DNA from: Candidatus Alistipes stercoravium
GTDB taxonomy: Bacteria > Bacteroidota > Bacteroidia > Bacteroidales > Rikenellaceae
Length of the DNA stretch: 64,000 nt
Direction of reading: 5' to 3'
NCBI GenBank assembly: GCA_019119615.1
Contig: DWWQ01000004.1
Coordinates: forward strand, 1 to 64,000
Positions 1 through 64,000 of the stretch are shown here, one piece after another (within the stretch, counting starts at the first letter, position 1; every line of letters starts with the position of its first letter). Under the pieces are notes generated by a model, which had not been told where the DNA came from, ran no database searches, and saw only the letters and a program-made list of their open reading frames with translations. The position numbers and the translations under genes were made by a program.

Positions 1-751
1 GATACTTCGCTCCGGCGATCAACGCACCCATGTCGAGCGAGTAGATGACCTTCGACTTCAGGTTCTCCGGAACGTCGCCGTCGATGATCCGCCGCGCGAT
101 GCCCTCGGCGATGGCCGTCTTGCCCACTCCGGCCTCACCGACCAGAATCGGGTTGTTCTTCGTACGCCGCGAAAGGATCTGCAGCACCCGGCGGATCTCC
201 TCGTCGCGGCCGATCACCGGGTCAAGTTTGCCCGACCGTGCCTGCTCGTTGAGGTTGATGGCATACTTGCCCAGCGCGTCGAACTCCTGCGAGGAGGTCT
301 GCGAATCGACCGTCGCCCCCTTGCGGAAGGTGCGGATCGCCTCGATGAGCTCCTTTTCGGTGGCTCCGGCCCGCTTGAGCAGATCGGCGGCCTGTCCGCG
401 CTCGGCCAGAAGACCCAGCAGCAGGTGCTCGACCGAAGCGTACTTGTCGCCGAAGGTCTTGGTGAAATCGACCGCACGCTGGATCACACGCGATGCGTCC
501 TGCGAAAAATACTGCTCACCGGCCCCTTCGACACGCGGCAGCGTACCCACGGCCCGGTTCACCTCTTCGCGCAAACCGCGCACATTCACGCCGACACGCC
601 CCAAAAGGAACGTTCCGAGCGAGTCGTCCTCGCGGATGAGGACGCTCAACAGATGGAGCGGATCGACAGCCTGCTGTCCGCGCTCCTGCGCCAGGGTGAG
701 CGCGGCCTGCAGCGCCTCCTGTGCCTTGATGGTTAATGTGTTGATGTTCAT
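1..751 (-). CDS. clpB: ATP-dependent chaperone ClpB, N-terminal part (runs off window edge)
   Basis: Minus-strand translation [35 protein letters not shown]...[40 protein letters not shown]: Clp N domain and Walker A. Confidence 0.93.
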
Positions 752-954
752 ATCCGTTTGTTTTTACTTGTTTTCGTTTCGGTTTTCGAACATCTTCTCC
801 GCAAAACGCCTGCCACATCCGGCAGCGGGACATTTCGGCACTTTTTATCGCAAAAATGTCATTAATTGACAGTCCCGCGCTGACACGCCCCGTCATTTCG
901 GCAGAAAAAAGGGAGGCCGAAGCCTCCCCGAAGAACACGATCGGCACGCGGCGG

Positions 955-1374
955 TCAGTTGCCGCGGTAGGTCGCATATCCGTTTGCCGACATGGTGATC
1001 GGGATGTGGTAATGGCCGCGCTCCTCGATGCGGAAGACCACCTCGACCCAGGGATAGATCGACCGCTCGCCGAGGGCCTCGAAATAGGGCGCCGTCTCGA
1101 AACGGAGCCGATAGACCCCGTCGTTGGGCTGCCCGCCGAGGGGCAGCAGGTCGGCTATGCGGCCGTTGCGGTCGGTGCGCCGCTCGGCAACCGGCTGCCA
1201 TGAGCCATCCTCCGCAAGCCGCGAAAGCGTTACGCGGACATCCGCAGCCGGCACTCCGCGCGACGTATCGAGCATGTGCGTACTCAACTGACAGGAGGGT
1301 TCCTGTGCCGGCGCCGTGCCGGCGAAACCGAGGGCAAGGAGCAGCAGGGCTCCCGCCAGAATCCATCTTCTCAT
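955..1374 (-). CDS. Exported 5-hydroxyisourate hydrolase / transthyretin-like protein
   Basis: Signal peptide followed by LSTHMLDTSRGVPA...DRNGRI...HYHIPITMSANGYATYRGN; transthyretin-like motifs. Confidence 0.88.
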   Translation of the reverse strand: MRRWILAGALLLLALGFAGTAPAQEPSCQLSTHMLDTSRGVPAADVRVTLSRLAEDGSWQPVAERRTDRNGRIADLLPLGGQPNDGVYRLRFETAPYFEALGERSIYPWVEVVFRIEERGHYHIPITMSANGYATYRGN

Positions 1375-1566
1375 AACTGTACGTTTTACGGGTTACACAT
1401 ATCCGAATACCCCGCCTGCGCCCCTCCGCCGGAAATCCATCCTCCACATCGCCCTGCAGGAACGGACCTCGGGCGCGGGCGCCCGGGGAATCCGTATCAC
1501 ACACTCCCCCGAAAGGAGTTTCGACAAATATAGGCCGCACGTCCGGAATATGCAAAAATATTTTCC

Positions 1567-1574
1567 TATCTTTG
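1567..1574 (+). promoter_or_regulatory. Bacteroidota -7 box (TATCTTTG) of dnaX
   Basis: TAnnTTTG consensus, 7 nt before the dnaX ATG. Confidence 0.5.
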
Positions 1575-1581
1575 CGTCATC

Positions 1582-3498
1582 ATGAGTGATTTCATCGTCA
1601 GCGCACGCAAATACCGCCCTGCGACGTTCCGCTCGGTCGTCGGACAGAAGCACATCACCTCGACGCTTCAGAACGCCATCGAGCGCGGCCAGCTGGCCCA
1701 TGCCTACCTCTTCTGCGGACCCCGCGGCGTGGGCAAGACCACCTGCGCCCGCATCTTCGCCAAGGCGATCAACTGCCTCGCGCCCCACGGCGCCGAGGCC
1801 TGCAACGAATGCGAATCGTGCCGCTCGTTCAACGAGGGTCGCTCCCTGAACATCCACGAACTCGACGCCGCGTCGAACAACTCCGTGGAGGACATCCGCA
1901 CGCTCATCGAGCAGGTGCGGATCATTCCCCAGGTGGGACGCTACTCGGTCTTCATCATCGACGAGGTGCACATGCTCTCGGCGGCGGCCTTCAACGCCTT
2001 CCTGAAGACCCTCGAGGAGCCGCCCGCCCACGCGATCTTCATCCTCGCAACCACCGAAAAACACAAGATCCTCCCGACGATCCTCTCGCGCTGCCAGATC
2101 TACGACTTCAACCGCATCCGCGTCGAGGACGCCGTCGATTACCTCAAGTACATCGCCTCCGAGGAGGGCATCACCGCCGACGAGGAGTCGCTGAACCTCA
2201 TCGCGCAGAAGGCCGACGGCGGCATGCTCGACGCCCTGTCGATGTTCGACAAGGCCGTCTCGTTCTGCGGCACGACGCTCGACTACCGCAACGTCGCCCG
2301 CACGCTCAACGTTCTGGATTACGACACCTATTTCCGGATGACCGACCTGCTGTGGGCCGGTAACTACATCGAGGCGCTCGTCGCCTTCGACGAGGTGCTC
2401 TCCAACGGCTTCTCGGGCCAGACCTTCATGGCGGGCCTCAACCGCCACATGCGCGACCTGCTCATGGCCAAGCGCCCCGAGACGCTGCGGCTCATCGAGA
2501 TGACCGGTACGCTGCTGGAGCGATACCGGACGCAGGCGGGCGCCTGCAGTGTCGAGTTTCTGTTCGGGGCGATCGCCCTGCTGACGGAACTCGACGGAAA
2601 GATACGACAATCGTCCAACCAACGATTGCTCGTCGAGCTGGGACTGATGAAAATCGCCGGTCTCGGCCAAAAAAAAAATAATCCCCTGACATCTTCCGAC
2701 GCCGGCGCGCTTCCCGATCTGGATGCTCCCCGCGTCTCCGCAGCGACCACTGAACGTATTGCTCCGGGAAACGGCGGAAGCGTTACGGCGCCATCCGCGA
2801 CGGCTCCGGCAGCCCCGGTCCCGGCTGCGGCGGCAACTCCGGCTGCACCGGCAACTTCAGTTGCGCCGGTCCCGGCAACAACGGCGGCAGCCGCCGCCCC
2901 GGCAGCCGGGGATTCCGAAGCGCAGCCGGCCGGAAACCCTGACAGCCCCCGTGCCGAGGCCGAACCGGGAAAGCCCGCTGCGGAAAAACCGGCAACGCCC
3001 TCCGGCCCGGCGCCGCAACGGACGACGGCCCGGCGGCCGCTGATCTCCGGCGCCTCGCTTTCGGAGCTGCTCGCCTCGGCAACCGCCCCGGCAGCCGTCG
3101 CCGAAGAGCCGGAGAAACAGGAGCAGACCGCGATGGAGATCGACCCCGAGTGCGCAGCTAAGCTGGAGGAGTGCCGGGAGCAGATCCTCGAACTGATCCG
3201 CTCGCGACGCCCGCGTTTCGTGGCAGTTTTCGAGCAGATGACCTTCCGCGACCAGACGATCGAGGTACGGGTACCGACGCAGGACCTGCATGACGAGATC
3301 CTGCGCAGCCGCACCGCGATGCTCCTGCGGATCGCCGAGATGGCGGGGATTACCGGACGCATCGAGCTGGAGGTTACCGTCGATGAGCAGATCCGGGCCA
3401 AACGCCCGATCCGGCTTGAGGACCGGGTGAAATACCTGACGGAGAAGAACCCGCAGATTGCGGAGCTCCGGCGGGCGCTGGACCTCGAGGTGGAGTGA
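1582..3498 (+). CDS. dnaX: DNA polymerase III subunit gamma/tau
   Basis: FRSVVGQKHITSTLQNAI...FCGPRGVGKTTCARIFAKAINC...VFIIDEVHMLS; Ala/Pro-rich linker and C-terminal tau domain. Confidence 0.97.
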   Translation: MSDFIVSARKYRPATFRSVVGQKHITSTLQNAIERGQLAHAYLFCGPRGVGKTTCARIFAKAINCLAPHGAEACNECESCRSFNEGRSLNIHELDAASNNSVEDIRTLIEQVRIIPQVGRYSVFIIDEVHMLSAAAFNAFLKTLEEPPAHAIFILATTEKHKILPTILSRCQIYDFNRIRVEDAVDYLKYIASEEGITADEESLNLIAQKADGGMLDALSMFDKAVSFCGTTLDYRNVARTLNVLDYDTYFRMTDLLWAGNYIEALVAFDEVLSNGFSGQTFMAGLNRHMRDLLMAKRPETLRLIEMTGTLLERYRTQAGACSVEFLFGAIALLTELDGKIRQSSNQRLLVELGLMKIAGLGQKKNNPLTSSDAGALPDLDAPRVSAATTERIAPGNGGSVTAPSATAPAAPVPAAAATPAAPATSVAPVPATTAAAAAPAAGDSEAQPAGNPDSPRAEAEPGKPAAEKPATPSGPAPQRTTARRPLISGASLSELLASATAPAAVAEEPEKQEQTAMEIDPECAAKLEECREQILELIRSRRPRFVAVFEQMTFRDQTIEVRVPTQDLHDEILRSRTAMLLRIAEMAGITGRIELEVTVDEQIRAKRPIRLEDRVKYLTEKNPQIAELRRALDLEVE

Positions 3499-3543
3499 TC
3501 CTCCGCCCGGAAGACAAAACAGAAAACAAAAACAACAAGAAAT

Positions 3544-4836
3544 ATGAAAAACTTTATCGAAGAACTCGAATGGCGCGGGATGATCCACACGATCATGCCC
3601 GGCGCAAAGGAACAACTCGAAAAGGAGATGACGACGGCCTACCTGGGCATCGATCCCACGGCCGACTCGCTGCACATCGGCCACCTGGTGGGCGTAATGA
3701 TCCTCAAGCACTTCCAGATGTGCGGCCACCGTCCGCTGGCGCTCGTCGGAGGTGCCACGGGCATGATCGGCGACCCCTCGGGCAAGTCGCAGGAGCGCAA
3801 TCTGCTCGACGAGCAGACCCTCCGCCACAACCAGGAGGCGATCAAGGCCCAGCTGGCCAAGCTGCTCGACTTCGATTCCGACGCGCCGAATGCCGCCCGT
3901 CTGGTGAACAACTACGACTGGATGAAGGAGTTCACGTTCCTCGAATTTATCCGCGACATCGGCAAGTGCATCACGGTCAATTACATGATGGCGAAGGATT
4001 CGGTCAAGAAGCGCTTCAACGGCGAGGGCGACGGCATGTCGTTCACCGAGTTCACCTACCAGCTCGTGCAGGGTTACGACTTCCTGCACCTTTACGAGAC
4101 GATGAACTGCAAGATCCAGCTCGGAGGCGCCGACCAGTGGGGCAACATCACCACCGGCACCGAGCTCATCCGCCGCAAGCTGGGTCCCGAGGCCGAGGCG
4201 TTCGCCATCACCTGCCCGCTGATCACCAAGGCCGACGGCACGAAGTTCGGCAAAACCGAGAGCGGCAACGTCTGGCTCGACCCGCGCTACACCTCGCCCT
4301 ACAAGTTTTACCAGTTCTGGCTCAACGTCAGCGACGAGGACGCCAAGCGCTACATCAAGATCTTCACGCTGCTCGACCGCGAGACGATCGAGGCGCTGAT
4401 CGCCGAGCATGAGGCAGCCCCGCACCTGCGCGTGCTCCAGAAGCGGCTGGCGCAGGAGGTTACCACGATGATCCACTCGCGCGAGGAGTACGAGAAGGCC
4501 GTCGAGGCTTCGGCAATTCTCTTCGGAGGGGCCACCTCCGAGGCGCTGCACCGCCTCGACGAGCAGACGCTGCTGCAGGTCTTCGAGGGCGTGCCGCAGT
4601 ACCGCATCGCCCGCACGGAGCTCGGCATGCCCTTCGTGGAGCTCGCCGCCGAGAAGACGCAGGTATTCCCCTCGAAGGGTGAGTGCCGCAAGATGGTCCA
4701 GGGCGGCGGCGTGTCGCTCAACAAGGAGAAGGTTACCGACCCGATGCGTCCGGTTATCGGGGGGGACCTCATCGCCGGAAAGTACCTCCTCGTGCAGCGC
4801 GGCAAGAAGAACTACTACCTGGTCATCGCCGAATAG
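3544..4836 (+). CDS. tyrS: Tyrosyl-tRNA synthetase
   Basis: [20 protein letters not shown] (HIGH), [13 protein letters not shown] (KMSKS-type), C-terminal S4-like region. Confidence 0.97.
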
Positions 4837-4837
4837 G

Positions 4838-5191
4838 ATGGAGTACCGGATCATTCTCGAGCGTATGGAGTTCCGGGCGCTGCACGGCTGCTACGAACTC
4901 GAACGCAAGGTGGGCAACCGTTTCACGGTCGATCTGGAACTCACGGCCGAACTGGGCGACGTGGCTGCGGAAGACAGCGTGGAACTGGCGATCAACTACC
5001 TCACCGTGTATGAGATCGTCCGCGGACAGATGCGCATCACGCAGCGGACGATCGAACGTGTGGCCATGAACATCCTCGACGCGCTCCATGCCGCGTTCCC
5101 GCAGTTGCGGCACGCGAAATGCAAGGTATCCAAGCTGGCGCCCCCGTTGGGCGGCAAGCTCGACCGGGTCAGCGTCGTTCTCGAAAAATAG
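4838..5191 (+). CDS. folB: Dihydroneopterin aldolase
   Basis: MEYRIILERMEFRALHGCYELERKVGNRFTVDLEL...KLAPPLGGKLDRVSVVLEK. Confidence 0.9.
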   Translation: MEYRIILERMEFRALHGCYELERKVGNRFTVDLELTAELGDVAAEDSVELAINYLTVYEIVRGQMRITQRTIERVAMNILDALHAAFPQLRHAKCKVSKLAPPLGGKLDRVSVVLEK

Positions 5192-5264
5192 CGGAGCGGC
5201 AGGCAGGCTCCCGCAGCCTGTCTGCCGTCCTTTTATCGGTTTGCCGGGATAAAACGATCGAACC

Positions 5265-6620
5265 ATGAAACATACACACCCCCATCCCCGCGCCACGCTG
5301 GGCGGGAAGTTGAGCGCCGTGCTGGTGGCAGCCGGCAGTTCGGTAGGTCTGGGAAACATCTGGCGTTTCCCCTATGTCGCCGGAGACAACGGCGGCGGCG
5401 CCTTTCTGGTCATCTATATCCTCTGCGTCCTGCTGCTCGGGCTGCCCCTGATGCTCGCGGAGTTCACCGTGGGCCGCGCCTCGCACCGCAACGCCGTGGG
5501 CGCCTTCCGCGCCCTCGACCCGAAATGGGGCCTTTTGGGATACATCGGGGTGCTGTCGGCCTTCCTCATCCTGGGTTTCTACCTCGTGGTCTCGGGCTGG
5601 ACGGCCGAATACATGGTCCACTCGCTGACGGGCGACCTGGCCCACTACTCCACGGCCGCGGAATACGAGCAGATCTTCACGAACTTCATCGCCAACCCCT
5701 GGCGACCGCTGCTCTACACGGTAATTTTCGCCCTGGCAACGCATTTCATCATCGCCCTGGGCGTACAGAAGGGCATCGAACGCTCGGCCAAGGTGCTCAT
5801 GCCGCTGCTCTTCGTCGTACTCATCCTCCTCTCGATCCACTCGCTGCTCATGCCCGGCAGCGGCGAGGGACTGCGCTTCTTCTTCCAGCCCGACTTCTCG
5901 AAAGTTACCCCTTCGACCCTGCTCGTAGCCATGGGACAGGCCTTCTTCTCGCTTTCGATCGGCATCGGCACGATGATTACCTACGCCTCCTACTTCAAGC
6001 CGGAGACCAACCTGCGGCATACGGCCCTGAACGTTACGATCCTCGACACGCTCGTGGCCGTACTGGCCGGCGTGGTGATCTTCCCGGCGGTTTTCAGCGT
6101 CGGCATCGAGCCCTCGTCGGGGCCCTCGCTGGTTTTCATCACCCTGCCGAGCATCTTCAACGGCATGCCGTTGAGCATGGTATGGTCCACGATCTTCTTC
6201 CTGCTGCTGGTCGTGGCGGCCCTCACCTCGACGATCTCGCTCCACGAGGTCATCACGGTCTACCTGCATGAGGAGTGGCACATGAGCCGCCGCGCCGCCG
6301 CCTGGGCCACGACCCTCTCGACCATCGTCCTGGGCGCCGCCGCCTCGCTTTCGATGGGCGTATGGAGCGGCTGGTCGATCTGCGGCATGAACCTCTTCGA
6401 CTCGCTCGACTTCGTAACGGCCAACATCATGCTGCCCGTCGGGGCGCTGCTCACCTGCCTGTTTGTCGGCTGGCGGCTCGACCGGGAAGTGCTCCACGCC
6501 CAGATGACCAACAACGGGACGCTCCCCTTCCGGATCTACCGGGTCTTCATCCTGCTGCTCCGCTACTTCTGTCCGGCCGTGCTGCTGCTCGTATTCCTCG
6601 ACAATCTGGGGGTCTTCTGA
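5265..6620 (+). CDS. Sodium-dependent (NSS/SNF family) transporter
   Basis: SSVGLGNIWRFPYVAGDNGGGAFLVIYI signature, about 11-12 hydrophobic segments. Confidence 0.92.
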   Translation: MKHTHPHPRATLGGKLSAVLVAAGSSVGLGNIWRFPYVAGDNGGGAFLVIYILCVLLLGLPLMLAEFTVGRASHRNAVGAFRALDPKWGLLGYIGVLSAFLILGFYLVVSGWTAEYMVHSLTGDLAHYSTAAEYEQIFTNFIANPWRPLLYTVIFALATHFIIALGVQKGIERSAKVLMPLLFVVLILLSIHSLLMPGSGEGLRFFFQPDFSKVTPSTLLVAMGQAFFSLSIGIGTMITYASYFKPETNLRHTALNVTILDTLVAVLAGVVIFPAVFSVGIEPSSGPSLVFITLPSIFNGMPLSMVWSTIFFLLLVVAALTSTISLHEVITVYLHEEWHMSRRAAAWATTLSTIVLGAAASLSMGVWSGWSICGMNLFDSLDFVTANIMLPVGALLTCLFVGWRLDREVLHAQMTNNGTLPFRIYRVFILLLRYFCPAVLLLVFLDNLGVF

Positions 6621-6673
6621 TCCGGGTTTTCGGGCGGCCGGAGCCCGTCTCTTCGATCTTCACGGCACGGCAC

Positions 6674-6710
6674 AAAAAAAGTACGGCTCCGTATGGAGTC
6701 GTACTTTTTT
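6674..6710. terminator. Bidirectional Rho-independent terminator between convergent genes
   Basis: AAAAAAAGTACGgCTCC-GTAT-GGAGtCGTACTTTTTT. Confidence 0.8.
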
Positions 6711-6781
6711 ATGCGACGGCCGACCATGCTGTCTGCATGCGGAGCGTCTGTGTCATACTGCCACCCGGGATCTTCTGCCCC

Positions 6782-6825
6782 TCTCCTGTCCTTCTCCTGT
6801 CCTTCTTCTGTCCTTCTCCTGCCCC
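6782..6825. repeat. Four copies of an 11-bp tandem repeat (TCTCCTGTCCT)
   Basis: TCTCCTGTCCT TCTCCTGTCCT TCTTCTGTCCT TCTCCTGCCCC. Confidence 0.9.
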
Positions 6826-6843
6826 TTTCTGCGGCCCCCCGGA

Positions 6844-7374
6844 TCAGTTGATGTTCCGGCGGTCGGGTTCGTGGTCGGGAGAGGCGGCCTCCATGTCGAT
6901 CTGCAGCTTGACCATGTTGATCGCGGCAGCGGCGGCCTCATCGCCCTTGTTGCCGAGGCGGCCTCCGCAACGGTCCAATGCCTGCTGCATGTCGTTTACG
7001 GTCAGGATACCGAACGCTATGGGCATGTTCCACTGGATCTGCAGCTGCGTGATGCCCTGCGTAACCCCCTGGCAGATGAAGTCGAAATGGCGCGTATCGC
7101 CCTGGATGACGCATCCGAGTGCGATCACGGCATCCACATCGGTATATTCGGCGAAGAACTGGGCGCCGAGCGCCAGCTCGAAGGTTCCGGGAACATACTT
7201 GATCTGGATGTTCATGTCGGGACACCCCGCGGCACGCAGGGTCCGCACGGCACCCTCCAGCAACGCCTCCGTAACCTCGCGGTTCCACTCGGCCACCACG
7301 ATGCCGAAGCGCATGTCGGCAGCCGAAGGAAGCGGTCCGTCGAAGTGGGAAAGATTGTGATTCCGCGTCGCCAT
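6844..7374 (-). CDS. ribH: 6,7-dimethyl-8-ribityllumazine synthase
   Basis: FGIVVAEWNREVTEALLEGA...VPGTFELALGAQ...VIALGCVIQGDTRHFDFIC. Confidence 0.95.
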   Translation of the reverse strand: MATRNHNLSHFDGPLPSAADMRFGIVVAEWNREVTEALLEGAVRTLRAAGCPDMNIQIKYVPGTFELALGAQFFAEYTDVDAVIALGCVIQGDTRHFDFICQGVTQGITQLQIQWNMPIAFGILTVNDMQQALDRCGGRLGNKGDEAAAAAINMVKLQIDMEAASPDHEPDRRNIN

Positions 7375-7387
7375 ATCCGTGTCCGGT

Positions 7388-8077
7388 TTACTTGTTGTTT
7401 ACGCCGCCGAGCAGTTTCTCGGCCTCACGGGCCTCGACAGATGCGGGATAGCTGTTGATAATCCGTTCGTAGAGGGCAGCGGCAGCAGCGTTGTTGCCCT
7501 GGGCCTGCTCGGCGAGACCCGCCTTGCGCAGGTACATCGGAGCCGTCCAGTTGTTGTCGGCAGCCTCCACGGCCTTCTTGTAGAAGGAGACGGCCTGTGC
7601 ATAGTTCTGCTGCTCGACGGCCACATCGCCCTGCAGTCCGTAGTTCTGGGCATTGACGATGGCTCCGGGAAGGCCCTTCACCGGCTTGTACTTGGCCAGA
7701 TAGGCGGCGGCATTGGCCAGATCGCCCGTACGCAGGTAGCAGATGCCGGCATAGTGCTTGGCCAGGTTACCCGACGGGGTCGAACCGTATTGCTCGATCA
7801 CATCGAGGAAACCGGCGCCGTTGGCATCGCCCTCGAGAGCCAGCGTAAAGTCGGGCGTCTCCGCCTCGAAGCGCGCCTGTGCCTCGGCGATCATCTCGGC
7901 AGCCTTCTCGGCGCGCGGAGCCACGATCAGGGACCGGTAACCGAACACGAGTGCTGCGAGAATCAGCAACCCGAGAAAAATGTAGATGAATTTACGACCG
8001 TTCTGCTCGAAGAAAGCTTCCGTCCGGTTCATCGCTTGGCCGAGACCTACCGTTTCGGCAACGTTCTGCTTCGTCAT
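7388..8077 (-). CDS. Membrane-anchored tetratricopeptide repeat protein
   Basis: Single TM segment (FIYIFLGLLILAALVFGYRSL) then TPR-type helices. Confidence 0.75.
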   Translation of the reverse strand: MTKQNVAETVGLGQAMNRTEAFFEQNGRKFIYIFLGLLILAALVFGYRSLIVAPRAEKAAEMIAEAQARFEAETPDFTLALEGDANGAGFLDVIEQYGSTPSGNLAKHYAGICYLRTGDLANAAAYLAKYKPVKGLPGAIVNAQNYGLQGDVAVEQQNYAQAVSFYKKAVEAADNNWTAPMYLRKAGLAEQAQGNNAAAAALYERIINSYPASVEAREAEKLLGGVNNK

Positions 8078-8182
8078 ATTGTTTCGATGTTTTTAGTTTA
8101 TATTTCCACACAATAGGCAGCAAAGATACAAAACTATTCACAATGTACAATGTCGTGTCCGGATTTTTTGTAATTTTGTCCT

Positions 8183-9271
8183 ATGTTTCTGAAGAAAATC
8201 ACGCTGCTGAATTTCAAGAACGTCGCCCGCGAGGAGCTCACGTTCTGTCCGGGCATCAACGGGCTGGTCGGCGACAACGGCGCCGGAAAGACCAACATCG
8301 TCGATGCGGTCTACTACCTGTCGATGTGCAAGTCGTCGCTGCAGATGACCGACGGACAGAGCATCCGCCACGATGCCGATTTCTTCCTCATCGAGGGGGC
8401 CTACACCTCCGACGAGGGGAAGAACGAGCAGGTCGTCTGCACCTTCTCGCGCAAGGGCGGGAAGGTCCTCAAGCGCAACGGCAAGGAGTACGACCGTCTT
8501 TCGGACCATGTCGGGCTGATCCCCGCAGTCATTGTCTCCCCGGCCGACAGCGCGCTGATCTCCGACGCCGCGGACGAGCGGCGCCGCTACCTCAACGCCT
8601 TCATCTCACAACTCGACCACGCTTATCTGGCCTCCGTCGTGCGCTACAACGCCGTGCTGGCCGAACGCAACCGTCTGCTGAAGAGCCACCCCGACGAGGA
8701 GATGCTCGGGATCTACGACCGGCAACTCGTCCGCCACGGCGAGGAGATCCACGCCCGGCGGCAGCAGGCCGTCGAGGAGCTGCGCCCCGTTGTAGCGGAA
8801 TACTACCGGCAGCTCTCCGACGACCGCGAGCAGGTCGAGCTGCTCTACCGCTCGGAACTCAACGACCGGCCGTTCGAGGAGGTGCTGCGCGCCGCGCGGA
8901 CGAAGGATCTGGTGAACGAATTCACCACCTCGGGCATCCACCGCGACGACCTGGTGCTGCGCATCGGCGGCTACCCCTTGCGCAAATACGGCTCGCAGGG
9001 GCAGCAGAAATCCTTTCTCATCGCCCTCAAGCTCGCGCAGTACGCCATCGTCGCCCGCAACAAGCACGAACGGCCGCTGCTGCTGCTCGACGACCTGTTC
9101 GACAAGCTCGACGCGAGCCGTGTCGAGCGGCTCATCCGCCTGGTGGCGAACGACGACTTCGGGCAGATCCTCATCACGGACTGCAACCCCACGCGTCTGC
9201 AAACGATTCTCGACAAAACGGGCGGCGAATACCGCCTCTACACCATCGAAAACGGAGAGGTACTGCGATGA
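8183..9271 (+). CDS. recF: DNA replication and repair protein RecF
   Basis: FLKKITLLNFKNVAREEL...LVGDNGAGKTNIVDAVYYLS...YGSQGQQKSFLIALKLAQ...PLLLLDDLFDKLD. Confidence 0.96.
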   Translation: MFLKKITLLNFKNVAREELTFCPGINGLVGDNGAGKTNIVDAVYYLSMCKSSLQMTDGQSIRHDADFFLIEGAYTSDEGKNEQVVCTFSRKGGKVLKRNGKEYDRLSDHVGLIPAVIVSPADSALISDAADERRRYLNAFISQLDHAYLASVVRYNAVLAERNRLLKSHPDEEMLGIYDRQLVRHGEEIHARRQQAVEELRPVVAEYYRQLSDDREQVELLYRSELNDRPFEEVLRAARTKDLVNEFTTSGIHRDDLVLRIGGYPLRKYGSQGQQKSFLIALKLAQYAIVARNKHERPLLLLDDLFDKLDASRVERLIRLVANDDFGQILITDCNPTRLQTILDKTGGEYRLYTIENGEVLR

Positions 9272-9558
9272 GACGCACGAAAACCATGCTTATGGGCGAA
9301 CTGCTCGACGAGTTCTTCAAACGCCCCTACGTCGCCGCAAAGGTGGCCGAAGGGCGCCTGCCCGAGACGTGGCGGGCGGTCGTCGGCGACCGTGCCGCGG
9401 ACGAGACCACGGAGCTGCGTCTCGAGCGCCACATCCTCCAGGTCCGCATCCGCTCGAGCGTCCTGCGCTCGGAGCTCTTCTGCCGGCGCGACGCCCTCTG
9501 CGAGGAGATCAACCGCCGCTCGGGCCTTCAGTTGGTCCGTGCCGTAATCATCCGCTGA
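9268..9558 (+). CDS. DUF721 (DciA-like) protein
   Basis: MRRTKTMLMGELLDEFFKRPYVAAKVAEGRLPETWRAVVGDRAADETTELRLERHILQVRIRSSVLRSEL; ATGA overlap with recF. Confidence 0.8.
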   Translation: MRRTKTMLMGELLDEFFKRPYVAAKVAEGRLPETWRAVVGDRAADETTELRLERHILQVRIRSSVLRSELFCRRDALCEEINRRSGLQLVRAVIIR

Positions 9559-9581
9559 AACACTCCGCCCCCGAAATACGG

Positions 9582-9616
9582 AAACCCCGGATACGGTTGT
9601 CGCATCCGGGGTTTTT
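9582..9616. terminator. Rho-independent terminator
   Basis: AAACCCCGGAT-acggttgtcgc-ATCCGGGGTTTTT. Confidence 0.85.
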
Positions 9617-9637
9617 CGGTCAAATCCGACGTACGGC

Positions 9638-10837
9638 CTACTTGATGATGGCGGCACGGTTGGCCTTCTGCACGTTGAAGAGGTCCTTCTCGTCGCCCAG
9701 ACCCTGGTAGGTAAGCTGCTTGGGATTTACACCCTTCTGCACGAGGTAGTCGTAAACCCGCTTTGCACGGTTCTCGGCCACCCGCTTGTTGCCGGCCTTC
9801 GTTCCGGTCTGCTGGTCGGCATGGCCCTGGATCGTGTAGACGCGGTCGCGCGGGCCGGCCTTGATCTGCTCGGCAATCAGGTCCAGACGCGTCATCTCCT
9901 GCGGCGTCAGCGTGGACATGCTGTAGTTGTAGAGGATGATCGAATTCGAGACAAACGCTGCCTCCTCCTCGCTTCCGGCAGTTGTCGTTGCGGATACCTT
10001 GGCTTCGGCGGCTGCAGCTGCCGCCTTGGCAGCCTTCGCCTCGGCACGCGCCTTCTGCAGCTGGCCGGCAAGGGCCTCATTCTCCGCCTCGGCCGCAACC
10101 AATGCCGCCGTACCGGCCGCCACGAGATCCTGGAAGGCCTCGATATCCTCGGCCGTATATCCGGGAAGGCCGCGCACCCAGCCCCGGTTGTTGAAACGGT
10201 AGGCAATACCCGCCGTCGCGCTCATTCCGAAAAGATAACTGCCGCTCATCGCCGCGGGTACCAGGCTCGACTTGGCCACCATGCCCTTGAGTTCGAGCTG
10301 GATGTCGATCGACGGCGACACGCGGAACTTGTTCAGCAGACCGCAGGTGAAGGCGAAGCTCTGACGGGCGCCCGTACCGTTGTCCTCCTTGCTCTTGTCC
10401 GTGAAGTTCGAGGCGGCGTATCCGAAGCCGGCAAACGGCACGGCATACCACGCACGGTCGGCACGGTATCCGCCGAACCAGTTGGAGGCATTCAACATGA
10501 AATCGACGTGTGCGAACATATAGGGCCACGTCGTCTTGCGGTCCGCGGCATCGTAGTTGGCGGACCATCCGCCCTGCAGCTGCCCGCGGACACCGGCTAC
10601 GGGATGAATCCACTTCAACAGCGAGACGTTGCCCTCGAATCCGAGACGGTCGCCGAACGACCCGTAGTTCTTGCCGTTCGAAAGGGCCGTGCCGGTACCG
10701 GCGCCGACCGAGATTTCCCAGTTGTCCCAGAATCCATTGGAAACGAAGCCCGACCAGCTCGGCTTCTTCGGAGTTTCTTGTGCCCAGGCGGCAGATGCAA
10801 GCGCCAGGAGCAGGATCGTAGAGTAAATTTTTTTCAT
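9638..10837 (-). CDS. OmpA-family outer membrane protein
   Basis: Signal peptide MKKIYSTILLLALASAAWAQ, barrel-like N-terminus, Ala-rich linker, C-terminal peptidoglycan-binding domain (YTIQGHADQQTGTKAGNKRVAENRAKRVYDYLV). Confidence 0.9.
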   Translation of the reverse strand: MKKIYSTILLLALASAAWAQETPKKPSWSGFVSNGFWDNWEISVGAGTGTALSNGKNYGSFGDRLGFEGNVSLLKWIHPVAGVRGQLQGGWSANYDAADRKTTWPYMFAHVDFMLNASNWFGGYRADRAWYAVPFAGFGYAASNFTDKSKEDNGTGARQSFAFTCGLLNKFRVSPSIDIQLELKGMVAKSSLVPAAMSGSYLFGMSATAGIAYRFNNRGWVRGLPGYTAEDIEAFQDLVAAGTAALVAAEAENEALAGQLQKARAEAKAAKAAAAAAEAKVSATTTAGSEEEAAFVSNSIILYNYSMSTLTPQEMTRLDLIAEQIKAGPRDRVYTIQGHADQQTGTKAGNKRVAENRAKRVYDYLVQKGVNPKQLTYQGLGDEKDLFNVQKANRAAIIK

Positions 10838-10926
10838 AATTGTTGTGTATAAAAAATACGTTACCCTGCTTTCAGCAAATTCCGTTCTCATTTGTCCGAA
10901 AAATCGCATTGTGGCCGCATGCAACG

Positions 10927-10962
10927 AAAAGAGGCCTGAAATGAACATTTCAGGCCTCTTTT
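10927..10962. terminator. Rho-independent terminator downstream of nrdJ
   Basis: AAAAGAGGCCTGAAAT-gaac-ATTTCAGGCCTCTTTT perfect stem. Confidence 0.85.
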
Positions 10963-10981
10963 CAGGGAAAAGCGACAGGAA

Positions 10982-13531
10982 TCATCCGCACTTGGAGTAG
11001 CCGCACGACATACAGGTCAGACAGCCGTTCTGGTAAGCCATGTTCTCCTGGCCGCAGCTCGGGCATTTGCCTTTGGCCTGCGTGCCGTCCACGATATACT
11101 GCTTCAGGGCACGGCAGACACCCGTCTTCCAGGTGTTGATCGACTCGCTGTCGAGATGCAGCGACTCGATGAGCGACACAGTCTTCTCGATGGGCATGCC
11201 GTAGCGCAGCACACCCGAGATGAGCTTCGCATAGTTCCAGAACTCCTCGTTGAACAGGCGCGAGATGCCGCCGATCGTATTCGTGTATCCGTAGCGGTCG
11301 GTATACTGGAAGTCATAACGCTTCGAGCCGTCCTCCTCGCGTACCTTGATAATATAGCCCTTGGTGATCTTCCGGGGAATATACATGGCATCCTCCTCGA
11401 TCTTTCCGGTGAAGACCTCATAGGGACGCCCGTCCTGCAGGCCCACAAAGGCGATCCAGTCCTCCGCGCCGTTCTTGAAACGTACGATGTCCGCCGGAAT
11501 GGACTTCGGGCGCTTGGGAACCTGTCCCGGATGCTCCTCGCACCGTTTCTTCTTGGAGTTCTTCTCCAGCAGTACGCCGTCGCGGCAGCCGTCGCGGTAA
11601 ACCGTAACACCCTTGCAGCCGCACTCCCAGGCCGTGCGGTAAACTTCGGCCACGAGCGCCTCCGAAACGTTGTTCGGGAGGTTCACCGTAACCGAGATCG
11701 AGTGATCGACCCACTTCTGGATCGCACCCTGCATCTTGACCTTCGCCACCCAGTCGATGTCGTTGGCCGTAGCGCCGTAGTAGGGCGACGCCTTGACCCA
11801 CTTGTCGAGCTCCGCATCGGAGATCGTCTCGAGTTTCGACGTGTCGTATCCGTTCGCTTCGAGCCACTTGACGAAGTTGTGGTGGTAGACGTTGTACTCC
11901 TGGAACTTCTCGCCCGTCTCGTCCTCGAAATCGACATGCGTGTCGTGGTCCGAGGGGTTGATCTTGCGGCGGCGCTTGTAGACCGTGCGGAAGACGGGCT
12001 CGATGCCCGAGGTGGTCTGCGACATGAGCGACGTGGTACCCGTCGGGGCGATCGTCAGCATGGCGATGTTGCGGCGTCCGACCTTGCACATCTCCTCGTA
12101 GAGGGCCGGATCGGCCTCGCGGATACGGGCGATCATCGGGTTGTTGGCCTCCTTGGCGGCGTCGTAGATCGGGAAGGCGCCGCGCTCGGCAGCCATCTTC
12201 ACCGAAGCCCGGTAGGCCTCGACGGCCAGCGTCTTCTGCACCTCGACGGCAAAATCGATCGCCTCCGACGTGCCGTAACGCAGGCCCAGCGCCGCGAGCA
12301 TGTCGCCCTCGGCCGTGATGCCCAGACCCGTACGGCGTCCCTTGAGGGCCATCGTGCGGATCTTCTTCCAGAGCTCCAGCTCGACGCGGCGCACATCCTC
12401 GTCCTCGGGATCCGCCTCGATCTTCGCGATGATCTGCTCGACCTTCTCCAGCTCCAGGTCGATGATGTCGTCCATCATGTGCATGGCCTTGCCCACATGG
12501 TCGCGGAAACGCTCGAAATTGAACGACGCGTCGGCCTTGAAGGGGTTGTCCACATAACTGAAGAGGTTGAGCGCCAGCAGGCGGCACGAATCGTAGGGGC
12601 AGAGCGGAATCTCACCGCACGGATTGGTCGAAACCGTGCGGAAGCCCTCGTCGGCATAGCAGTCGGGAACGCTCTCGCGCAGGATCGTATCCCAGAACAG
12701 CACGCCGGGCTCGGCCGACTTCCAGGCGTTGTGGATGATCTTCTCCCAGAGTTTCTTCGCGTCGATGTCCTGCTCGTACTTCGGGTGGTCCGAGTCGATG
12801 GGGAACTGCTGGTGGTACTTCTTGCCGGCCTTGGCCGCCCGCATGAACTCGTCGTCGATCTTGATCGAGACATTGGCGCCCGTAACCTTGCCCGTATCGA
12901 CCTTGGCGTCGATGAAGCGCTCGGCATCGGGATGCTTGATCGAGAGCGAGAGCATCAGGGCTCCGCGGCGACCGTCCTGCGCCACCTCGCGCGTGGAGTT
13001 CGAATAACGCTCCATGAAGGGGACAATACCCGTCGAGGTGAGGGCCGAGTTGAGCACCGGGCTGCCCGTGGGACGGATGTGCGAAAGGTCATGACCCACA
13101 CCGCCGCGGCGCTTCATCAGCTGCACCTGCTCCTCGTCCATGCGGAAGATGCCGCCGTAGGAGTCGGCCGGATGCTTGTGGCCGATGACGAAGCAGTTCG
13201 AGAGCGAGGCCACCTGGAAGTTGTTGCCGATACCGGTCATGGGACCGCCCTGCGGAATGACATAGCGGAAATGGTCGAGCAGGGCGAAGGCATCCTCCTT
13301 CGACAGCGGATTGGGGTACTTGCGCTCGATGCGCTCGATCTCGGCGGCGATGCGCTCGTGCATCTCACGGGGCGACCGCTCGTAAATGTTGCCGAAAGAG
13401 TCCTTCAGGGCATACTTGCTGACCCACACCGTGGCGGCAAGATCGTCCCCGTCGAAATACTTTTTCGACTCGGCGACCGCATCGTTGTATTCGACCTTCT
13501 GCGGGGCCTGCTGCTGGGAGTTTTTTGACAT
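10982..13531 (-). CDS. nrdJ: Adenosylcobalamin-dependent (class II) ribonucleotide reductase
   Basis: NPCGEIPL, IAPTGTTSLM motifs; C-terminal zinc-ribbon CPSCGQENMAYQNGCLTCMSCGYSKCG. Confidence 0.93.
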   Translation of the reverse strand: MSKNSQQQAPQKVEYNDAVAESKKYFDGDDLAATVWVSKYALKDSFGNIYERSPREMHERIAAEIERIERKYPNPLSKEDAFALLDHFRYVIPQGGPMTGIGNNFQVASLSNCFVIGHKHPADSYGGIFRMDEEQVQLMKRRGGVGHDLSHIRPTGSPVLNSALTSTGIVPFMERYSNSTREVAQDGRRGALMLSLSIKHPDAERFIDAKVDTGKVTGANVSIKIDDEFMRAAKAGKKYHQQFPIDSDHPKYEQDIDAKKLWEKIIHNAWKSAEPGVLFWDTILRESVPDCYADEGFRTVSTNPCGEIPLCPYDSCRLLALNLFSYVDNPFKADASFNFERFRDHVGKAMHMMDDIIDLELEKVEQIIAKIEADPEDEDVRRVELELWKKIRTMALKGRRTGLGITAEGDMLAALGLRYGTSEAIDFAVEVQKTLAVEAYRASVKMAAERGAFPIYDAAKEANNPMIARIREADPALYEEMCKVGRRNIAMLTIAPTGTTSLMSQTTSGIEPVFRTVYKRRRKINPSDHDTHVDFEDETGEKFQEYNVYHHNFVKWLEANGYDTSKLETISDAELDKWVKASPYYGATANDIDWVAKVKMQGAIQKWVDHSISVTVNLPNNVSEALVAEVYRTAWECGCKGVTVYRDGCRDGVLLEKNSKKKRCEEHPGQVPKRPKSIPADIVRFKNGAEDWIAFVGLQDGRPYEVFTGKIEEDAMYIPRKITKGYIIKVREEDGSKRYDFQYTDRYGYTNTIGGISRLFNEEFWNYAKLISGVLRYGMPIEKTVSLIESLHLDSESINTWKTGVCRALKQYIVDGTQAKGKCPSCGQENMAYQNGCLTCMSCGYSKCG

Positions 13532-13661
13532 ATTCGTATCTATTTTTCAGATTTTTACAGTCGGACAGGCTGGGGCCTGTTCTACAAAATTGGGACTTTT
13601 CCACCGGAAAAACCAGCGTCGGGAATCAAACTTATCCACAAATTATCTACAAAAGTCCAAA

Positions 13662-13691
13662 AGGCGCGCCCCGCAGCTGCGGGGCGCGCCT
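13662..13691. terminator. 30-nt perfect palindrome, probable ridA terminator hairpin
   Basis: AGGCGCGCCCCGCAGCTGCGGGGCGCGCCT, 20 nt past the ridA stop; no long U tract. Confidence 0.5.
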
Positions 13692-13710
13692 CAACCTTCC
13701 GGGCGCCGGA

Positions 13711-14085
13711 TCACTTCACCGCAACGGCGTCGATCTCGACCAAGGCGCCCATCGGCAGCGCCGCCACCTCATAGCAGACGCGGGCCGGCATCTCGGCGGT
13801 GAAGAACTCCGCATAGATGCCGTTCATGGCGGCGAAATCGCCGATCGACGAGAGCAGCACGGTCGTTTTCACCACATTCGCGTAATCGTAACCCGCCTCG
13901 CGGAGGATATGCCCCAGATTCTGAAGCGACTGGCGCGTCTGCGCCTCGATGCCCTCGGGCATGCGGCCCGTAGCGGCGTCCACGGGCAGCTGGCCCGAAA
14001 CATAAATCGTTCCGCCGGTTTCGACGGCCTGCGAATAGGGCCCTACGGCCTTCGGAGCCGCGGGCGAAGCAATGATCTTTTTCAT
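13711..14085 (-). CDS. ridA: RidA family reactive intermediate deaminase
   Basis: PAAPKAVGPYSQAVETGGTIYVSGQLPVDAATG...VVKTTVLLSSIGDFAAMNGIYAEFF...PARVCYEVAALPMGALVEIDAVAV. Confidence 0.94.
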   Translation of the reverse strand: MKKIIASPAAPKAVGPYSQAVETGGTIYVSGQLPVDAATGRMPEGIEAQTRQSLQNLGHILREAGYDYANVVKTTVLLSSIGDFAAMNGIYAEFFTAEMPARVCYEVAALPMGALVEIDAVAVK

Positions 14086-14266
14086 AATCCGTATGGTTTT
14101 CAACTGTTTTCGCACTTTCGATCCGCTACGGGCCGAAGGCCTCGGAGCCCGGATGCGGAACCTGCCGCGGGAAAGCCGATCACCTACCGACACACACACT
14201 TCCCGCGCCGGGATACAAAGATACGATTTATTCGTATATTTGCCACACGACAAAACCGGAAAACCG

Positions 14267-14698
14267 ATGCGCATTCTTTCGAAAATGGCGGTCCTCGCGG
14301 CCGTCGCCATGTTTGCGGGAGCCTGCTGCCCCTGCCGCTCCTATCAGAAGAAGACCCGGCGCCCGCTGACGGGTACCGAGTGGCAGCTCGTCCAGCTCAA
14401 CGGCCGCAGCGTGCAGCCCGAGGCGGGTCGTTTCACCATTACGCTCCAGGCCGACGACAGCCGGATCAGCGGCATGGGAGCCTGCAACCGGATCTTCGGT
14501 CCCTACACCGAGGGAGAGAGGCGTGCCCTGAAGATCGGCCCGCTGGCCTCCACGAAGATGATGTGCCCCACCGATGCGGCTCTCGAACGGCAGTTCACTG
14601 CGGCACTCGAGGCCACGACCCACTACGACATGGACGGTCCGATGCTGCTGCTGCTCTCGAACGGGGAGCTGAAGGCCATCTTCCAGGCACAGCCATGA
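14267..14698 (+). CDS. META domain (HslJ-like) lipoprotein
   Basis: Lipobox FAGAC; LTGTEWQLVQLNGRSV...ISGMGACNRIFGPY. Confidence 0.85.
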   Translation: MRILSKMAVLAAVAMFAGACCPCRSYQKKTRRPLTGTEWQLVQLNGRSVQPEAGRFTITLQADDSRISGMGACNRIFGPYTEGERRALKIGPLASTKMMCPTDAALERQFTAALEATTHYDMDGPMLLLLSNGELKAIFQAQP

Positions 14699-15147
14699 GC
14701 CCGCACCGAAGACTCTGCGCGGCACTGTTGCTGCTGACCGCCACGACAGGATACGCACTCGGGCAGGGAACGGCAGCCCCGGAACGGCCCGGAGCCCGGA
14801 TTGTGGTATTCCGGGACTCCATCCGCCTCGAACGCTGCGACACCCCGCCCCGCTTTCGCGGAGGCGATATCCGCCGTTTCGAAAGATGGATCGACCGAAA
14901 GATCGAAAAAATATACCCCCGATTGGCACACGAATCCGATATCGCGGGACGGATAGTTGTCTCGTTCGTGATCGACACGACGGGAAGGCTTACGCAGATT
15001 CAGGTGCTCCAGAATCCCGACCGGTCGCTCACCGACAAGGCCATCCGCATCCTGGAACAATCGCCCCGTTGGAAACCGGGGCTGTCGGGCGGCCGGACAA
15101 TCCCGGTCGAAATCCTTCTTCCGCTGTATTCCCGCCGTCAGCCATAA
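14695..15147 (+). CDS. TonB C-terminal-like (energy transducer) domain protein
   Basis: Signal peptide; RIVVSFVIDTTGRLTQIQVLQNPDRSLTDKAIRILEQSPRWKPGLSGGRTIPVEILLPL. Confidence 0.75.
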   Translation: MSPHRRLCAALLLLTATTGYALGQGTAAPERPGARIVVFRDSIRLERCDTPPRFRGGDIRRFERWIDRKIEKIYPRLAHESDIAGRIVVSFVIDTTGRLTQIQVLQNPDRSLTDKAIRILEQSPRWKPGLSGGRTIPVEILLPLYSRRQP

Positions 15148-15238
15148 CCGGCCGCATTGCGCACCGGGCCACTACATCGGGCCATCGAGCCGCATCGCGC
15201 TCCGGACCACCACACGATACACCGGATAGCCGCACACG

Positions 15239-15273
15239 AAAAGCCCTCCTCCCCGTTCGGGGAAGAGGGCTTC
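15239..15273. terminator. Rho-independent terminator downstream of mdh
   Basis: AAAAGCCCTCcTCCCC-gttc-GGGGaAGAGGGCTT. Confidence 0.7.
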
Positions 15274-15294
15274 ATTATATGCTCGCGCGGGTAA

Positions 15295-16293
15295 TTACTT
15301 CAGGTTCGGGTTCAGCTCGCCCCACTTGTCGATGGCGGGCAGCACACCCATCTCGATCACCTCGTCGCGCAGCTTGCAGAGGTGCGCGTAGCTCTCCTTG
15401 AGGGCGTTGTGCTCCTCGGGTGTGCCCTTGACGCTCTTGTAGGTCGCGCCGTTCTTCGTGATCTCGGTCTCCATGGCCATCAGGATGTGGTCGAACTCAT
15501 CGTTGTGCACATAGACGCCGGCGGGATACTCGAACGGCTTGCCGCCCATGGCCGCAGCGATCATGCAGATCGAAACGTAGGCCGGGCTCTGGAACGACGA
15601 ACGGCCGCGCAGGTCGATGATGTGCTTGCCGCCCTGGATGACACGCTGCTGGAGGGCATGCCAGTCCTCAACGGGCATCTTCGTGCCGATAAGCTCCGAA
15701 AGGGGCTTGCCGTCCACGAGCGTCGTCGAAGCGAATACGGCCATCTGCTCGCCGTGGCCGCCGTAGGTACGGCAGTTCTTCACCTCGTCGGGCGAGATCT
15801 TGAAGTACTTGGCCAGCTCCGAACGCAGACGCGTCGAGTCGAGCGCTGCCAGCGTCGTTACCTGCGAAGGCTTCAGACCGCTGTAGATCAACGTAATCAG
15901 ACCCGTAATGTCGGCCGGGTTGAAGATCACGACCACATGCTTCACATCGGGGCAGTAGGCCTTGAGGTTCTTGCCGAACTCCTCGGCGATCTGTGCGTTG
16001 CCCTTGAGCAGGTCCTCACGCGTCATGCCGGCCTTGCGGGCGGCACCGCCCGACGATACGACATACGAAGCGCCCGTAAGAGCCTCCTTGACATCGGTCG
16101 TCCAGGTGATGTTCACACCCTCGAAACCGCAGTGGTAGAGCTCCTCGGCGACACCCTCGAGTGCCGGGCCGAAAGGATCGTAAAGACAGATGTTGGGCGT
16201 CAGATGCATCATAAGAGCCGTCTGTGCCATGTTCGAGCCGATCATTCCGGCTGCACCCACGATCGTGAGTTTCTCATTGGTTACGAATTCCAT
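15295..16293 (-). CDS. mdh: Malate dehydrogenase
   Basis: KLTIVGAAGMIGSNMAQTALM...VVSSGGAARKAGMTREDLLKGN; NAD-binding and substrate motifs. Confidence 0.85.
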   Translation of the reverse strand: MEFVTNEKLTIVGAAGMIGSNMAQTALMMHLTPNICLYDPFGPALEGVAEELYHCGFEGVNITWTTDVKEALTGASYVVSSGGAARKAGMTREDLLKGNAQIAEEFGKNLKAYCPDVKHVVVIFNPADITGLITLIYSGLKPSQVTTLAALDSTRLRSELAKYFKISPDEVKNCRTYGGHGEQMAVFASTTLVDGKPLSELIGTKMPVEDWHALQQRVIQGGKHIIDLRGRSSFQSPAYVSICMIAAAMGGKPFEYPAGVYVHNDEFDHILMAMETEITKNGATYKSVKGTPEEHNALKESYAHLCKLRDEVIEMGVLPAIDKWGELNPNLK

Positions 16294-16322
16294 AACTTTT
16301 ATTTTTAAAGGGTTTGTTTATT

Positions 16323-16919
16323 TTATTCTATCTCCCGACGGTTGCGCAGTGCATGCGTAATCGTCAGTTCATCCACATATTCCAGTTCGTCGCCGAAGCC
16401 GATGCCCCGCGCGATGGAGGTGATCCGCAGCCCGGGGAACTGCCTGAGGCGGTTCATCAGGTAAAAGAGCGTCGTCTCCCCCTCGACCGAGGTCGAGATG
16501 GCGATGATGACCTCCTGCACCCCGCCCCGCGCAACCCGCTCGCAGAGCAGGTCGATCTTCAGATCCGACGGCGCGATGCCCTGCATCGGGGAGATCACGC
16601 CACCCAGCACATGGTACAGGCCCCGGTACTGGCGCGTATTCTCGATCGACAGCACGTCGGCCACCTGCTCGACGACGCAGATCGTCGTATGGTCGCGCTC
16701 CCGGTCGGCGCAGATCGGACAGATCTCCTCGTCCGAGAGGTTGTTGCACTGCGAGCAGTACCGGATCCCGTTGCGGAAGCGGTCGATGCTGCGCGTCATG
16801 TCGTGCACCGACTCGGGTTCCATCCGCAGGATGTGGATTGCCAGCCGCAAAGCCGTGCGGCGCCCCACACCCGGAAGTTTCGACAACTCGCCGACGACAT
16901 CCTGCAAAAGCCGCGACAT
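16323..16919 (-). CDS. recR: Recombination protein RecR
   Basis: LSKLPGVGRRTALRLAIHIL; zinc finger CSQCNNLSDEEICPIC; Toprim. Confidence 0.96.
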   Translation of the reverse strand: MSRLLQDVVGELSKLPGVGRRTALRLAIHILRMEPESVHDMTRSIDRFRNGIRYCSQCNNLSDEEICPICADRERDHTTICVVEQVADVLSIENTRQYRGLYHVLGGVISPMQGIAPSDLKIDLLCERVARGGVQEVIIAISTSVEGETTLFYLMNRLRQFPGLRITSIARGIGFGDELEYVDELTITHALRNRREIE

Positions 16920-16923
16920 GCCT

Positions 16924-17775
16924 TTAGATCGTTTCGATCGTTTTCGCCTCCAGCCAGCCCTTCTTGCCGTCGGCGATCGTAATCTCGCACCAGCCGTCCA
17001 GGCGATCCGTAATCGACACGAGCGTTCCCTCGTGCAGCACGAAAAGGTCCGTCGAGGACTTGTCCGGAGAACTCTTCACGGCCGTCGAGGCCGCCATGAC
17101 AACGGCCTGCGTGTCGTCGAGCATCTCCCGGCGTTCGCCCGCCGCGAAACTGGTCGTCAGCACGAAGAGCACGCCGGCGAGGATCGTTCCGTAAAACCCG
17201 GCCTTCCGCAGCGAGAGCCGCGTGGCAAGCAGGTAGAGCAGGAAAAGCCCCAGCGCCAGCACAAGCGCCGCCAACGAAAGGAGGCTCCAGGCCGTGCAGC
17301 TCATCGTGCGGCGTACGGCCCGCACCCACTCCGTCAGGAAGAAGTCGGGAATCGCCTCGATGCGGTCCTTGGCACGCGCCTCGGCCACCGAAAGGTTGTA
17401 GCGGATATCGTCGTTGCCCGGAGCAAGCCGCAGCGCCTTGTGGTAGTAGAGGATTGCGCGACCCGTCTGTCCGTCCTTGAAGCAGGCGTTGGCCAGGTTG
17501 TAATAGAGTTTCGCCGAACGCAGGTTTCGGGAGAGCAGCTCCCCGTAAAGTTCGATGGCCGCGTGGTAATCCGCATTGATATAGGCCGTATTGGCCTGGT
17601 CCCACAACGTCTCCGGAGCGGTCTGCTCCCCTGCGGCGACCGCCGGCGAGGCAGCCGCCGAATCCGCAGGCTGCACCACTTCGGAGGCCACCTCACCCGT
17701 CGCGGGCGTCGCCTCCCGGGCATAGGCGGAAGCCAGGCTTCCGAGCAGAATCATAACAAACAGCAAGCGCTTCAT
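16924..17775 (-). CDS. batE: BatE-like TPR / SH3-type protein
   Basis: Signal peptide, TPR (LWDQANTAYINADYHAAIELYGELL...), two TM segments, C-terminal SH3-like domain; adjacent to batD. Confidence 0.8.
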   Translation of the reverse strand: MKRLLFVMILLGSLASAYAREATPATGEVASEVVQPADSAAASPAVAAGEQTAPETLWDQANTAYINADYHAAIELYGELLSRNLRSAKLYYNLANACFKDGQTGRAILYYHKALRLAPGNDDIRYNLSVAEARAKDRIEAIPDFFLTEWVRAVRRTMSCTAWSLLSLAALVLALGLFLLYLLATRLSLRKAGFYGTILAGVLFVLTTSFAAGERREMLDDTQAVVMAASTAVKSSPDKSSTDLFVLHEGTLVSITDRLDGWCEITIADGKKGWLEAKTIETI

Positions 17776-17779
17776 GGCA

Positions 17780-19651
17780 TCAACGTTTTATTACCGACTC
17801 GATCCGGGAGATCAGGTCCACGCCTTCGGAATAGATGTCGCTCATCTGCACCGAAGCCGCGGGCGAATACTGCGCCTCGTCGCACTGGGAGATGATCGCC
17901 GTGAAACGGTGGGCTTCCTCGGCCGAAACGCCCCGTTTGGAGAGCTCCTCGCGGACGTTCTCCTTCGTAAGGTTGGCCACCGGGATGTTGAACTTGTCGC
18001 TCATGTAGCCCCACAGCGCCCGCAGCATCTCCTCGTAGAAGGCGTGGCGGTCCTGCGCCTCCATATAGGACCTGGCGGCGCGGAAGCGCTGCACGGCGAC
18101 CTTGTTGGCCCGCCGGCCCCGCATCAGGGCGACATTCTGCGACTCGCGGATCCGCTTGCGCAGGGCGACATAGGCCACGGCAAAGCAGACAAGAACGGCA
18201 CACAGGGCAATCCAGTAGCCTCCGCTGAAGAGGAACGGCCTGCCCGCCGCACGCAGCTGCGGAGCTCCCAGCCGGATGAAGCGGATATCCTCGCCGAGCA
18301 TCTTCACCTCCTCCTTCGACATGCCGCGGCCCTGCATGACCACGGCATCACCGCCGCCGCCCTTCGCATCGGGCGTGATCTCGAAGGTCATCGGACGCGA
18401 CCGGAGCGTAACGTACTGGCGCCGCTTCAGATCGAAATAGGTGAACTCGATCGGGGCGATTTCGTAGGTTCCCTCGGCACGGGCGATGAAGGGATACTCG
18501 AATTGCCGGTATCCGGAGATGCCCGACGCCGAAGTATTGATCGACTCGGTGGTCTTGACGTTATACTGTTCGAAGGAGCCGGGCAGCGTGAGTTTCGGGG
18601 CCTGCACGAAGGTCAGGTTACCCGTTCCGGAGATCTTCACCGTGCAGGTGGCTCCCGAATTGGCCGCGAAATGGTCCGTCGGCAGGTCGGTATCCATGCG
18701 GAACGAGCCCACGGCGCCGCTGAAGCTCGAGGGCGCGCCCTCGGGAAGCGGTTTTACCTCGATCGATGTACGCTGGCTCTGCACCTTGCGGGGTACGTTG
18801 TAAACCTCGCGCCCGCTGCCGAAGAAAGGATCCATGTTGCGGCGGCTCTGCACCACGACCTGTGCCACGACGGTGATGTCCACGGGATCGACCGACAGCG
18901 TGCCGACCTGCTGCGGATAGAGCAGGTACTCGAACAGCACGCGCGTCTCGTAAACCTTGCCGTTGTAGGTCTCGCGTCCCACGCGCGCCGCATTGGGGTC
19001 CGTAAGGTCCTGCGACCAGAAGCCGTTGAACGACGGAGCCGACTCGGGAACGATGTTCACATAGGGAACGCGCGTATAGAGCTTGAAGGCCACATGCAGC
19101 GGCTCGTTCTTGTAAACCGACGTCTGCGACACGACGGCCCGCAACAGAATGTCGTCCTTGCCGATCTGCTGCTGCACGCTCTGCTGACGGGCACTCTCGT
19201 CGGAATCGCCGCCACCGCCCGCAGGACGCTGCTGCGACCGCGAGGCATCCCCTTCGTTCACGATCTCGACGGGCAGGGGCTGTGTCCGGTAGGTCGTACC
19301 GTCCACGGCGATCTCCGCCGCACCGATCGTTACGTTGCCGGCACTCTGCGGCAGCAGTACATAGGTGATCGTGTAGTTGATGCTTTTGGTCATCGTACTA
19401 CCCACGATCTGTACGGACTGCCCGCGCGACTCGGCAGGACCGGCGATCACGTCGAACCCTTCGAAGGAGGGGGCCCTGAAACTTCCGTCGTCGGGCGAGG
19501 CGTTCAGCGCGAACTCCACGCGGAAGGCCTCCCCTACGGCAACCGTCAGCGGCGAATGGGCCTCGAAGGTAACCTTCTCGGCGCCGAACGCCCTGAAAGC
19601 CACCGCGACGAGGAGTGCCGCACCCACTATTTTCGCAATAAAACCTTTCAT
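17780..19651 (-). CDS. batD: BatD family protein
   Basis: SPLTVAVGEAFRVEFALNASPDDGSFRAPSFEGFDVIAGPAESRGQSVQIVGSTMTKSINYTITYVLLPQSAGNVTIGAAEI; C-terminal TM. Confidence 0.88.
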   Translation of the reverse strand: MKGFIAKIVGAALLVAVAFRAFGAEKVTFEAHSPLTVAVGEAFRVEFALNASPDDGSFRAPSFEGFDVIAGPAESRGQSVQIVGSTMTKSINYTITYVLLPQSAGNVTIGAAEIAVDGTTYRTQPLPVEIVNEGDASRSQQRPAGGGGDSDESARQQSVQQQIGKDDILLRAVVSQTSVYKNEPLHVAFKLYTRVPYVNIVPESAPSFNGFWSQDLTDPNAARVGRETYNGKVYETRVLFEYLLYPQQVGTLSVDPVDITVVAQVVVQSRRNMDPFFGSGREVYNVPRKVQSQRTSIEVKPLPEGAPSSFSGAVGSFRMDTDLPTDHFAANSGATCTVKISGTGNLTFVQAPKLTLPGSFEQYNVKTTESINTSASGISGYRQFEYPFIARAEGTYEIAPIEFTYFDLKRRQYVTLRSRPMTFEITPDAKGGGGDAVVMQGRGMSKEEVKMLGEDIRFIRLGAPQLRAAGRPFLFSGGYWIALCAVLVCFAVAYVALRKRIRESQNVALMRGRRANKVAVQRFRAARSYMEAQDRHAFYEEMLRALWGYMSDKFNIPVANLTKENVREELSKRGVSAEEAHRFTAIISQCDEAQYSPAASVQMSDIYSEGVDLISRIESVIKR

Positions 19652-19702
19652 CGATTTTACAACGTACGGCCCAGACCGGTTAGTATCCGGGCCGCCGGGT
19701 TT

Positions 19703-21316
19703 TTAGTGTTTGAAATCGGCGAAAAAGTCGTTGCCCTTGTCATCGACGATGATGAAGGCGGGGAAGTTCTCGACGTAGATCTTGCGCACGGCCTCCATGC
19801 CCAGTTCGGGGAAGTCCACGACCTCGACCGACTTGATGGAGTTCTTGGCCAGGATCGCCGCCGGACCGCCGATCGAACCCAGGTAGAAGCCGCCGTTGGC
19901 CTTGCAGGCGTCCGTTACGGCCTGCGAGCGGTTGCCCTTGGCCACCATCACCATCGAGCCGCCGTGCTTCTGGAACAGATCGACATAGGGGTCCATACGT
20001 CCTGCCGTCGTCGGGCCGAACGATCCCGAAGCCATGCCGGCAGGAGTCTTTGCCGGACCGGCGTAGTAAACCGGGTGCTTCTTGAAGTACTCGGGCATCG
20101 GCTTGCCCTCGTCGAGCATCTGCTTGATGCGGGCGTGGGCGATGTCGCGGGCCACGATGAGCGTGCCGCGCAGGTTCAGACGCGTCTTGATCGGATACTT
20201 CGTCAGGATCTCGCGCACCTTGTCCATACCCTCGTCCAGATCGATGTCCACCGCGGGCGACATGGCCGGAGCCTCCTTCGGCAGGAAGCGGGCAGGGTTC
20301 TTCTCGAGCTCCTCGAGGAAGATGCCCTCGGGCGTGATCTTCGCCTTGATGTTGCGGTCGGCCGAGCAGCTGACGCCGATGGCCACGGGGCACGAGGCGG
20401 CGTGGCGCGGCGCGCGGATCACGCGCACGTCATGCACGAGGTACTTGCCGCCGAACTGGGCGCCCACACCGCTCTCGCGGCAGATCTTGAGCACCTTCTC
20501 CTCCCACTCCAGATCGCGGAAGCAGCGGCCGCCCTCGTTGCCCGAGGTCGGAAGCTCGTCGAGGTAGCCGGCCGAAGCCTTCTTCACCGTCGAGAGGCAC
20601 ATCTCGGCCGACGTGCCGCCGATGCAGATGGCCAGGTGGTAGGGCGGGCAGGCCGACGTGCCGAGGTCGAAGATATGCTGCTGGATGAATTTCGTGAGCG
20701 ACTCCTCGTTGAGCAGCGCCTTGGTCTGCTGGTAGAGGAAGGTCTTGTTGGCCGAGCCGCCACCCTTGGTGATGAAGAGGAACTCGTACTCCATGCCGGG
20801 CTTGCCGCCGTAGATGTCGATCTGCGCCGGAAGGTTCGTGCCCGAGTTCTTCTCGTCGATCATCGTGAAGGGTACGACCTGCGAATAGCGGAGGTTGCGC
20901 TCCTTATAGGTCTCATAGACACCCTTTGCGATGCACTCGGCATCGTCGGCGCCGGTCCAGACATCCTCGCCCTTGTGGCCGATGCAGATGGCCGTACCGG
21001 TATCCTGGCAGGTCGGGAGCTCGCCCTCGGCGGCCACGCACTGGTTGAGCAGCATCGTGTAGGCCACGAACTTGTCGTTGTCGGTAGCCTCGGGATCATC
21101 GAGGATGTTGCGCAGCTTCTGCAGATGCGCCGAGCGCAGGTAGAACGAGACGTCCGAGTAGGCCGCCTTCGAAAGCAGTTCGAGACCTGCGGGGTCCACC
21201 TTCAAGATCTTGCGTCCGTCGCACTCGACGACCTTCACATAATCCTTCGTCAAAAGACGGTACTTCGTTTTGTCCTCCTGAATCGGGAAGGGCTCCTGAT
21301 AAATGAAGTCTGCCAT
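19703..21316 (-). CDS. Class I (Fe-S) fumarate hydratase
   Basis: [27 protein letters not shown]...[23 protein letters not shown]...[19 protein letters not shown]. Confidence 0.94.
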
Positions 21317-21813
21317 AATTCCAGTACTTATTATTAATGTTCGTGTATGATCGGAACCGTACGCCGCGCAGCATCTCTCCGCGGCGGGCCTCCGGAAGCG
21401 GCACGCAGGGCGTTCCTCTCTCCGAAGGGTGCTCCGGTGCGCCAAACGGGTCCCACTCAAGGCAAAAGCCCCGCCCGGGACCTGTCCCCCGCTCCGGAAA
21501 CTCCGTGCAAATTTACAAAAAACAATCCGTTTTGCACAACTATTTTCGGTGGACTGTTATTTTTTTCACAAAAAAAATGCATTGTCCGGATTTTTCCCTA
21601 AATTTGCAATGATCGGGTGTGTTTTTCCATCGCCTGCCGCTACCCCGCAAAACGCAGCAGACCACCCGGAAAGGCACTGAAAAAGGGATCCGAAGGGCAC
21701 ACGGGATACCTCCGGGCGACCGCAGCCCCCATCCCCAAAAACGCATGTGGCACCGAAGTGCGGGGCCGCCCGTTATTTTTTCACGAAACGGAGGCTTTAT
21801 TTAGATTTTTTAG

Positions 21814-21821
21814 TAAATTTG
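21814..21821 (+). promoter_or_regulatory. Bacteroidota -7 box (TAAATTTG) of fba
   Basis: TAnnTTTG consensus 42 nt upstream of the fba ATG. Confidence 0.5.
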
Positions 21822-21863
21822 CATCGCCGAAAAACGACAAGATTCACTTAAACACTCAATAGT

Positions 21864-22865
21864 ATGGTATCGTACAAAGATCTGGGCCTCGTGAACACCC
21901 GCGAGATGTTCGCCAAGGCCATCAAGGGCGGCTACGCCGTTCCGGCTTTCAACTTCAACAACATGGAGCAGCTCCAGGCCATCATCCAGGCTGCTGCCGA
22001 GACCAAGTCGCCGGTGATCCTCCAGGTTTCGAAGGGCGCCCGCAACTACGCCAACCAGACCCTGCTGCGCTACATGGCCGAAGGTGCCGTGGAGTATGCC
22101 AAGGAGCTGGGCTGGGCAAAGCCCCAGATCGTCCTGCACCTCGACCACGGAGATTCGTTCGAACTCTGCAAGAGCTGCGTGGACATGGGCTTCTCGTCGG
22201 TGATGATCGACGGTTCGTCGCTGCCCTATGACGAGAACGTCGCCCTGACGAAGAAGGTCGTGGAGTATGCCCACCAGTTCGACGTAACGGTCGAAGGCGA
22301 GCTGGGCGTGCTGGCCGGCGTCGAGGACGAGGTAGCCGCCGAGGAGAGCCACTACACCAAGCCCGAGGAGGTCGTTGATTTCGTAACGAAGACCGGCGTG
22401 GATTCGCTGGCCATCTCGATCGGCACTTCGCACGGAGCCTACAAGTTCACGCCCGAGCAGTGCACCGTGGATCCCAAGACGGGCCGTCTGGTTCCGCCCC
22501 CCCTGGCATTCGACGTGCTCGCAGCCATCGAGAAGGAGCTTCCGGGCTTCCCCATCGTGCTCCACGGATCGTCGTCGGTACCCCAGGAGGAGGTCGATAC
22601 GATCAACAAGTACGGCGGTGCGCTGAAGGCTGCCGTAGGTATTCCCGAGGAGGAGCTGCGCCAGGCTGCCAAGAGCGCTGTCTGCAAGATCAACATCGAC
22701 TCCGACTCGCGTCTTGCCATGACGGCCGCCATCCGCGAGGTCTTCGCCACGAAGCCCGCCGAGTTCGACCCGCGCAAGTACCTGGGTCCGGCCCGCGACA
22801 ACATGAAGAAGCTCTACATCCACAAGATCAAGGAGGTTCTCGGTTCGGACGGCAAGGCCGAGTAA
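21864..22865 (+). CDS. fba: Class II fructose-bisphosphate aldolase
   Basis: GYAVPAFNFNNMEQLQAI...VLHLDHGDSFELCKSCVDMGFSSVMIDGS...PIVLHGSSSVP. Confidence 0.95.
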   Translation: MVSYKDLGLVNTREMFAKAIKGGYAVPAFNFNNMEQLQAIIQAAAETKSPVILQVSKGARNYANQTLLRYMAEGAVEYAKELGWAKPQIVLHLDHGDSFELCKSCVDMGFSSVMIDGSSLPYDENVALTKKVVEYAHQFDVTVEGELGVLAGVEDEVAAEESHYTKPEEVVDFVTKTGVDSLAISIGTSHGAYKFTPEQCTVDPKTGRLVPPPLAFDVLAAIEKELPGFPIVLHGSSSVPQEEVDTINKYGGALKAAVGIPEEELRQAAKSAVCKINIDSDSRLAMTAAIREVFATKPAEFDPRKYLGPARDNMKKLYIHKIKEVLGSDGKAE

Positions 22866-22884
22866 GGATCGGTTCCCGAAAACG

Positions 22885-22920
22885 AAAAACCGGAGGTTCG
22901 CAAAGAACCCCCGGTTTTTT
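22885..22920 (+). terminator. Rho-independent terminator of fba
   Basis: AAAAACCGGaGGTTC-gcaaa-GAACCcCCGGTTTTTT. Confidence 0.8.
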
Positions 22921-23093
22921 ATTAATTCTAATATATAAGAAACTCATAAAAACTTGCTATATTTGCATATCATAATAAGACAAAAATGTGGCTATTTATT
23001 TTCGTATTTGGATTTCTCGGCTGTATGAGTCAAGCATTCAAGGATGCCGATAAATAACGCATCGTTTCAATTGTACTATTACATTCTTGCCGC

Positions 23094-24053
23094 CTATTGC
23101 CGGTTGTCGGGAATGTATTTTTCGACAAACGCGCCCACGCGCCGCGTATACTCCTCGCGGTTGTCGCGGTAGGACATGGCATGCGCGGCACCCGGAACGA
23201 CCCACAACTCCTTTTCGCCCGGCTTGGCCTCGTAGAGCGGATAGACCATGCGCGTGGGGACGAAATCGTCGGCATCTCCGTGGATGAAGAGCATCGGACG
23301 GTCGCAGCGCGCCACCTGCCGGAGGGCCGAAGCCTCGCGGAAATTCCAGCCATAGCGCAGGTCGCAGAGCCAGCTGGCCACATGCAGCAGCGGGAAAGCC
23401 GGCAGCGAGAACTGCTCGCGGAGCTCCTTCGAGAACTGGTCCCAGACGCTCGTATAGCCGCAATCCTCGACGAAGCACTTCACATAGGGCTGCTGCGCCT
23501 CTCCCGAAACCATCATCGTCGTGGCGGCCCCCATCGAGATGCCGTGCACGACCATCCGCGTATTCCCGCCGAAGATCGCGTTCGCCACCTCCATCCACTG
23601 CAGGACGTCGAGCCGGTCGCGCCACCCCATCCGGATGGCCCGGCCTTCGCTCGCTCCGTGGTAATGCAGGTCGGGCAGCAGGATGTTGAAACCCAGGTCG
23701 TGGTTGTAGAGGTAGCCGATCATCAGCATCCGCACGGCATTGTCCGTATAGCCGTGGACGATCACCGCCGTCCGGTCCGTCGGCTGCGGCGCCGCGGCAT
23801 AGATCGCATGCAGCCGCTCGCCCTCCGCTCCCGTAATGACCGTATCGCGCAGGGCCCCCGTCGTGCGGAGGCTGTCGATCCATCCCTCGAGGAAGGGATA
23901 TTCCTCACACATATATTTATAGGAGGAGGCCTCCTTCTCCGCCATCACCGCATCGGGCCGCAGGGCATAGGAGAGCAGGTAGAAGCTGCCTCCCAAAAGG
24001 GCCGCCGCTACGACCAGCACGACAACGGCAGCGATTCGAACAATCCGTTTCAT
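23094..24053 (-). CDS. Alpha/beta hydrolase with N-terminal membrane anchor
   Basis: TAVIVHGYTDNAVRMLMIG...MVVHGISMGAATTMMVSG (GxSxG), PMLFIHGDADDFVPTRM. Confidence 0.88.
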   Translation of the reverse strand: MKRIVRIAAVVVLVVAAALLGGSFYLLSYALRPDAVMAEKEASSYKYMCEEYPFLEGWIDSLRTTGALRDTVITGAEGERLHAIYAAAPQPTDRTAVIVHGYTDNAVRMLMIGYLYNHDLGFNILLPDLHYHGASEGRAIRMGWRDRLDVLQWMEVANAIFGGNTRMVVHGISMGAATTMMVSGEAQQPYVKCFVEDCGYTSVWDQFSKELREQFSLPAFPLLHVASWLCDLRYGWNFREASALRQVARCDRPMLFIHGDADDFVPTRMVYPLYEAKPGEKELWVVPGAAHAMSYRDNREEYTRRVGAFVEKYIPDNRQ

Positions 24054-24142
24054 GATTTTCCGGTTTTATGCATACAAAACAGCCGTCGGAGCAAAAATCC
24101 TGCCCCGACGGCCGTTCTCGTTTTCACCTGCCGGGTCAAGGA

Positions 24143-25093
24143 TCAGTTCTTGCCCAGCTTGGTGCGGATATGTGCGAGCATGTCGTCGGTCATGCGCGAG
24201 AGGTCCCATTCGGGTTTCCAGCCCCACTCCTCGCGGGCGCAGGTGTCGTCCAGCGAATTGGGCCAGCTCTCGGCAATCTCGCGCTTCACGGGATCGATGT
24301 CGTAGTTCATCTTGAAGTCCGGCAGCCGCTTGCGGATCTCGGCATAGATGATCTCGGGCGTGAAGCTCATCGACGCGATGTTGAAGCTGTTGCGGTGCAC
24401 GAGTTTCGAAGGATCGGCCTCCATGAGCTCCACGCAGGCGCGCAGGGCATCGGGCATGTAGATCATGTCCATGTAGACGTCGGCCGGCACGGGACAGGTG
24501 AAATGCCCGCTGCGGATCGCCTCATAGTAGATCTCGACGGCGTAGTCCGTCGTGCCGCCTCCGGGAAGCGTAACGTTCGAGATGATGCCCGGGAAACGCA
24601 CCGAACGGGTATCGACACCGAACTTGTGGTGGTAATAGTTGCCCAGCATCTCGCCCGTAACCTTGCAGACGCCGTAGATGGTCGTCGGCTGCATGATCGT
24701 ATCCTGCGGGGTCTTGTCCTTGGGCGACGTGGGGCCGAAGGCTCCGATCGACGAAGGCGTAAAGAGGGCGCAGTGGTGCTGGCGGGCCACCTCAAGCGAA
24801 TTGTTCAGCGCTCCCATATTGACGTTCCAGGCCATCTGGGGATTCCGCTCGCCCACGGCGGAGAGCAGCGCCACGAGGTTGAAGATCGTATCGACGTGGT
24901 ACCTTGCCACCACCGATGCCATAGCCGTGGCATCAAGGGCGTTGAGCACCTCGAAGGGGCCGTCTTCTCCCAAAGATTTGCATTCGCGCATGTCGGTGGC
25001 CACGACGTTCGCCCCACCGTAGATCTTGCGCAGATAAACTGTCAGCTCGGAACCGATCTGGCCTCCGGCGCCTACTATCAGAATACGTTTCAT
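24143..25093 (-). CDS. NAD-dependent epimerase/dehydratase (L-threonine dehydrogenase-like SDR)
   Basis: MKRILIVGAGGQIGSELTVYLRKIYG; YGVCKVTGEMLGNYYHHKFGVDTRSVRFPGIIS. Confidence 0.87.
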   Translation of the reverse strand: MKRILIVGAGGQIGSELTVYLRKIYGGANVVATDMRECKSLGEDGPFEVLNALDATAMASVVARYHVDTIFNLVALLSAVGERNPQMAWNVNMGALNNSLEVARQHHCALFTPSSIGAFGPTSPKDKTPQDTIMQPTTIYGVCKVTGEMLGNYYHHKFGVDTRSVRFPGIISNVTLPGGGTTDYAVEIYYEAIRSGHFTCPVPADVYMDMIYMPDALRACVELMEADPSKLVHRNSFNIASMSFTPEIIYAEIRKRLPDFKMNYDIDPVKREIAESWPNSLDDTCAREEWGWKPEWDLSRMTDDMLAHIRTKLGKN

Positions 25094-25205
25094 CTGTTTG
25101 TGGTTGTAATTGCGTAGTAAAGATAGAAAATAATTGTGAAAAGCGCACATTTTTTTGGTCATTTCATTTTTCTTATGTACTTTTGCACCACTCGAACAGA
25201 AAACT

Positions 25206-25277
<72 letters not shown>

Positions 25278-25292
25278 CGATCTTCGAAGAAG

Positions 25293-25322
25293 CGGTGCTA
25301 TCCGGAAGGATGGCACCGTTTC
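25293..25322 (+). terminator. Probable terminator downstream of tRNA-Thr
   Basis: CGGTGCtATCC-ggaa-GGATgGCACCGTTTC. Confidence 0.55.
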
Positions 25323-26133
25323 GTGTTTCAGGCCCGGCATCCGGAGAAGGCCCGCCGCTCGGGAGAACAAAAACCCGAATCGAACCTCGGACAACTCTCC
25401 GATCGGCTTCGGAGTCCGCCCCATTCAACTTTGGAACAGACCCGGCTCCGAACGGCTGCAATCCAAGCAAAACGGTCGTTTTCGCACAATTAAACAAAAG
25501 CCATGCATTTTGCTTACAATTTGTTTCTGTTTTCCGCTCCGATACGGTCTGAAAATCCGTATTTCACGGCTTCCTTACACTGAATCCCCTTCGCTTCCGA
25601 TTGCAATACACTGGTAGACAATATATTAATAAAACATCGCCAAATTCGCCAATTTTCATTTCGAATCCAAATACATAGCCCAAACAGACGTAAAAACTAT
25701 TCGAAAAAACGATTTTTTTCATCGTTTTTATATTTTTAACCAACAAATTCCACCGTAACGGCATATTTTAAATACAACATCCGATTATCGCCCCTGCCAT
25801 AAAAACAAAGATCGGATTTACGAAAAGCATATACTAAATAATCATATTTTATAACCAGAATATATTATACACAATGAAAAAAAGGGGTCTTTTTTCATAT
25901 TTTTCATAATAAACCTTGCCTATTTTTCAAGAAAATGCAATAAATTTGAAACAGACGATAACTCCGCTTATTTTCTGCGAATTATATTGAAAAAATTCGC
26001 CGGGGATCGGTTTTCGGAGTGTCAAAATCGCACCATAAGAGCCTTTTTTGCTTATAATCCGGGACTTGCGACTGGCGTCCCCCGTATGATAATATTTCCT
26101 ATATTTGCGCCGCAAGAAAGTCCTTTTTTTCCT

Positions 26134-29082
26134 ATGCAAAGAAAAATTCTACTCTTACTTCTCACACTCTTCGTGTGTGCCATGTCCGTTGCATCCCCGT
26201 CAGGAGGGGGAGGTCTCGTTACCGTCAGCGGTATCGTTACTTCGGCAGAGGACAAACAGCCCCTGATCGGGGTGAACGTGATCTCCGGAGCCACGTCGGG
26301 CGTCTCGACGCTCGCCGACGGAAGCTACTCCATCGAGGTGGCCCCCGGAACCAAACTTCTGTTCCAGTACATCGGTTACAAGGCCGTGGAGTACACGGTC
26401 CCCGACGGAGCGTCGAAGGTAACCTACAACCTCGAGATGCAGAGCGACACGCAGGCCCTCGAAGATGTGGTGGTCATCGCCTATGGCGTCCGCAAGAAGG
26501 GCACCATCGCCGGCTCGGTTTCGACCGTCAAGGCCGAAAAGATCGAAAGCACCCCGACGGCCGCCTTCGACCAGGCCCTCCAGGGTCAGGTCCCGGGACT
26601 TACGGTCCTCTCCAGCTCGGGCGAGCCCAGCGAGTCGGCCGAACTGACGATCCGAGGCACCAACTCGATCAACGCCGGCACCGACCCGCTCTTCGTACTC
26701 GACGGCATCGTCATCTCGGCCTCGGACTTCAACGCCATCAACCCGGCCGACATCGAAAGCCTCTCGGTGCTGAAGGACGCCTCCTCGACCTCGATCTACG
26801 GAGCCCGTGCCGCCAACGGCGTGGTGGTCATCACGACCAAGCGCGGACGCATGGCCGACCATCCGGTCATCAACTACCGCATGCAGCTCGGTTTCTCGCA
26901 GCTCGCCTACGGCAACTGGGACCAGATGAACACCGCCGAGCGTATCCAGTATGAAAAGGAGATCGGCATGACCGAGGGCAAAAACTACGCCCTGTTGAGC
27001 AAGACCGACGTGAACTGGCTCGACGAGGTCTTCAACGACGCCGCCCTGCTCCAGAGCTACGAGCTCTCCGTCTCGGGCGCCAACGAGAAGACGAACTACT
27101 ACGTCTCGGGCGGCTACTACGATCAGGAGGGTATCGCTCCCGGATCGGACTTCAACCGCTACTCGCTGCGTGCGAACGTCGAGCAGCGCGCCGCCAAATG
27201 GCTCAAGGTGGGCACCAACACGCTGCTCAACTACCAGGAGATGGCGCTCGCCCAGTCGGGAGACTACACGATCGTAACGCCGATCTCGGCCGCTCGCTTC
27301 ATGATGCCCTACTGGAATCCGCGCCGTCCCGACGGCTCGATCGCCTCGATCGAGGACGGCAGCTGGAAGGGCGAAGGCCAGAACCCGCTGGAGTGGATCG
27401 AGAACAATCCCGTAAGCTACAAGAAATACAAACTCATCTCGGCACTCTTCGCCGAGGCCACCCCAATCGAGGGTCTGACGATCAAGTCGCAGTTCAACGT
27501 CGATTACTCGCATGCCACGGGCTTCGGCGTCTCCTATCCGGAGTACATGCCCAACCTGGGCGTGGGAACCGCCTCGCGCAACTCTTCCGACGGTCTGACC
27601 CTTTCGGTAACCAACACGGTGAACTACCGTTTCCGCGTCGGTCAGGACCACGACTTCAACTTCCTCGTCGGTCAGGAGGGCATCGACTACCATTACGAAT
27701 CGTTCGGCGTTACGACGCAGGGCCAGAACAACGACAAGCTGACCAGCATCTCGACCGGTACGCGCGCCGTATCGTGGGAGGACGAACTGGACAACGACTA
27801 CGGCTTCCTTTCGTTCTTCGGCCGCGGCGAATACAACTATGCCAACCGCTACTACACCGACTTCTCGATCCGTACGGATGCCGCGTCGCGTTTCGGCGCT
27901 TCGAACCGCTGGGGTGTCTTCTGGTCGGTGGGCTTCATGTGGAACATGCGCAACGAAGCCTTCCTCAAGGATGCCGGCAACTGGCTCACCAACGCCCAGA
28001 TCTCCCTTTCGACGGGTACCTCGGGTAACTCCTCGATCCCCAATTACGAGCACCTGGCTCTGGTATCGGGCGGTCTGGACTATGTCGGCACGGCCGGCAT
28101 CGCTCCTTACTCGCAGGGCAACGAGGAACTCAGCTGGGAATCGACCTGGACGACCAACCTCGGCCTGCACTTCGGCTTCTGGAACCGTCTGAACGTGGAC
28201 CTGGAGTTCTACAACAAGAAGACGAGCGACATGCTGATGTCCGTACCCCAGTCCTACACGGACAACGGATTCGGCTTCCGCTGGGACAACATCGGCGCGA
28301 TGGCCAATCGCGGCGTCGAGATCAACCTCACCGGAACGGTCATCGCCACCGACAACTTCAACTGGTCGCTCAACGCCAACGTCTCCTACAACCAGAACGA
28401 AATCACGGAGCTCTACCACGGCGTTCAGGAGTACGAGATCGCCTCGTCCGACCTGAAGTATGTCGTCGGACACAGCATCGGCGAGTTCTACATCAACCGT
28501 TTCGCCGGCGTAAACCCCGCCAACGGCGACGCCCTCTGGTACACGAAGGACGGAGAGCTGACCAACGAACTGCGCGACGAGGACAAGGTGATGGTCGGCA
28601 AGAGCTTCATCGCCCCCTGGCAGGGCGGCTTCGGCACGAACCTCAGCTGGAAGGGCATCGCCCTCTCGGCCCAGTTCTCGTGGGTGGCCGACCGCTGGAT
28701 GATCAACAACGACCGCTACTTCGACGAGTCGAACGGACGTTTCGCCTCCTACAACCAGTCGAAGCGTCTGCTCAACCGCTGGAAGGAACCCGGCGACATC
28801 ACCGACATCCCGCGCCACGGCGTCTACACCGAGTTCGACAGCCGTCTGCTCGAGGATGCCTCGTTCCTGCGTCTGAAAAACCTCATGCTCAGCTACACCT
28901 TCCCCAAGGAGCTGCTCGGCAAGACCCGTTTCATCAGCGGCGTGAGAATCTACGCCCAGGCCCAGAACCTGCTGACCTTCACGAAGTTCTCCGGACTTGA
29001 CCCGGAGGGCAACAGCAACCGCTACGCCGCGGAGTACCCGATGACCCGCCAGTATACGTTCGGTCTCGACTTAACCTTCTAA
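26134..29082 (+). CDS. SusC/RagA family TonB-linked outer membrane protein
   Basis: Signal peptide; carboxypeptidase-like domain (VSGIVTSAEDKQPLIGVNV), plug (TIRGTNSINAGTDPLFVLDGI...VLKDASSTSIYGARAANGVVVITTKRG). Confidence 0.96.
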   Translation: MQRKILLLLLTLFVCAMSVASPSGGGGLVTVSGIVTSAEDKQPLIGVNVISGATSGVSTLADGSYSIEVAPGTKLLFQYIGYKAVEYTVPDGASKVTYNLEMQSDTQALEDVVVIAYGVRKKGTIAGSVSTVKAEKIESTPTAAFDQALQGQVPGLTVLSSSGEPSESAELTIRGTNSINAGTDPLFVLDGIVISASDFNAINPADIESLSVLKDASSTSIYGARAANGVVVITTKRGRMADHPVINYRMQLGFSQLAYGNWDQMNTAERIQYEKEIGMTEGKNYALLSKTDVNWLDEVFNDAALLQSYELSVSGANEKTNYYVSGGYYDQEGIAPGSDFNRYSLRANVEQRAAKWLKVGTNTLLNYQEMALAQSGDYTIVTPISAARFMMPYWNPRRPDGSIASIEDGSWKGEGQNPLEWIENNPVSYKKYKLISALFAEATPIEGLTIKSQFNVDYSHATGFGVSYPEYMPNLGVGTASRNSSDGLTLSVTNTVNYRFRVGQDHDFNFLVGQEGIDYHYESFGVTTQGQNNDKLTSISTGTRAVSWEDELDNDYGFLSFFGRGEYNYANRYYTDFSIRTDAASRFGASNRWGVFWSVGFMWNMRNEAFLKDAGNWLTNAQISLSTGTSGNSSIPNYEHLALVSGGLDYVGTAGIAPYSQGNEELSWESTWTTNLGLHFGFWNRLNVDLEFYNKKTSDMLMSVPQSYTDNGFGFRWDNIGAMANRGVEINLTGTVIATDNFNWSLNANVSYNQNEITELYHGVQEYEIASSDLKYVVGHSIGEFYINRFAGVNPANGDALWYTKDGELTNELRDEDKVMVGKSFIAPWQGGFGTNLSWKGIALSAQFSWVADRWMINNDRYFDESNGRFASYNQSKRLLNRWKEPGDITDIPRHGVYTEFDSRLLEDASFLRLKNLMLSYTFPKELLGKTRFISGVRIYAQAQNLLTFTKFSGLDPEGNSNRYAAEYPMTRQYTFGLDLTF

Positions 29083-29091
29083 TCAACAGCC

Positions 29092-30633
29092 ATGAACAAG
29101 TTCTTACGCAATATCAAACTCGGCATCCTCGCGCTCACGGCGCTCGTCGGCATGAGCTCCTGTCTGGACAAGTATCCCGGCAGCGCCATTCCCGAGAAGG
29201 ATGCCATGCAAACCTTTGCCGACGCCGAGCAGCATCTGATCGGCATCTACGCACAGCTCATGAGCGGCGCACTGTACAGCGGGTACCTCACCCTGCTGCC
29301 CGATATCCAGTGCGACCTGGCCTATGCCGTCGAGGGCAACTCGAACACCTACGGCGACTTCTGGCTCTGGAAGGTGCGCCCGACGGACCTCCTCATCCAG
29401 GATGTCTACGCCCAGCTCTACGCCGTAATCGGCGCCTGCAACTTCTACCTCGACCGCATCGACGACGTCGTGGCCCGGGAGACGAGCGACACGAACCTCG
29501 AAACGCTCGACCAGTACACCGGCGAGGTGCATGCCATCCGCGCCCTCTGCTATTCGGAACTCATCAAGTGCTTCTGCGAGGCCTATGACCCCTCCCGCGC
29601 CGAACAGCAGCAGGGCGTCGTGCTGCGCACGAAATATTTCGAGAAGGAGCCCGTCAAACGCGCCTCGCTTTACGATTCCTACCGCTTCGTGCTCGACGAT
29701 CTGACCGTTGCCGAGGAGCTCATGGACGAGGACGAGGATACGCCCAACAACTACTACATGTCGCAGGCCGCCGTGCAGGCCATCCGCGCCCGCGTGGCTC
29801 TCTACATGCAGAACTGGGAGGAGGCCATCAAGTACTCGAGCATCCTGCTCGACGACAAGAAGGATACGTTCGAACTCACCTCGTTCCAGGATACGGCTCC
29901 CGACGGCGCCACCACGTTCGACTACATGTGGGCCTATGACCTGGGCTCGGAGGTGATCTGGCGCATCGGTTTTACGAGCACCTCCTACGGAGGCGCCCTG
30001 GGCACCGTTTTCCTCAATTTCAACCGCGACTATACCTACTTCTACCCCGATTATGTTCCGGCCCAGTGGGTGCTCGACGCCTACGAGGACAACGACCTGC
30101 GCGGCGAGAGCTACTTCGCCGACTCGGACGACGGCATCACCATCGGCTACACGAACGGCCTGGAGTGGCCGCTGCTGGTCAAGTACTACGGCAACCGCTC
30201 GATCTTCATCCCGCAGCGTATCTTCCAGGTTTCGATGCCCAAGCCGCTGCGCCTGGCCGAGCAGTATCTGATCCGTGCCGAGGCCTATTGCCGGCAGGCA
30301 AGCCCGCGCGCGGATCTGGCTCAGAAGGACCTCGAGACGCTGCGTGCCACCCGGTTCCTGTCGGGCGGCATGATCAACCTCTCGGGCAACTGGCAGACCG
30401 ACGTGAAGACCTTCTCCGAGGAGCGCGTGCGCGAGCTCTACATGGAGGGCTTCCGCCTGCAGGACCTCAAGCGCTGGGGCCTGGGATTCGAGCGTACGCC
30501 GCAGTCCTGCACCCAGGACGAGGGCAACAACCTCCGCATCGAAGCCGGCGACCCGCTCTTCGTATGGCCCATTCCCCAGCACGAACTGGAGTCCCCGGGA
30601 TCGGAGATTACCCCCAACGAAAGCAACAAATAG
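29092..30633 (+). CDS. RagB/SusD family lipoprotein
   Basis: Lipobox GMSSCLDKYPGS; SusD-like helical architecture; C-terminal RVRELYMEGFRLQDLKRWG; directly after susC. Confidence 0.93.
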   Translation: MNKFLRNIKLGILALTALVGMSSCLDKYPGSAIPEKDAMQTFADAEQHLIGIYAQLMSGALYSGYLTLLPDIQCDLAYAVEGNSNTYGDFWLWKVRPTDLLIQDVYAQLYAVIGACNFYLDRIDDVVARETSDTNLETLDQYTGEVHAIRALCYSELIKCFCEAYDPSRAEQQQGVVLRTKYFEKEPVKRASLYDSYRFVLDDLTVAEELMDEDEDTPNNYYMSQAAVQAIRARVALYMQNWEEAIKYSSILLDDKKDTFELTSFQDTAPDGATTFDYMWAYDLGSEVIWRIGFTSTSYGGALGTVFLNFNRDYTYFYPDYVPAQWVLDAYEDNDLRGESYFADSDDGITIGYTNGLEWPLLVKYYGNRSIFIPQRIFQVSMPKPLRLAEQYLIRAEAYCRQASPRADLAQKDLETLRATRFLSGGMINLSGNWQTDVKTFSEERVRELYMEGFRLQDLKRWGLGFERTPQSCTQDEGNNLRIEAGDPLFVWPIPQHELESPGSEITPNESNK

Positions 30634-30654
30634 TAACCACATAGCAGATCGATC

Positions 30655-31593
30655 ATGAAACGAATCATAACGTTCCTCTTTGCGACGGGGCTCTCCGGGC
30701 TGCTCGCCACGGGTTGTCAGGAGGAGTACAAGACCTATTCCGAAGGGGAGTATGTCATGTTCCCGGACTCCGTTTCGCTCAACATGGTACTCGAGAACCA
30801 GGAGTACTTCCCGGTTCCCGTCTCCACGACCCTCGCCTGCGACTACGACCGCACGTTCGGCGTGGAGGTCATCGACCAGGGCAGCACGGCCATCGAAGGC
30901 CTGCACTACCGCCTGGCATCCAACACGATCACCATTCCGGCCGGCAAGCGTTCGACCGAGGTGCTCGTACACGGAAACTATGAAAACTTCGAACCCTCCG
31001 ACACGCTGCAGTTCACACTCAAGTTGGTGATGCCCGAGCAGCTGAAATGGGACCTCTATCAGGATCAGACCCGCGTGCGGATGCTCAAGGGCTGCACGTT
31101 CCACATCGAGGACTTCACCGGCTGGTGCGTGGTAACCTCGAATTTCCTGCAGAGCTATCCCGGTGTCGAGAACACCAGCGTACAGCGGCTGATCTACTCC
31201 GAACAGGATCCCGCCGATCCGACGACGATCATCCTGCACGACTGGCTCTTCACGGGCTACGACGTGAAAATCTCGTTCGACGCGGAGGATCTCTCCCTGC
31301 CGCTGGTATCCATGCCCGGAGACCAGATATTGAGCGACGAGCTCTCGGTATTCGGACAGATCAACGGAGACAACAAGATTCTCGTAACGAACAGCCCCAA
31401 CTACTACTCGTTCTTCGATACCTGCGCCGGGAACGTGAAACTCTGGAGCTATGTCTATGTCTATGACATGGGCACGCCCGTAGGCACCGTCGGAACCTTC
31501 TACAACATCATGGAGTGGGTAAGCGACGAGGAGGCCGACCGCCTGGTGCGCGAGGACGGCATGCAAAAGCACGGAGGCCCCGCCAACGAATAA
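30655..31593 (+). CDS. DUF4843-like lipoprotein
   Basis: Lipobox LLATGCQEEYKTYSEGEYVMFPDSV; third gene of a SusCD cluster. Confidence 0.7.
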   Translation: MKRIITFLFATGLSGLLATGCQEEYKTYSEGEYVMFPDSVSLNMVLENQEYFPVPVSTTLACDYDRTFGVEVIDQGSTAIEGLHYRLASNTITIPAGKRSTEVLVHGNYENFEPSDTLQFTLKLVMPEQLKWDLYQDQTRVRMLKGCTFHIEDFTGWCVVTSNFLQSYPGVENTSVQRLIYSEQDPADPTTIILHDWLFTGYDVKISFDAEDLSLPLVSMPGDQILSDELSVFGQINGDNKILVTNSPNYYSFFDTCAGNVKLWSYVYVYDMGTPVGTVGTFYNIMEWVSDEEADRLVREDGMQKHGGPANE

Positions 31594-31625
31594 AAAAATG
31601 AAAATAAAATAAAAACGATACGACT

Positions 31626-33704
31626 ATGAAAAAAAAGTATTTGCAGCATCTCTTTCTGGCAATGTTTGCCGGGGCGGCTCTCCTGCAGAGCGCATGTGCC
31701 GACAGTGATTCGGAGGAAAAGTTGCCGGAACCCAATTTCCCGGTCAAAACGACCCTCGGCATCGAAATCGGAGGGACGTGCACGATTCCCATCGAGCCCA
31801 ATCAGGAGTGGTCGGTGAGCATCGACCAGAATGAAGCCGGCGAATGGTTCTGGCTCGACGACGACGGTCTGACGGCCTACACCCTGCGCGGCAAGGCCGG
31901 ACAGCACACCATCACCGTCTGTGTTTCCGACAAGGAGGAGTACGATACGGACCGCAGCATCGACGTTTCGATGACCATGGGCGGACAGACACAGATTATC
32001 GCCACCGTTGTCCGCGGCACCGTGGAGCGCCAGTTCGATCTCTACGCCGGCGAGCAGTCGGGATTCGGCGAGATCACCTACGAGGAGCAGCCCGTCGATG
32101 CGGCGCAGACGACGCTCGTCATTCCGTGGAAGGAGAATGTCATGGAACCCGAAAACCTCCCCATCAAGATCGCAGCGAACTTCCCGTGGCGTCTCGACAC
32201 GAAGCCCGAATGGATCGCCGAAATCGCCCCCTCGGAGGGCAAGGCCGGCGAGACGGTAGAGATCCTGCTTTCGGGAGATCCCGAAGCCTATCCGCTCGAG
32301 GATACCGAAAGCGAACTCGTCTTCTGCGACTACAACAACAACGACGTCAAATACTCGTTCCGGATCTCGATCCCCGGATGCAAGGACAAGGAACTGACGA
32401 CCATCAACCAGGGTATGACCTATACGTTCAATGCCGCCGGAGAGTATGGAAAGGGCGGCATCGGCAGCACGAGCTGGACCCTTTACGGCCCCACGTTCCA
32501 GACTACGGCCGCCAAACTCACGACCGAATCGGGAACCTTCGGATACCAGCTTTACGTCCTCGAGAAAAAGGAACTCTTCGAGGGCTTCTATCAGTACGGC
32601 ATCTGTAACTGGGTGGAAATCCACGAGACCCTCCTTTCGGGCAACGACGTTCTCGTTACCACGGAATACCGGCTGACGGCCGATGCCAATCCGGGAAGGT
32701 TCCGCCCGGCAGCACGCTCGGCATCCGTCGTGCTGCTTCCCGCCGAACTGGCCAAGGACGTAACTTCGGCACAGGATCTGATCGAACCCGATCCCAATAC
32801 CTACATCCCGTCGCTCAAGGAGGCATACCGTCCCTACGAGCTGGCTACGATCACCCAGGATGCCCCGATCAGCTCGCTCTTCTCGGTACGCGACCTGCAG
32901 GGCATGGAGAGCTCGAACACCACGTTCCGGCAGCTTACCTATGCCGAAGACGGTGCGCTCCCCGAAGACATGGCCAGCATTTTCGGCACACCGAACGAAC
33001 AGAACTACCTGATGACCTATACGAGCGAAAACTCCTATGCATCGGTCATCTACGATCAGAGTCTGGACGGATTTACCGTAAGATTCTTCGACGAGCAGTT
33101 CATGCCGATGCAGTCGGCGTCCGGATGGCTCAGCATCCGCAAAGACGACGCTTTCGTAGACTCGGAGGGCAATGCCGTAACGGCACAGAGCTTCGACATC
33201 CTCATGGAGAACGTTTCGGAGAACAAGACCGGATATGCCGTTCTCTATGTGGATAACCGACCGAAGGCCGCCATCTGCTGCAAGACCGACTCGGGCAGCA
33301 GCGCCGGCTCGTTCCAGGCCGAAATCACCTCCGACAGTCCCAACAGCTATCTGGAGCCCATCACGAACACCAATTTTGCAGAAATGGCCTCCATGCTCAA
33401 GGATGCCATCGGAAAGGATCTGAAGAGCGAATTCGAGGAGAAACTCGCCGTCGGTTCGGTCATTTACCTGCTCACTTCCGTCCCGGGAGAAGCCATTACG
33501 GTAACGACCACTCCGTTCAACCCCAACTACCTGCAGATCATCCCGTATGTGGACACCGAATGGCTGAATGCCGAGGTAACCAGCGAGACGACGCTCAACA
33601 TCAAGATGGATACCCCGCAGGGTTCGACCAAATACGCTACGATCAACTTCTACGAGGGAGCGGACTACGCATCGGGCATCATCTACTGCGTACCGCTGCC
33701 GTAA
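31626..33704 (+). CDS. Large surface-type lipoprotein of a SusCD cluster (possibly DUF5003-like)
   Basis: Lipobox LLQSACADSDSEEKLPEPNFPVKTTLGIEIGGTCTIPIEPNQEWSVSID; two BACON/Ig-like N-terminal modules. Confidence 0.6.
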   Translation: MKKKYLQHLFLAMFAGAALLQSACADSDSEEKLPEPNFPVKTTLGIEIGGTCTIPIEPNQEWSVSIDQNEAGEWFWLDDDGLTAYTLRGKAGQHTITVCVSDKEEYDTDRSIDVSMTMGGQTQIIATVVRGTVERQFDLYAGEQSGFGEITYEEQPVDAAQTTLVIPWKENVMEPENLPIKIAANFPWRLDTKPEWIAEIAPSEGKAGETVEILLSGDPEAYPLEDTESELVFCDYNNNDVKYSFRISIPGCKDKELTTINQGMTYTFNAAGEYGKGGIGSTSWTLYGPTFQTTAAKLTTESGTFGYQLYVLEKKELFEGFYQYGICNWVEIHETLLSGNDVLVTTEYRLTADANPGRFRPAARSASVVLLPAELAKDVTSAQDLIEPDPNTYIPSLKEAYRPYELATITQDAPISSLFSVRDLQGMESSNTTFRQLTYAEDGALPEDMASIFGTPNEQNYLMTYTSENSYASVIYDQSLDGFTVRFFDEQFMPMQSASGWLSIRKDDAFVDSEGNAVTAQSFDILMENVSENKTGYAVLYVDNRPKAAICCKTDSGSSAGSFQAEITSDSPNSYLEPITNTNFAEMASMLKDAIGKDLKSEFEEKLAVGSVIYLLTSVPGEAITVTTTPFNPNYLQIIPYVDTEWLNAEVTSETTLNIKMDTPQGSTKYATINFYEGADYASGIIYCVPLP

Positions 33705-33717
33705 CACGCCGCAATAC

Positions 33718-33742
33718 GGTACCCCCGCTTGTCGGGGGTGCC
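33718..33742 (+). other. Intra-operon stem-loop without U tract
   Basis: GGTACCCCCG-cttgt-CGGGGGTGCC, 10-bp stem with one GU. Confidence 0.7.
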
Positions 33743-33785
33743 GGTTTACCAACATCATTCACCGTAAATTAGCGCAAATTCATAC

Positions 33786-36491
33786 ATGAAACTATTCAAA
33801 ACCGCCGTAATGCTGATCGTCGGGCTGGCGCTCGGGTTCTTCGCAGGATGCACGGACGACGACGGAATCGACAACCGCGATCTGGATTACGGGTACGTTC
33901 AGTTCAAGTTGTACAAGGAGGCCTCCTATGAAGCCCCCCAGGACGATGCGACTCAGACACAATCCCGGGCCGTCAAGCCCCAGCTGGATTACCTTGCGGA
34001 AGCCAGCAAGGTCCAGGTAACGCTCTCCAGCGGCGAAGAGACGATCGTCCAGACGCTCACGCTTTCGGCCGCCGATGCCGAAAGCGCCGAATACGGCATG
34101 CGGAGTGCCAAACTCAAGCTCCTTACGGGCAACTACACGATCACCCGCTTCACGCTTTTCGATGCCGAGGACGGGGAACTCTACAACGGCAATGCCGTCG
34201 ATCCCGATCTGACGGTCGTCGCCGGAGGACTCACTGTTCACGACCTTACGGTAAATGTCCAGCCGCGCGGCAAGGTGCGCTTCACCCTCACGAAGGACAT
34301 GTCCGGATTCAATCCGCCGAAGAGCCGCAGCGGAGTCTCCCGCCAGTACATCTTCGAGGAGATCGGATCGTTCGACATTACGGTCAAGGATACCGAAACG
34401 AACAACCTCGTATCGTTCGAAAAACTGCCCGTAACCTTCTCGATCCATTTCGACGATCCCGAAAATACGGAAACCGCTCCGGGATATCAGACCTCGACCT
34501 GCGCCTGCGACTCGCTGCTCTCGCTTCCGGCCGGAAACTATGCGGTCATCAAATATGTTACCTACGACAGCGACGGCACCCTGCTCGAGACCAATACCGC
34601 TCCGGCCGAGTCGCCCTTCACGGTCGAGGACAACCGTACGACCGACAGCGACGTCGCCGTTACGCTCTACGAGGCCGACGAATACATGAAGGACCACTAT
34701 GCGCTCTACGCGATCTGGAAAGCGCTGCACGGCGATGAGTGGTCCTACCAGGGCGAGAACTACCCCGTCGGATCGAACTGGGACTTCAACAAGGACCCCG
34801 ACCTGTGGAGCTACCAGCCGGGTGTCGAGGTCCATACCAACGGACGTATCGCCATGATCGACATCAGCGGCTTCGGCTTCTCGGGCGACATGCCCAAGGA
34901 GCTCGGACAGCTCACCGAGCTCGTAGAGCTCTATCTGGGCACGCACAACGACACGAACGTCGGCTTCAAGGATCCGACGCTCGATCCCGACCAGAGCCTC
35001 ACCGAGCGTTCGCGCAACCGCATGGAGAACCATCGCGCCCTGCTGCACGCCATGCACCCGGCCACGCAGATGTCCTGGCCCTGCGCCTTTGCGCTGCGCG
35101 AGCACGGCATCCACATCCGCGCCACGGAGCTCTACGACCAGGGCTACACCGAGGATCAGATCTTCGAGGCCTCGACGGGCCGCCAGCGCGACATCCGTCC
35201 GATGGACACCTCGCACGGCAAGCTCTGCAACGGGCTCCGGTCGCTGCCCGCCGAGATCGGCAACCTCAAGAAGCTCGAGTACCTCTATATCGCCAACAGC
35301 GCCATCGAGTCGCTTCCCGACTACGAGGGCGAAGGCCGCGAGGGCATGTCGGGACTGGCAGCCTGCACCGATTTCGAGGTGTACAACTGCCCGAACATGA
35401 AGAAGTTCCCGCGCGCTATCGCCAAGATGCCGAAGCTCGTTGCCGCGAACCTCTCGAACAACAAGCAGTGGGAGGCCCAGGATCTCCACGACGGACTGAC
35501 CGAACTGGCCGAAGGTCCCTCGAAGGAGACCCTGCAGATGCTCTACCTGACGGACAACAGCCTCGAGGAGCTGCCCGCCTCCTTCCGGAACTTCAAGCGT
35601 CTGGGTCTGCTCGACCTGACGCGCAACAACATCCACACGCTCCATCCGCTGGGCGAGGAGGTTGCTCCCGTGGAGCTGGTCTTCAGCCACAACCAGATCG
35701 AGGAGATCCCCGTCGACGAGAACGGCCGGTTCTGCAACATGGACGATCTGACCGAGTTCTCCTTCTCGTTCAACAAGCTGAAGAAGTTCCCCAACATCTT
35801 CAGCTCGGAGATGATCTCCGCCATCTCGAACGTCGACTTCTCCTACAACGACCTGCAGGACTATACCGACGAGGAGGCTGCCGCCTTCAAGGGCATCTAT
35901 GTCCAGACGCTCACCCTGGCCGGCAACCCGGGACTGACGAAATATCCCAAGTGGCTCGGCGACTCCGACTCGGAGGTGTCGTACATCATCCTGCGCGGCT
36001 GCGGCCTCACGGAGTTCCCCGAAGGGTGCTTCGAGGGCAAGTATTCGAGCCGTCTGATCTCGTTCGACCTGACGTACAACCGCCTCACGGATCTTCCCGA
36101 CGACTTCTCGGCCGACACGCTCCCCTACCTCTACGGTCTCGACCTGTCGCAGAACGCCTTCGCGAAGTTCCCCTACGAGCCGATGACCTGCAAGGGGCTG
36201 ACGGTCTTCGCCATCCGCGGCCAGCGCGACGAGCAGGGCGAACGCTGCCTGAGGGAGTGGCCCACGGGCGTCTACCAGCACACCGGTCTGCGCGGCTTCT
36301 ACATCGGTTCGAACGACCTGCGCAAGATCGACGACACGATCTCGACGGCCATCTGGACGCTCGACATCAGCGACAACCCCAACATCACGTTCGATGCTTC
36401 GGATGTCTGCTACGCCTGGGAGAACGGAGCCTATATCCTCATTTACGACAAGACGCAGAACATCACCAACTGCGAAGCGATGCTCGAATAA
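33786..36491 (+). CDS. Leucine-rich-repeat lipoprotein (DUF4458-like N-terminus)
   Basis: Lipobox LGFFAGCTDDDG; LRRs such as LQMLYLTDNSLEELPASFRNFKRLGLLDLTRNNIHTL. Confidence 0.8.
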   Translation: MKLFKTAVMLIVGLALGFFAGCTDDDGIDNRDLDYGYVQFKLYKEASYEAPQDDATQTQSRAVKPQLDYLAEASKVQVTLSSGEETIVQTLTLSAADAESAEYGMRSAKLKLLTGNYTITRFTLFDAEDGELYNGNAVDPDLTVVAGGLTVHDLTVNVQPRGKVRFTLTKDMSGFNPPKSRSGVSRQYIFEEIGSFDITVKDTETNNLVSFEKLPVTFSIHFDDPENTETAPGYQTSTCACDSLLSLPAGNYAVIKYVTYDSDGTLLETNTAPAESPFTVEDNRTTDSDVAVTLYEADEYMKDHYALYAIWKALHGDEWSYQGENYPVGSNWDFNKDPDLWSYQPGVEVHTNGRIAMIDISGFGFSGDMPKELGQLTELVELYLGTHNDTNVGFKDPTLDPDQSLTERSRNRMENHRALLHAMHPATQMSWPCAFALREHGIHIRATELYDQGYTEDQIFEASTGRQRDIRPMDTSHGKLCNGLRSLPAEIGNLKKLEYLYIANSAIESLPDYEGEGREGMSGLAACTDFEVYNCPNMKKFPRAIAKMPKLVAANLSNNKQWEAQDLHDGLTELAEGPSKETLQMLYLTDNSLEELPASFRNFKRLGLLDLTRNNIHTLHPLGEEVAPVELVFSHNQIEEIPVDENGRFCNMDDLTEFSFSFNKLKKFPNIFSSEMISAISNVDFSYNDLQDYTDEEAAAFKGIYVQTLTLAGNPGLTKYPKWLGDSDSEVSYIILRGCGLTEFPEGCFEGKYSSRLISFDLTYNRLTDLPDDFSADTLPYLYGLDLSQNAFAKFPYEPMTCKGLTVFAIRGQRDEQGERCLREWPTGVYQHTGLRGFYIGSNDLRKIDDTISTAIWTLDISDNPNITFDASDVCYAWENGAYILIYDKTQNITNCEAMLE

Positions 36492-36513
36492 CCTTTAAGA
36501 ACGTACGCAAATC

Positions 36514-38154
36514 ATGAACGCAAAAACCTATATAGCGATTTTTCTCTGCGCACTCGTCGCCGTCGGTTGTACGGACGACAAGAAGGTCGGCGTGAAGATC
36601 GACAACGACACGATCGAGATCGGTGCCGAGGGCGGAACCCGGAACATCCGGATCACGGCCGACGACCAGTGGGTCGCCTTGACGAACGATCCCTGGATCA
36701 CCATCTCGCCGGCCAACGGCCGCGGCTCGGCCGTCTGCCAGATCATCATCGACTCGGCCCTGCTCAACGAACCCCGCCAGGGCATGGTGCGCATCCAGAA
36801 CCAGAACAACTGGGAGGAGCGCCGCGACATCTCCATCTCGCAGCAGGGTTTCGACTACGCCATTACGCTTGAGAGCCCGCAGGTCAACATCGCCAACTAC
36901 GCCGCACTGGGCGCTCGTACGTTCGACGTACGCGTGAAGACCAACGTCGATTTCGACATCGAGATTCCCGAAGAGGCCCAGTCCTGGCTCCGCTCCGAGG
37001 AGTATCAGGTCAATCTCGACCGGGGTGTGCGTCCCCGCGAGGTAACCCTGCGCTTCAACTGGGAGATCAATTCGCGCGACACGGAACGCAACGCCTCCAT
37101 CGTTTTCAAACCCCGCAAGGAGGTGCAGCTTGCCACGCAGGACGGCCTGACCGTACGACAGAACGCATCCGAGCCGATCGACGTCGGGACGCGCGCCGGA
37201 GACTCCGTAGCGCTGCTCTCGATCGCCCGCGCCCTCGACATGTGGCAGTCGTGGGAAACCTCCGAGAGCATGGCGAACTGGGACAACGTGGAACTCTGGG
37301 AAAAGGATATGGAAGGATGTACGGACGACATGGTCGGCCGCGTAAAATACGCCCGTTTCTACATGTTCAGCACCAAGGAGGGTATTCCGTTCGAGGTTCA
37401 GTACCTCACGGCCGCCAACGAACTGGTCTTCTATTCGAATACCAACTCCACCCTCTACAACCTCTCCACGGGAGAGCACATTTCGAAGCTCAAGCAACTC
37501 AAACGGCTGACCATCGGCGCATACGGACTTACCGAACTGGATCCTTCGTTCAAGGAGCTCAAGAGCCTCGAATACCTCAATCTCTCGGGCAACAACTTCG
37601 AGAATATTCCGTCGGTACTCACCAAGGAGAATTTCCCGAATCTGCATGCCCTGCGGCTGAATACCAACCAGCGCATCATCATCTACGACCTTTACAACTC
37701 GACGACCACCAATTTCGGCGGTCTGTTCCAGGAGACGAGCGAAACGCGTGAATTTCCGCGCCGCCTGCTCGAATGGGACAAGCTCGATACGCTGGTGCTC
37801 TCGGTGAACTACCTCCAGGGCCGCATTCCCGACATGAAGGACTACACGACCTACACGCAGGCCGACATCAACGCCGCAGACTCGCTGCCACAGGCGCTGG
37901 TGGGCATTCCGAAGGTGCTTCCCAACATCAAGCGCTTCTCGATCAACCTGAACCGTCTGACCGGAGAGCTCCCCGAATGGCTGCTCCGCCACCCGGCACT
38001 CGACTGGTGGGACCCCTTCACGCTGGTCTTCACCCAGGAGGGCAAGGACAAGGAGGGCAAGACGGCAGGATTCACCAACGAGCCGATCAACCTGAACGAC
38101 TACTACGAATTCTACGAGGGAAAGAAGTATCTCGATCCCAACCGGAAAGAGTAG
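36514..38154 (+). CDS. BACON-domain plus leucine-rich-repeat lipoprotein
   Basis: Lipobox LVAVGCTDDKK; BACON-like ITADDQWVALTNDPWITISPANGRG; LRR LKRLTIGAYGLTELDPSFKELKSLEYLNLSGNNFENIP. Confidence 0.78.
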   Translation: MNAKTYIAIFLCALVAVGCTDDKKVGVKIDNDTIEIGAEGGTRNIRITADDQWVALTNDPWITISPANGRGSAVCQIIIDSALLNEPRQGMVRIQNQNNWEERRDISISQQGFDYAITLESPQVNIANYAALGARTFDVRVKTNVDFDIEIPEEAQSWLRSEEYQVNLDRGVRPREVTLRFNWEINSRDTERNASIVFKPRKEVQLATQDGLTVRQNASEPIDVGTRAGDSVALLSIARALDMWQSWETSESMANWDNVELWEKDMEGCTDDMVGRVKYARFYMFSTKEGIPFEVQYLTAANELVFYSNTNSTLYNLSTGEHISKLKQLKRLTIGAYGLTELDPSFKELKSLEYLNLSGNNFENIPSVLTKENFPNLHALRLNTNQRIIIYDLYNSTTTNFGGLFQETSETREFPRRLLEWDKLDTLVLSVNYLQGRIPDMKDYTTYTQADINAADSLPQALVGIPKVLPNIKRFSINLNRLTGELPEWLLRHPALDWWDPFTLVFTQEGKDKEGKTAGFTNEPINLNDYYEFYEGKKYLDPNRKE

Positions 38155-38192
38155 CCATCGGATTATTCAACGCATAAAACAGACAACGAAAG

Positions 38193-40253
38193 ATGAAAAA
38201 AGAGATATACGGCATTTGTATCGCAGCCCTGCTTGCTTTCGGCGCCTGCGCGACCGACGAGCTTCCGACGCCTTCGGAACCGCGGCTCGAAACGCCGGAG
38301 CAGAACGAGCCCGTCTCGGGCGAGGTGCTCGTAAAGTTCCAGAGCTACGTCAGCGACATGCTCGACCAAATGGAGGCCCGGACCCGCAGCGGCGCTCCGG
38401 CTACCCGTTCGGGAATCCTCTCCGTGGACGAAGTCCTGGACCTTATCGGCGGCTATGAAATCGAGCGCATCTTCCCGGTCGATGCCCGCACCGAAGAGCG
38501 CACGCGCGAAGCGGGACTCAACCTCTGGTATGTGGTGCGTTTCAACAAGGAGTACAGCGTCGAGGAGGTCATCGCCCGCCTTTCGCAACTCGGAGAGGTA
38601 CAGTATGCCAACCCCAACCGCAAGATCCAGCGTGCCTACAGCAGCGAACGCAAGGCCACGCCCCTGACGCGCGAGACGCTCGAAATGCTCAAGCGCCGCA
38701 CAGCCGGCACGCGTGCCGGAGCCTCCTTCAGCGACCCGCTGCTTCCGATGCAGTGGAATCTGGTCAACGACGGCACGATGTTCACCGGCACGGAGGCCTG
38801 CCCGCAGGCGAAATCGATCGCCGGCGCCGACGTTCGGTGCCAGGAGGCCTGGAGCGCCTCGACGGGCGATCCGTCGATCATCGTCGCCGTGCTGGACGAG
38901 GGTGTCTGCCTGACACACCCCGAGCTGGCCGCGAACATCTGGACCAACGAAGATGAAATCGACGGTTCGAAAAAGGACAACGACGGCAACGGATATGCCG
39001 GCGACATCCACGGATACAACTTCGTAACCAACACCGGTATCATCACCTGGGACGATCTGAACGACACGGGCCACGGCACGCATGTCGCCGGCGTCATTGC
39101 CGCCATGAACGGCAACAACGAGGGTATCTGCTCGATCGCGGGAGGCACGCCCTCGCAGCCGGGCGTGAAGATCATGTCATGCCAGATTTTCGCCGGAAAC
39201 ACCGGAGGCAACTCCATGTCGTCGGTCAAGGCGATCAAATACGCCGCCGACAACGGTGCGGTCATCCTCCAGTGCAGCTGGGGTTATACCTCCGGTACGG
39301 CCAACAGCTATGAGTGGGGTTCGCCGGGCTACGCCAACGAGGAGCAGTGGGAAACCCTCGCTCCGCTCGAAAAGGACGCCATCGATTACTTCACCCACAA
39401 CGCCGGATCGCCCAACGGCCCCATCGACGGCGGTATCGCCGTCTTCGCCTCGGGCAACGAGTACGCCAATACGGCAGGATTTCCCGGTGCGGCCAGCATG
39501 TGCGTTTCGGTAGCCGCCACGGCCGCCGACTACACGCCCGCCACCTACACCAATTACGGCGGCGGCACGAAGATCTCGGCCCCGGGCGGCGACCGCGACT
39601 ACTACTGGGATTACGGCGAAGGCGCCCTGCGCGGTGAAACGGGCTGCGTGCTCTCGACGCTTCCCTACAACGTCAGCGAAACCGGCTACGGCTACATGGA
39701 GGGCACCTCGATGGCCTGCCCGCACGTCTCGGGCGTCGTGGCTCTGGGCCTTTCGTATGCCGCCCAGATGCGCCGCCACTTCACGGCCGAGGAGTTCCGC
39801 GAACTGCTCTACCGGACCGCCACGCCGATCGACTCCTACATCACCAGCACGAAGTTCTACTACCGTTACGCCTACGACATGGGGCTCACCAACCCCACGC
39901 AGATGATGCTCACGAACTATACGGGAAAGATGGGTACCGGACAGGTCAATGCCCGGCAGCTGCTTGACGCCGTCGCGCAAGGCGGCGTGCAGATGCGCTT
40001 CCCGAACCTCTACATTCCGCTTGAGGGTTCGGTAACGGAGCGTCCGGCCGTTTACTTCCTCGACGGCGAACAGCTGACCTACACCGTGCAGATCGACGAC
40101 GGGAGCATTGCTACGGCAACGCTCGAAAACGGCCTGCTCACCGTCAAGGGCCTCAAGGAGGGCTCGACGCATGCGTCGATCTCGGCCGGCAGCCAGACGC
40201 AGTCGTTCAATATCACCGTCCGCAAGTCGGCAAACGGAAACGGATGGCTTTAG
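38193..40253 (+). CDS. S8 family subtilisin-like serine protease lipoprotein
   Basis: Lipobox LLAFGACATDE; catalytic motifs AVLDEGV, GHGTHVAGVIAAMNG, GTSMACPHVSGVVALG; N-terminal propeptide-like region. Confidence 0.95.
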   Translation: MKKEIYGICIAALLAFGACATDELPTPSEPRLETPEQNEPVSGEVLVKFQSYVSDMLDQMEARTRSGAPATRSGILSVDEVLDLIGGYEIERIFPVDARTEERTREAGLNLWYVVRFNKEYSVEEVIARLSQLGEVQYANPNRKIQRAYSSERKATPLTRETLEMLKRRTAGTRAGASFSDPLLPMQWNLVNDGTMFTGTEACPQAKSIAGADVRCQEAWSASTGDPSIIVAVLDEGVCLTHPELAANIWTNEDEIDGSKKDNDGNGYAGDIHGYNFVTNTGIITWDDLNDTGHGTHVAGVIAAMNGNNEGICSIAGGTPSQPGVKIMSCQIFAGNTGGNSMSSVKAIKYAADNGAVILQCSWGYTSGTANSYEWGSPGYANEEQWETLAPLEKDAIDYFTHNAGSPNGPIDGGIAVFASGNEYANTAGFPGAASMCVSVAATAADYTPATYTNYGGGTKISAPGGDRDYYWDYGEGALRGETGCVLSTLPYNVSETGYGYMEGTSMACPHVSGVVALGLSYAAQMRRHFTAEEFRELLYRTATPIDSYITSTKFYYRYAYDMGLTNPTQMMLTNYTGKMGTGQVNARQLLDAVAQGGVQMRFPNLYIPLEGSVTERPAVYFLDGEQLTYTVQIDDGSIATATLENGLLTVKGLKEGSTHASISAGSQTQSFNITVRKSANGNGWL

Positions 40254-40254
40254 G

Positions 40255-41061
40255 ATGCGGCGCGGCGGAACGATAGCGATGCTTTGTGCCGGATGGGCGT
40301 GTGCGATGTTCCTCGCCATGCCCCTCCGGGCACAGGTGCCGCATATTCCGCAGGCGCTGCGTGACAGTCTGGCCCATCCGCCCCAGGCCGAAGGCCGCGA
40401 GGCGATGCGTTTCGAGCGCATGCGCATTGAGACGGGCGAGATCCGCGAGGAGGCCACGCCGCCGAGTTTCACCTACCGCTGGACGAACGCCGGCGAACGG
40501 CCGCTCGTCATCACCCGCGTGGAGACCACCTGCGGATGCGCCGCGGCCTCGTACGACCGGCGGCCGGTGCTTCCGGGCGGCGAGGGGAGCATTACGGTAA
40601 CGTACCACCCGAAGCGGCATCCGGGTTATTTCCGGCGGCGGATCTTCGTCTTCACGCAGCTCTCGGAGAAACTCCCCACGGCGATTCTCGAACTCACCGG
40701 ACGGGTTATCCCCGCGGCATTGCCGACGGCGGACTATCCCTATGCGATGAACGCCCTGCGGCTCAAGCAGCAGGAGGTGCATATCGCCGGAGACCGAGCG
40801 CAGACCGAGCGCATCGAGTGCCTGAATGCCGGCGAGGAGCCGCTGCGCATCACGGCAGACAGCCTGCTGCTCCCGCCCTACATCCGCTTCGAATGCGACC
40901 CGCAGCGGCTGGAGCCCGGAGCGACGGGCGACCTGGTCATCCGCTTCGACCCTTCGAAAGCCCCGGAGCGCCTGCCCGAGCAGCTGCCCGTCATCCTGCA
41001 GGGCGTCGGGCTCACGCCGCGGCAAAGCACCGTACGCATCCGCTTCGGCACATCGCGCTGA
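40255..41061 (+). CDS. Exported DUF1573 protein
   Basis: Signal peptide; FTYRWTNAGERPLVITRVETTCGCAAASYDRRPVLPGGEGSITVTYHPKRHPGYF. Confidence 0.82.
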   Translation: MRRGGTIAMLCAGWACAMFLAMPLRAQVPHIPQALRDSLAHPPQAEGREAMRFERMRIETGEIREEATPPSFTYRWTNAGERPLVITRVETTCGCAAASYDRRPVLPGGEGSITVTYHPKRHPGYFRRRIFVFTQLSEKLPTAILELTGRVIPAALPTADYPYAMNALRLKQQEVHIAGDRAQTERIECLNAGEEPLRITADSLLLPPYIRFECDPQRLEPGATGDLVIRFDPSKAPERLPEQLPVILQGVGLTPRQSTVRIRFGTSR

Positions 41062-41103
41062 CGAATCCACAAACAAGAATTTGACAAAAAGTAACGATAC
41101 AGC

Positions 41104-41571
41104 ATGAAAAAACTTCTGAAACTGACCCTCCTCGCGGCTGCCGCACTCTGTCTGGGCGCCTGCGACGAAGACAAGACCTACGAGGATCCCGGCCTGGAGG
41201 TTACGCCTCACAACATCTCCGGGACCTGGCAGCTTGCCGAATGGAACGGCACGACGCTCGCCGAAGGCAGCTATGTCTACATCGAGTTCACGCGCAAGGA
41301 CCAGCTCTTCACGATGTACCAGAATCTGGACAGCTTCTCGGCGCGCAAGCTCACGGGACGCTACGACATCACGACCGACGTCGAGCTCGGCGCCATCATC
41401 ATGGGTGCCTACGACTACGGCATCGGCGACTGGGGACACCGCTACATCGTCTCGGACCTCTACGAGGATACGATGGTCTGGACGGCCCAGGACGACCCGA
41501 CGATCGTCTCGGTGTATAAGCGCTGCGACGCGATACCCGGCGAGATCACCGGCGCTGCGGCGGAAGAATAG
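41104..41571 (+). CDS. Small lipocalin-like lipoprotein
   Basis: Lipobox LCLGACDEDKTYED; ISGTWQLAEWNGTTLAEGSYVYIEFTRKDQLFTMYQ. Confidence 0.6.
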   Translation: MKKLLKLTLLAAAALCLGACDEDKTYEDPGLEVTPHNISGTWQLAEWNGTTLAEGSYVYIEFTRKDQLFTMYQNLDSFSARKLTGRYDITTDVELGAIIMGAYDYGIGDWGHRYIVSDLYEDTMVWTAQDDPTIVSVYKRCDAIPGEITGAAAEE

Positions 41572-41595
41572 CCGCATCCCGACTGCGGAACAGCG

Positions 41596-41625
41596 AAAAA
41601 GGGATACCTTCGGGTATCCCTTTTT
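41596..41625 (+). terminator. Rho-independent terminator of the Sus/protease operon
   Basis: AAAAAGGGATACC-ttcg-GGTATCCCTTTTT. Confidence 0.9.
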
Positions 41626-41736
41626 GTCTACAGCCCGGGGAAGGGATTCCGGGAACTGCGAAGTTCCGGGAACCCGGTTCCGAGTCCTCCGAAAGGTCGT
41701 TTTTTCGCCGCCCGACACGGAAAATGCCGCCGAAAA

Positions 41737-41767
41737 TTTGATTTTCCGGAATAATTCGCTACATTTG
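41737..41767 (+). promoter_or_regulatory. Bacteroidota housekeeping promoter of the pheA attenuator
   Basis: TTTG (41737-41740), 19-nt spacer, TACATTTG (41760-41767). Confidence 0.8.
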
Positions 41768-41788
41768 CAACAAGCAACACGACGAACG

Positions 41789-41869
41789 ATGCGTTCATAC
41801 GGATTTGCATACTTCTTTTATTCCTTTTTCTTTTACGCCGAGAGAAAAAGCGGGAGGTCATGCATGTAA
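41789..41869 (+). CDS. Phe/Tyr-rich attenuator leader peptide (26 aa)
   Basis: MRSYGFAYFFYSFFFYAERKSGRSCM*: 6 Phe and 4 Tyr among 26 residues, between promoter and terminator. Confidence 0.85.
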   Translation: MRSYGFAYFFYSFFFYAERKSGRSCM

Positions 41870-41904
41870 CCGGATGAAACGATCAGAAAATACGGTAGAA
41901 CACG

Positions 41905-41936
41905 AAAATCCCGCTCCCCAAAGAGCGGGATTTTTT
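41905..41936 (+). terminator. Attenuator terminator upstream of pheA
   Basis: AAAATCCCGCTC-cccaaa-GAGCGGGATTTTTT, 12-bp perfect stem. Confidence 0.9.
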
Positions 41937-41954
41937 AATGACAACCACAACCCC

Positions 41955-42800
41955 ATGAAACGAATCGCCATACAGGGCATCGCAGGATGCTTCCATGAAA
42001 CGGCCGCCCGCCGCCACTTCCCGGGCGAGGAGCTCGAAATCATCCCCTGCCGGAGCTTCGACGAACTCTTCGGCCGCATGGCCGAAGACCCGGCGCTGCT
42101 GGGCATCGCGGCCATCGAGAACACCATCGCGGGAAGCCTGCTCCCGAACCACGAACTGCTGCGGTGCAGCCGCACGCAGGTCATCGGCGAGGAGAAGCTC
42201 CGCATCTCGCATGTCGCAGCGGCCCTCCCGGGGCAGGGGCTCGACCGGATCCGCGAAATCCACTCGCACCCCATCGCCCTGATGCAGTGCGGGGAGTTCC
42301 TGAAGGGGCACCCGCAACTGAAGGTCGTCGAACGCGACGACACGGCCGGCAGCGCCCAGGAGATCGCCGAATGCCGGCTGGAGAGTACGGCGGCGATCTG
42401 CGGCGCCGATGCCGCGGAGCTCTACGGACTCGAGATCCTCGAACGGGGCATCGAGACCAACAAACACAACTTCACGCGCTTCCTCATCCTGGCCGACGAA
42501 CGCCTCGCCCCGTCGTACGTCGATGCGGAGCGCATCGACAAGGCCTCGCTCCTGTTCACGCTGGCCCATACGCAGGGAAGCCTCTCGAAGGTGCTCACCG
42601 TGCTGTCGTTCTACGACATCAACCTGACGAAGATCCAGTCGCTGCCGATCATCGGCCGCGAGTGGGAGTACCGCTTCTATGTGGACGTGGCCTTCGACGA
42701 CCCGCTCCGCTTCCGGCAGGCGATCGACGCCGTGCGGCCGCTCACGAGCGACTTCCGCATCCTCGGCCAATACGCCGCCTGCACCACTCCGGCGGTATGA
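41955..42800 (+). CDS. pheA: Prephenate dehydratase
   Basis: RIAIQGIAGCFHETAARRHF; LLGIAAIENTIAGSLLPNHELL; C-terminal ACT domain SLSKVLTVLSFYDINLTKIQSLPI. Confidence 0.93.
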   Translation: MKRIAIQGIAGCFHETAARRHFPGEELEIIPCRSFDELFGRMAEDPALLGIAAIENTIAGSLLPNHELLRCSRTQVIGEEKLRISHVAAALPGQGLDRIREIHSHPIALMQCGEFLKGHPQLKVVERDDTAGSAQEIAECRLESTAAICGADAAELYGLEILERGIETNKHNFTRFLILADERLAPSYVDAERIDKASLLFTLAHTQGSLSKVLTVLSFYDINLTKIQSLPIIGREWEYRFYVDVAFDDPLRFRQAIDAVRPLTSDFRILGQYAACTTPAV

Positions 42801-42847
42801 TCCGCCCGGGAACCGAATACCGAAACGACAAAAAAACGACAATAGCC

Positions 42848-43912
42848 ATGAACGACATTCAACCCATCGTATTGCCCGGGGTCGATCCCCGGAGGCCGCT
42901 GGTCATTGCAGGACCGTGCAGCGCCGAAACCGAAGAACAGACACTCAACACGGCCCGGGCCCTTGCCGCCGAGGGATTCCGCATCTTCCGCGCCGGGCTG
43001 TGGAAGCCCCGGACCAAGCCGGGAGGCTTCGAAGGCGTGGGCGCCGCGGGAATTCCCTGGCTGCAGCGCGTCAAGCGCGAGACGGGCATGTACGTCGCCA
43101 CGGAGATCGCCACGCGCGAGCATGTCGCCGCGGCTCTCGACGGAGGCATCGATCTGCTGTGGATCGGCGCCCGCACGGCGGCCAATCCCTTCGCCATGCA
43201 GGAGATCGCCGACGCGTTGCGCGGGCAGGACGTTCCCGTGCTGGTGAAGAATCCCGTGAGCCCGGACCTCGAGCTGTGGATCGGCGCCATCGAGCGCATC
43301 CACAACGCCGGCGTCCGGCGTCTGGCGGCCGTCCACCGGGGCTTCACCTCGATCGACCGCAGCCTCTACCGCAACCACCCCATGTGGGCCATTCCGATCG
43401 AGCTGCACCGCCGCCTCCCGGCACTGCCGATCTTCTGCGACCCGAGCCACATCGGCGGCAAGCGCGAGCTGGTGGCCCCCCTCTCGCAGCAGGCCATGGA
43501 CCTCGGATTCGACGGACTGATCGTCGAGGCGCACTGCACGCCCGACGTGGCCTGGAGCGACAAGGCGCAGCAGGTTACGCCCGAGGCGCTGGGGTACATC
43601 ATCCGCAACCTGGTGATCCGCGAGCAGACCACGACGACCGAAAGCCTCACCGAACTGCGTAAGGGAATCGACCGCCTCGACAACGAACTGCTCGACCTGC
43701 TGGTGCGCCGCATGCGCGTCTCGCGCGAAATCGGACAGTACAAGAAGGAGCACGACATGCCCATCCTCCAGGCGCAGCGTTACGACGAACTGCTCGCGCG
43801 CCGCGCCGCGCAGGCCGTCGAACTGGGCATGGACCGCGAATTCATGCGCACGGTGATGCAGGCCATCCACGAGGAGTCCGTACGGCAGCAGATGCGTATT
43901 CTGGGCGACTGA
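42848..43912 (+). CDS. Bifunctional DAHP synthase / chorismate mutase
   Basis: LVIAGPCSAETEEQTLNTARAL...AGLWKPRTKPGGFEGVG; C-terminal AroQ-type mutase LRKGIDRLDNELLDLLVRRMRVSREIGQYKKEH. Confidence 0.95.
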   Translation: MNDIQPIVLPGVDPRRPLVIAGPCSAETEEQTLNTARALAAEGFRIFRAGLWKPRTKPGGFEGVGAAGIPWLQRVKRETGMYVATEIATREHVAAALDGGIDLLWIGARTAANPFAMQEIADALRGQDVPVLVKNPVSPDLELWIGAIERIHNAGVRRLAAVHRGFTSIDRSLYRNHPMWAIPIELHRRLPALPIFCDPSHIGGKRELVAPLSQQAMDLGFDGLIVEAHCTPDVAWSDKAQQVTPEALGYIIRNLVIREQTTTTESLTELRKGIDRLDNELLDLLVRRMRVSREIGQYKKEHDMPILQAQRYDELLARRAAQAVELGMDREFMRTVMQAIHEESVRQQMRILGD

Positions 43913-44009
43913 AGGGGATTACATTTCCGTTAAATATCGGCAGGCAGGATGTAACATGCGGGATTGTTGCGTACTTTTGAGGCGTAAACGATCCGTAAAC
44001 CTTGCAGTT

Positions 44010-44690
44010 ATGGCAAAATACAAAATTCTCGTGGTCGATGACGAGGAGTCACTGTGCGAGATCCTGCAGTTCAACCTTGAAGTCGAAGGATACGAAGTCG
44101 ATGTGGCGAACAGCGCCGAACAGGCCCTCGGCATGCACCCCGAGCGTTATTCGCTGATCCTGCTCGACGTGATGATGGGCGAGATCAGCGGCTTCAAGAT
44201 GGCCCAGATGCTCAAGACGAACCCCGGCACGGCGAACATCCCGGTGATCTTCTGCACGGCGCGCGACACGGAGGACGACACCGTCGCCGGATTGAACCTC
44301 GGGGCCGACGACTACATCGCCAAGCCCTTCTCGATCCGCGAGGTGCTGGCCCGCGTACGCAGCGTGCTGCGCCGCACCTCGGCCGCACAGCCCGCCGCCG
44401 AACGCATCGGCTTCGAGGGGCTGGAGATGGACCTACGCCGCAAGGTCTGCACCCTCGACGGCGAGGAGGCGCCGCTCACCAAGAAGGAGTTCGAGATCCT
44501 GGCCCTGCTGCTCGCCCACCGCGGCACGATCTTCTCGCGCGAGGAGATCCTCCACCGCATCTGGAGCGACGAGGTGGTCGTCCTCGACCGCACGATCGAC
44601 GTGAACATCACGCGCCTGCGCCGCAAGATCGGCCCCTACGGCGAATACATCGTAACGCGACAGGGTTACGGATATGGCTTCAAAGGTTAG
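44010..44690 (+). CDS. OmpR/PhoB-family response regulator
   Basis: KILVVDDEESLCEILQFNLEVEGYEVD, LILLDVMMGEISG, winged-helix C-terminus. Confidence 0.94.
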   Translation: MAKYKILVVDDEESLCEILQFNLEVEGYEVDVANSAEQALGMHPERYSLILLDVMMGEISGFKMAQMLKTNPGTANIPVIFCTARDTEDDTVAGLNLGADDYIAKPFSIREVLARVRSVLRRTSAAQPAAERIGFEGLEMDLRRKVCTLDGEEAPLTKKEFEILALLLAHRGTIFSREEILHRIWSDEVVVLDRTIDVNITRLRRKIGPYGEYIVTRQGYGYGFKG

Positions 44691-46116
44691 GCTCTCCTAC
44701 CACAGGCAGCTTTTCCTGCTGCTGCTGGTGTTCCTCTGGACACTGGTAGCCAGTTTCGTGCTTTTCCAGTACGGCCGCGAACGGCATTTCAAGGCCGAAC
44801 GGCTCGATGCCCACCTGCAGCTGATCAACCTCCGGATGCTCGACGCGCTGGACAACGGTGTCGAACCGTCCGTCTTCTCGACGCGCTGGAAAGGGCCCTT
44901 CGAGGAGCTGCGCGTTACGCTGATCGACCGCGAGGGCAACGTGCTGTTCGACAACTCCCTCGACACGCTCCCCGGGACGAACCACCTCAACCGCCCCGAG
45001 GTGCGGAGCGCCCTGCGCAACGGCACGGGATACATCATCCGCCGCCATTCGGAGAGTACGCAGCGCAACTACTTCTACTCGGCCATGGCCGACGAGCAGC
45101 GGATCATCCGCACGGCCGTGCCCTACTCCGTCCCGCTTTCGGAGATGCTCGCGGCAGACCCCGCCTATCTGTGGTTCATGGTGGGTATGACGCTGCTGAT
45201 GAGCATCGCGGGGTACTTCGCCACGCGGCGCCTGGGGCAGAACATCACACGGCTGAACGAATTTGCCCGCCGCGCCGAGCGGGGCGAGTGGATCGACCAG
45301 ACGGACAGCTTCCCCCACGACGAGCTGGGCGACATCTCCCGCCACATCGTACAACTCTACGCCGACCTGCAGCACACGGCGGCCGAACGCGACCGCGAAC
45401 ATGCCCTGGCGCTGCACGAGGAGCAGGAGAAGATCCGCATCAAGAAACAGCTCACGAACAACATCAACCACGAGCTGAAAACCCCGATCGCCGCCATCCA
45501 GGGCTATGTGGAGACCCTGCTGGCCAACCCGGAGCTCGAGCGGGAGCGCCGCACGGCCTTCCTCGAAAAGAGCCTCCAGCAGGTCGAACGGCTCCGCCAC
45601 CTGCTGGCCGATGTCTCGACCATCACGCGCATGGACGAGGCGAGCCAGCTCTTCCAGCGGGAACCCGTCGTACTGAACGAGCTGATCGAGGAGGTCGTCG
45701 CCGACATGGAGCTCCGTCCGGAGGATCAGCGGCTGCGCGTACATGTCGATTTCCCGAAGCGCGTGGAGGTCTTCGGCAGCGCCTCGCTGCTCTCGTCGAT
45801 CTTCCGCAACCTCGCGGACAACGCCGCAGCCTACTCGGGCGGCCGCGACCTCTACATCCGCCTGACGGACGATACCGCCGAGAGCTGCACGATCCTGCTG
45901 GCCGACAACGGCATCGGTGTCGAGGAGGAGCACCTGCCGCATCTTTTCGAACGCTTCTACCGCGTGGACAAGGGTCGCTCGCGCAAGCTGGGCGGCACGG
46001 GCCTCGGGCTGGCCATCGTGCGCAACGCCGTGGCGTTCCACGGCGGGACGATCTCGGTCCGCAACCGCGAAGGTGGAGGTCTGGAGTTCCGCTTTACCCT
46101 GCGCAAATATTCATAG
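44674..46116 (+). CDS. Sensor histidine kinase
   Basis: Two TMs, HAMP, NNINHELKTPIAAIQGYVETLL (H box), GTGLGLAIVRNAV; overlaps the RR gene. Confidence 0.94.
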   Translation: MASKVRLSYHRQLFLLLLVFLWTLVASFVLFQYGRERHFKAERLDAHLQLINLRMLDALDNGVEPSVFSTRWKGPFEELRVTLIDREGNVLFDNSLDTLPGTNHLNRPEVRSALRNGTGYIIRRHSESTQRNYFYSAMADEQRIIRTAVPYSVPLSEMLAADPAYLWFMVGMTLLMSIAGYFATRRLGQNITRLNEFARRAERGEWIDQTDSFPHDELGDISRHIVQLYADLQHTAAERDREHALALHEEQEKIRIKKQLTNNINHELKTPIAAIQGYVETLLANPELERERRTAFLEKSLQQVERLRHLLADVSTITRMDEASQLFQREPVVLNELIEEVVADMELRPEDQRLRVHVDFPKRVEVFGSASLLSSIFRNLADNAAAYSGGRDLYIRLTDDTAESCTILLADNGIGVEEEHLPHLFERFYRVDKGRSRKLGGTGLGLAIVRNAVAFHGGTISVRNREGGGLEFRFTLRKYS

Positions 46117-46194
46117 GGGCGACACGGCCTTGTCATTGTTCTGAAACAATCGTTTCGGAACTTTGCATGCGTATTACGCATAATTACAAAGTCT

Positions 46195-48423
46195 ATGTCC
46201 CCTCTTTTCATCGCGATCGTCGTGATCATGGCCCTGCTGGCCGTGCTGGGTATCGTCGTGGGCGTTACCAACGACGCCATCAACTTCCTCAATTCGGCCA
46301 TCGGCTCGAAGATCGCCCCGCGCCGCGTCATCCTCTGGATCGCCGCCGCGGGCATTCTCGTCGGCACGCTCACCTCGAGCGGCATGATGGAGGTCGCACG
46401 CAGCGGCGTCTTCTATCCCGGACAATTCTCCTTTTCCGAAATCATGCTGCTCTTTCTGGGCATGATGCTGGGCAACGTCCTGCTGCTCGACCTCTACAAC
46501 ACGCTGGGACTGCCTACCTCGACGACCGTGTCGATGGTCTTCGGCCTGCTGGGCGCCGCCGTGGCCACCGCGCTCTTCCGCATCGGCGCCGACCCGGCCG
46601 TCTCGCTGCACGACCTCTCGCAGTTCATCAACACGGGCAAGGCAATGGCCATCATCGCCGCCATCCTGCTCTCGGTGGTCCTCGCCTTCCTGGCCGGCCT
46701 GCTCTTCATGTACATCTCGCGCCTGATCTTCTCGTTCCGATACCATGCGGTCTTCCGCCGCTGGGGAGCCCTCTGGTGCGGCATCTCGCTCTCGGGAATC
46801 CTCTACTTCGCCCTCTTCAAGGGACTCAAGAGCTCGGGTCTCATTCCGGCGGACATCACGGAGTATGTCGGCGAACATGTCCTGCTGACGCTTCTCGTCT
46901 TCTGGGTCGCCGCCTCGCTGCTGCTGTGGCTCCTCCAGCGCAAGCGCTTCAACATCATGCGCATCACGATCCTCTCGGGCACCTTCGCCCTGGCCCTGGC
47001 CTTCGCCGGCAACGACCTGGTGAACTTCATCGGTGTGCCGCTGGCCAGCTTCGACGCCCTGCAGATCGCCCGTGAGGCCGGCAGCGAGTCGATCATGATG
47101 GGCGACCTGGCCCACCCGGCCCGCGCGAACTTCCTCATCCTGCTCGCGTCGGGACTCATCATGGTCCTCACGCTCTTCTTCTCGAAAAAGTCGCGCCACG
47201 TCGCCGAAACCGAGCTGTCGCTCGCCTCGCAGCACGAGGAGTCCGAACGCTTCGGCTCGACCTACCTGTCGCGCAGCCTCGTACGCGCCACCCTGATGCT
47301 CAACAATCTCTGGACGGGGCTCATTCCCGGGCGGATGCAGCGGGCCATCGACCGGCGCTTCGAGCCGCTGCCCGTCGAGGAGCGCACGACGGCCCAGTAC
47401 GATATGATCCGCGCCGTGGTGAACCTCACGGCCGCCTCGATCCTCATCGCCATCGGAACCTCCTACAAACTGCCCCTCTCGACGACCTATGTCGTCTTCA
47501 TGGTGGCCATGGGATCCTCGCTGGCCGACCGCACGTGGGGCCGCGACAGCGCCGTCTACCGCATCACGGGCGTCATGGCCGTGATCTCGGGCTGGTTCGT
47601 TACGGCGCTCGGCGGCTTCCTGATCGCCCTGGCGACCACAGCCCTGCTGCTGTGGGGCGGCTGGATCGCCGTGGCGGCGCTCACGGCACTCTGCGCCTGG
47701 CTGCTTTTCCGCAGCCACCGCAAGACCCCAGGGGTGAAGGAGGAGGAGACGGCACAGCAGCCGCTCGTAGCGGCCGAGACCCCCGACGAGGTGATGCACG
47801 CCTGCATCGGCGAGGTCTGCACGACGATGCAGGAGGTAACGCGCATCTACAACCGCACGCTCGTGGCCGTCTTCAAGGAGAACCGCAAGGTCCTCCGGGA
47901 GATGGTCCAGACCTCGGACAAACTCTTCGAGGAGGCCCGCACCCGCAAGTACGGCATCATGGCGACACTGCGCCGCCTGCAGGCCTGCGACATCGACACG
48001 GGACACTTCTATGTGCAGGTTACCGACTACCTCTCGGAGGTAACCAAGGCGCTGATCCACATCACCCGCCCGGCCTTCGAACACATCGACAACAACCACG
48101 AGGGGCTCTCGAAGGAGCAGATCGTGGACCTGATGCGCGTGAACGACGAGGTGGAGGCGATCTTCGTCAAGATCAACGAGATGCTCGCCGGCGGGGACTT
48201 CTCCGAGCTGGACCGGGTGCTCGACATGCGCGACCGGTTGTTCGACACCATCGTCGGGGCGATCAAGAACCAGCTGCGCCGCATCCACGAAGATCCCTCG
48301 GGCAGCACGCGCGCCAGCGTCCTCTACCTGACGATCCTCAACGAGACGAAGACCATGGTGCTCCAGGCCCGCAACCTGCTCAAGTCGCAACGCTACTTCC
48401 TCGACGTTACGGCCCGCAGCTGA
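46195..48423 (+). CDS. PiT-family inorganic phosphate transporter with C-terminal PhoU-like domain
   Basis: GVTNDAINFLNSAIGSKIAPRR, FAGNDLVNFIGVPLAS signatures; about 230-aa helical C-terminal extension. Confidence 0.9.
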   Translation: MSPLFIAIVVIMALLAVLGIVVGVTNDAINFLNSAIGSKIAPRRVILWIAAAGILVGTLTSSGMMEVARSGVFYPGQFSFSEIMLLFLGMMLGNVLLLDLYNTLGLPTSTTVSMVFGLLGAAVATALFRIGADPAVSLHDLSQFINTGKAMAIIAAILLSVVLAFLAGLLFMYISRLIFSFRYHAVFRRWGALWCGISLSGILYFALFKGLKSSGLIPADITEYVGEHVLLTLLVFWVAASLLLWLLQRKRFNIMRITILSGTFALALAFAGNDLVNFIGVPLASFDALQIAREAGSESIMMGDLAHPARANFLILLASGLIMVLTLFFSKKSRHVAETELSLASQHEESERFGSTYLSRSLVRATLMLNNLWTGLIPGRMQRAIDRRFEPLPVEERTTAQYDMIRAVVNLTAASILIAIGTSYKLPLSTTYVVFMVAMGSSLADRTWGRDSAVYRITGVMAVISGWFVTALGGFLIALATTALLLWGGWIAVAALTALCAWLLFRSHRKTPGVKEEETAQQPLVAAETPDEVMHACIGEVCTTMQEVTRIYNRTLVAVFKENRKVLREMVQTSDKLFEEARTRKYGIMATLRRLQACDIDTGHFYVQVTDYLSEVTKALIHITRPAFEHIDNNHEGLSKEQIVDLMRVNDEVEAIFVKINEMLAGGDFSELDRVLDMRDRLFDTIVGAIKNQLRRIHEDPSGSTRASVLYLTILNETKTMVLQARNLLKSQRYFLDVTARS

Positions 48424-48445
48424 CCGCAGACCGCCGCATGAAAAG

Positions 48446-48480
48446 AATCCCGGAGCCGATTGTCGGTTCCGGGATTTTTT
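48446..48480 (+). terminator. Rho-independent terminator of the PiT gene
   Basis: AATCCCGGAgCCGA-ttg-TCGGtTCCGGGATTTTTT. Confidence 0.8.
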
Positions 48481-48576
48481 CGATCGGCATCGCAGCGCGG
48501 ATTTTTTTTACCCCGACACGGAAATGAAACCGCACCGTCATCCGGATGAAACGGCCGGGCCCTATCTTTGCAACGT

Positions 48577-48672
48577 GAAATCCGGGATTCCGGATTCACC
48601 GAGTTGGTTTTAGGTTACATAAGTTGGTACGGGAAGATGCCGCGACGCGAGGTTGCCGCATCTTCGTATTTT
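48577..48672 (+). ncRNA. Candidate small RNA (two hairpins plus terminator)
   Basis: TATCTTTG at 48563-48570; hairpin GTGAAaTCCGG-gatt-CCGGATTCAC; terminator stem GAAGATGC...GCATCTTC followed by T-rich tract; no plausible ORF. Confidence 0.45.
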
Positions 48673-48673
48673 T

Positions 48674-49066
48674 TTACCGTTCCATATCCTTGAGGTGGAT
48701 CTCCAGCGCCCGGACCGAGATCTGGATTTCGCGGATCGAGACGCCGAGCGAGGCGATCAGCAGCAACAGGGCCGCGCCGAAGACGTAGGCCGACAGTGCC
48801 ACCAGCCCCACATAGATCAGGAACATCGTTACGACGCACAGAAAGAGGCTCGAGACGCCCAGCGCCTGCATCGTCCGCGTGAGGTGCAGGCGGCGGCGCA
48901 GGTTGTCGATCTGCGCCCGCGTTACGTTCGACGGATGCTGCAGGTGCTGCTCCTTGAGCGCCCGCACGAGCTGCGCATAGGAGAGAAACCGGTTCGTGTA
49001 GGCCAGCAGGATGAGCGAAACGGCCGAGAAGAGCAGGGCCGGCGTAGTGAGTGTCAGTTCTTCCAT
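48674..49066 (-). CDS. DUF2721-like membrane protein
   Basis: MEELTLTTPALLFSAVSLILLAYTNRFLSYAQLVRAL; three hydrophobic segments. Confidence 0.7.
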   Translation of the reverse strand: MEELTLTTPALLFSAVSLILLAYTNRFLSYAQLVRALKEQHLQHPSNVTRAQIDNLRRRLHLTRTMQALGVSSLFLCVVTMFLIYVGLVALSAYVFGAALLLLIASLGVSIREIQISVRALEIHLKDMER

Positions 49067-49261
49067 AGACGAGATTTTTTTCCGCATCAAAGGTAGGGAA
49101 TATTTCCGGGATCCGGCCCAAGGCGGCACACCGCCCGCAGCGGCCGAACCGCAGCGGTCCGTTGCCGCACCGGCCGCGGCCGGAGATACCGGATTGTAGG
49201 TATTTTTCCCGCCAGGCATCATGAAATGGCAGCAAGAAGCCCTATTCCTAAAAAAAATAAT

Positions 49262-49269
49262 TATCTTTG
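49262..49269 (+). promoter_or_regulatory. Bacteroidota -7 box (TATCTTTG) of pflB
   Basis: TAnnTTTG 47 nt upstream of the ATG. Confidence 0.5.
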
Positions 49270-49316
49270 CACGCCGAAAAGCGACAATTTCAATCTCAAA
49301 AAGAACAATATCTTCT

Positions 49317-51545
49317 ATGGAACTGAACAAGACCTTCATCGACGGCCTTTGGAGCAAAGAGATCAACGTAACGAGTTTCGTACAGACGAACATCACCCCC
49401 TACCTGGGCGACGGATCGTTCCTGCAGGGACCTACCGAACGCACCCGACACATCTGGAACCTCTGCCTCAAGGCACTCGAGGAGGAGCGGCAGCATAACG
49501 GCATCCGCTCGCTGGACAACAAGACCGTCTCGACGATCACCTCGCACAAGGCCGGCTATATCGACCGCGAACAGGAGCTCATCGTGGGTCTGCAGACCGA
49601 CGAGCTGCTCAAGCGCGCCATCAAGCCCTTCGGCGGCATCAACGTCGTATCGCGCGCCTGCAGGGAGAACGGCGTCGATGTCGATGAGAAGGTCCGCGAC
49701 ATCTTCACCCACTACCGCAAGACGCACAACGACGGCGTCTTCGACGTCTACACCGAGGAGATCCGCTCGTTCCGCTCGCTGGGCTTCCTGACGGGTCTTC
49801 CCGACAACTACGCCCGCGGCCGCATCATCGGCGACTACCGCCGTCTGGCCCTCTACGGCACCGACCGTCTGATCGAGGCCAAGCAGGAGGACCTGCGCCA
49901 CCTCACGGGCCCGATGACCGAGGCCCGCATCCGCCTGCGCGAGGAGGTCGCCGAGCAGATCAAGGCCCTGAAGGAGATCCGCACGATGGGCGAATACTAC
50001 GGGCTGGACCTGAGCCGTCCGGCACACTCGGCACAGGAGGCCGTGCAGTGGGTCTACATGGCCTACCTGGCGGCTGTCAAGGAGCAGGACGGCGCCGCCA
50101 TGTCGCTCGGCAACGTCTCGTCGTTCCTCGACATCTTCATCGAATACGACCTGGCCCACGGCCTGATCGACGAGACGTTCGCCCAGGAGCTTATCGACCA
50201 GTTCGTCATCAAGCTCCGCATGGTGCGCCACCTGCGCATGCAGTCCTACAACGACATCTTCGCCGGCGACCCGACGTGGGTTACCGAGGCGATCGGAGGC
50301 CGCTTCAACGACGGCCGCACGAAAGTTACGAAGACCTCGTTCCGCTTCCTGCAGACGCTCTACAACCTCGGTCCCTCGCCCGAGCCGAACCTCACGATCC
50401 TCTGGAGCCCCGACCTGCCGCAGGGATTCAAGGAGTTCTGCGCCAAGGTTTCGGCCGACACCAGCTCGATCCAGTACGAGAACGACGACCTGATGCGCGA
50501 AGTGCGCCACTCGGACGACTACGGTATCGCCTGCTGCGTTTCGTATCAGGACATCGGCCGCCAGATCCAGTTCTTCGGCGCCCGCTGCAACCTGGCCAAG
50601 GCGCTGCTGCTGGCCATCAACGAGGGCCGCTGCGAGAACACCGGCACGGTAATGGTCCAGGGAATCCCCGCACTGTCGGAGGGTCCGCTGCGCTTCGAGG
50701 AGGTTATGCAGAACTACAAGAAGGTGCTGCATGAGATCGCCCGCGTCTACAACGAGGCGATGAACATCATCCACTACATGCACGACAAGTACTACTACGA
50801 GAAGGCCCAGATGGCTTTCGTCGATACCGACCCGCGCATCAACCTCGCCTACGGCGTGGCGGGCCTCTCGATCGCCCTCGACTCCCTCTCGGCCATCAAG
50901 TACGCCCGCGTCACGGTGCGCCGCAACGAGCAGGGTCTCTCCGAAGGCTTCGACATCGAGGGTGAATTCCCCTGCTTCGGCAACAACGACGACCGTGTCG
51001 ATCACCTCGGTGTCGATCTGGTCTACTACTTCAGCGAGGAGCTCAAGAAGCTGCCCGTCTACAAGAACGCACGCCCGACACTGTCGCTGCTGACGATCAC
51101 CTCGAACGTCATGTACGGCAAGAAGACCGGCGCCACGCCCGACGGCCGCGCCAAGGGTGTCGCCTTCGCCCCGGGAGCCAACCCCATGCACGGACGCGAC
51201 AAGAGCGGTGCCATCGCCTCGCTCGCCTCGGTGGCCAAGCTCCGCTACCGCGACTCGCAGGACGGCATCTCGAACACCTTCTCGATCGTTCCGAAGTCGC
51301 TCGGCCCCACCGAGCAGGACCGCGTGGACAACCTGGTAACGATGCTCGACGGCTACTTCACGAAGGGTGCCCACCACCTGAACGTGAACGTACTGAACCG
51401 CGCGATGCTCGAGGATGCCATGGAACACCCGGAGAAGTACCCGCAACTGACGATCCGCGTATCGGGCTACGCCGTGAACTTCACCAAGCTGAGCCGCGAG
51501 CATCAGCTCGAGGTCATCAGCCGCAGCTTCCACGAACGCATGTAA
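49317..51545 (+). CDS. pflB: Formate C-acetyltransferase (pyruvate formate-lyase)
   Basis: [34 protein letters not shown]-terminal glycyl radical motif [10 protein letters not shown]-type ([19 protein letters not shown]). Confidence 0.96.
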
Positions 51546-51547
51546 GC

Positions 51548-52273
51548 ATGCTGCGCGTACACTCCTACGAATCAATGGGAACATTCGACGGGCCGGGACT
51601 CCGGCTCGTCGTCTTCCTGCAAGGCTGCAACTTCCGCTGCCTTTACTGCGCCAACCCCGACACGATCGAGGCGTGCGGCGGCAAGCCGACCGAAGCGGCG
51701 GAGATCCTCCGTATGGCCGTGGACCAGAAACCCTTCTTCGGGCGGCGCGGCGGTGTAACCTTCTCGGGCGGCGAGCCGACCTTCCAGGCTGCGGCGCTGC
51801 TGCCGCTGGTGCGGATGCTCAAGGCGGAGGGGATTCACGTCTGCCTCGACTCGAACGGCGGAGTGTGGAATCCGGTTGTCGAGGAGCTGCTCGGGGAGGT
51901 CGATCTGGTGCTGCTTGACGTCAAGCAGATCACGCCGGAGCGCCACCGGCAGCTTACGGGCCGTGAGAATACGCAGACGCTGCGCACGGCGGCCTGGCTG
52001 GAGGAGCACGCCAAACCCTTCTGGCTGCGCTACGTCCTCGTCCCGGGGTACAGCGACGCCGAGGAGGATATCCGCGCGCTGGGCGAGCGGCTGGGCGGCT
52101 ACCGCATGATCGAGCGGGTCGAGCTGCTCCCCTACCATACGCTCGGCGTACACAAGTACGAGGCCATGGGGCTCGAATACCGGCTCCGCGACGTCCGGGA
52201 GAACACCCCCGAGCAGACGGACCGCGCGGCGGCCCTGCTGCGGGAGTACTTCGCCACGGTGATTGTAAACTGA
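51548..52273 (+). CDS. pflA: Pyruvate formate-lyase activating enzyme
   Basis: FLQGCNFRCLYCANPDT (radical SAM CxxxCxxC), GGVTFSGGEPTFQ. Confidence 0.95.
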   Translation: MLRVHSYESMGTFDGPGLRLVVFLQGCNFRCLYCANPDTIEACGGKPTEAAEILRMAVDQKPFFGRRGGVTFSGGEPTFQAAALLPLVRMLKAEGIHVCLDSNGGVWNPVVEELLGEVDLVLLDVKQITPERHRQLTGRENTQTLRTAAWLEEHAKPFWLRYVLVPGYSDAEEDIRALGERLGGYRMIERVELLPYHTLGVHKYEAMGLEYRLRDVRENTPEQTDRAAALLREYFATVIVN

Positions 52274-52294
52274 CGGCCGAGGCTACCAAAACGT

Positions 52295-52329
52295 AAAAAA
52301 CAGCCGGGCAATAAGCCCGGCTGTTTTTG
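52295..52329. terminator. Bidirectional terminator between pflA and the GH20 gene
   Basis: AAAAAACAGCCGGGC-aataa-GCCCGGCTGTTTTTG. Confidence 0.88.
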
Positions 52330-52346
52330 CATCACAGGAACCGCCT

Positions 52347-54419
52347 CTACTGCACGACGATCTCATCGACGAAGATCCAGCCGCCGGGGATGCCGCCGCT
52401 GCGCGCCACATAGCGGATGTAGCGCACCTCGGCCGCACCGTCGTAGGCAAAGGTCTTGAAGAGCAGGTCGGGGCACTTGGGCGAGATGTCGTTGTGCACG
52501 GTGGCGAGCCGCTCGTACGTCTCACCGTCCTGCGATCCGTAGATCTCCACCTGCCGCGGCACCCAGACATAGGGGCCGGCCGACTGCATGAAGGTGGCGC
52601 CGATGTAGTGCACCTCCTGCACACGGCCCAGATCGACCGTAACATCGACATCCGAGTCGAGGAATCCCTGCCAGCGGCGGTCGCCGTAGGTCCAGCCGCC
52701 CAGCACGCCGTCGGTCAGTGTCGAGGCGCCCGAAGCGGCGTACTTCTCACTCCACGGCGTCGCATAGTGCACCGGGCAGCCCTCGGCCAGATGGTGCTTC
52801 GGGGCAAGGCTCTCGGGCCGCTCGCCGTATTCGGTCCGCAGGTCGAAAGGCTCGTAGCCGCGTGCCCGCAGCAACTCCGACGCCTCGAGGGCCCGGGCGT
52901 GGAACGCATCGTAGGACTTGCGCTCGGGAAGGCTCCACCCCACCTCCGAAAGGGCCATCAGCCGCGGCCACATCATGTATTCGTAGTGGGCGTCCGTGGG
53001 GATCCACTCGGCCCAGAGATTCGCCTGCACGCCAAGCAGCAGCCGTTCCTGTTCGGGGGTCATCTCCTCCGACACGGGTTCGAAGGAGTAAACCTTGCGC
53101 AGGGGCGTATAGCCGCCGATCGATGCGGGCTGCGTGAAGGGAGCATCCTGCGTATAGTCGAGATAGCAGAACTCCCCGGGCGTGAAGATCGCCCGGTGGC
53201 CTGCGCGGAGGGCCTGCATGCCCCCCTCCACACCGCGCCACGACATGACCGTGGCATTCGGGGCCAGCCCGCCGTCGAGAATCTCGTCCCAGCCCAGCAA
53301 CTTGCGCCCGTGGGCGTTCAGGAAACGTTCGATGCGGTGGATCAGGTAGCTCTGCAACTCGTCCACATCCTGCAGTCCCTCGGCCTGCATGCGGGCCTGG
53401 CACTTCGGGCAGGTGCGCCAGGCCGACTTCCCGGCCTCGTCGCCCCCGACATGGATATACTCCGACGGGAAGAGCTCCATGACCTCCGTGAGGACATTCT
53501 CCAGAAACTCGAAGGTCTGCTCGTTGCCCGGGCAAAGGTCGTAATCCTTGTAGGCCACGCCCGTACATCCCAGCTCGGGATAGGCGGCCGTAACCTCGTC
53601 GCTGTGGCCCGGCATCTCGATTTCGGGAATCACCTCGATATGGCGCCGGCGTGCATACTCGACGATCCGGCGGATATCCTCCTTCGTATAGTAGCCGCCC
53701 CGGGCCTGCGGGTCATCCGCCTCGCAGTAGCGGCGGTCGCCCCGCCACCAGCTTTCCCAATCCGCATAGGGACGCCAGGCCGCAAACTCCGTCAGGCGGG
53801 GGTAGCGCTCGATCTCCAGGCGCCAGCCGGCACCGTCGGTCAGGTGCATGTGCAGGCGGTTGAGCTTGAAGAGCGCCATGGCGTCCAGCTGCCGCTCGAC
53901 AAACTCCACGGAGCGGAAATGGCGGCTCACGTCGATCATGAAGCCGCGGTAGCCGAAGCGCGGCGCGTCGTCGATCGTGCGGCAGGCGATCTCGGTCAGA
54001 CGGCCGTCGTCGCTGATCTGCAGCAGGCTCTGCACGGCATAGAAGAGGCCGGCCGTGGCGCGGGCCAAGGCCGTCATACGCCGCGGCGTGATCTCCAGCC
54101 GGTAGGCTTCGTCCGAGGCGAAACGCCGGTCGCCGGGTTCGAGCCGCAGCTCCAGATCGGGACGCTCCTTGCCGGCCGGCTGCCAGCCGAGCGTCGTGAG
54201 GTAGGCCGCCAGGTCGTCGGCCGCCGCAGCCTCGCCGCGCGGCACGCGGATTTCAAAACAGACAGGCGCCTCCAGACGGTAAAAGCCCTCGGTCCGCACA
54301 TCGGAAGCCGGAGCGGGAATCACCCCGCGCACGGCGGCGGGCTCCCCGGCGGCCGACGCCGCGGGGAGTACCATCGCCAGCAGGGCGGCGATCCATGCGA
54401 CACGCAACGAACGGATCAT
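52347..54419 (-). CDS. Beta-N-acetylhexosaminidase, GH20, with C-terminal F5/8C-like domain
   Basis: RFGYRGFMIDVSRHFRSVEFVERQLDAMALFKLNRLHMHLTDGAGWRLEIERYPRLTE; IPEIEMPGHS; IHVGGDEA. Confidence 0.94.
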   Translation of the reverse strand: MIRSLRVAWIAALLAMVLPAASAAGEPAAVRGVIPAPASDVRTEGFYRLEAPVCFEIRVPRGEAAAADDLAAYLTTLGWQPAGKERPDLELRLEPGDRRFASDEAYRLEITPRRMTALARATAGLFYAVQSLLQISDDGRLTEIACRTIDDAPRFGYRGFMIDVSRHFRSVEFVERQLDAMALFKLNRLHMHLTDGAGWRLEIERYPRLTEFAAWRPYADWESWWRGDRRYCEADDPQARGGYYTKEDIRRIVEYARRRHIEVIPEIEMPGHSDEVTAAYPELGCTGVAYKDYDLCPGNEQTFEFLENVLTEVMELFPSEYIHVGGDEAGKSAWRTCPKCQARMQAEGLQDVDELQSYLIHRIERFLNAHGRKLLGWDEILDGGLAPNATVMSWRGVEGGMQALRAGHRAIFTPGEFCYLDYTQDAPFTQPASIGGYTPLRKVYSFEPVSEEMTPEQERLLLGVQANLWAEWIPTDAHYEYMMWPRLMALSEVGWSLPERKSYDAFHARALEASELLRARGYEPFDLRTEYGERPESLAPKHHLAEGCPVHYATPWSEKYAASGASTLTDGVLGGWTYGDRRWQGFLDSDVDVTVDLGRVQEVHYIGATFMQSAGPYVWVPRQVEIYGSQDGETYERLATVHNDISPKCPDLLFKTFAYDGAAEVRYIRYVARSGGIPGGWIFVDEIVVQ

Positions 54420-56746
54420 CAGTTCACGCAGATTTCATCCACGAAGAGGAAACCTTTCCTGCCGCGGGCTCCGTGCCACTCCGGAATCGGATTCACGGTC
54501 TGCGCCTCGACACGCAGGTAGCGGGCCGAAGTCTCGGGGAACGTTACCGTATAGTCCTTCAGCGTATCGGGATCGGCGGCCGTCTCCATCGGGATCTCGA
54601 TGCGGCCCACCTCGGTGAAGGTTTCGCCGTCGTCCGAGGTGCTGGCAACGAGCGTCAGCGGCGGGAAGATGTCCTCGCTCTTCGAGACGAGCGTGCCGAG
54701 GCGCACCTCGCTGTACGAGGCGCCCGACATGTCGATCACCACGTCCATCGGATCGCCGAACCAGCCGGTCCAGTCGCCGTTGGCGTAGCTGAAGTAGCTC
54801 TCCACGCCATCGACGAGCGTAGCCGGAGCACCGAAACGATACTTCTCCAGTGGCTGGGTGCGCATCACGACCGAATGGCCCATCGCCTTGTTGTCGGTGA
54901 AAACGCGCTCCAGCACCCGCGAACGAACCTCGCCGCGGATGGCCACGGCCTTGAGCGTGCAGCCCTCGCGGATCTCGACCGGCGCCGTATAGCGCGTGCT
55001 CTCGGCCGTCGGATCCATGCCGTCGAGCGTATAGTAGATCGGCGCGTCGCCGAGTGTCGAGAGCGACACCTCGACGCACTGCTTCTCGGGATTGCCGTTT
55101 ACTTCGGCATGCACGCCGAATACCACGGGCGAATAGTTGTAACCCATGCGGGTGTAGAGATCAACGAAATGCGGCAGCGCCCCGGCGAAACGATCCCACT
55201 CGCGGCGGCCCTTGTCGCACCACTGCACCTCGCTCAAGGCGGCCATGCGTGGCAGCAGCATGTACTCCAGATGCTCGGGCGAAAGAACGTACTCCGTCCA
55301 GAGGTTCGCCTGGATACCCAGAATATGGTCGCCCAGCTCCTGCGCGAGCGAGTCGGGAACCGGCTCGTAGGAGTAAACCTTCTCGACGGGCAGGTAGCCG
55401 CCGATGCCGAAGGGCTCGTTCTCGACGTCGCGGGACTGGTAGTAGTCGAAGTAGAAGTGCGTCGTGGGGGTCATGATGGCGTCGTGGCCCATCTTGGCCG
55501 CGGCGATGCCGCCCTCCGAACCGCGCCACGACATGACGGTGGCATTCGGAGCCAGCTCACCCTCGAGGATCTCGTCCCAACCGATGATGCGGCGTCCATG
55601 CTCGTTGAGGAACTTCTCGATGCGGGCCGTAACATAGCTCTGGAGGTAGTACTCGGCGGCGTGCTTCTCGTCGCCCTTGATACCCAGCTCGCGGATCTTC
55701 GCCTGGCAGACGGGGCACTTCTCCCAGCGCGTCTTCGGGCACTCGTCGCCTCCGATATGGATATATTCCGAGGGGAAGAGCTCCATGACCTCCCCGAGGA
55801 CGTTCTCCAGGAACTCGAAAGTCTTCTCCTTGCCGACGCACAGCACGTCGTCGGCCACGCCCCAGCGGCCCCATACCTCATACGGGCCTCCGGTACATCC
55901 CAGTTCGGGATAGCAGGCCAGCGCGGCGAGCATGTGGCCCGGGAGGTCGATCTCGGGGATCACCGTAATGCCGCGGGCGGCCGCATAGGCCACCACCTCG
56001 CGGATCTCGTCCTGCGTGTAGTAACCGCCGTAGGGCACGCCGTCGTACTGGTCCCAGTTCTTCTTGACGACCGTACCCTTGCGGATGCTGCCGTACTCCG
56101 TCAGACGGGGATAGCGCTTGATCTCGATGCGCCAGCCCTGGTCGTCCGTGAGGTGCCAGTGCAGGCGGTTGAGCTTGTGGAAGGCCATCAGGTCGATGAT
56201 CTTCTCGACCTCCTCCTTCGAGAAGAAGTGGCGCGCCACGTCGAGCATCAGGCCGCGGTAGGCAAAGCGCGGGGCATCGTCGATCGCAACGCACGGCAGC
56301 GTCCAGGCGGTCGCGGCATCGGCCTCACCGCCGAAGAAGGCCGCGGGCAGCAGCTGCTTGACCGTCTGTACGGCATAGAGGAAACCGGGCAGCGACGACG
56401 CGCGGACGGTAACGCCCGAAGAGGCCACGTCGAGCTGGTAACGCTCGGCGTCGAGCGCTTCGTCCACGACGAAGCGGAAGCCCTCGCCGGCCGCCGGGTC
56501 GGCGACATACGACACGGTGCTCTCGGTCTGCGTGGCCTCCGACAGCCGGGCGGCAAACTCCTCGACCACGGCGCGCGAAGCCTCGTCGAGGCCTTCGTCG
56601 CAGGTGAAGGCGGCACCCGCCACGGCATACGAGCCCGAGCGGGGGGTCAGCTCATTGGGGTAGGGAATCAATTCGTAGGTGTTCGTCTTTCCGGCACACG
56701 AGGCCAGGAGCAGCGACGACACGAACAAGGCAAGCAATCTGTTCAT
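54419..56746 (-). CDS. Beta-N-acetylhexosaminidase, GH20, lipoprotein
   Basis: Lipobox LLLASCAGK; RFAYRGLMLDVARHFFSKEEVEKIIDLMAFHKLNRLHWHLTDDQGWRIEIKRYP; IHIGGDECPK. Confidence 0.95.
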   Translation of the reverse strand: MNRLLALFVSSLLLASCAGKTNTYELIPYPNELTPRSGSYAVAGAAFTCDEGLDEASRAVVEEFAARLSEATQTESTVSYVADPAAGEGFRFVVDEALDAERYQLDVASSGVTVRASSLPGFLYAVQTVKQLLPAAFFGGEADAATAWTLPCVAIDDAPRFAYRGLMLDVARHFFSKEEVEKIIDLMAFHKLNRLHWHLTDDQGWRIEIKRYPRLTEYGSIRKGTVVKKNWDQYDGVPYGGYYTQDEIREVVAYAAARGITVIPEIDLPGHMLAALACYPELGCTGGPYEVWGRWGVADDVLCVGKEKTFEFLENVLGEVMELFPSEYIHIGGDECPKTRWEKCPVCQAKIRELGIKGDEKHAAEYYLQSYVTARIEKFLNEHGRRIIGWDEILEGELAPNATVMSWRGSEGGIAAAKMGHDAIMTPTTHFYFDYYQSRDVENEPFGIGGYLPVEKVYSYEPVPDSLAQELGDHILGIQANLWTEYVLSPEHLEYMLLPRMAALSEVQWCDKGRREWDRFAGALPHFVDLYTRMGYNYSPVVFGVHAEVNGNPEKQCVEVSLSTLGDAPIYYTLDGMDPTAESTRYTAPVEIREGCTLKAVAIRGEVRSRVLERVFTDNKAMGHSVVMRTQPLEKYRFGAPATLVDGVESYFSYANGDWTGWFGDPMDVVIDMSGASYSEVRLGTLVSKSEDIFPPLTLVASTSDDGETFTEVGRIEIPMETAADPDTLKDYTVTFPETSARYLRVEAQTVNPIPEWHGARGRKGFLFVDEICVN

Positions 56747-56826
56747 AACGTATTTTTAGAAATTAGGTTTCGGCACAGGCAACCGCCCGCCGGAGCCGAT
56801 GGCAACGGTCCGGTGCGATCTATCTG

Positions 56827-56834
56827 CAAATATA
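56827..56834 (-). promoter_or_regulatory. Bacteroidota -7 box (TATATTTG) for the GH20 pair
   Basis: CAAATATA on plus strand, upstream of GH20 gene at 56746. Confidence 0.45.
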
Positions 56835-56983
56835 ACAGTTTCAGCGAAAGAAACCGCCTGTTCGGGCCGAAAATCGGGTAAATCGCACAAAAAAAGCGGG
56901 CTTTTCCCTCCGAATCCGCACCCGGGCAGCAAAAGGGGCCCGCCGCAAAGCGGCGAGCCCCCGTGCAAATACCCGGCAGCGGA

Positions 56984-58747
56984 TCAGAAGTTGCCCTTGT
57001 CGGCCTGATCCCACCACAGGCGCGTACCGGCGTTGTCGCCGCTCGTACCGCCCGTTGCCTCGGCGTTGAGCATCCCGATGGCGGCGTTCACCGCCTCGGT
57101 ATTCGAGTTGAGCTCATTTTCGTTGTAGGGCAGACGGCGCGGGCCATACTTGGTGCTGATCTCTTTTTCATTCTCGTTCTGCTTGACCGGGAAGAGTTTC
57201 GGATAACCCGTCCGGCGGTACTCGGCCCATGCCTCGTTCGAAAGCGGGAAGAGGGCGATCCACTTCTGCGTGATGATGCGCTGCAGCTTCTCTTCATCCG
57301 TGGCCGCATCGTCCCACTTCACGCAAAGGTCGTTCTCGTTCACCGAATCATAGCCCTCCGTTGCGGGATCGATATAGTCGAGCGGCAGCGACGTACCGTT
57401 GTTGATGTAGGCATCGATCGTCTCGTCCGAGGCCAGCGTCTTCCAGTCGGCGGGAAGCTCCTGCTTGAACTCGGCATAACCCTGCTCGGCGTAGGCGGCG
57501 CGGTAGGCATACTGGTTCTTGATCGAGGTGCGGATACCCGTCTCGTAGAGCGTCTGCACGCTCTCGCCGGTCAGCTGCCAGCGGAGTTCCGCCTCGGCAC
57601 GCAGGAACCACCCTTCGGCGGCGAACAGGATGGGCTGCGGCATGGTGAAGGTTCCGGCCCAGCCCGAATAGTTGCTGTACATGTTGGGCTTGCCGCCGAT
57701 CGGACAGCCGGCCGGCAGGCCGAGGTAGGCCGTACCCTGCTTGAGCGGCGCGCCCGTATCGGGATCGGTCAGGTAGTCCGCCTCGGCGTAGACCGCAAAG
57801 CCGTTGTCGTCGGTTCCTATCGGCGTGGCGCCGCTCCGGACGACCGGCTGCGTATTTTTCGTGAAATAGAGCGGCAGGCGCGGGTCGTCGTAGCCCTTGA
57901 GCATCGTTACGAGCGAAGCGTTGGCGCCGCAGTCGCCCCAGTTGAACATGAGCCACATCTCGTTCTCGAAGCCCTTCGAGATCAGGATGTCCGTGTCGGT
58001 CAGCACACCGCCCTGCACGGCCTCGGCGGCATACTGCTCGGCCAGCGCCGGGGCAACCTTCACCATACGCAGGGCAATGCGCAGCTTGAGCTGGTTGGCC
58101 ACCTGCAGCCACAGCGCATGGTCGCCGTTGCACCAGATGTCGAAACTGCCCAGGCCGGGTGTCTCCGTGGCAAAGCCCTCGATCGCCGTATTGAGCTGCG
58201 AGATCATCGTCCCGTAGATCTGCTCCTGCGTATCATAGGCATACGACCCGGGACGCTCGGGAAGCGCATCGGCCGCAATGACCGACGAATAGGGAACCGG
58301 CCCGTAGGTATCGGTGTAGTTGAGCAGGTTGTAGACCTCGACCACACGCATGACGGCCGCAAAGTCGGGCTGGTTGTTCTCCTCGCACTGGCGGATCAGC
58401 CGGCGCGTGTTGTTGAAGATCTTCTGCATGAAGTTCTCGTGCATGCCGCCGCAGTGCCCGCGGTTCATGGCATAGCGCTGGTTCGTGAAGTTGCCGTTGG
58501 GGCTCTCGAAATAACCGCCGTAGATGTCGATCTGCAGGTTTGTCCAGAACTGGAAGAGGTTCTGCTGACAGGGATAGCTGTAACTCATCGGCGTGGTGAA
58601 CTGCGCCTCGAAGGGAAGGTCGGAAGGATTCACCTCGTAGGGATTGGTGTTCAGCTCCTCGAAATCGCCGGTACAGCCTCCCAGCAAGGCGATCGGAAGT
58701 ACCAGTGCGGCGGTGTATCGGATGATATTCGTGCGTTTCATAATCAT
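56984..58747 (-). CDS. SusD/RagB family lipoprotein (SusD-like type 2)
   Basis: Lipobox LLGGCTGDFEELNTNPYEV; SusD-like sequence directly after susC. Confidence 0.9.
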   Translation of the reverse strand: MIMKRTNIIRYTAALVLPIALLGGCTGDFEELNTNPYEVNPSDLPFEAQFTTPMSYSYPCQQNLFQFWTNLQIDIYGGYFESPNGNFTNQRYAMNRGHCGGMHENFMQKIFNNTRRLIRQCEENNQPDFAAVMRVVEVYNLLNYTDTYGPVPYSSVIAADALPERPGSYAYDTQEQIYGTMISQLNTAIEGFATETPGLGSFDIWCNGDHALWLQVANQLKLRIALRMVKVAPALAEQYAAEAVQGGVLTDTDILISKGFENEMWLMFNWGDCGANASLVTMLKGYDDPRLPLYFTKNTQPVVRSGATPIGTDDNGFAVYAEADYLTDPDTGAPLKQGTAYLGLPAGCPIGGKPNMYSNYSGWAGTFTMPQPILFAAEGWFLRAEAELRWQLTGESVQTLYETGIRTSIKNQYAYRAAYAEQGYAEFKQELPADWKTLASDETIDAYINNGTSLPLDYIDPATEGYDSVNENDLCVKWDDAATDEEKLQRIITQKWIALFPLSNEAWAEYRRTGYPKLFPVKQNENEKEISTKYGPRRLPYNENELNSNTEAVNAAIGMLNAEATGGTSGDNAGTRLWWDQADKGNF

Positions 58748-58759
58748 GTTGTCGCTTTT

Positions 58760-61700
58760 TTAGAAGTTGAGTTTCACATTCAGGCCGAAGCTGCGGGTCG
58801 TGGGCAGGTTGAAGATGTCGAAGCCCTGCACGCCGTTGCCCGTACCCATCGAGACGTCGGGATCCATCGGGGCATCCTTGTAGAAGAAGAAGAGGTTGCG
58901 GGCGATGAGCGACAGGGTCAGGTTCTTCGACGGCCCGAACAGATCGCGGAACGTATAGCCGAACGAGATCTCGCGCAGGCGGACGTTCGTGGCGTCATAG
59001 ACGTAATCCTCGTTGTTGTACTGCGCATTGTAGTTCGTGGCACCCACCAGGTCGTAGTATTTCTGCACATTGGTGAAACGGACTCCCTCGCGCTCCACAT
59101 ACCCGCAGTCGCGGGCATCGGCCGTGCGCTGCGACACGCCCCAGCCGTCGAGCGCCGCCTCGGTCATCGAGAGCACCTTGCCGCCGAAGCGGAAGTCGAT
59201 GAGGAAGCCCAGCGCGAAATCCTTGTAGCGGAACGTGTTGTTCCAGCCCATATAGACCTTCGAATTCATGTCGCCGACATACTTCAGGTCTTCGAGACCT
59301 TCGCCGCCCAGCACGGGAACCTGATAACTCTCGCCGGTGGCCTCGTCGGTTACGGTATTGACCATGAGGCTGCCGTCCTCATTATGCTGGAGCGTCCGCA
59401 CATAGAGGTCGCCGAAGTGGCCCCCCTCCTTGAGCACCACCTGGGCGCCGCCGAAATTCGAGAGCGAAAGACCGTCCTGCAGCCCCTCGACCAGCTCGAT
59501 GATCTTGTTGTCGTTGTACGAGAGGTTCAGGTCCGTGGACCAGGTGAAGTCATTGCCGAAATCCTGGAACCATCCCAGCGAGAGTTCGAAGCCCTGGTTC
59601 TGCACGTTGCCCGCATTGACGTACTGCGACTCGTAACCGCTCTCCCACGGCAGCTTGATCGAGAAGAACTGGTTCCGGGTGTTGGTCTTGTAATAGGTGG
59701 CGCTCACATGCAGGCGGTGCTGGAAGAACTCTCCGTCGAAGCCGGCCTCGAACGAGTGGGTCTTCTCGGGTTCGAGCGTACGGAACGGCGTGCTCTTCGG
59801 CGGCGTGATGGCGCCCTGCGTACCGAGCGTATAGAGCGGATTGGTCATGTAGGCCGGCACGTCGTTGCCCACGACCGAATAGGAGGCTCGGAACTTGAAC
59901 AGGTCGATGTTGCCGCCCATGTCCACGAAGCGGTCGAGCAGCAGGCTGGCACCCACCGAAGGATAGAAGAACGAATAACCATTGGTGAAGGCCAGGGCCG
60001 ACGACCAGTCGTTACGGGCCGTAACGTCGAGGAACAACCCTTCCCGGTAGCCGAACGTCGCCGTGGCGAAGACCGAATTCAGGCGCTTGCGCGTGAGGCC
60101 CATGCTGGCCATGTTCGCATAGTAGTTGGCCGGGATGAAGAGATTGGGATACATCACGTTGCCGTTGGGCTTGCCGTCGGTCATCGAAAATTTCGTACCC
60201 TCGGCCCACAGCTCCACGTCGTTCGACTGCGTGCGGGTCATGCTGGCGCCCGCCGTGGCGTTGAGCGAGAAGTCGCCCCAGGTATGCTCGTACTGGACCA
60301 GGGCATCGGCATAGAGCTGCTCGCTGAAGTAGCGGTTGTCCTTCATGCGGCCCATCGGATAGCGGTTGGCCGTCGAGGAGGCGTAGAAGTTATGCTTGAA
60401 GTTGTCGTCCGCCCGCTCGTAACGCATGCGGCCCGTCAGCGAAAGCCCGTCGATGATCCGGTACTTGACCTGACCGCCGAACTCGTAGCGGTTGCGTTCC
60501 GAGACGGGCTTCTGCCGGTTGAGGATCCAGTAGGGGTTGTCGAACTGCTCGAGCGCGGTGTTCACCCAGTTGTGGATGTTGGCATTGAGCGAGGCATCGT
60601 AAATCTCGTAGTTGGCCTTGTAGTAGTCCCAGTCTTCGCCGCGCGGGAAGAGGTAGGCTCCCGTCAGCGGATTGATGAGCCAGCCGGCCGCCGGCTGGTT
60701 GGAGACGTGCTGATTGACGTATTTGGCCGAGAAATCGATCTGCACATGGTCGTCGAAAAGATCGAAGCCGACCTTCGAGTTGAGCGTATGCTGCGCATAG
60801 TCATTCTCGGGGGTGATGCCGCCCGACGAGACGTTGCCATAGGAGAAGTAGGCGCGCAGATTCTCCGCACCGCCGCTGATCGACACCGAATTGTTGGTCG
60901 TCCAGCCCGTACGGTAGAACTCCCTGGCATAGTTCGGAGCCTCCGATTCAAGTTTCGGCCCCCAGCTATAGGTCTTGTCGGCCGACCCGTAGGTCGTCTG
61001 GAACTCGGGCAGCGAGATCGGCGTCTCGACGGTCGTATTGCTCGACACGCTCACCGAAATACGGCCTGCCGAGGCCGATTTGGTCGTAATCATAATGGCG
61101 CCGTTGGCGGCCACGGCACCGTAAAGCGCAGCGGCCGAAGCTCCCTTCAGCAGCGAAATCGACGCAATGTCGTCGGGATTGATCGTGGACATGGCGTCGC
61201 CGCCGTCGCGCGTGCCGTTGCCGATCGAGCTGCTCACCTGGTCCGACGTGGTGTTCATCATCAGGGGTACGCCATCCACGACCACCAGCGGCTGGTTCGA
61301 GCCGTTGATCGACTTGTTGCCGCGGAAGAGGATCTTCGAGGAGCCTCCGGCACCCGTCGAGTTCGGGGTGATCTGCAGGCCGGCCGACTTGCCCTGCAGC
61401 GAGTTGATCATGTTGATCGACTTGATGTCGGCCACATCGTCGCCGCCGACCGTCTCGGCGGCATAGGTCAGCGTCTTCGACTGACGCTCGATGCCCATGG
61501 CCGTTACGACCACGGCATTGAGCTGGTTGGCGGTCTGTTTCAGCCGGATCTCCAGGAAGGTCTGACCGGCATAGGCAACCTCATAGGGATCATACCCCAC
61601 ATAGGTAACCTGCAGCACCTCCCCCCTCTTCAGGCCGTCGAGGTGGAATACGCCGTCCGCGTCGGTGGTCGTTCCGCGCGTCGTATTCTTCACAATCACC

Positions 61701-61861
61701 GTAGCTCCGAGCAGCGGGCCCGAAGCATCCACGACGACACCTTCGAGAGTTCCTTCGCCGGTCTGGGCTTGCGCCGGCAAAATGGCAACTGACTCCGCAG
61801 CACACAACGCCATCCAGAAAGCGATGCAGCCGAAGAGGACTCTTTTTGTAAAATTCCACAT
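58760..61861 (-). CDS. SusC/RagA family TonB-linked outer membrane protein
   Basis: LEGVVVDASGPLLGATVIVKNTTRGTTTDADGVFHLDGL; VVVDGVPLMMNTT; SLLKGASAAALYGAVAANGAIMITTKS. Confidence 0.95.
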   Translation of the reverse strand: MWNFTKRVLFGCIAFWMALCAAESVAILPAQAQTGEGTLEGVVVDASGPLLGATVIVKNTTRGTTTDADGVFHLDGLKRGEVLQVTYVGYDPYEVAYAGQTFLEIRLKQTANQLNAVVVTAMGIERQSKTLTYAAETVGGDDVADIKSINMINSLQGKSAGLQITPNSTGAGGSSKILFRGNKSINGSNQPLVVVDGVPLMMNTTSDQVSSSIGNGTRDGGDAMSTINPDDIASISLLKGASAAALYGAVAANGAIMITTKSASAGRISVSVSSNTTVETPISLPEFQTTYGSADKTYSWGPKLESEAPNYAREFYRTGWTTNNSVSISGGAENLRAYFSYGNVSSGGITPENDYAQHTLNSKVGFDLFDDHVQIDFSAKYVNQHVSNQPAAGWLINPLTGAYLFPRGEDWDYYKANYEIYDASLNANIHNWVNTALEQFDNPYWILNRQKPVSERNRYEFGGQVKYRIIDGLSLTGRMRYERADDNFKHNFYASSTANRYPMGRMKDNRYFSEQLYADALVQYEHTWGDFSLNATAGASMTRTQSNDVELWAEGTKFSMTDGKPNGNVMYPNLFIPANYYANMASMGLTRKRLNSVFATATFGYREGLFLDVTARNDWSSALAFTNGYSFFYPSVGASLLLDRFVDMGGNIDLFKFRASYSVVGNDVPAYMTNPLYTLGTQGAITPPKSTPFRTLEPEKTHSFEAGFDGEFFQHRLHVSATYYKTNTRNQFFSIKLPWESGYESQYVNAGNVQNQGFELSLGWFQDFGNDFTWSTDLNLSYNDNKIIELVEGLQDGLSLSNFGGAQVVLKEGGHFGDLYVRTLQHNEDGSLMVNTVTDEATGESYQVPVLGGEGLEDLKYVGDMNSKVYMGWNNTFRYKDFALGFLIDFRFGGKVLSMTEAALDGWGVSQRTADARDCGYVEREGVRFTNVQKYYDLVGATNYNAQYNNEDYVYDATNVRLREISFGYTFRDLFGPSKNLTLSLIARNLFFFYKDAPMDPDVSMGTGNGVQGFDIFNLPTTRSFGLNVKLNF

Positions 61862-62245
61862 AGACTATTTGGTTTTGGTTGGACATGATGCGATCTCCTG
61901 TCTGGCAAATACCCGACATCCGGCCTTTTCGTATCAGAAAGAGGGCCTTTTGCTCTGAAAAACGCCATGAGGCGGGTATCGGAATCGCAGGTTGCACACG
62001 ACGCCACCTATCAAATCCTTTACCAAACTTGAATATTCCGGAATATTTTTTACAACGCCCGGATCGGCCGGGAGCGGCCGGGAGACTCCGACCGCTCCGG
62101 CTCTCCGCCGCATGGCGACAGGCCCCAGACGACGGAATCACGGCGATCCGTCCGGACGACGATCCGTTTCGCAGGCCCCGAAGGAGAAAAACCGGCTCCG
62201 ATTTGCAGAATCAGGAAATAATGCGTACTTTTGGGGGCGTTTTTC

Positions 62246-62333
62246 GGAGAGATGCAGGAGTGGTTGAACTGGCCCGCCTGGAAAGCGAGTAAACATCAAA
62301 AGTGTTTCAGGGGTTCGAATCCCCTTCTCTCCG
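62246..62333 (+). tRNA. tRNA-Ser (anticodon GGA)
   Basis: GGAGAGA/TCTCTCC acceptor; anticodon loop CTGGAAA; long variable arm; T-arm AGGGG-TTCGAAT-CCCCT. Confidence 0.92.
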
Positions 62334-62533
62334 CAACAGGACCGGACACCCCGGGTCCCGGGCAAAAGCCCCGACGGAAAATCCGCCGGGGCTTTGTTAT
62401 TTAAATGCCGCACAGAAAAAACGGTCCCGCCCCACAGCAGGATCCGCAATCCCGGCCCGACCGGCCCGGGCACAAAAAAATCCCTTCCCGAATCTCGGGA
62501 GGGGACCAACACATGTGAAAAGGCGTCGGCCGA

Positions 62534-62761
62534 TTATTTCTCGGCAGCGGGAGCAGCCTCCTCGGCGGCGGCGTTCTCGCAAGCCGTCGAATCGCACTTC
62601 TCGCAAGCGGTCGAATCGCAGGCAGCAGCAGGAGCAGCAGCCTCCACGGCCGTCGTCTCGGCAGCCTCGCCCTCGGCAGCTGCCTTCGAGTTGGCATTGC
62701 CGCAGCAGCTAACCATAGCGGCAGCAGCCAGAATCACTACGAAAGTAAAGATCTTCTTCAT
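62534..62761 (-). CDS. Small Ala/Cys-rich repeat lipoprotein
   Basis: MKKIFTFVVILAAAAMVSCCGNANSKAAAEG...ACDSTACEKCDSTACENAAAEEAAPAAEK; lipobox AMVSC; start and stop clear. Confidence 0.65.
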   Translation of the reverse strand: MKKIFTFVVILAAAAMVSCCGNANSKAAAEGEAAETTAVEAAAPAAACDSTACEKCDSTACENAAAEEAAPAAEK

Positions 62762-62829
62762 ATTATTTAAGAGTTTTAAAAACGCCTCAAATATATATAT
62801 TCGAAGAATAACTTCAAAATTTTTTCGAC

Positions 62830-63303
62830 CTATTTTACAAAATCCCTGATCGACAGTTCCTCGCTCTTAACGAAGGCTTTAGGAAATGTCGGGGAGACCC
62901 GTTCCTTGAGGATGATGGCCTCCTCGGTCGTCAGGCAGTTTCCGACCGACACCTTGAAGTAGGGAACGTCGTAACCCATGTAGGCTTCGACACCCGGATA
63001 GCTCTCCTCGAAAAGCTTCTTGGCGGTAAAGGCTCCTTCGCGGGCCTCGGGGCCGTTGTCCGAGAAGATGCAGACCCGGTATCCCGAAATGCGGTCGCGC
63101 TGTTCGGTACGCGACGCCTCGGCTACGGCACGGGCCGCATCGCCGTACTCCACGGCAACGACCCGGGAGGGTTCGAAGGAGCGGCCCGGCTGCGACTCGG
63201 GCACGGCCAGGCGGCGTTTGAAGGTCTCGAGCGTCTGGGCCGTCGCCCCGGCGACCGCCACAGCCGAAAACAGCAGGGAGAGTAAGAGGATTCTGCGCAT
63301 CAT
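62830..63303 (-). CDS. Exported SPOR-like domain protein
   Basis: Signal peptide; ISGYRVCIFSDNGPEAREGAFTAKKLFEESYPGVEAYMGYDVPYFKVSVGNCLTTEEAIILKERV. Confidence 0.65.
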   Translation of the reverse strand: MMRRILLLSLLFSAVAVAGATAQTLETFKRRLAVPESQPGRSFEPSRVVAVEYGDAARAVAEASRTEQRDRISGYRVCIFSDNGPEAREGAFTAKKLFEESYPGVEAYMGYDVPYFKVSVGNCLTTEEAIILKERVSPTFPKAFVKSEELSIRDFVK

Positions 63304-63827
63304 TCCAACATCTTGATCGAGTTACGAAGGTCGTCGAGCGACCCTCCAAAGGTATTCAAAAAATCCGACACGGGGATCATCTCCCCCGAAATTTTCACGG
63401 GGGCTATCCCCGCACGGCCCCGCAGCCGGTAGGAGACGGCGATCTGCGACCACTCCTCCCCGCGGATGCGGCGCTCGAGGACATAGAGCGCCATGGGGTC
63501 CTGCGACTCCATCCGCCAGCGGGTTGTGGCCCCGGTTGTCGCACGGCGCTCAAGGCGCAGCGGATCACACAGGCGCAGAGTCCCCACACGGGCCCCGGCA
63601 TAGTAGATATCCAGCTCCGCACGCCGGATTTTCAGGGTGTGCTTCGTGTCGTTGCGCAGCGTCAGGTCGAGTTCGATCCCGACGGAACCGCGCCGCACGA
63701 GGCGTTCGACCGATTCGACCCAGACGCCCTGCCGCGGCCCGGTCATCGACGGGCGGCAGCCCGATACCGACATCAACAGCACAAGGCAGACCGCCCCGCG
63801 GAGCAGCCGCCGCACAATACGCGACAT
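63300..63827 (-). CDS. Lipoprotein with LEA type 2-like domain
   Basis: Lipobox LMSVSGCRPS; VGIELDLTLRNDTKHTLKIRRAELDIYYAGARVGTLRL; ATGA overlap with next gene. Confidence 0.6.
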   Translation of the reverse strand: MSRIVRRLLRGAVCLVLLMSVSGCRPSMTGPRQGVWVESVERLVRRGSVGIELDLTLRNDTKHTLKIRRAELDIYYAGARVGTLRLCDPLRLERRATTGATTRWRMESQDPMALYVLERRIRGEEWSQIAVSYRLRGRAGIAPVKISGEMIPVSDFLNTFGGSLDDLRNSIKMLE

Positions 63828-63893
63828 GCACCGCAGCCTCCGCGGTCGGGACGCGGACCTTATGCCGGGATTATGGTCGTCATGAATCATGGC

Positions 63894-64000
63894 TCAACGC
63901 TCTCCCGTATAGATCTGGGCAATGCCGAAACTCTGGCTTCGGACCCGGCAGTTGCGGAATCCGGCCCGTTCGAGCATCCCGAGGAAGACGTCGGGTGCCG
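63894..64000 (-). CDS. ubiE: C-terminus of menaquinone/ubiquinone biosynthesis methyltransferase (partial)
   Basis: Minus frame APDVFLGMLERAGFRNCRVRSQSFGIAQIYTGER*. Confidence 0.7.
   Translation of the reverse strand, partial: APDVFLGMLERAGFRNCRVRSQSFGIAQIYTGER

Follow-up and report, generated by a model that had tools for sequence, protein, structure and literature searches.

Nine co-directional genes of Candidatus Alistipes stercoravium (Rikenellaceae), located in the 64,000-nucleotide stretch of contig DWWQ01000004.1 analysed here (the window), are proposed to encode a RagAB-like system for peptide uptake that includes a surface subtilisin of its own; a small lipocalin-like lipoprotein would be the dedicated partner of the protease, and a probability of roughly 0.6 is assigned to this reading. 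Across the loci compared, the tightest partner of the S8 subtilisin is the lipocalin-like lipoprotein, not the SusC/SusD pair or the leucine-rich repeat (LRR) proteins, and this pairing is the most testable part of the findings. While glycan utilisomes have been shown, the harvest of protein at the cell surface by gut Bacteroidota is much less known. Rikenellaceae are common gut bacteria, and the operon, being compact, conserved and present in a single copy, would lend itself to a joint study of protein capture, cutting and import. The linkage between S8 and lipocalin genes furthermore leads to a specific hypothesis on how such proteases are restrained.

Layout of the operon

The features of the locus, with the evidence for each, are as follows.

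25206-25278: tRNA-Thr, 5' of the locus
26100-26108, +: candidate Bacteroidota-type -7 promoter element TATATTTGC ahead of SusC (pattern match)
26134-41571, +: nine genes in one direction (ORF listing)
26134..29082, +: SusC/RagA-type TonB-dependent outer-membrane transporter, 982 aa (TIGR04056; RagA 601 bits)
29092..30633, +: SusD/RagB lipoprotein lid, 513 aa (PF07980, PF14322; lipobox SSC-LDKYPG)
30655..31593, +: DUF4984 lipoprotein, DUF4843 sub-threshold, 312 aa (PF16372)
31626..33704, +: gene 4, large fast-evolving BACON/DUF5003-type lipoprotein, 692 aa (domain matches in orthologues)
33786..36491, +: DUF4458 + LRR_10 + LRR lipoprotein, 901 aa (Pfam; solved structures 4ecn, 4eco)
36514..38154, +: gene 6, BACON + LRR lipoprotein, 546 aa (Pfam)
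38193..40253, +: S8 subtilisin lipoprotein with Peptidase_S8_N propeptide, 686 aa (PF00082, Peptidase_S8_N)
40255..41061, +: DUF1573 Ig-like protein with ordinary signal peptide (Pfam; ATG at 40255)
41104..41571, +: small Lipocalin_4 lipoprotein, 155 aa (PF13648)
41596-41625, +: intrinsic terminator hairpin, 13-bp stem, UUCG loop (z -3.7, 0 shuffles equal)

The initial annotation had described a co-directional set of nine genes with short gaps, closed by one terminator and devoid of carbohydrate-active and dedicated regulatory genes, and this description was upheld throughout. All the reading frames lie on the plus strand with gaps of 1-81 nt (successively 9, 21, 32, 81, 22, 38, 1 and 42 nt), the terminator was confirmed against shuffled sequences, and no CAZyme, sigma/anti-sigma or hybrid two-component gene occurs between tRNA-Thr and 41.6 kb. 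The promoter/terminator scan did not call the 41596-41625 hairpin, probably because the stem absorbs the T-run. Element TATATTTGC lies 26 nt 5' of the SusC ATG, and its pattern occurs at 14 sites in the window against 2.5 expected; inspection of the region upstream of SusC gave no clear -33 partner. TATATTTGC is a putative SusC promoter element, and the nine genes are inferred to share a single transcript.

By sequence inspection, the nearest regulator-like genes encode a response regulator and a kinase (43956-46116); they lie past the terminator and two biosynthetic genes and just 5' of a phosphate-permease-like ORF. No conserved regulator adjoining the operon was seen in the flanks of the loci compared; these flanks recur only inside small groups of loci and differ between groups. 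On the minus strand, 11 kb downstream of the operon (52347-61861), there is a SusC/SusD locus of the conventional type, which encodes two GH20 beta-hexosaminidases and is a probable N-acetylhexosamine or mucin glycan locus. The genome, of an Alistipes species, measures 2.1 Mb, is 93% complete and holds one S8 protein (PF00082), one Lipocalin_4 protein (PF13648) and 14 SusC proteins above the cut-off. Its closest named relatives are Candidatus Alistipes faecigallinarum, whose S8 is 94% identical, and another Alistipes MAG.

A lipobox close to the N-terminus, its cysteine soon followed by at least one acidic residue, is present in seven of the nine proteins (SusD through S8, plus the lipocalin protein). 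Acidic residues at this place fit surface export in Bacteroidota, and a surface location is predicted for the lipoproteins of the operon; the DUF1573 protein is probably periplasmic.

Importer and predicted surface lipoproteins

Pfam and NCBIfam searches agreed with the first assignments of SusC, SusD, the LRR and BACON+LRR lipoproteins, S8, DUF1573 and the lipocalin-like protein. SusC matches TIGR04056 with 807 bits and is encoded 9 nt from the adjacent SusD homologue, the arrangement of a SusCD-type nutrient uptake locus; none of the nine genes encodes the CAZyme that would define a polysaccharide utilization locus. When compared with solved structures, the window SusC matched RagA of P. gingivalis best (601 bits) and the dextran SusC 8AA4 (PMC7618045) next (381 bits), being closer to RagA than to either the dextran or the levan SusC. 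Three control SusC proteins of the same genome preferred 8AA4 (368-416 bits) and scored just 214-322 bits with RagA, which places the window SusC on the RagA side of the family. Its identity to the other SusCs of its own genome is 26-30% where the match is near full length. RagAB imports gingipain-cleaved peptides (PMC11817032), and the affinity of this SusC to RagA is compatible with peptide import, yet specificity is not proven by similarity. The SusD lid shows no preference for RagB over other SusDs, with 49 bits for RagB and 50-55 bits for the four best of the others.

Two of the earlier assignments for the accessory lipoproteins stood in part. Gene 3, annotated as DUF4843-like, belongs to DUF4984 (PF16372, 140 bits); DUF4843 matches only below its cut-off, and DUF4984 replaces it as the identity of the protein. 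Gene 4 had been called a BACON-type lipoprotein, and its orthologues do match BACON and DUF5003, but gene 4 itself has no Pfam match and no detectable BACON domain. An AlphaFold model of gene 4, built from a six-row alignment, reached a pLDDT of 53 and contained beta-sandwich domains only; its Foldseek matches were discarded as generic Ig-type hits with low TM-score. Gene 4 is a probable surface ligand-binding protein. The large LRR protein contains the DUF4458 domain twice, and its closest solved structures are 4ecn (522 bits over 868 residues) and 4eco.

Gene 4 also stands apart in its evolution. Its protein is 74-75% identical to those of two near relatives, as compared with 89-98% for the remaining genes, and the identity drops toward the C-terminal part. 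Its dN/dS is the highest of the operon, but dS is raised as well (0.54-0.73 versus 0.06-0.47 in the other genes), which rules out positive selection as the sole cause of the divergence and points to an exchange of divergent alleles. Next to it, about 34800-36400 (1.6 kb), the large LRR gene is 100% identical to that of Candidatus Alistipes faecigallinarum. The mosaic at 31626-36491 suggests allelic exchange at a surface-exposed protein.

These lipoproteins bear on the strongest of the rival explanations, according to which the protease trims a heavily glycosylated, mucin-like host protein, the SusCD pair imports glycopeptides or glycans and the BACON-type proteins bind sugar. The BACON-type domains of gene 6 and of the gene-4 orthologues, the GH20-containing SusCD locus in the same window and the peptidase BT4244-M60L inside a B. 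theta mucin locus (PMC11992087) are in keeping with such glycoprotein foraging; however, the operon has no CAZyme and its SusC is nearest to a peptide importer rather than to the dextran or levan SusC, so that we regard this explanation as unlikely.

The subtilisin, its neighbours and their distribution

The S8 protein matches PF00082 with 133 bits, the sole such match in the genome, and carries a Peptidase_S8_N propeptide. The intact Asp/His/Ser motifs noticed at the outset were found to be invariant: Asp235, His294, Asn422 and Ser506 are present in 24/24 aligned orthologues, so that the catalytic triad, the oxyanion Asn and the S8 fold together identify a subtilisin. The lipobox is situated at residue 20, N-terminal to the propeptide, which implies that ordinary self-maturation would free the catalytic domain if the propeptide did not remain bound to it; the mature enzyme could be surface-bound or released by self-cleavage. 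As for the T9SS export signature, the family profile search gave no C-terminal sorting-domain match in this S8, which has a lipobox instead, and PorV-like neighbours were found only with long S8 genes, beside some of which they stand. In genus g2 of the same family, long S8 genes form tandem arrays with as many as ten genes inside 30 kb (L108, L109 and L113; L numbers designate the loci compared).

Conservation of the gene order in relatives had been set beforehand as a test, and the order proved to be conserved. An S8 protein match was obtained in 183/250 genomes of the family, and among the matches listed 123 of the 125 other Rikenellaceae genomes that have the large LRR gene carry S8 directly downstream of it on the same strand. 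About 20 loci that were read over their whole length keep the full nine-gene order, and two loci from two other families (L101, L115) have the same nine genes in the same order. Since the order persists across loci with differing flanks, selection probably maintains it, as opposed to chance on a single contig. For S8 and the other operon genes, the distance matrices correlate at 0.88-0.96, values that shared species history alone would also yield. In several relatives a tenth large lipoprotein, with no Pfam match or with DUF4988 and absent in the window, is encoded 3' of the lipocalin gene (L079:17612-19501, L101:1741-3657, L115:17335-20000).

The idea that the locus is built around the subtilisin did not survive. 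In L102-L104, from two other families, genes 1-6 occur in the same order with no S8, DUF1573 or lipocalin gene at the locus, and each unit closes with a different LRR lipoprotein and a lipoprotein roughly 350-400 residues long. As this LRR transporter unit exists without the subtilisin, S8 is to be seen as an add-on module. The SusC of the S8-less unit (L102) is equally RagA-like, with 597 bits for RagA, and import would thus not need the S8 protease. S8 relatives (600-760 residues) are, in turn, also encoded apart from the nine-gene operon. L157-L159 hold a second SusCD operon type of Alistipes, ordered SusCD-x-S8-lipocalin, whose SusC is not RagA-like (350 vs 388 bits); here 'x' is an unknown lipoprotein of ~790 aa, followed by S8 and the lipocalin gene (L157:5221-14595), and in L157 and L158 the operon is flanked by additional SusC-like ORFs. 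At L112:2200-14495, a SusCD operon includes a TIGR04549 zinc metallohydrolase lipoprotein, DUF4302 and an S8-lipocalin pair, and in L128, L129, L132, L133, L139 and L140 the pair was found with no SusCD neighbour detected.

The lipocalin-like protein matches PF13648 with 23.6 bits (cut-off 22.4), or 25.0 bits in the genome search, where it is the sole match. In a sample picked for resemblance to S8 or LRR genes, without regard to the lipocalin gene, a lipocalin-domain gene was located nearby on the same strand in 42/42 short S8 genes and in 0/18 long ones. The partner may stand upstream or downstream of S8, alone or fused to other domains, and in L163 and L164 it is divergent from the short S8. 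Two further short S8 genes have no detectable lipocalin neighbour and one lipocalin gene has no S8 (L160, L161, L162), which refutes a strict rule that both always pair and brings the overall tally to 44/46 short lipoprotein S8 genes with a lipocalin-domain gene nearby. Among 34 Alistipes genomes, a full-length lipocalin-profile match was present in 16/16 with this S8 and in 0/18 without it; the latter gave short, weak matches only, and four of them carry another S8 type. Of the LRR-subtilisin partnership first envisaged, the conserved position beside the LRR genes stood, but S8 is most tightly linked to the lipocalin gene. That the pairing is retained while the genes are re-ordered suggests a functional partnership, and the lipocalin-like lipoprotein is probably a partner or inhibitor of S8. 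Its AlphaFold model had a pLDDT of 38, too low to establish a fold.

The distribution of S8 also bears on two less probable alternatives. One of them makes the subtilisin a processing or defence enzyme, which matures surface proteins of its own cell or destroys antibodies, complement, bacteriocins or phage while the SusCD pair imports something else. It would explain the S8-lipocalin pairs found away from any detected SusCD neighbour, as well as the allelic divergence of gene 4, expected for a surface under attack; however, S8 is fixed in the transporter operon of 123/125 of the genomes listed with the large LRR gene and recurs in other SusCD operons, and we consider such a role improbable. 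Least probable of all is that the RagA-like/LRR importer and the S8-lipocalin pair are independently useful and merely have a common promoter and different substrates, because, although either is found without the other (L102-L104; L128-L142), they are stably joined in three families and the S8 pair has been joined repeatedly to different SusCD operons.

Proposed mechanism and related systems

In the favoured peptide-uptake machine, the RagA-like SusC barrel and its SusD lid would form a TonB-driven pedal-bin importer, surrounded by the DUF4984, gene-4 and two LRR lipoproteins, which would bind a protein or glycoprotein target. As a predicted lipoprotein zymogen, the subtilisin would cut this target into oligopeptides for import via the SusCD pair, and DUF1573 would act, probably, in the periplasm. 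The lipocalin-like lipoprotein would most likely be an anchored inhibitor or chaperone of S8, sparing the cell's own surface proteins. Substrate, cleavage, import and the role of the lipocalin protein are all inferred. The peptide or glycoprotein uptake proposed by the initial annotation is favoured by the conserved order, by a RagA-like SusC unlike the three controls of the genome and by the recurrence of S8 in SusCD operons; it is modified by the add-on character of S8, by the closer link of S8 to the lipocalin gene and by the position of the lipobox ahead of the propeptide. A more far-reaching and tentative version, to which we give well below even odds, is a protein utilisome with a RagAB-type importer, LRR capture proteins and subtilisin in one surface complex, whose lipocalin-like lipoprotein would be the founding member of a family of anchored regulators, cognate to the lipoprotein subtilisins of Bacteroidota and carried along with them into several kinds of SusCD operon.

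Of the known systems, RagAB of P. gingivalis resembles the operon in its SusC followed by a SusD/RagB-family lid, whereas the operon adds four lipoproteins, the S8 protease and the lipocalin-like protein. In P. gingivalis, the gingipains are encoded apart from RagAB. The levan and dextran systems of B. theta are outer-membrane utilisomes of polysaccharide utilization loci (PMC7618045); they share with the operon a SusCD core and co-encoded surface lipoproteins, of which one binds and another cuts the substrate. Here, in contrast, a protease replaces the glycoside hydrolase, and CAZymes and a dedicated regulator are absent.

Inh/AprI, the staphostatins and the potempins of Tannerella, the last being lipoproteins, are examples of small barrel inhibitors whose genes adjoin that of a secreted protease. 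The operon likewise encodes a small, predicted lipocalin-like protein beside an extracellular protease, a neighbourhood that holds for 44/46 short S8 genes, although the protein has no family match to these inhibitors. By analogy, this suggests inhibition or chaperoning of S8 by the lipocalin protein.

The collection of literature searched contained nothing relevant on the gene set, its Pfam families or B. theta BT0206-0212, and within that scope the operon is uncharacterised. SusCD loci with co-encoded peptidases are nevertheless already known, and the gene set is therefore not of a new kind: besides BT4244-M60L, whose locus also has CAZymes, they include loci with TIGR04549/Peptidase_Mx1 and SusCD loci of Petrimonas with M60 and S15 genes (PMC7768429). 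The operon differs from them in its S8 subtilisin and LRR lipoproteins, while L112 unites both peptidase types, TIGR04549 and S8.

Follow-up and report, generated by a model that had tools for sequence, protein, structure and literature searches.

The control of amino-acid synthesis by leader-peptide attenuation is textbook knowledge, drawn mainly from Proteobacteria and Actinobacteria. In E. coli and Salmonella, pheA is controlled by pheL, whose leader peptide contains many cognate residues, through protector, antiterminator and terminator hairpins; the control codons of E. coli pheL are Phe codons only. The locus described here, a leader upstream of pheA in a member of the Bacteroidales, shares with these pheL leaders (Rfam Phe_leader) the logic of controlling pheA by a cognate-rich leader. 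It differs from the E. coli case in that it occurs in another phylum, in that Bacteroidales leaders conserve both Phe and Tyr and often carry the proximal antiterminator strand (strand 2) within the open reading frame (ORF), and in that the operon comprises prephenate dehydratase (PDT) plus DAHP synthase/chorismate mutase (DAHPS/CM), whereas E. coli pheA is a chorismate mutase–PDT fusion. Searches of the window (the whole stretch of DNA that was analysed, 64,000 nucleotides in length) and of 18 related loci returned no Rfam family for the leader, with neither Phe_leader at its gathering threshold nor the T-box model at threshold giving a match.

Within the same phylum, a 2021 transcriptome of Flavobacterium psychrophilum reports strong clues to leader-peptide attenuation upstream of amino-acid operons; the relevant passages give this in one sentence with the genes unnamed, and they contain no comparative or covariation analysis (PMC9723704). 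The transcriptome map of B. thetaiotaomicron describes small ORFs in long 5′ untranslated regions as ‘reminiscent of leader peptides’, the example being a hypothetical protein (PMC7366714). In 2010 Naville and Gautheret likewise described attenuation outside Proteobacteria and Actinobacteria, in a different phylum and for a different gene: in Firmicutes, hisS/hisZ are preceded by His leader peptides. The main text of that paper never mentions Bacteroidetes (PMC2965389). Our search of the open literature turned up no paper that treats attenuation of pheA in Bacteroidota.

All of the elements discussed below lie on the forward (+) strand of the window. A Bacteroidota-type promoter (41737–41767) consists of TTTG at 41737–41740, a spacer of 19 nt and the −7 box TACATTTG at 41760–41767; from its sequence, TTTG reads as a −33-like element, and the box starts 29 nt upstream of the leader ATG. 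The leader peptide ORF (41789–41869; translation MRSYGFAYFFYSFFFYAERKSGRSCM) has 26 codons followed by TAA, and 10 of the 26 are aromatic (6 Phe and 4 Tyr), confined to codons 4–16 (41798–41836). An inverted repeat and the predicted fold define strand 1 of a putative protector hairpin (CTTTTTCT, 41824–41831), which has its partner at 41843–41850. Strand 2 (AGCGGGA, 41849–41855) lies within the ORF, 15 nt beyond the start of the last Tyr codon, and is perfectly complementary to strand 3 (TCCCGCT, 41909–41915), which belongs to the 5′ arm of an intrinsic terminator (41905–41936). The two arms of this terminator (41905–41916 and 41923–41934) are 12 nt each and 100% complementary, forming a 12-bp stem with a 6-nt loop and a T run (41931–41936), four T of which belong to the stem; the ATG of pheA, at 41955, follows 18 nt past the T run. 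The promoter, the Phe- and Tyr-rich ORF, the terminator and the competing antiterminator had all been claimed by the initial annotation, and each is present as it described them. That annotation also took the next gene for both pheA and a DAHP synthase/chorismate mutase, of which only the former stands: the first gene (41955–42800, 281 amino acids) is a prephenate dehydratase (Pfam PF00800, E = 4.9 × 10−49), and the fusion of DAHP synthase and type II chorismate mutase (PF00793 and PF01817) is the second gene of the operon (42848–43912).

The terminator hairpin has a predicted energy of −18.3 kcal/mol (z = −6.3 versus shuffles), and none of 200 dinucleotide shuffles folds as well as the entire leader (z = −4.6). 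The isolated segment from strand 2 to strand 3, in which the 2:3 helix is 7 bp long, folds no better than shuffles (z = −1.1). At this locus, a biosynthetic gene is preceded by a short leader ORF that contains a run of end-product codons. The locus further has an intrinsic terminator that separates the leader from the first gene, an antiterminator that is mutually exclusive with this terminator and is backed by covariation (see below), and control codons sited such that a stalled ribosome would free strand 2. On the basis of sequence and predicted structure, we conclude that the pheA leader very probably acts as a ribosome-mediated transcription attenuator, with charged tRNA-Phe and tRNA-Tyr as the signals that it reads.

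The comparison with relatives drew on pheA loci gathered from 61 related genomes and on 80 loci from public genomes, with sampling across Alistipes, Rikenellaceae, Barnesiella, Muribaculaceae, Duncaniella and other Bacteroidales. Most of the sampled loci have a short F/Y-rich ORF and then a terminator near the start of pheA, usually of the form AAAATCCCGnn...nnCGGGATTTT; where pheA lacks a leader, the upstream reading frame is often a different one. Leader and terminator occur together upstream of pheA at 84 loci with 70 distinct peptides, a set reached by dropping weak terminators and identical peptides and subject to selection bias through the choice of leaders by F/Y score, which the controls address for the class-wide sample only. 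Of these 70 distinct leaders, 65 have a TAnnTT[TG]G box in the 70 nt that precede the leader ATG. When close relatives are compared, their aromatic codons differ chiefly by synonymous change or by exchange of Phe and Tyr (at codons 4–16, pairwise differences comprise 71 synonymous changes, 49 F–Y exchanges and 52 others). One locus (L067) has degenerate tandem repeats (TTTTGACTTTTGACTT...) between the terminator and pheA. Five loci with the same genus label (L025 and L027–L030) carry a second, divergent pheA lineage that is 40–43% identical and keeps an F/Y leader type of its own (MGFFFYKRFYFYRTSGQ...), with strands 2 and 3 of the CGGTCAGG/CCTGACCG type.

Tyr is kept in these leaders almost as strongly as Phe, to judge from their sequences. 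It is present in 69 of the 70, at a mean of 4.1 Tyr against 5.4 Phe, and is the last aromatic residue in 25. The block of ten residues that ends at the last aromatic contains 284 Phe, 236 Tyr, 33 Ser, 5 Leu, 3 Val, 2 Ile and 1 Cys in total; Leu, Val, Ile and Cys together reach only 11, although each, like Tyr, is a single base change away from Phe codons. Two relatives have the gene order pheA–aminotransferase–DAHPS/CM–tyrA behind the leader, so that the end products Phe and Tyr are common to one operon, and the second gene of the operon in the window, DAHPS/CM, feeds both pathways alike. An attenuator that senses only Phe, with the Tyr codons as incidental filler that interrupts poly-U, would be consistent with a first gene specific to Phe synthesis, with the position of tyrA in the window genome (apart from pheA, in a different gene cluster that lacks a leader) and with the one leader that has no Tyr (L013, MTRFFTHFFFFFTQQ). 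Such filler would hardly favour Tyr to this extent over the other one-base neighbours of Phe codons, nor be expected at the last aromatic position so often, and the tyrA-containing operons count against it as well; we therefore regard sensing of Phe alone as improbable. Because Tyr is retained over these neighbours and shares an operon with Phe through tyrA in relatives, dual Phe/Tyr sensing by the pheA leader, which the initial annotation had put forward, is well supported by conservation.

Pairing between strands 2 and 3 is conserved, as measured by tests of own against swapped strands. The mean energy of the 2:3 helix is −14.1 kcal/mol for a leader's own strands, compared with −7.4 kcal/mol for shuffled strands and −10.1 kcal/mol for strands swapped between species (Wilcoxon test, P = 8 × 10−12 and 2 × 10−10, respectively, values that overstate independence because the species are related); the shuffle P value is at most 0.05 in 52 of 62 leaders. 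Leaders whose strand 3 differs from TCCCGC have a correspondingly changed strand 2 (L015, L016, L022, L025 and L093); the compensatory pairs include CGAGGCTT/AAGCCTCG in L022, CGGTCAGG/CCTGACCG in L025, GGCAGGATT/AATCCTGCC in L015 and ACCGGGA/TCCCGGT in L016. At two loci (L094 and L095), a single pheA follows a tandem pair of complete F/Y attenuators, about 315 and 155 nt upstream of it, and in the second of these GGTGGGAT/ATCCCACC replaces CGGG/CCCG, with strands 2, 3 and 4 all compensated. The competing antiterminator first noticed as AGCGGGA/TCCCGCT is therefore kept in relatives through compensatory change. The initial annotation had named the loss of the leader codons or of this pairing in relatives as grounds for refuting its reading; both are conserved.

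The distance from the last Phe or Tyr codon to strand 2 is likewise constrained, falling within 9–19 nt in 69 of the 70 leaders (median 15, s.d. 2.6 nt); only 17% of shuffled leaders fall within this range (s.d. 16.8). The spacing is alike whether the stop codon sits just before strand 2 or, as it does in the window, about 20 nt after it. In E. coli, a ribosome that has stopped with the last control codon in its A site extends about 12–13 nt further downstream, and with the observed spacing a stalled ribosome would therefore just spare strand 2. Folding predictions agree with this placement: when a ribosome occupies the last aromatic codon, the predicted probability of 2:3 pairing exceeds 0.5 in 66 of 67 distinct leaders, and in the window it rises from 0.07 in the absence of a ribosome to 0.98 with one on the last Tyr codon. 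A ribosome at the stop codon would cover at least half of strand 2 in 51 of the 67 leaders (for this position, the mask itself forces the folding result to zero). In the predicted ribosome-free fold of the window, strand 2 is sequestered by the aromatic codons themselves; 45 of the 67 leaders favour 2:3 pairing even without a ribosome. The default state in the absence of a ribosome thus varies among relatives, and the predicted protector hairpin would for this reason be a local feature rather than a general one.

These elements suggest how the leader could work. Transcription would start about 16–20 nt upstream of the leader ATG, with a translating ribosome trailing RNA polymerase. When charged tRNA-Phe or tRNA-Tyr is scarce, the ribosome would stall within the aromatic block and occupy strand 1, leaving strand 2 free to pair with strand 3 before strand 4 has been transcribed; terminator formation would then be blocked, and transcription would proceed into pheA and DAHPS/CM. 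When both charged tRNAs are ample, the ribosome would reach the stop codon and cover strand 2, so that strands 3 and 4 could form the terminator and stop transcription. If no ribosome were present, the 1:2 hairpin predicted for the window sequence would sequester strand 2, and termination would be the default.

A different sensor could in principle act on the same terminator, whether a protein, a T-box-like contact with tRNA or a riboswitch, or the leader could control translation of pheA. The absence of any Rfam match, T-box included, at threshold in the window and the 18 related loci speaks against the RNA sensors with known families, and retention of a terminator with a T run in nearly all leaders argues for control of transcription. 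What is conserved is also what a ribosome would read, namely in-frame aromatic codons that change synonymously or between Phe and Tyr, at a spacing that fits a ribosome footprint, and we consider another sensor, or control of pheA translation, very unlikely. That the terminator simply ends the upstream gene, next to a chance ORF in T-rich DNA and with no regulation, is least probable of all, to the point of being negligible: the region is indeed T-rich, and a consensus promoter and terminator scan found terminator-like sites to be no commoner than in shuffles (a scan set aside for having missed both this terminator and the Bacteroidota promoter), but the terminator comes after the leader ORF and the leader's own promoter, F/Y ORFs precede 17 of 29 pheA genes in a sample of the class Bacteroidia as against 0 of 29 on the antisense strand and 0.25 of 29 in shuffles, and covariation and fixed spacing contradict a chance ORF.

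With ribosome-mediated attenuation as the preferred reading of the pheA leader, the class-wide sample extends the pattern to other pathways. Trp-rich WW(W) leaders occur at 13 of 18 trpE genes (for example, L178, L179, L182 and L189) and His-run leaders at 17 of 27 hisG genes, nearly all of them followed by a terminator; counts for off-diagonal combinations of gene and residue, and for antisense and shuffled sequences, are near zero. These leaders have the logic of trpL and hisL of Proteobacteria, and the Bacteroidia loci differ in having no Rfam match among the 18 that were sampled. For trpE and hisG, pairing of the leader's antiterminator is only weakly above shuffles (−8.9 versus −6.5, with a crude definition of strand 2), and our claim for these genes is limited to a leader plus a terminator. 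At 29 control loci of homoserine dehydrogenase, neither F/Y nor His-run leaders were found, and there was a single WW match (0.6 expected from shuffles); at every one of these loci the Thr/Ile ORF with the best score was recorded, with no test of its significance. None of 28 pheA loci from other classes of Bacteroidota has an F/Y leader. In the window's own genome, where other leaders were looked for at hisG and tyrA only, a His-rich leader (MITRNHIHRHHHLFVIGAKGQAVLYR) and a terminator lie at hisG (L216:1170-1320, G000:C52), and this genome appears, from these elements, to attenuate hisG as well. The same genome (G000, with an assembly that is 93% complete) contains pheA, tyrA and hisG, and a search of it for trpE or another chorismate-binding enzyme found none; Trp auxotrophy or an assembly gap is the likely cause.

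The mechanism is classical, and its presence in the phylum had been partly indicated before. The class-wide pattern at pheA, trpE and hisG, the evidence from covariation and spacing, and the Phe plus Tyr composition seem to have no precedent in searchable open papers. We think it likely, although with less assurance than for the pheA leader itself, that the leader-peptide attenuators of the class Bacteroidia form a common set, as yet uncatalogued, that serves the synthesis of His and the aromatic amino acids, that the pheA member is a true dual sensor of Phe and Tyr, and that its fixed distance of 15 nt between the last control codon and the antiterminator implies transcription–translation coupling tight enough for the ribosome to steer the polymerase. 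Attenuation at pheA, trpE and hisG across Bacteroidia would offer a ready explanation for pathway control in a major group of gut and marine bacteria, and would add new RNA families and many small ORFs for annotation. The pheA leader would serve as a simple reporter for transcription–translation coupling in Bacteroidia, and dual sensing of Phe and Tyr by a single leader becomes testable.
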